From positions 1 through 16,671 of the forward strand of contig JACCYY010000014.1 in the NCBI GenBank assembly GCA_013696235.1: a DNA stretch of 16,671 nt, given 5' to 3'. The position numbers were made by a program, and so were the translations under genes. Under the pieces are notes generated by a model that made no database searches, was not told the origin of the DNA, and saw nothing but the letters and a program-made list of their open reading frames with translations. Shown here one piece after another: positions 1 through 16,671 of this stretch; position 1 is the stretch's first letter, and every line of letters starts with the position of its first letter. Origin of the DNA: Sporichthyaceae bacterium (GTDB lineage Bacteria > Actinomycetota > Actinomycetes > JACCYY01).

Positions 1-50
1 GAGCCGGCGGATTTACAGTCCGCTCCCTTTGACCACTCGGGCAACCTGCC
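1..50 (-). tRNA. tRNA-Tyr (anticodon GUA), partial: 5' part only
   Basis: Read on the minus strand, the sequence starts GGCAGGTTGCCCGAG, which puts U8 and A14 at their canonical places after a 7-nt acceptor strand. The D-arm is followed by a perfect 5-bp anticodon stem (GCGGA/TCCGC) around the loop CTGTAAA, so the anticodon is GTA (window positions 14-16) and the tRNA is tyrosine. After the anticodon stem comes CGGCTC, the start of the long class II variable arm expected of bacterial tRNA-Tyr. The rest of the variable arm, the T-arm and the 3' acceptor strand lie beyond the window's left edge. The tRNA is transcribed away from yajQ. Confidence 0.93.
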
Positions 51-175
51 GGTGCCACCTCGCGGCGGCGGCTTGACAGGATAGCCGACTGATCGGGTGC
101 CTCCGGGTCTCGATCACGGCCGTCTCCAGACCTGCCGGACGGCTGCGGCGCACGCGCAGAGAGGGAGGACAGCCA

Positions 176-664
176 ATGGCTGACTCATCGTTCGACGTGG
201 TGAGCAAGGTCGACCGACAGGAGATCGACAACGCCCTCAACCAGGCCGCGAAGGAGATCGCGACCCGGTTCGACTTCAAGAACGTCGGGGCCTCGATCGC
301 GTGGTCTGGCGACAAGATCGAGATGGTCGCCTCGTCCGAGGACAGGGTCAAGGCCGTGCTCGACGTGTTCAGGGACAAGCTCGTCAGGCGCGGCATCTCG
401 CTCAAGGCTCTCGACGCCGGCGAGCCACGGCTCTCGGGAAAGGACCACCACATCACCGCTTCGATGCAGGACGGCATCACGCAGGAGAACGCGAAGAAGG
501 TGGCGAAGATCATCCGGGATGAGGGACCCAAGGGCGTGCGGGCTCAGATCCAGGGCGACGAGCTCCGCGTCAGCGCGAAGAAGAAGGACGACCTCCAGGA
601 GGTCATCGCCCTCCTCAAGGGTCAGGAGCTCGACTTCGCGATCCAGTTCACCAACTACCGCTGA
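176..664 (+). CDS. yajQ: YajQ/DUF520-family nucleotide-binding protein
   Basis: The 162-residue product has the usual YajQ length. It opens with the characteristic [13 protein letters not shown] segment, continues with TRFDFK and the central [15 protein letters not shown] region, and ends with [10 protein letters not shown], the conserved family C-terminus. YajQ proteins are small cytoplasmic proteins with two ferredoxin-like folds; some members bind cyclic-di-GMP and act as effectors, others were described as RNA- or nucleotide-binding. Which applies here cannot be read from the sequence. The ATG is preceded by GGGAGGA (163-169) with a 6-nt spacer, which fixes the start. It is the only gene at this end on the plus strand: it diverges from tRNA-Tyr and converges on the lysozyme-like gene with 27 nt between the stops. 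Confidence 0.95.
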
Positions 665-691
665 CGGCTGGCCGGTCCCGCCTGGGCAGGG

Positions 692-1495
692 TCAGCAGCG
701 GGGCGCGACCCGCTTGCGGGTGTCGGTGTAGACGTAGCCGTCGGAGAAGTATCGGCCGGGTCGGTCGCTGTCCCAGATCCGCGTCTCGTAGTCGAAGATC
801 GGGCTGTACACGGACTCGCCGCGGGTTTGGCACCGGATCCGCACGACGGCGTCGTCGGGCAGCGTACCGACGACGTCACCGGAGGTCCGTGGCTTGTTGC
901 GGACGTTGAGCGCCCCGCCCTCGGTCATCACCACACCGACCACGATGTTGTCGCCGGTCACCCTGAGCACGGCCTTGCGGGCCTCGTTCAGATAGATCTT
1001 GAAGGCGCGTGAGTTGTACGTCGACCACGGCTGGAACGTGCTGGAGCGGTCGCGGTAGATCTGGTAGGCGGCGTCGGCGTTGCACTGCAGGTTGTACGCG
1101 CACGTGTCGCCTACACCTGGGTGGTAGCAGTCGTTGATCTGCCAAGCGCCGCGGTCACGAGAGCCGTCCGGGCAGCCCTGGGTCTGACCGTTCGTCCCGG
1201 TGGCCGACGGGTTGCAGCCGGACTCGGCCATCGCGATGGCCGTCGCCACCACGAGGTCGGTGCCAGACCACCCGGCCCGGTCGGCCGCCCTGGCGCACTT
1301 GTGCAGCGGCAGCGCTTCCTGCGTGGTGACGACCCGGCTCAGGTAGAGCGCAGCCTCAGCCTCGGCTGTCCGTTGGGCGTCCCCGCCGCTCCCGGCCTGC
1401 GCCGCGGTCATCACCGAACCGGCCAACACCATCGCGAGGACCACGACCATTGCGCGTGCCGTGCGTCGACGGCTCAGTCCTTGTCCGTGCGTCAT
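692..1495 (-). CDS. Secreted lysozyme/transglycosylase-like protein with C-terminal SH3-like domain
   Basis: This is a 267-aa protein. Residues 1 to about 34 form a signal peptide: an RRRTAR basic stretch, a hydrophobic core rich in V, L and A, then AQA before the likely cleavage site. Residues 65-175 resemble the lysozyme/lytic-transglycosylase fold. AIAMAESGCNP places a candidate catalytic Glu at 91, and DRGAWQIND (114-122) matches the conserved G-x-WQIN segment. Residues about 184-262 (GGALNVRNKPRTSGDVVGTL onward) look like a bacterial SH3 cell-wall-binding domain. Eight cysteines in the mature part suggest disulfides. The likely role is peptidoglycan cleavage or remodelling outside the cell. 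I chose the ATG at 1495 because GGAGG lies 4 nt upstream and the signal peptide follows directly; the frame stays open to 1663 but that part looks non-coding. The 130-bp gap upstream could hold its own promoter, but I see no convincing one. Function is inferred from motifs. Confidence 0.8.
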   Translation of the reverse strand: MTHGQGLSRRRTARAMVVVLAMVLAGSVMTAAQAGSGGDAQRTAEAEAALYLSRVVTTQEALPLHKCARAADRAGWSGTDLVVATAIAMAESGCNPSATGTNGQTQGCPDGSRDRGAWQINDCYHPGVGDTCAYNLQCNADAAYQIYRDRSSTFQPWSTYNSRAFKIYLNEARKAVLRVTGDNIVVGVVMTEGGALNVRNKPRTSGDVVGTLPDDAVVRIRCQTRGESVYSPIFDYETRIWDSDRPGRYFSDGYVYTDTRKRVAPRC

Positions 1496-1625
1496 CGTGC
1501 CTCCAGGTGTTGCTGCCGTGATCGATGGGACAGGTGTGACAACAGTCGCGAGCTCCGGATCGTAGTGCGATCCCCTTGATTGCGGTAGCCCACCGCGTTC
1601 CGGGGGGCCGGATGGTCGCCGGGGA

Positions 1626-2486
1626 TCAGCGCGGGTAGCCGGCCATGCGCTCGAGCCGCGCAACCCGGTCCGCCATCGGCGGGTGGGTGCTGAACAGCCG
1701 GGACCAGCCCTCGGGCCGGAACGGGTTCGCGATCATCAGCGCGCTCGTGGTCTGCAGCTCCGGCGCGGGTCGAAGCGGCAACGCCCGCGTACCGGCCTCG
1801 AGCTTGCGCAAGGCGGCCGCGAGACCGAGCGGGTCGCCGGTGAGGACCACCCCGGACGCGTCGGCCTCGTACTCGCGTGACCGGCTCACGCCGAGCTGGA
1901 CCACCAGCGCTGCGACCGGCGCCAGCACGAGCAGGAACAGCCCGTTGACCAGACCGCCGTCCTCGTCGTCAGCGGGTCGCCCGAACGGCAGCAGCCAGGC
2001 GAGCTGGACACCGAGCATGACGGCGCTGGCCAACGCTGTGGTGATCGACGAGACGAGGATGTCCCGGTTGAGGACGTGCGAGAGCTCGTGCGCCAGCACC
2101 GCGCGGAGCTCGCGCTCGTCCAGCATCGTGAGGATGCCTTCCGTGCAGCACACCGCCGAGTGCCGCGGGTCCCGCCCGGTCGCGAACGCGTTCGGCGCGG
2201 CGGTCGGCGAGACGTAGAGGCGCGGCATCGGCTGTCGCGCGCCGGTCGAGAGCTCGCGCACGATGCGGTACATCACCGGCTGCATCGCCTCGCTCACGGG
2301 GTACGCCCGCATCGCCCGCAGCGCGACCTTGTCACTCGCGAGATACGCGGCGCAGTTCATGCCGATCGTCGCGACGAGGGCCACGACCAGCCCGAGCGGG
2401 CCGAAGAACGAGCCGACGACGAGGATCAGCCCGGACAGCGCGGTCAAGAGCGCAGCCGTCCGGAGCGTGTTCCGCGAGGCGTGCAC
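1626..2486 (-). CDS. htpX: HtpX-like M48 zinc metalloprotease (membrane)
   Basis: With the GTG at 2486 the product has 286 residues, the usual HtpX length. Residues about 12-50 contain two hydrophobic segments. LAHELSHVLNRD supplies the HExxH zinc motif (H133, E134, H137), and SREYEADA (203-210) supplies the third ligand, probably E205. Two more hydrophobic segments lie at about 148-168 and 180-200, and STHPP near the C-terminus is another family signature. HtpX proteases sit in the cytoplasmic membrane with a cytosolic active site and degrade misfolded membrane proteins. I preferred the GTG at 2486 to an in-frame ATG at 2576: GGGAGGG sits just upstream, and the N-terminus HASRNTLRTA resembles family starts, while the extension is low-complexity. 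It lies downstream of nuoN after 120 bp. A role in quality control of this large membrane complex is plausible but not shown. Confidence 0.9.
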   Translation of the reverse strand: MHASRNTLRTAALLTALSGLILVVGSFFGPLGLVVALVATIGMNCAAYLASDKVALRAMRAYPVSEAMQPVMYRIVRELSTGARQPMPRLYVSPTAAPNAFATGRDPRHSAVCCTEGILTMLDERELRAVLAHELSHVLNRDILVSSITTALASAVMLGVQLAWLLPFGRPADDEDGGLVNGLFLLVLAPVAALVVQLGVSRSREYEADASGVVLTGDPLGLAAALRKLEAGTRALPLRPAPELQTTSALMIANPFRPEGWSRLFSTHPPMADRVARLERMAGYPR

Positions 2487-2566
2487 CAGCCCTCCCGTCA
2501 GCAGGGTCGAGATCCGGGGGCGGGGCGGGCCCTCGACACCGCCACCGCGTGGACAACGAGCACGCG

Positions 2567-2600
2567 GGGTGCCCACGTTCCCGGCCTGCGGTCGGCACCC
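2567..2600 (-). terminator. Possible stem-loop between nuoN and htpX
   Basis: GGGTGCC (2567-2573) and GGCACCC (2594-2600) are perfect 7-bp inverted repeats with a 20-nt GC-rich loop. They lie directly downstream of the nuoN stop at 2607. There is no U-tract, so if it acts at all it would be a weak GC-rich terminator or processing stem. Stems of this size are common by chance in DNA this rich in GC. Confidence 0.22.
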
Positions 2601-2606
2601 ACCCGG

Positions 2607-4160
2607 TCACAGCACCGCGAGCACGGCCTGCGGCCAGATCGACAGCGCGACGCCGCCTGCAAGCGCGAGCCCGACCGCGACGGACGGCGCTCGACCGTGC
2701 GCGCGGATCTCGAGCCCACCTTCGTAGGGCGACGCGGCGGGGATGGCGAAGATGACCGCCGTCCAGCGTAGGTAGTAGGCCAGCCCGAGCACGACGTTCA
2801 CCGCCATCACCACCGCGAGCCAGCCGAGCCCGGCATCCACAGCGGACCGGAGCACGACGACTTTCGTGACCAGCCCGGCGACCCCTGGTGGTACGCCGGC
2901 CAGCGAGACGAGGAAGAACGCGAGCGCGATGCCCGCCAGCGCGCTGGTCCGGATCATCCCGGTGTAGTCCGCGACGGTTCTTGCCCCGGTCGTCCCCCGA
3001 AGGCTGTCGGTCACCGCGACCACCGCGAACGCGCCAAGGTTCATCACGGCGTAGACGGCGAGGTAGGCGATCGTGGCAGCCGCACCGTCGAGGGCGAGCC
3101 CGCGCGCGCTGGTTGCGATCCCGGCCGCGGCGAGCGGGACGAGCATGAAGCCCGACTGCGCTATCGAGGACCAGGCCAGGAGGCGTACGACGTCGGTCTG
3201 CCGCAGCGCCCCGAGGTTGCCGATCGTCATGGTCAGCGCGGCGATGATCGCGAGCACGGTGCCCCATGCCTCGCCGTACGGACGAAGCCCGAACCACAGC
3301 ACGACCAGCAGACCGGCGAAACCGCCGGACTTCGAGACGACCGAGAGGAACGCCGCGACCCGGACCGGTGCGCCCACGTACGCGTCGGGCACCCAGCCGT
3401 GGAACGGCACGGCGGCGACCTTGAAAAGGAGCCCGGCGAGCAGCAGCGTCGCGCCGACCGCGGCGACCGGTGTCGACGCGGTCCCGGCGACGAGCGCGCC
3501 GGCGAGCAGGTCGAAGTAGAGCGTGCCGGTGACGCCGTACAGCAGGGCCGCGCCGAAGAGCATCACGGCGAGGGCCACCACCGACACGAGAAAGGCCTTG
3601 AGGGCGCCCTCCGCGGCCGACGGGTGCTCGCGCGTCTGACCAGCCGGCAGCGCGATCATCGCGAAGGCCGGGAGCGAGAGCACCTCGAGCGCGATCACCA
3701 GGGTCAGCACGTCGCGCGAGGCAGCGATCGCCATCGCGCCCGCCAGCGAGACGAGCAGCAGGAAGTGGTACTCCCCAGACAGCCGGCCAGACAGCCGGCC
3801 CGACAGCCGGCCCGGTGCCCCTGGCGCCGGACCTGGATCGTCCCGGACCGGAAGCATGATCACGACGGCGGCGCCGACGAGCGAGATCGCCTGCAGCGCC
3901 CAGGTGATCGGCTCGACCACGAACGAGCAGGCCGACAGCCCACCACCGGCATCGATGCAGAACGTGCCCCGCTCACGGTCCGTCTGAGCCACCAGGAGGG
4001 CGCCGGCGAGGACGACCACGCCCAGCGTCGGCCACCGCAGCGCGGCTCGGCGCGCGGGCGGCACCCACAGATCGGCGAGCAGAACACCGATCGAGCCGAG
4101 CGCCACCACGAGCGTCGGGCCCAGCGCCACCCAGTCGACCGACTGCACGAGCGACGTCAT
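2607..4160 (-). CDS. nuoN: NADH-quinone oxidoreductase subunit N (antiporter-like)
   Basis: This 517-aa polytopic membrane protein is the antiporter-like proton-pumping subunit of complex I next to the NuoA/H/J/K core. Functional residues are in place: the Glu in IALEVLSLPAFAM (E159) and the Lys in LLFKVAAVPFHGWVPDA (K247, with H254), the key charges of the antiporter fold. Residues 118-129 are three copies of RLSG, encoded by a 12-bp tandem repeat in a loop between transmembrane helices. The ATG at 4160 has only a weak upstream GGTGG. Unlike the other nuo genes it is not overlapped by its predecessor: nuoM lies about 3.5 kb away, separated by the E1 and acyl-CoA dehydrogenase genes and then a 100-bp gap. 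It may therefore have weaker coupling or its own signals. Confidence 0.95.
   Translation of the reverse strand: MTSLVQSVDWVALGPTLVVALGSIGVLLADLWVPPARRAALRWPTLGVVVLAGALLVAQTDRERGTFCIDAGGGLSACSFVVEPITWALQAISLVGAAVVIMLPVRDDPGPAPGAPGRLSGRLSGRLSGEYHFLLLVSLAGAMAIAASRDVLTLVIALEVLSLPAFAMIALPAGQTREHPSAAEGALKAFLVSVVALAVMLFGAALLYGVTGTLYFDLLAGALVAGTASTPVAAVGATLLLAGLLFKVAAVPFHGWVPDAYVGAPVRVAAFLSVVSKSGGFAGLLVVLWFGLRPYGEAWGTVLAIIAALTMTIGNLGALRQTDVVRLLAWSSIAQSGFMLVPLAAAGIATSARGLALDGAAATIAYLAVYAVMNLGAFAVVAVTDSLRGTTGARTVADYTGMIRTSALAGIALAFFLVSLAGVPPGVAGLVTKVVVLRSAVDAGLGWLAVVMAVNVVLGLAYYLRWTAVIFAIPAASPYEGGLEIRAHGRAPSVAVGLALAGGVALSIWPQAVLAVL
3776..3811 (-). repeat. 12-bp tandem repeat (3 copies) inside nuoN
   Basis: Three adjacent 12-bp units on the plus strand read cagacagccggc, cagacagccggc and ccgacagccggc (one mismatch in the third). 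The unit is a multiple of three, so the frame is kept and the minus strand encodes RLSG three times. The repeat sits in a loop between hydrophobic segments. It is probably a slippage-generated in-frame expansion and could vary in copy number between strains. Confidence 0.85.
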
Positions 4161-4260
4161 TCGGGGCCACCGCGGGATCGAGAGCGAAGCGAGCGAGCGC
4201 GGGGTCCCCGAGGAGTCGCGAGCGCAGCGAGTGACTTCGTGGGGTGCATGTGTGGGGTGA
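4161..4260. other. 100-bp spacer between acyl-CoA dehydrogenase gene and nuoN with GC-rich extragenic repeat
   Basis: The spacer holds two related stretches built from GCGAGCG/AGCGAG words (about 4182-4199 and 4215-4231), flanking the near-palindrome GGGGTCCCC (4201-4209). Such gagcgaagcgagcg-type extragenic repeats are common in high-GC actinobacteria. I see no convincing -10/-35 or Shine-Dalgarno for nuoN here, only a weak GGTGG upstream of 4160. Being intergenic within the presumed transcript, it may act as an attenuating or processing element, but that is inference. Confidence 0.5.
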
Positions 4261-5433
4261 TCATGAAAAGGCTCCGTGCCCGGTGAGCGCCTGGCCGATC
4301 ACCAGGCTGTGCACCTCCGAGGTGCCCTCGTAGGTGAGCACCGACTCGAGGTTGTTCGCGTGCCGGAGCACGCCGTACTCGAGCGTGATGCCGTTCGCAC
4401 CGAGGATCGTGCGGCACTCACGGGCGATCTTCAGCGCCTCGCGCACGTTGTTGAGCTTGCCCAGGCTGACCTGGCGTCCTTCGAGCCGGTGCTCGTCCTT
4501 GAGCCGGCCGAGGTGCATCGCCAGCAGGAACGCCTTTTGCAGCTCCAGCGCCATGTCCGCGAGCTTGGCCTGGGTGAGCTGGAATGCGGCCAGCGGGCGC
4601 CCGAAGACCTCGCGCTCGCAGGCATACGCGATCGCGGTCTCGAGGCAGTCCCGGGCCGCGCCGACCGCGCCGAACACGATCCCGAACCTGGCCTCGTCGA
4701 GGCAGGACAGCGGGCCACGCAGGCCACGGGCCTCGGGCAGCACCGCCGAGGCCGGGAGCCGTACGCCGTCGAGCACGAGCTCGGAGGTGATCGACGCTCG
4801 CAGCGAGAGCTTGCCGTGCATCGTGGTGGCGGAGAATCCCGCAGTGCCGACCGGCACGAGGAACCCACGGATGCCGTCGTCGGTCTGCGCCCACACGACC
4901 GCGACGTCGGCGACCGAGCCGTTGGTAATCCACATCTTCGTGCCGTCGAGCACCCAGCCGTCGCCCTCACGTCGCGCCCGGGTGCGCATGCCGCCGGGGT
5001 TGGAGCCGAAGTCCGGCTCCGTCAGTCCGAAGCAACCGATCGCCTCGCCGGCGGCCATCCGCGGCAACCACGCGGTCTTCTGCTCCTCGCTCCCCCACCG
5101 CCAGATCGCGAACATCGCCAGCGACCCCTGCACGGAGACGAAGCTGCGGGTCCCGGAGTCGCCGGCCTCGAGCTCGAGGCAGGCGAGCCCGTACGAGGTC
5201 GCGCTGGTCCCCGCGCAGCCGTAGCCCTGCAGGTGCATGCCGAGGAGACCCAGCGCCCCGAAGTCCTTGGCCAGGTCGACCGGGAACGTGCCGGCCTCGT
5301 ACCAGGAGGCGACATCCGGCCGGATGCGCTCGGCGACGAAGCGCCGGACGGTCGCCTGGATGTCGCGCTCGTCGTCGGTGAGCAGATGGTCGATGACCAG
5401 GAGCTCCAACGCACCGACCCGTTCAGTCGCCAT
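4261..5433 (-). CDS. gcdH: Acyl-CoA dehydrogenase, glutaryl-CoA dehydrogenase-like
   Basis: This is a 390-aa FAD-dependent acyl-CoA dehydrogenase. It contains CFGLTEPDFGSNPGGM and DGTKMWITNG (FAD/substrate-binding middle domain) and the helical C-terminal domain with REVFGRPLAAFQLTQAKLA. The C-terminal LTYEGTSEVHSL places the catalytic base at E369. It resembles glutaryl-CoA dehydrogenases most: the segment before GTRSFVSVQGSL keeps counterparts of human Arg94 and Ser98 (R96, S100) and Glu87 (E89), and a Tyr precedes the catalytic Glu. I recall the Glu87 and Tyr counterparts as typical of the decarboxylating type. The predicted reaction is glutaryl-CoA to crotonyl-CoA plus CO2, passing electrons to ETF. 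The ATG at 5433 follows GGAGGAGG at good spacing. It overlaps the upstream E1 stop by 11 nt, so the two are probably co-translated. The frame runs open to 5841 but only antisense to the E1 frame. The position between nuoM and nuoN is unusual. Confidence 0.88.
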   Translation of the reverse strand: MATERVGALELLVIDHLLTDDERDIQATVRRFVAERIRPDVASWYEAGTFPVDLAKDFGALGLLGMHLQGYGCAGTSATSYGLACLELEAGDSGTRSFVSVQGSLAMFAIWRWGSEEQKTAWLPRMAAGEAIGCFGLTEPDFGSNPGGMRTRARREGDGWVLDGTKMWITNGSVADVAVVWAQTDDGIRGFLVPVGTAGFSATTMHGKLSLRASITSELVLDGVRLPASAVLPEARGLRGPLSCLDEARFGIVFGAVGAARDCLETAIAYACEREVFGRPLAAFQLTQAKLADMALELQKAFLLAMHLGRLKDEHRLEGRQVSLGKLNNVREALKIARECRTILGANGITLEYGVLRHANNLESVLTYEGTSEVHSLVIGQALTGHGAFS

Positions 5434-7702
5434 GCGTCCTCCTCCGGTCGGCGAGCTCTCGGGCGGCCAGCTCGACCCTGTCCGATGCCACCAGGACGTG
5501 CAAGGCGGCGGCGCCGAGGGGGACGAAGCTGTCCTCCGCGGCCACCCGAGCCAGCGGCCCACGGAAGCCCGCGTCGAGCAGAGCGGCCATGACGCCTTCG
5601 GCGACGCCGCCGGTCCGCCGGGTCTCGTCCACGACGAGCACCCGGCCGGTGGCGTGTGCGGCGTCGAGCAGGTCGTCCAGCGGGAGCGGCGCGAGCCAGC
5701 GCAGGTCGACCACGCGCGCGGCGATGCCGTCAGCGGCGAGCCGGGCGGCCACCGACAGCGCCATCGGGACGCCGTTGCCGAACGTGACGAGCGCGAGATC
5801 GCCGCCGTCACCCCAGGTGCGGGCTCGTCCAACCGGGACATGCCGCTCGACCCATCTCGCGGGTGCGTCGTACGGGGCGCAGCAGGCCCCGTCGCCGGGC
5901 GTGGAGAGGTCCCGTTCGTGGTACCGCGCGATCGGTTCGAGGAACACGCACACCGAGCCGTCGACCAGCGCGGCTGCGACGCAGGTCCGAAGCATGGCTG
6001 GCGCGTCGGCCGGTCCCGAGGGCGAGGCGATGATCAGCCCGGGGACGTCCCGGAGGACGGCCACCGAGCTGTCGTTGTGGAAGTGCCCGCCGAACCCGCG
6101 CTGGTAGCCGTACGCGGGGACCCGCACGACCATGGGGTTGCGGTAGCGGCCCTGGGAGAAGAACTGCAGCGTCGCGGCCTCGCCGCGGATCTGGTCCTCG
6201 GCGTTGTGGAGGTATGCGAGGTACTGGATCTCCGCGATCGGCAGCAGGCCGGAGACACCCGCGCCGAGCGCGAGGCCGAGCACCGCCTGCTCGTCGAGCA
6301 ACGTGTCGAAGACCCGCCCGGCGCCGAAGCGCCGCTGCAGTCCTCGGGTCACCCCGTAGACGCCGCCCTTCGCGGCGACGTCCTGGCCGAAGACCAGCGC
6401 ACCGGGCGTCGCGGCGAGCACGTCGTGCAGGGCGCGGTTGATGCTCTGGGCCAAGGTCAAGGGACCCTCGTCCTCCGGGAGCCGGCCGCCGAAGATCCCC
6501 AGCCGGCGGTGGTGATCTGCCGCGACCGCAGCCCGGTCGGCGACGGCCGCCGGCCGGCGGGGCGCGATCGGCGCCATGATCGTCGGTGCGTCGGCCAGCT
6601 TGGGTAGCCGGACCACCTCCGCGGCAGTCGCGTCGACCCGCGCCCGGACAGCGTCGTAGCGCGCGAGCAGGCCCGCTGGGTCGAGCACGCCGGCCTGGAC
6701 GAGCCTCTTGGCGGCGTGCACCAGCGGGTCCCGCGCAAGATCTGCAGCGATCGCGGTGCTCGAGCGGTAGCCCGCCTCCGCGTCGGATCCCGCGTGCCCC
6801 ATGAGACGGACGGTCGTGAGGTGCAAGAAGGCCGGGCGCCGGCGGCCACGGACGTACGCGACGGCTTCGCGGGCGACCGCGAGCACGTCGAGGACGTCGC
6901 TCCCGTCGGCGGCCAGGTAGCGCAGCCCCGGCCGCGCCTGGTACGCGGCGCGGACCCAGCCTGCGGGGGTGGGCACGCTGATCCCGAGCCTGTTGTCCTC
7001 GCAGACGAGCAGCAGCGGGAGCGGCAGGCCCTGGTAAGCGATGTGGCAGGCGGTGTTGATCGCCCCGGCCGCGGTCGAGTGGTTGACCGACGCGTCCCCG
7101 AAGCTGCACACCGTGATCGCGTCCGACGGCCACGGCGAGGCGACGCCGAGCTTCCGCGAACGTTCGACCGTCAAGGCCACTCCGACCGCCCGCGGCAGGT
7201 GTGAGGCGATGGTGGACGTCTGCGGGATCACGGCCAGATCGGCGTGCCCGAAGACCTTGTGCCGACCGCCGGCGATCGGCTCGGCGGCGGCCGCGACCAG
7301 CCCGAGCAGCACGTCGCGGATGCCGTCGTGGCCGGCGACCTGGCCGGCTCGGCGGAGGTAGAACCCCCCGGAGCGGTAGTGCAGCAGCGCCGGGTCGGTG
7401 GGGCGCAGGGCCGCGGCCACCGCGGCGTTCGCCTCGTGACCGGCCGACCCGATCGTGTAGAACGCCTCGTCGCGCGCTCGCAGGTCACGCGCCACGAGGT
7501 CGAGGTGGCGGCTGCCGGCGGCCGCGTCGAAGAGCTCGAGCAGCTCACGTGCGGTGTCGGCGTCGAGACGGTCCACCGGGCCGGCGGGCACGGGCGTGGT
7601 GGCGAGCTCGGCGACCCTGTCGCGGAAGTGCTGGTCGACGGGATCGGTGTCCAGGCTCTGCACGGTCGTCGCCCGGGCGCGCACGGTGGCGACGCGGACC
7701 AC
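5423..7702 (-). CDS. Fused 2-oxoacid dehydrogenase E1 (alpha + beta), thiamine-diphosphate dependent
   Basis: This about 759-aa protein joins both halves of a heterotetrameric E1. Residues about 50-360 are E1-alpha-like: YTIGSAGHEAN, HYRSGGFYLRR, and the thiamine-diphosphate/Mg motif starting GDASVN (202-207) and closing at VCEDN (233-237). A linker at about 370-412 is followed by an E1-beta-like part: SINRALHDVLA, FGQDVAAKGGVYGVT, and LLDEQAVLG with the expected cofactor-activating Glu at 471. The loop GGHFHNDSS (538-546) replaces the usual HSQS-type loop. The tail (DLRWLAPLP, VVDETRRTGGVAEG) is transketolase-C-like. E1 decarboxylates a 2-oxoacid and transfers the acyl group to a lipoyl-E2; the substrate is not readable from sequence. 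GTG 7702 lies 2 nt after the nuoM stop, with a G-rich stretch upstream; an in-frame ATG at 7771 is an alternative. No E2 or E3 gene is in this window. Confidence 0.87.
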   Translation of the reverse strand: MVRVATVRARATTVQSLDTDPVDQHFRDRVAELATTPVPAGPVDRLDADTARELLELFDAAAGSRHLDLVARDLRARDEAFYTIGSAGHEANAAVAAALRPTDPALLHYRSGGFYLRRAGQVAGHDGIRDVLLGLVAAAAEPIAGGRHKVFGHADLAVIPQTSTIASHLPRAVGVALTVERSRKLGVASPWPSDAITVCSFGDASVNHSTAAGAINTACHIAYQGLPLPLLLVCEDNRLGISVPTPAGWVRAAYQARPGLRYLAADGSDVLDVLAVAREAVAYVRGRRRPAFLHLTTVRLMGHAGSDAEAGYRSSTAIAADLARDPLVHAAKRLVQAGVLDPAGLLARYDAVRARVDATAAEVVRLPKLADAPTIMAPIAPRRPAAVADRAAVAADHHRRLGIFGGRLPEDEGPLTLAQSINRALHDVLAATPGALVFGQDVAAKGGVYGVTRGLQRRFGAGRVFDTLLDEQAVLGLALGAGVSGLLPIAEIQYLAYLHNAEDQIRGEAATLQFFSQGRYRNPMVVRVPAYGYQRGFGGHFHNDSSVAVLRDVPGLIIASPSGPADAPAMLRTCVAAALVDGSVCVFLEPIARYHERDLSTPGDGACCAPYDAPARWVERHVPVGRARTWGDGGDLALVTFGNGVPMALSVAARLAADGIAARVVDLRWLAPLPLDDLLDAAHATGRVLVVDETRRTGGVAEGVMAALLDAGFRGPLARVAAEDSFVPLGAAALHVLVASDRVELAARELADRRRTHGD

Positions 7703-7704
7703 GG

Positions 7705-9237
7705 TCAGCCCCCCGTCCCGAGCAGCGTCGCGACTGCCGGGTCGGTGAGCCCGAGCAGCAGCCCGGGCCACACCCCGAGCAGGACGACGAGCACGACCAG
7801 CGGCGACCAGGCCAGCGCCTCGATGCTGGAGACGTCCTCGAGGCTCGAGCGCCGCGGAGCTGCGTCAGCGATCGGTCCCTGGCAGACCCGACGGACGGTC
7901 TGGAGCAGGTAGGCAGCGGTGAGCACCGCACCGACCCCGGCCAGCGTCATCAGCGTGAGGTAGAGCCCACGCGGGAGCGCGGAGGACGGGTCGTACGCGC
8001 CGAGCAGCGTGAGCATCTCGCCCCAGAAGCCGGCCAGGCCGGGGAGGCCGAGGCTGGCGACCGCAGCGAACGCGAGGATCGCGGCGAGCCGGGGCGCCCG
8101 CGCGTAGAGCGCACGGCCGACCCCGTCGAACGACGACGACCCGTGCCGGTCCTTGATCCCGCCGACCACGAAGAACAGCAGGCCGGTGATCAGGCCGTGC
8201 GCGACGTTCGCGTAGAGCGCGCCGTTGATGCCGGCCGGGGTGAGCGTGGAGATGCCGAGCAGGACGAAGCCCATGTGGCCGACGCTGGAGTACGCGATCA
8301 ACCGCTTGAGGTCGGTCTGGGCCAGGCAGGCGAAGGAGCCGTACAGGATGCCGACCACGCCGAGCGCGCCGAGGTACGGCGCCAGCACCTCGGTGCCCTC
8401 GGGGACGACCGGCAGGACCACGCGCACCATGCCGTAGGTCCCCATCTTCAGCAGCGCGCCGGCCAGCAGCACCGAGCCGACCGTCGGGGCAGCCGTGTGT
8501 GCGTCGGGCAGCCACGTGTGCAGCGGCCACATCGGGGTCTTGACCGCGAGCCCGCCGAGCATCGCCAGCGCGGCGATCACCTGCGTGCCGCGGGCCATCC
8601 CTGCGCCCGCTCCGTCGGCAAGGGCGACCAGGTCGAACGTGCCGGTCTCGGCGTGCACCACGAGGAAACCGAGCACCATGACCGCGGAGCCGAGCAGCGT
8701 GTAGAGGATGAACGTGTTCGCCGCGGATCGCGCTGTGCTGGATGGGGTGCTGTCACCCCAGACGGCGATCACGAACCACATCGGGATCAGCACGACCTCG
8801 AAGAACAGGAAGAACAGCACGAGGTCGAGTGCGACGAACGTGCCGAGGAGGCCGACCTCGAGCAGGAGGAGCACGGCGACGAACGCCCGCGGCTGGGCCG
8901 CCTTCGGCATGACTCGCGTTGTGTACGCGAGGCAGAGGAACGCCAGGAGCGCGGTGAGCAGGACCAGCGGGAGCGAGATGCCGTCGACGCCCAGGTGGAA
9001 CCGCAGGTCCAACGCCGGCACCCATGACAGGTCGGTCTCCAGCTGGAACGTGCCGGCGGCGTCGTGGTCGAACGCAAGAACCGCAACGACGGCCAGCACG
9101 AGCGTGATCCCGCCGAAGATCGCTCCGAGCGGTCGAGCCACCCGGTCCCCGCGGGGTCCCGGGACCAGCGCGACCACCGCGCTCCCGAGCGCTGGGACGA
9201 TGATCATCGCGAGCAGGACCCAGGCCTCGGCGCTCAC
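7705..9237 (-). CDS. nuoM: NADH-quinone oxidoreductase subunit M (antiporter-like)
   Basis: This 510-aa antiporter-like proton-pumping subunit lies in the complex I membrane arm, between NuoN and NuoL in the assembled complex. FFEVVLIPMWFVIAVWG gives the conserved Glu (E147), and AVKTPMWPLHTWLPDAH gives the conserved Lys (K233) and His (H240). TAAPTVGSVLLAGALLKMGTYG and GIxDRHGSSSFDGVG are further family segments. The GTG start at 9237 overlaps the nuoL stop as GTGA, so translation is coupled. Downstream, the next gene is the fused E1 rather than nuoN, starting 2 nt past this stop. Length and residues are ordinary for the family. Confidence 0.96.
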   Translation of the reverse strand: MSAEAWVLLAMIIVPALGSAVVALVPGPRGDRVARPLGAIFGGITLVLAVVAVLAFDHDAAGTFQLETDLSWVPALDLRFHLGVDGISLPLVLLTALLAFLCLAYTTRVMPKAAQPRAFVAVLLLLEVGLLGTFVALDLVLFFLFFEVVLIPMWFVIAVWGDSTPSSTARSAANTFILYTLLGSAVMVLGFLVVHAETGTFDLVALADGAGAGMARGTQVIAALAMLGGLAVKTPMWPLHTWLPDAHTAAPTVGSVLLAGALLKMGTYGMVRVVLPVVPEGTEVLAPYLGALGVVGILYGSFACLAQTDLKRLIAYSSVGHMGFVLLGISTLTPAGINGALYANVAHGLITGLLFFVVGGIKDRHGSSSFDGVGRALYARAPRLAAILAFAAVASLGLPGLAGFWGEMLTLLGAYDPSSALPRGLYLTLMTLAGVGAVLTAAYLLQTVRRVCQGPIADAAPRRSSLEDVSSIEALAWSPLVVLVVLLGVWPGLLLGLTDPAVATLLGTGG

Positions 9238-11138
9238 GTCCCGGCCGCCGTCCAGGCGGCGACGATCACGAGGACCGTGCCGGCGAGCAGCACGGTGAGG
9301 TACCGCTGCAGGTCACCGTCCTGGCTGCGGCGGACCGCGGCCCCGAGCCGTTGGCTCACCGTGCCCGACCCGGTCACCGCCGCTCCCACGACGTCGCGGT
9401 CGGCGACCAGGGTTGCCGCGGCGATCCGGCGCGCGGGGCGCACGACGACCCGGTCGTAGAGCGAGTCGACCCCGAACCCGCGGTCGAGCACCGGTTCGAG
9501 CCGGCCGAGCAGCCGCGCCGGATCGGCCGTGGTTCGGCGCCAGGAGAGGTAGGTCAGGCCGGCTCCGATCGCCGCGAGCACGAGGCTGGCGATGGAGGTG
9601 ACCAGGCCGGGCGCGAGCAGCGTCGCTTCCGCGGGGACGAGGTCCGTGATTCCGGCCGGCTCGACTGTGAACGTCAGACGGTCCAGCCACGCCGGGAACC
9701 AGTCGTTGCGGAGACCGATCACCCCCAGCCCGACGGTGGTGGTGGCCAGCACGACCAGCGGGCCACGCATGGTCCACCCGACCTCGTGCGGCTGAGCCGG
9801 TGCGGAGCGTGTGCCGAAGAACGCCAGCAACCAGAGCCGGGTGGCGTACGCGGCAGTGACAGTGACCGTGATCATCGCCACGACGAGGACGAACCACGGC
9901 ACCCACGCCGTCGCCGCCGAGCCGTCGTGGATGGCCTCCTCGGCCCCGACGAAGATCGCTTCCTTGGAGAAGAACCCGCTGAAGGGTGGGATCCCGATCA
10001 GCGCGGCGAGCCCGATCGTCATGGTGACGAACGTGACCGGCATGATCCGCCGGAGGCCACCCATCTCGGGCAGCAGGTTCGTCCCGACGACGTGGATCAA
10101 CGCCCCGGCGGCGAGGAAGAGCAGCGCTTTGAACGCCCCGTGGGTGATCAGGTGGAACATCCCCGCCTCGTACGCCTGCACACCGAGCGCGGCGAGCATG
10201 TACGCCAGCTGGCTGATCGTCGAGTACGCGAGCACACGCTTGATGTCGGGCTGCACGAGAGCAGCCAGCGCGGCGCCGAGCATGGTGATCGCCGCGATCA
10301 CGGCGAGGACGGCCAGCGTGGCGGCGGCGGCCAGGAACACGTCGTACAGGCGGGCGACCAGGAAGACACCTGCGGCCACCATGGTCGCGGCGTGGATCAG
10401 CGCGCTCACCGGCGTCGGCCCGGCCATCGCGTCCGGCAGCCAGACCTGCAGCGGGAGCTGTGCGGACTTGCCGACGACGCCGGCCAGCAGCAGCAGCGTG
10501 ACGACGGTGAGGGTGTTGCCCGCCATCAGGTCGTCGCCCACGAGCAGCTCGAGGTCGCTGATCCTGAACGTGCCGGAGCCGAGGCCGAGCCCGAAGATCC
10601 CGAACATGAACGCGATGTCGCCGATGCGAGTGACCAGGAACGCCTTGACGCCGGCCCGCCGGGCATCGCGCAGCTCCCAGTGGTGGGCCACCAGGAAGTA
10701 CGAGCAGATGCCCATGACCTCCCAGCCGATGAGCAAGATGATCAGGTCGTCGGCGTGGACGACCAGCATCATGGCGGCGGTGAACAGCGAGATCAGCGCT
10801 GCGTACGAGGGGTAACGCGGGTCCCCACCGAGGTAGGAGACCGAGTAGATCTGCACCGCGAGCGCGACCGCGGCGACCATGATCGCCACGGTGGCGCTGA
10901 GCCCGTCCAGCCGGAGCGCCACCTGCATCGGCGCGGTGCCGTTCGGGATCAGCCCGTACGACGCGCTGTCCGCGACGCCGTCGACGACGTTGGCGATGGC
11001 TGTGCCGGCCGTGACCGCGAACGTCACGAGCGCACCGCCGACCGCCACGGCCGCCGCTCGACGAGACCGGCCGAGCGCGGTCAGCCCGACCAGCGCAGCG
11101 AGCGCCGGGACGAGAATCGCGGCCAAGGCTGGCGTCAC
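9234..11138 (-). CDS. nuoL: NADH-quinone oxidoreductase subunit L (antiporter-like, distal)
   Basis: This 634-aa protein is the distal antiporter-like subunit with the long lateral helix. Conserved features include [18 protein letters not shown] (E140), [20 protein letters not shown] (K224), [15 protein letters not shown] (H249) and the [16 protein letters not shown] loop. Hydrophobic segments run through the whole protein, and the C-terminal part ([21 protein letters not shown] onward) fits the lateral helix and final anchor. NuoL carries out one proton translocation step and its amphipathic helix clamps NuoM and NuoN. The GTG at 11138 overlaps the nuoK stop by 4 nt (GTGA), and its own stop overlaps nuoM the same way. 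Confidence 0.96.
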
Positions 11139-11551
11139 GGCGGGGAGCCTGATCGCTGGGCCTGGCGGCCGATCGTGGTGTCGTGATCTTCATCGGCGTC
11201 GGGGGCATCGAGGTCGGGGCCGTCGTGATCGGGGCCGTCGTCGTGGTCGGCGAGCGTGCGCAGCAGGTCCAGATCGATCGTCGCGGACCCGCGGAAGACG
11301 GCGAGCACGATCGCGAGTCCGAGCCCGATCTCGGCCGCAGCGATGGTGATCACGAACAGGGTCAGCGCCTGGCCGGTGTGGAGCGTGTCGCGCAGGTACA
11401 CGTCGAAGGCGACCAGCAGGAGGTTGACCGCGTTCAGCATGAGCTCGACACCCATGAGCACGAGGACGGCGTTGCGCCGGGCCAGCACCGCGTACACGCC
11501 GATCGCGAACAGCGCCGAGGCGATCACGAGCGGGACGGCCAGATGCATCAC
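11135..11551 (-). CDS. nuoK: NADH-quinone oxidoreductase subunit K with acidic/His-rich C-terminal extension
   Basis: NuoK is a small three-helix membrane subunit carrying two buried Glu residues needed for coupling. Here [19 protein letters not shown] supplies E36 and [15 protein letters not shown] supplies E74. NuoK is normally about 100 residues; this one has 138. Residues from about 101 on form a hydrophilic tail very rich in Asp and His ([16 protein letters not shown] repeats), which is unusual. The reading begins GTG-ATG: GTG at 11551 has GAGG 7 nt upstream and overlaps the nuoJ stop by 4 nt, while ATG at 11548 is the alternative. The stop overlaps nuoL by 4 nt. Confidence 0.94.
11213..11242 (-). 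repeat. 15-bp tandem repeat encoding the Asp/His tail of NuoK
   Basis: On the plus strand gtcggggccgtcgtg (11213-11227) is followed by atcggggccgtcgtc (11228-11242), two 15-bp units with two mismatches. On the minus strand they encode [14 protein letters not shown] residues in the NuoK tail. The unit is a multiple of three, consistent with in-frame slippage extending the C-terminus. Confidence 0.7.
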
Positions 11552-12063
11552 GAGTCGACCTCGTCGCCCGACGCCCTGGACAGCGCGATCGCCCCGACGA
11601 GAGCGGAGAGGAGGAGCAGCGAGATGATCTCGAACGGCAGCACCCAGGCGCGGAAGATCACTGTGCCCGTCGTGGTCGCGTCACCCTGCGGCGCGCCGCT
11701 CAGGTCGATGGTCGCCCCGCCGAACGCCATGAGGAGGGCGGTGACGATGACCGCCCCGACCGCGACCGCGACGGTGCCGGCCAGGAGGCGTCGCGGGCGC
11801 GACAGGTCGGTGACCGGGCCGATCGGTGCGCGGGTGAGCATGAGCCCGAACAGCAAGATCACGACGATCGCGCCGACGTAGATGAGCACTTGGACCCAGG
11901 CCAGGAACTCCGCGGTGAGGACGAGGAAGCAGCCGGCGACCGCGGCGAGGCACACCACGAGCCAGAGTGCGGCGTGCACGAGCTGGCGGGTGACGGCGAC
12001 CATGAGTGCGGCCCCCACGGCGACGAGGCCGAGGAGGCCGATGACGACGTCCAGTCCCGTCAT
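11548..12063 (-). CDS. nuoJ: NADH-quinone oxidoreductase subunit J
   Basis: This 171-aa membrane subunit belongs to the complex I core between the quinone module and the antiporter-like subunits. It has an N-terminal hydrophobic pair of segments, then [22 protein letters not shown], the conserved pi-bulge-bearing helix (Y62-V63-G64), a hydrophilic loop, and a final hydrophobic segment at about 139-162. The ATG at 12063 overlaps the nuoI stop by 4 nt (ATGA). Length and content are normal for actinobacterial NuoJ, which is shorter than some homologues with long C-terminal tails. Confidence 0.95.
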
Positions 12064-12650
12064 CCGGTCTCGCCGTCAGGCGGTGTCACCCGCGGCCGGA
12101 CAGTCGGCTCGGTGGTCGGCCCAGCGGTTGGCTCGGCTGCGAGGGGCGGAGGTTCGATGGCCTTGCGGGCAGCCGCCAGCTCCTTGGCCGGCGCGCTGTG
12201 GACGTCGAGCGGCGGTGGGGCGGGAACCGTCCACATCCACTCGCGCAGGCGGTCCTTCTCGTGCACGAGATCGCGGATGTCGAGCTCGGCGTACTCGAAC
12301 TCCGGGGACCAGAAGAGCGCGTCGAACGGGCAGACCTCGATGCAGATGCCGCAGTACATGCACAGCGCGAAGTCGATCGCGAACCGGTCGAGCACGTTGT
12401 GCGAGCGGTCCTTGGCACCCTCCTCGACCGCCGGCACGACCTCCTTGTGCGAGTCGATGTAGATGCACCAGTCCGGGCACTCGCGCGCGCAGAGCATGCA
12501 GCTCGTGCAGTTCTCCTCGAGCAGCGCGATGACGCCCCGGCTGCGCGGCGGCAGGGCCGGCTTCTCGTCCGGGTACTGCCTCGTCACCGACCGGCGCGTG
12601 AGGTTCTGGAGCGTCACCCGGAGACCATCGAGGAGACCCAGGCGCGCCAT
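12060..12650 (-). CDS. nuoI: NADH-quinone oxidoreductase subunit I (two [4Fe-4S] clusters)
   Basis: This 196-aa ferredoxin-like subunit carries the two tetranuclear clusters that pass electrons toward N2 in NuoB. Ligand sets are C48-xx-C51-xx-C54-xxx-C58-P and C97-xx-C100-xx-C103-xxx-C107-[21 protein letters not shown] and [11 protein letters not shown] closely resemble what I remember of a second, NADH-module-lacking nuo cluster in Streptomyces. Residues after about 145 form a Pro/Ala-rich tail. I chose the ATG at 12650 because AGGA lies 7 nt upstream and [14 protein letters not shown] aligns with family starts; a GTG at 12716 lengthens it by 22 residues but has no Shine-Dalgarno. Unlike its neighbours, it is not overlapped by the upstream nuo gene: the toxin-antitoxin pair and a 103-bp spacer intervene. 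Confidence 0.94.
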
Positions 12651-12753
12651 GGGCACATCCTGTCCCGCGCGGCCGCCGATGACGAGCACTCGACCTTGGG
12701 GTTTCCCACCATTCACCTGAGCCGATGGTCAGGTCAGGCCATGCTCGGCCAGA

Positions 12754-13179
12754 TCAGGCGCCGAGCGCGCTGACCGTCTCGTCGGTCGGACGTAGGTGCT
12801 CGAGCCCTGGGATGGAACCGAATCCGCGGTCTGCTGACACGAGCGGTGCACCCGTGGCGATCGCGACCGAGGCGAGGAGTGCGTCGAACATCCCGACGGT
12901 CGGGTTCGACTGGAAGATCGCGAGCGCATCTACAAGGTTTGCCTCATCACTCACAAGCAACGGACCGAAAAGATTCAGGTACGACCGACCGCGCGCAACT
13001 GCGTCCGCCCGATCCCGACGCTGACTCCGAACGTGGACGAACTCCTGGAGAACCTCGACCGTCGTACGCGCCACGATCGCGCGCGCGTCCACCGCCGCGA
13101 CCAGTCGTCGACAGGGTTCGCGGAACTGGTGCTCGCCACCGACGGCGTACACCAGGACAGTCGTGTCGAGGACAATCAT
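12754..13179 (-). CDS. vapC: PIN-domain ribonuclease toxin (VapC-like)
   Basis: This 141-aa protein has all four acidic PIN-domain positions: D5 in MIVLDTTVLVYA, E46 in VEVLQEFVHV, D99 in GMFDALLASVAIATGAPLVS, and D117 in SADRGF. PIN toxins cut RNA, often tRNA or rRNA, using a divalent metal and are silenced by a partner antitoxin. The ATG at 13179 overlaps the antitoxin stop by 4 nt, the usual antitoxin-first coupling. The stretch around 12920-12980 is visibly richer in A/T than the surrounding nuo genes, suggesting later acquisition. It lies in the same orientation as the nuo operon, between nuoH and nuoI. The target RNA cannot be predicted. Confidence 0.9.
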   Translation of the reverse strand: MIVLDTTVLVYAVGGEHQFREPCRRLVAAVDARAIVARTTVEVLQEFVHVRSQRRDRADAVARGRSYLNLFGPLLVSDEANLVDALAIFQSNPTVGMFDALLASVAIATGAPLVSADRGFGSIPGLEHLRPTDETVSALGA

Positions 13180-13436
13180 GCTCGCCGGCTGCGAATCTCG
13201 TTCAGCTCGGCGACAAGATCCTCGACTCGCTCGGGAACGTCCATCGGTGGGGCGTTGAGGATGTCGCGCGCCGCCGCCGCTCGGCGGCGGTCATCTGGCT
13301 CAGCCAGGCTGCGATCGATGGCGTCACGAATCACTGCCGCCACGGAGATCTGTCGGACCGTCGCGATTGCCGCGACCCGCTCGTAGCGTTCCTCGTCGAG
13401 CAGAATCTGCAACCGCCGACTCATCGTCATACACAT
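13176..13436 (-). CDS. Ribbon-helix-helix antitoxin partnering the PIN toxin
   Basis: The product is 86 aa or slightly shorter. Residues about 6-44 (RRLQILLDEERYERVAAIA, then ISVAAVIRDAIDRSL) match a CopG/Arc-type ribbon-helix-helix DNA-binding fold: a short beta strand followed by two helices. The C-terminal half, acidic and basic by turns (PPMDVPERVEDLVAELNEI), would be the toxin-binding segment. Three ATGs in frame (13436, 13430, 13424) lie close together and none has a Shine-Dalgarno; the last gives MSRRLQ, the most family-like start. An 11-bp inverted repeat overlaps the first two starts, fitting autoregulation. The gene begins 31 nt after the nuoH stop, so it may be read both from the nuo operon and from its own promoter. 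Confidence 0.87.
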   Translation of the reverse strand: MCMTMSRRLQILLDEERYERVAAIATVRQISVAAVIRDAIDRSLAEPDDRRRAAAARDILNAPPMDVPERVEDLVAELNEIRSRRA

Positions 13437-13455
13437 ACAGTAGCATGTGTATGAC
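13426..13455. promoter_or_regulatory. Inverted repeat at antitoxin start: probable toxin-antitoxin operator
   Basis: GTCATACACAT (13426-13436) and ATGTGTATGAC (13445-13455) are perfect 11-bp inverted repeats separated by 8 bp. The region is markedly A/T-rich for this genome. It sits at the 5' end of the ribbon-helix-helix antitoxin gene, where such antitoxins and their toxin complexes typically bind to repress their own operon. No strong -10/-35 pair is obvious, so the promoter itself is not assigned. Confidence 0.7.
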
Positions 13456-13467
13456 TAGTTTCGACCG

Positions 13468-14421
13468 TCAGAGAACGGCAATAACGCCGGTCAGCGCGAG
13501 CTGAGCGAGCGCGAGCGGGACGAGGACGGTCCAGGCGAGGCGCTGGAGCTGGTCCTCGCGCAGGCGCGGGAAGGCGACGCGGAACCAGATCACCACGAGC
13601 GCCAGCGCCATCGTCTTCGCCAGCGTCCAGATCCACCCGATCTCGCCGGACCACGGGCCCTTCCAGCCGCCGAGGAACAGCACCGCGGTCAGCGCGCAGA
13701 GCAGGACGATGCCGGCATACTCCGCGAGCAGGAAGAATGCGAACCGCAGCCCGCCGTACTCGGTGTACGGCCCGAACACGATCTCGGAGTCCGCGACCGG
13801 CATGTCGAACGGGGGCCGGGCCAGCTCGGCCAGCCCGGCGACGAAGAACACGATCGCGCCGGGCAGCTGCCAGAGCAGCCACCACGGCTCCCACGCGTCG
13901 ACGATCCCGGTCAGCGACAGCGTTCCGGCCGCCATCGCGACCGACGCCGCTGCCAGCACGAACGGCAGCTCGTACGCTAGGAGCTGCGCGGCCGTGCGCA
14001 TGCCCCCGAGCAGCGCGTACTTGTTCGCGCTCGCCCAGCCGGCCATGAGCGTGCCGACGACGCCGACGCTCATCACGGCGAGCACGAAGAACAGGCCCAG
14101 GTCGAGGTCCTGCCCGACCAGGCCGGGACCGATCGGGACCGCGACCAGCGCGACGAGGTACGGGACGAGCGCGATCCCCGGTGCCAACCGGAAGATCGTC
14201 CGGTCGGCGGCGGCCGGGACCGTGTCCTCCTTCTGCACGAACTTCACGCCGTCAGCGACGAGCTGCAGCCACCCGTGGAACCCGCCGGCGTACATCGGGC
14301 CGAGTCGCGACTGCATGTGCGCCATCACCTTGTGCTCGGCCTGGCCGACCGCGAGCGGCAGCACGAGAAACGCGGCGAGCACCGCGACCAGCCGCACCGC
14401 GACGTCGAGCACCTCGCTCAC
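13468..14421 (-). CDS. nuoH: NADH-quinone oxidoreductase subunit H, with altered acidic loop
   Basis: This 317-aa membrane subunit forms the base of the quinone cavity with NuoB and NuoD. Family features include [28 protein letters not shown], and [20 protein letters not shown]. The cytoplasmic loop normally written R-x-PFDLPEAESEL reads [15 protein letters not shown] here (201-215). The first of the usual acidic residues is V209, the second is D211 instead of Glu, and only E213 is standard. GTG 14421 overlaps the nuoC stop by 4 nt (GTGA) and has GGAGGG 9 nt upstream; the frame is open to 14934 but that part is antisense-like nuoC DNA. Directly downstream comes the antitoxin gene rather than nuoI. 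In full operons nuoH is preceded by nuoG, and nuoD follows nuoC; neither is here. Confidence 0.95.
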
Positions 14422-15071
14422 GACGAAGGTCCCTCCGCCGTCGAGTCTGCGACGCTGGGTCGCGTCGCGGGGAGCTCGCGCGGCCCCCAAGCCGCGTCGG
14501 GGACGCCCGGTGGTTGCATGCGTCGCCGGCCGGGTGCCCCGTCGCCGGACTCGCCGGGCTCCTTCGCGCCGGGCCAGGGCTTGGCCGCGCGGGCGGCGAG
14601 CACGAAGTCCTTGCGCAGCGGGTGGCCCTCGAACGCGTCGGGGAGCAGGAGCGGGACGAGGTGCGGGTGCCCCTCGAACCCGATGCCGAACATCTCGTAG
14701 GTCTCCCGCTCGTGCCACGCCGCCCCGCGGAAGACGCCGGTCGCGGTCGGCAGGCTCGGCGCGAGCGCCGACAACGTCGTACGGACGAGCAGGTGCGTCA
14801 CCGACCCAGGCGTACCGACCGCCGCGAGATGGGCCACGACGTGGAACCCGTCCTCGCCGTGGTCGACCGCGGACATCCAGTCGAGATAGTCCAGCCCGGC
14901 GCGGTCCCGCAGCGTCGTGAGCGCCTGCACCCACTCCTCGGCCGGCACCTCGAGCGTGGCCGGGTACGAGTCCTCGTCGAGCCAGACCTCGACCCCCAGG
15001 GCAGCGGCGAGCAGGTCGCGGATCCCCGCGGCGTCGGCGGTCGCAGGGGGCTCGGTGGCCTCAGCCGCCAT
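14418..15071 (-). CDS. nuoC: NADH-quinone oxidoreductase subunit C (30-kDa subunit) with C-terminal extension
   Basis: This 217-aa protein belongs to the complex I 30-kDa family. The signature [20 protein letters not shown] followed by [16 protein letters not shown] (about residues 118-155) is unmistakable. NuoC is a soluble connecting-arm subunit that packs against NuoD and NuoB. Beyond the signature is an about 60-residue Pro/Gly/Arg-rich tail without recognisable fold; it is not a NuoD fragment. The ATG at 15071 overlaps the nuoB end by 11 nt. The following gene is nuoH, overlapping by 4 nt, so nuoD is missing from its normal place rather than merely displaced by an insertion. Confidence 0.93.
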
Positions 15072-15627
15072 ACCGGTCCCCGAGCGACTCCGCGGCGATC
15101 TTCTCCTGGAGCCGCACGATGCCCTGGAGCAGCGCCTCGGGTCGCGGCGGGCACCCCGGCACGTACACGTCGACCGGGATGATCTGGTCGACGCCCTTGG
15201 TCACCGCGTACGAGTCCCAGTACGGTCCGCCGCAGTTGGAGCAGGCGCCGAAGGAGATCACGTACTTCGGCTCGGGCATCTGCTCGTAGAGCCGCCGGAC
15301 CGCCGGTGCCATCTTGTCGGTGACGGTGCCGGACACGACCATGAGATCGGCCTGGCGCGGACCCGGCGCGAACGGGATCACGCCGAGCCGGATGAAGTCG
15401 TGCCGGCTCATCGAGGTGGCGATGAACTCGATCGCACAGCAGGCGAGCCCGAAGTTGAACACCCAGAGGCTGTAGCGGCGACCCCAGTTGAGCACCACGC
15501 GCAGCGGGTCCGGCGCGAGCCTGGAGATCGGGCCGAGCGTGGGCATCCCGAGCTCGGTCGTCCCAGTCGCCGGCCCAGTAGCCGGCCCAGTCGTCGACAC
15601 CTCGGTCGAAGCCGCACTCAGGTCCAC
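15061..15627 (-). CDS. nuoB: NADH-quinone oxidoreductase subunit B (cluster N2)
   Basis: This is a 188-aa subunit with the N2 [4Fe-4S] cluster that reduces quinone. Ligands are C63-C64 (LACCAIEF), C129 ([10 protein letters not shown]) and C159 (VPGCPPRPE), the same spacing as E. coli NuoB. C132 is an additional cysteine where complex I enzymes usually have Ser or Thr. The N-terminal stretch before GPISRLAPD is short and repetitive (GPATGPATG). I set the start at GTG 15627, with AAGGGGG about 7 nt upstream, overlapping the nuoA end by 10 nt; the frame remains open to 15852 but only antisense to nuo[21 protein letters not shown] matches my memory of the actinobacterial second-cluster NuoB. Confidence 0.95.
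15562..15597 (-). repeat. 12-bp tandem repeat at nuoB 5' end
   Basis: Plus-strand units cccagtcgccgg, cccagtagccgg and cccagtcgtcga follow each other, the third with more mismatches. On the minus strand they encode the [11 protein letters not shown] stretch near the NuoB N-terminus. The units share the AGCCGGC word with the 12-bp repeat in nuoN. In-frame slippage is the simplest explanation. Confidence 0.7.
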
Positions 15628-15989
15628 CGCAGCACCCCCTTGCGCCAGGCGTAGACGATGCCGACGGCGAGGAAGCCGAGGAACACACCCATCTCGACGA
15701 GCGTCGTCACGCCGTAGCCGGGGGCGGCGAACACCGTCGCCCAGGGGAAGAGGTAGACCGCGTCGACCGCGAACACGACAAAGAGGTAGGCGTAGATGTA
15801 GTAGCGCAGGTGCGTCTGCGCCCAGCCCTCGCCGACCGGGTCCACGCCGCACTCGTATGTCGTGAGCTTCTCGACGGTCGGGGCGTTCGGCCGGATCAGG
15901 CGGTTCGCCGCGAACGCCGACGCGACGAACACGACGCCGAGGGCGATCAAGATCGCGACGACCAGGTACCCGCTGAAGTAGTCGCTCAC
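15618..15989 (-). CDS. nuoA: NADH-quinone oxidoreductase subunit A, with altered acidic pair
   Basis: This 123-aa three-helix membrane subunit is the first gene of the cluster. [20 protein letters not shown] matches the conserved NuoA loop (YECGxxPxG). In the second helix [15 protein letters not shown] differs from the usual FDxE: the normally conserved Asp is A74 and the Glu is D76. NuoA and NuoH together line the entry of the proton path, so this change is notable. The GTG at 15989 has a strong Shine-Dalgarno, GGGAGG, with a 5-nt spacer. The stop overlaps nuoB by 10 nt. It diverges from the plus-strand gene at 16058, with 68 bp in between. Confidence 0.95.
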
Positions 15990-16019
15990 GGGTACCTCCC
16001 TCGGCCGGCTGCGCTCGTC

Positions 16020-16025
16020 AGTCTA
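16020..16025 (-). promoter_or_regulatory. Candidate -10 element for the nuo cluster
   Basis: On the minus strand TAGACT fits the actinobacterial TAnnnT -10 pattern and lies 30 nt upstream of the nuoA GTG, leaving room for the leader that carries GGGAGG. No consensus -35 is found 16-18 bp further upstream. The divergent 68-bp gap is the only plausible place for the cluster's main promoter in this window. Confidence 0.35.
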
Positions 16026-16045
16026 GGAGGTCCCCGGGCGCTTCG

Positions 16046-16051
16046 TAGGAT
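16046..16051 (+). promoter_or_regulatory. Candidate -10 for leaderless mRNA of the divergent gene
   Basis: TAGGAT is followed after 6 nt by the ATG at 16058, the TAnnnT-N6-ATG arrangement typical of leaderless actinobacterial mRNAs. No Shine-Dalgarno is close enough to the start; the GGAGG at 16026-16030 is about 27 nt upstream. The -35 region is not recognisable. Confidence 0.45.
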
Positions 16052-16057
16052 CGACGG

Positions 16058-16671
16058 ATGGAGCCCAATCGTCCGGTCGTGCCCTGGACCAGTGACCCGT
16101 CACTCGTCGACCGGGCCGCCTGGACGGGCAACCTGCGACGGGCGAGCTGGGTCTGGGCGCTGGCGCCACTCGCGACGTGCGCCCTCGGGATGTCCCGGTG
16201 TTCCTCTATGCCGCTATCCGGCAGCGGCGTCGCAGCTGGTGGTACGCGTTCGGCGGGTACGCCGCGGCGACGGTGTCGATGTTCTCGCTCACCAACGCCA
16301 TCGAGGACTCCGCCCAGGACAACATCCAGACGATCTTGATCATGACGAACTGGGTCGTCGGCGCCGGCCACGCCCTCGCCACCCGCCAGCGCGTCTTCCA
16401 GCCGCCCGCGACCCTCGACCTGGGCAACGACCCGGTGCTCGCCGCGGCCGTGCACGCGCAGGGTCGTCGCGACCTGGCTCGGAACATCCTCGCCCAGGAC
16501 CCCCGGCTGGCCAGTGATCTCGGCATCGGCCGGCCCGACCTCGGACGGGGGTACGACGACGGCGGGCTGGTCGACGCGAACACTGCACCGGCCGCGATGC
16601 TGGCTCGGCTCTCGGCGCTCGGACCGTCGCTCGCCGCACAAGTGACCGTGCGCGACTCAGCCGGCGGGTTC
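16058..16671 (+). CDS. Membrane protein with C-terminal helix-hairpin-helix motif; apparent frameshift, cut at window end
   Basis: From ATG 16058 one frame reads MEPNRPVVPWTSDPS through RRASWVWALAPLATCALG (44 codons). From 16192 the protein continues in another frame, VPVFLYAAIRQRRRSWWYAF, and stays open to the window end. Both parts belong together: basic/hydrophobic segments (ASWVWALAPLATCALG, VFLYAAIR, GGYAAATVSMFSL, TILIMTNWVVGAGHAL) and then a soluble tail with GRPDLGRGYDDGG and LVDANTAPAAMLARL. The tail resembles ComEA-type helix-hairpin-helix motifs (VDxNTAPxxxLxxLPGxGxxxA). The switch lies at GGG 16187-16189: one more G would give CALGDVPVFL and restore one frame. It is either a base-calling error or a real disruption; a downstream GTG at 16198 could serve as a start for the second part. 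The exact function is unknown; DNA contact or protein interaction by the HhH tail is inferred. Confidence 0.72.

What the first reader, a model, noticed from the sequence alone, without database searches (positions are those of the whole stretch)
4261..7702. Fused E1 and glutaryl-CoA dehydrogenase-like genes inserted between nuoM and nuoN
Two catabolic enzymes interrupt the normally contiguous nuoL-M-N block. The E1 start lies 2 nt after the nuoM stop, and the acyl-CoA dehydrogenase overlaps the E1 by 11 nt, so they are wired into nuo expression rather than loosely adjacent. A 2-oxoacid dehydrogenase making glutaryl-CoA followed by glutaryl-CoA dehydrogenase would be consecutive steps of lysine/tryptophan breakdown (2-oxoadipate to crotonyl-CoA). 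The reducing equivalents could be linked to this complex I variant. That pathway link and the E1 substrate are inference.
Basis: partly seen in the sequence, partly recalled or inferred. Interest (0 to 1): 0.8.

Follow-up and report, generated by a model that had tools for sequence, protein, structure and literature searches.

The report
Lysine-breakdown gene pair inside respiratory operon
In one little-known lineage of actinobacteria, two neighbouring genes that probably carry out late steps of lysine breakdown sit inside an accessory respiratory-complex operon; the gene pair itself recurs in other bacteria and only its address here is unusual.

Summary
On the minus strand a fused E1 (7702-5423) starts 2 nt after the nuoM stop, and a glutaryl-CoA dehydrogenase-like gene (5433-4261) overlaps it by 11 nt, before nuoN. 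The host operon is the accessory actinobacterial nuo2 cluster (A-C, H-N; no D/E/F/G).

In other genomes the E1 often lies with lysine-degradation genes: of 111 E1 loci (109 distinct), 22 carry L-lysine 6-transaminase, 26 a piperideine-6-carboxylate-dehydrogenase-like gene, 16 this dehydrogenase; 11 have the order lat-p6cdh-E1-GCDH, and 74 show no marker. The window's GCDH groups, with moderate support, with E1-linked GCDHs.

The nuo placement is exceptional: no nuo gene was seen in the held flanks of the 111 E1 loci, and 39 other nuo2 loci have nuoM-nuoN gaps of 0-414 nt. It is probably no artefact: E1 and nuoM relatives (79-85% identity) share contig length and source in two further assemblies, an indirect sign.

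Most likely the tail of a lysine operon was captured by nuo2. Coupling to nuo2 is not shown; a toxin-antitoxin-like pair in the same operon favours passenger capture.

The parts
5423..7702 (-). Fused alpha/beta 2-oxoacid dehydrogenase E1, 759 aa, proposed 2-oxoadipate dehydrogenase E1 (start codon not settled)
   Evidence: coordinates; Pfam; family conservation; lysine-gene context in other genomes
4261..5433 (-). Glutaryl-CoA dehydrogenase (decarboxylating type by residues), 390 aa; overlaps the E1 end by 11 nt
   Evidence: groups it with 14 E1-linked GCDHs (87/94)
7705..9237 (-). nuoM of the nuo2 cluster; stop 2 nt before the E1 start
2607..4160 (-). nuoN of the nuo2 cluster, 100 nt after GCDH
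4161..4260 (-). GCDH-nuoN spacer; no unusual fold
   Evidence: folded as 4161-4263, z -0.27
9234..11138 (-). nuoL
11135..11551 (-). nuoK
   Evidence: homologues
11548..12063 (-). nuoJ
   Evidence: homologues
12060..12716 (-). nuoI
12754..13179 (-). PIN-domain toxin-like gene, a second insert in the operon
   Evidence: GC3 0.739 against 0.881-0.968 for nuo genes; no hit in the held DNA of the 40 nuo2 loci
13176..13436 (-). Small ORF before the PIN gene, 86 aa, antitoxin-like by position (4-nt overlap)
   Evidence: family not tested
13468..14481 (-). nuoH (start not settled)
14418..15071 (-). nuoC; no nuoD follows
15061..15621 (-). nuoB (start not settled)
15618..15989 (-). nuoA
1626..2576 (-). 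htpX-like (named by recall), conserved neighbour of nuo2
   Evidence: Homologues beside nuoN in most loci
176..664 (+). yajQ-like (named by recall), frequent neighbour of nuo2
   Evidence: Homologues in part of the loci

Best explanation
The two genes are the downstream half (E1-GCDH) of an actinobacterial lysine-degradation operon, lat-p6cdh-E1-gcdh. In the ancestor of one lineage they were inserted between nuoM and nuoN of the accessory nuo2 cluster, where they are now read from the nuo2 transcript. Proposed chemistry: lysine to 2-aminoadipate (LAT, P6C dehydrogenase), to 2-oxoadipate (transamination); the fused E1, with an E2 and E3 from elsewhere, makes glutaryl-CoA and NADH; GCDH makes crotonyl-CoA and CO2 and passes electrons to ETF. 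NADH and reduced ETF feed the respiratory chain in general, so no special link to nuo2 is needed. Shown: gene order, family membership, recurrent linkage of this E1 with lysine genes and GCDH, rarity of the nuo position among the loci examined. Inferred: 2-oxoadipate as substrate, co-transcription, direction of the relocation.
For:: of 111 E1 loci examined (109 distinct), LAT near E1 in 22, P6CDH-like in 26, GCDH at 60% identity or more in 16; all four genes in order in 11 (L039, L040, L042, L201-L207, L209); the LAT of L042 passes its curated cut-off (679.6 against 520.8 bits); so does the LAT of L115 (657.1); 10 of those 11 loci have a possible GCDH start -4 to +2 nt from the E1 stop (L039 unresolved); window GCDH groups with 14 E1-linked GCDHs (87/94, below the tool's star threshold); window E1 and five relatives form a clade (100) whose sister, at 93, is the LAT-P6CDH-linked E1 of L115; in the alignment to human GCDH the window keeps DSG-x-RS and TYEG, which hold the glutaryl-binding Arg and Tyr and the catalytic Glu (roles recalled); nuo linkage seen nowhere else; nuoM and E1 relatives share contig lengths 227579 and 8424 and source.
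Against: 74 of 111 E1 loci show none of the five lysine-type markers; many are Nonomuraea/Streptosporangium-type loci. The P6CDH-like gene is far below its curated cut-off (332.6 against 730 bits). The own genome (72.84% complete) shows no LAT over the cut-off and no close P6CDH (best 32% identity), and its only E2-domain hit lies in a 1281-aa fusion of Kgd type, so the rest of the pathway is not shown here. Source names call close E1s 2-oxoisovalerate dehydrogenase. The E1 tree does not join the window E1 to the four-gene-operon clade, although the GCDH tree joins the GCDHs; both supports are moderate.
Confidence: 0.74

Rival explanations
1. Specific functional coupling: the pair was kept in nuo2 because nuo2 uses its electrons (reduced ETF, or NADH made on the spot) or because the ACAD helps build the NuoM/NuoN arm, as ACAD9 helps to assemble mitochondrial complex I.
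For: Tight junctions; the linkage seems older than one species (indirect); nuo2 has no NADH-binding subunits and its function is called unclear in PMC9239103 (passage seen).
Against: None of the 39 other nuo2 loci with both nuoM and nuoN has the pair, and no nuo gene was seen in the held flanks of 111 other E1 loci. A PIN gene with an antitoxin-like ORF is inserted in the same operon, so the operon tolerates passengers. The ACAD scores far better against GCDH than against ACAD9 (628.7 against 123.6 bits).
Confidence: 0.1
2. The E1 acts on another 2-oxoacid (branched-chain, 2-oxoglutarate or an unknown one) and its linkage to GCDH and lysine genes reflects shared regulation rather than consecutive steps.
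For: Source names say 2-oxoisovalerate dehydrogenase or MFS transporter; the closest solved E1s are pyruvate and branched-chain E1s; 74 of 111 loci show no lysine-type marker.
Against: Linkage to LAT, P6CDH-like genes and GCDH recurs in several separate E1 clades, and GCDH in two gene orders. The family has RHK (147-149) where T. thermophilus branched-chain E1 aligns RQM; it is kept in 116 of 116 rows with letters there, though 80 of these rows were found with patterns of which one includes this stretch.
Confidence: 0.17
3. The contig is a metagenome assembly artefact.
For: The genome is fragmented (384 contigs, 72.84% complete) and the window is a whole contig; the arrangement was not seen directly in any other genome.
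Confidence: 0.03

Closest known systems
Mammalian 2-oxoadipate dehydrogenase (DHTKD1) followed by glutaryl-CoA dehydrogenase
   Same: Proposed consecutive reactions 2-oxoadipate to glutaryl-CoA to crotonyl-CoA; the first step is described in abstract starts listed (PMC9367764, PMC9198357)
   Different: The E1 here is a fused alpha/beta E1 of the pyruvate/branched-chain type, not an OGDH-like E1 (DHTKD1 type recalled); E2 not identified
Actinobacterial L-lysine 6-transaminase / P6C dehydrogenase route to 2-aminoadipate (Streptomyces clavuligerus, abstract start of PMC3880171)
   Same: lat and a p6cdh-like gene stand upstream of this E1 on its strand in 22 of 111 loci
   Different: The window has neither gene; with E1 and GCDH the route would be catabolic
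Streptomyces nuo2 cluster SCO4599-SCO4608
   Same: Second, partial nuo cluster lacking D, E, F and G; function unclear (PMC9239103, passage)
   Different: The window cluster has nuoC and nuoL, which that passage lists as lacking (a table in PMC3897704 lists SCO4606 as NuoL2, passage), and carries E1-GCDH and a PIN gene
ACAD9, mitochondrial complex I assembly factor
   Same: An acyl-CoA dehydrogenase associated with complex I (8phe; abstract starts)
   Different: The window protein is a GCDH by sequence and residues; no assembly role shown

Membership tests
Glutaryl-CoA dehydrogenase (decarboxylating) | Acyl-CoA dehydrogenase three-domain architecture | tested here: met
   N, M and C domains above cut-off
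Glutaryl-CoA dehydrogenase (decarboxylating) | Closest solved relatives are GCDHs | tested here: met
   9 of the 10 best chains bear the name (one as putative), the tenth is named acyl-CoA dehydrogenase; human GCDH 376 bits, next family (SCAD) 230 bits
Glutaryl-CoA dehydrogenase (decarboxylating) | Arg and Tyr for the distal carboxylate, catalytic Glu (human R94, Y369, E370; numbers and roles recalled) | tested here: met
   alignment: DSGTRS and TYEG conserved
Glutaryl-CoA dehydrogenase (decarboxylating) | NCBIfam model GlutCoADH_Des over cut-off | tested here: not met
   191.1 against 470 bits; by recall this model describes a non-decarboxylating enzyme
Glutaryl-CoA dehydrogenase (decarboxylating) | Activity on glutaryl-CoA | not testable with these tools
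   Needs assay
2-oxoacid dehydrogenase E1, fused alpha-beta | E1_dh plus transketolase pyrimidine and C-terminal domains in one chain | tested here: met
2-oxoacid dehydrogenase E1, fused alpha-beta | ThDP-site Asp/Asn and catalytic Glu/His present (roles recalled) | tested here: met
   D203, N237, H303, E471 and H540 invariant in all rows with letters (116 or 117 of 117); the usual GDG reads GDA in 115 of 116
2-oxoadipate dehydrogenase E1 | Preference for 2-oxoadipate | not testable with these tools
   Only gene context
lat-p6cdh-E1-gcdh lysine operon | All four genes together | tested here: not met
   Window holds only E1 and GCDH; LAT and close P6CDH not found in the 72.84% complete genome
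Respiratory complex I (Nuo) | NuoD and the NADH module E-F-G in the cluster | tested here: not met
   No room between nuoC and nuoH; in 40 relatives' loci no hit to the canonical D, E, F or G sequences except one NuoD-like gene on the opposite strand in L184

The most novel reading that the evidence does not exclude
nuo2 is a NADH-module-less complex I whose electrons come from acyl-CoA and 2-oxoacid oxidation, and in this lineage the donor enzymes (2-oxoadipate E1 and GCDH) were fixed inside its operon, so lysine breakdown feeds nuo2 directly or through ETF.
Probability: 0.05. Interest if true: 0.8.

Novelty: new variant of a known kind. Interest (0 to 1): 0.4.

Why it matters
It points to a likely bacterial 2-oxoadipate dehydrogenase E1 of a type different from the mammalian one and often named 2-oxoisovalerate dehydrogenase, found beside lysine genes in several actinobacterial groups; the listings of the searches made here showed no paper describing it. 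The nuo2 position gives a testable, though weak, clue to a complex I variant whose role is called unclear.

Tried and rejected
Chance juxtaposition or mis-called genes: rejected. Canonical nuo operon: rejected, it is nuo2. Unique to one genome: not decided by direct DNA. No close relative is held; a further search of 393 class genomes at E 1e-295 gave 8 with a match, the best besides the window at 64-66% identity. Indirect support came from equal contig lengths. Against it: no E1 length equals a nuoN length, so no nuoN relative was listed for the 227579-bp or 8424-bp contigs and the GCDH-nuoN joint is not confirmed elsewhere. nuoM and nuoN relatives share four lengths (5669, 13424, 20253, 33453), none of them among the E1 lengths; the 5669-bp one (nuoM 73%, nuoN 65%) is too short for a full insert, which would bracket the insertion if equal lengths mean one contig. 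Spacer hairpin: nothing notable. Repeat of a spacer word: 5 matches with up to 3 mismatches, 1.57 expected, reached in 6 of 200 shuffles; not pursued. Promoters and terminators: 0 and 3 found, 0.4 and 2.5 expected. Structure prediction not run: would not settle the substrate. Paper searches on nuoM/nuoN with ACAD, nuo2 (29, 45, 53), 2-oxoadipate (46), lysine and ACAD9 (75) listed no description of this arrangement; I saw listings and abstract starts, and passages of PMC9239103, PMC3897704 and PMC9739823.
Full report
Observation. The minus strand of the window reads nuoA-B-C-H-(antitoxin-like, PIN)-I-J-K-L-M-E1-GCDH-N-htpX. The E1 GTG (7702) lies 2 nt after the nuoM TGA, the GCDH ATG (5433) overlaps the E1 stop by 11 nt, and nuoN follows after 100 nt. 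Pfam and NCBIfam support the identities. Codon use of the two inserted genes correlates with that of the nuo genes at 0.988 and 0.980, and tetranucleotide use of the insert lies within the range of other stretches (0.977; controls 0.963-0.981), so nothing suggests recent foreign DNA or a cross-species join.

The host operon. nuoD, E, F and G are absent; the only NuoD found in this genome is on contig C71, in a separate cluster with nuoA-B-C-D. nuoN of this type was found at E 1e-70 in 64 of 296 class genomes, own included. I fetched 40 of the 63 other places; 39 had both nuoM and nuoN hits, with aligned-end gaps of 0-414 nt and no E1 between. The literature knows this cluster as nuo2 in Streptomyces, function unclear (PMC9239103, one passage); that passage lists C and L as lacking too, which does not hold for the window.

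The inserted pair elsewhere. I examined 111 E1 loci (11 + 80 + 20; 109 distinct) with the flanks held; 95 of 111 have more than 3 kb on both sides. None had a hit to nuoB, H, L, M or N at 30% identity over 100 residues. Ten class genomes besides the window's hold both an E1 and a nuo2 nuoN; in none are they together (different contigs in eight, about 860 kb apart in G094 and G195). In the 111 loci, L-lysine 6-transaminase stands near E1 in 22, a P6C-dehydrogenase-like gene in 26, GCDH at 60% identity or more in 16, a DAO-type oxidase in 11 and a glutamate-dehydrogenase-like gene in 5; 37 loci have at least one and 74 have none (distinct loci 21, 25, 16, 11, 5 and 36). The transaminases of L042 and L115 pass their curated cut-off; the aldehyde dehydrogenases have P6C dehydrogenase as best model but below cut-off. 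E1-GCDH order (11 loci) and GCDH-E1 order (L092, L103, L110, L213) occur in separate E1 clades, which argues for a functional link.

History. In the GCDH tree (39 rows, midpoint root) the window sequence groups with 14 E1-linked GCDHs (87/94). In the E1 tree (109 rows, quick method) the window E1 and P0001-P0005 form a clade at 100, sister at 93 to L115, whose E1 follows LAT and P6CDH. So both trees tie the pair to lysine-type operons, but to different ones, with moderate support. Among the five best-listed E1 entries two (P0004, 79%; P0005, 82%) have longest-contig lengths 8424 and 227579 with source ENA; two of the four best-listed nuoM entries (P0124, 83%; P0123, 85%) have the same lengths and source. 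With lengths jittered by 5%, two such coincidences among top five and top four never occurred in 20000 trials. One other shared length, 2686, is too short to hold both genes. This indicates, without proving, that nuoM and E1 are neighbours in a lineage and not in one MAG alone. No nuoN relative was listed with those lengths.

Mechanism. From established biochemistry (recalled): E1 with E2 and E3 would turn 2-oxoadipate into glutaryl-CoA and NADH, and GCDH would oxidise and decarboxylate it to crotonyl-CoA, reducing ETF. The GCDH residues fit. The E1 has ThDP and catalytic residues in place and an invariant RHK stretch where a branched-chain E1 has RQM; because the 80 named loci were found with two patterns, one covering this stretch, only the other 36 rows with letters there are unselected evidence, and its role in binding a second carboxylate is a guess. 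E2 is not identified: the single E2-domain hit in the genome lies in a 1281-aa fusion of Kgd type (name by recall). LAT and a close P6CDH were not found in the 72.84% complete genome, so the substrate could also come from another route.

Verdict. The pairing is a recurrent module, most often seen beside lysine genes where its context is informative; its position in nuo2 is exceptional and probably lineage-specific. The same operon also carries a PIN gene with an antitoxin-like ORF, without a hit in the held DNA of the 40 other nuo2 loci, and some relatives have other genes between nuoH and nuoI (L163, L182, L183, L185). That makes passenger capture the simplest reading; coupling to nuo2 stays possible but unshown.

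Noticed in passing
L221-L225; nuo2 genomes: 12 of 12 near-complete nuo2 genomes carry, besides canonical NuoD, a second divergent NuoD away from nuo2 (36-37% identity to this genome's NuoD in the five loci fetched); in G021 (L225) such a gene lies beside nuoN2. It may be the missing NuoD of nuo2.
   Followed up: partly
window 12754-13436 (-): PIN-domain gene with an overlapping small antitoxin-like ORF between nuoH and nuoI, lower GC3 (0.739), no hit in the held DNA of 40 other nuo2 loci.
   Followed up: partly
window 16177-16671 (+): ORF with a weak helix-hairpin-helix match; homologues (34-41%) lie on the opposite strand between nuoH and nuoI in L163, L182, L183, L185.
   Followed up: no
window 692-1663 (-): Lysozyme-like SLT_3 domain plus a sub-threshold SH3_3 match.
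   Followed up: no
Nonomuraea/Streptosporangium-type loci, e.g. L054, L055, L062: The same E1 stands apart from lysine genes, next to an unidentified conserved gene on the opposite strand (cluster 1, in 37 loci).
   Followed up: no
Source names for this E1 family are 2-oxoisovalerate dehydrogenase E1, thiamine pyrophosphate-dependent enzyme or even MFS transporter; possibly misnamed.
   Followed up: partly
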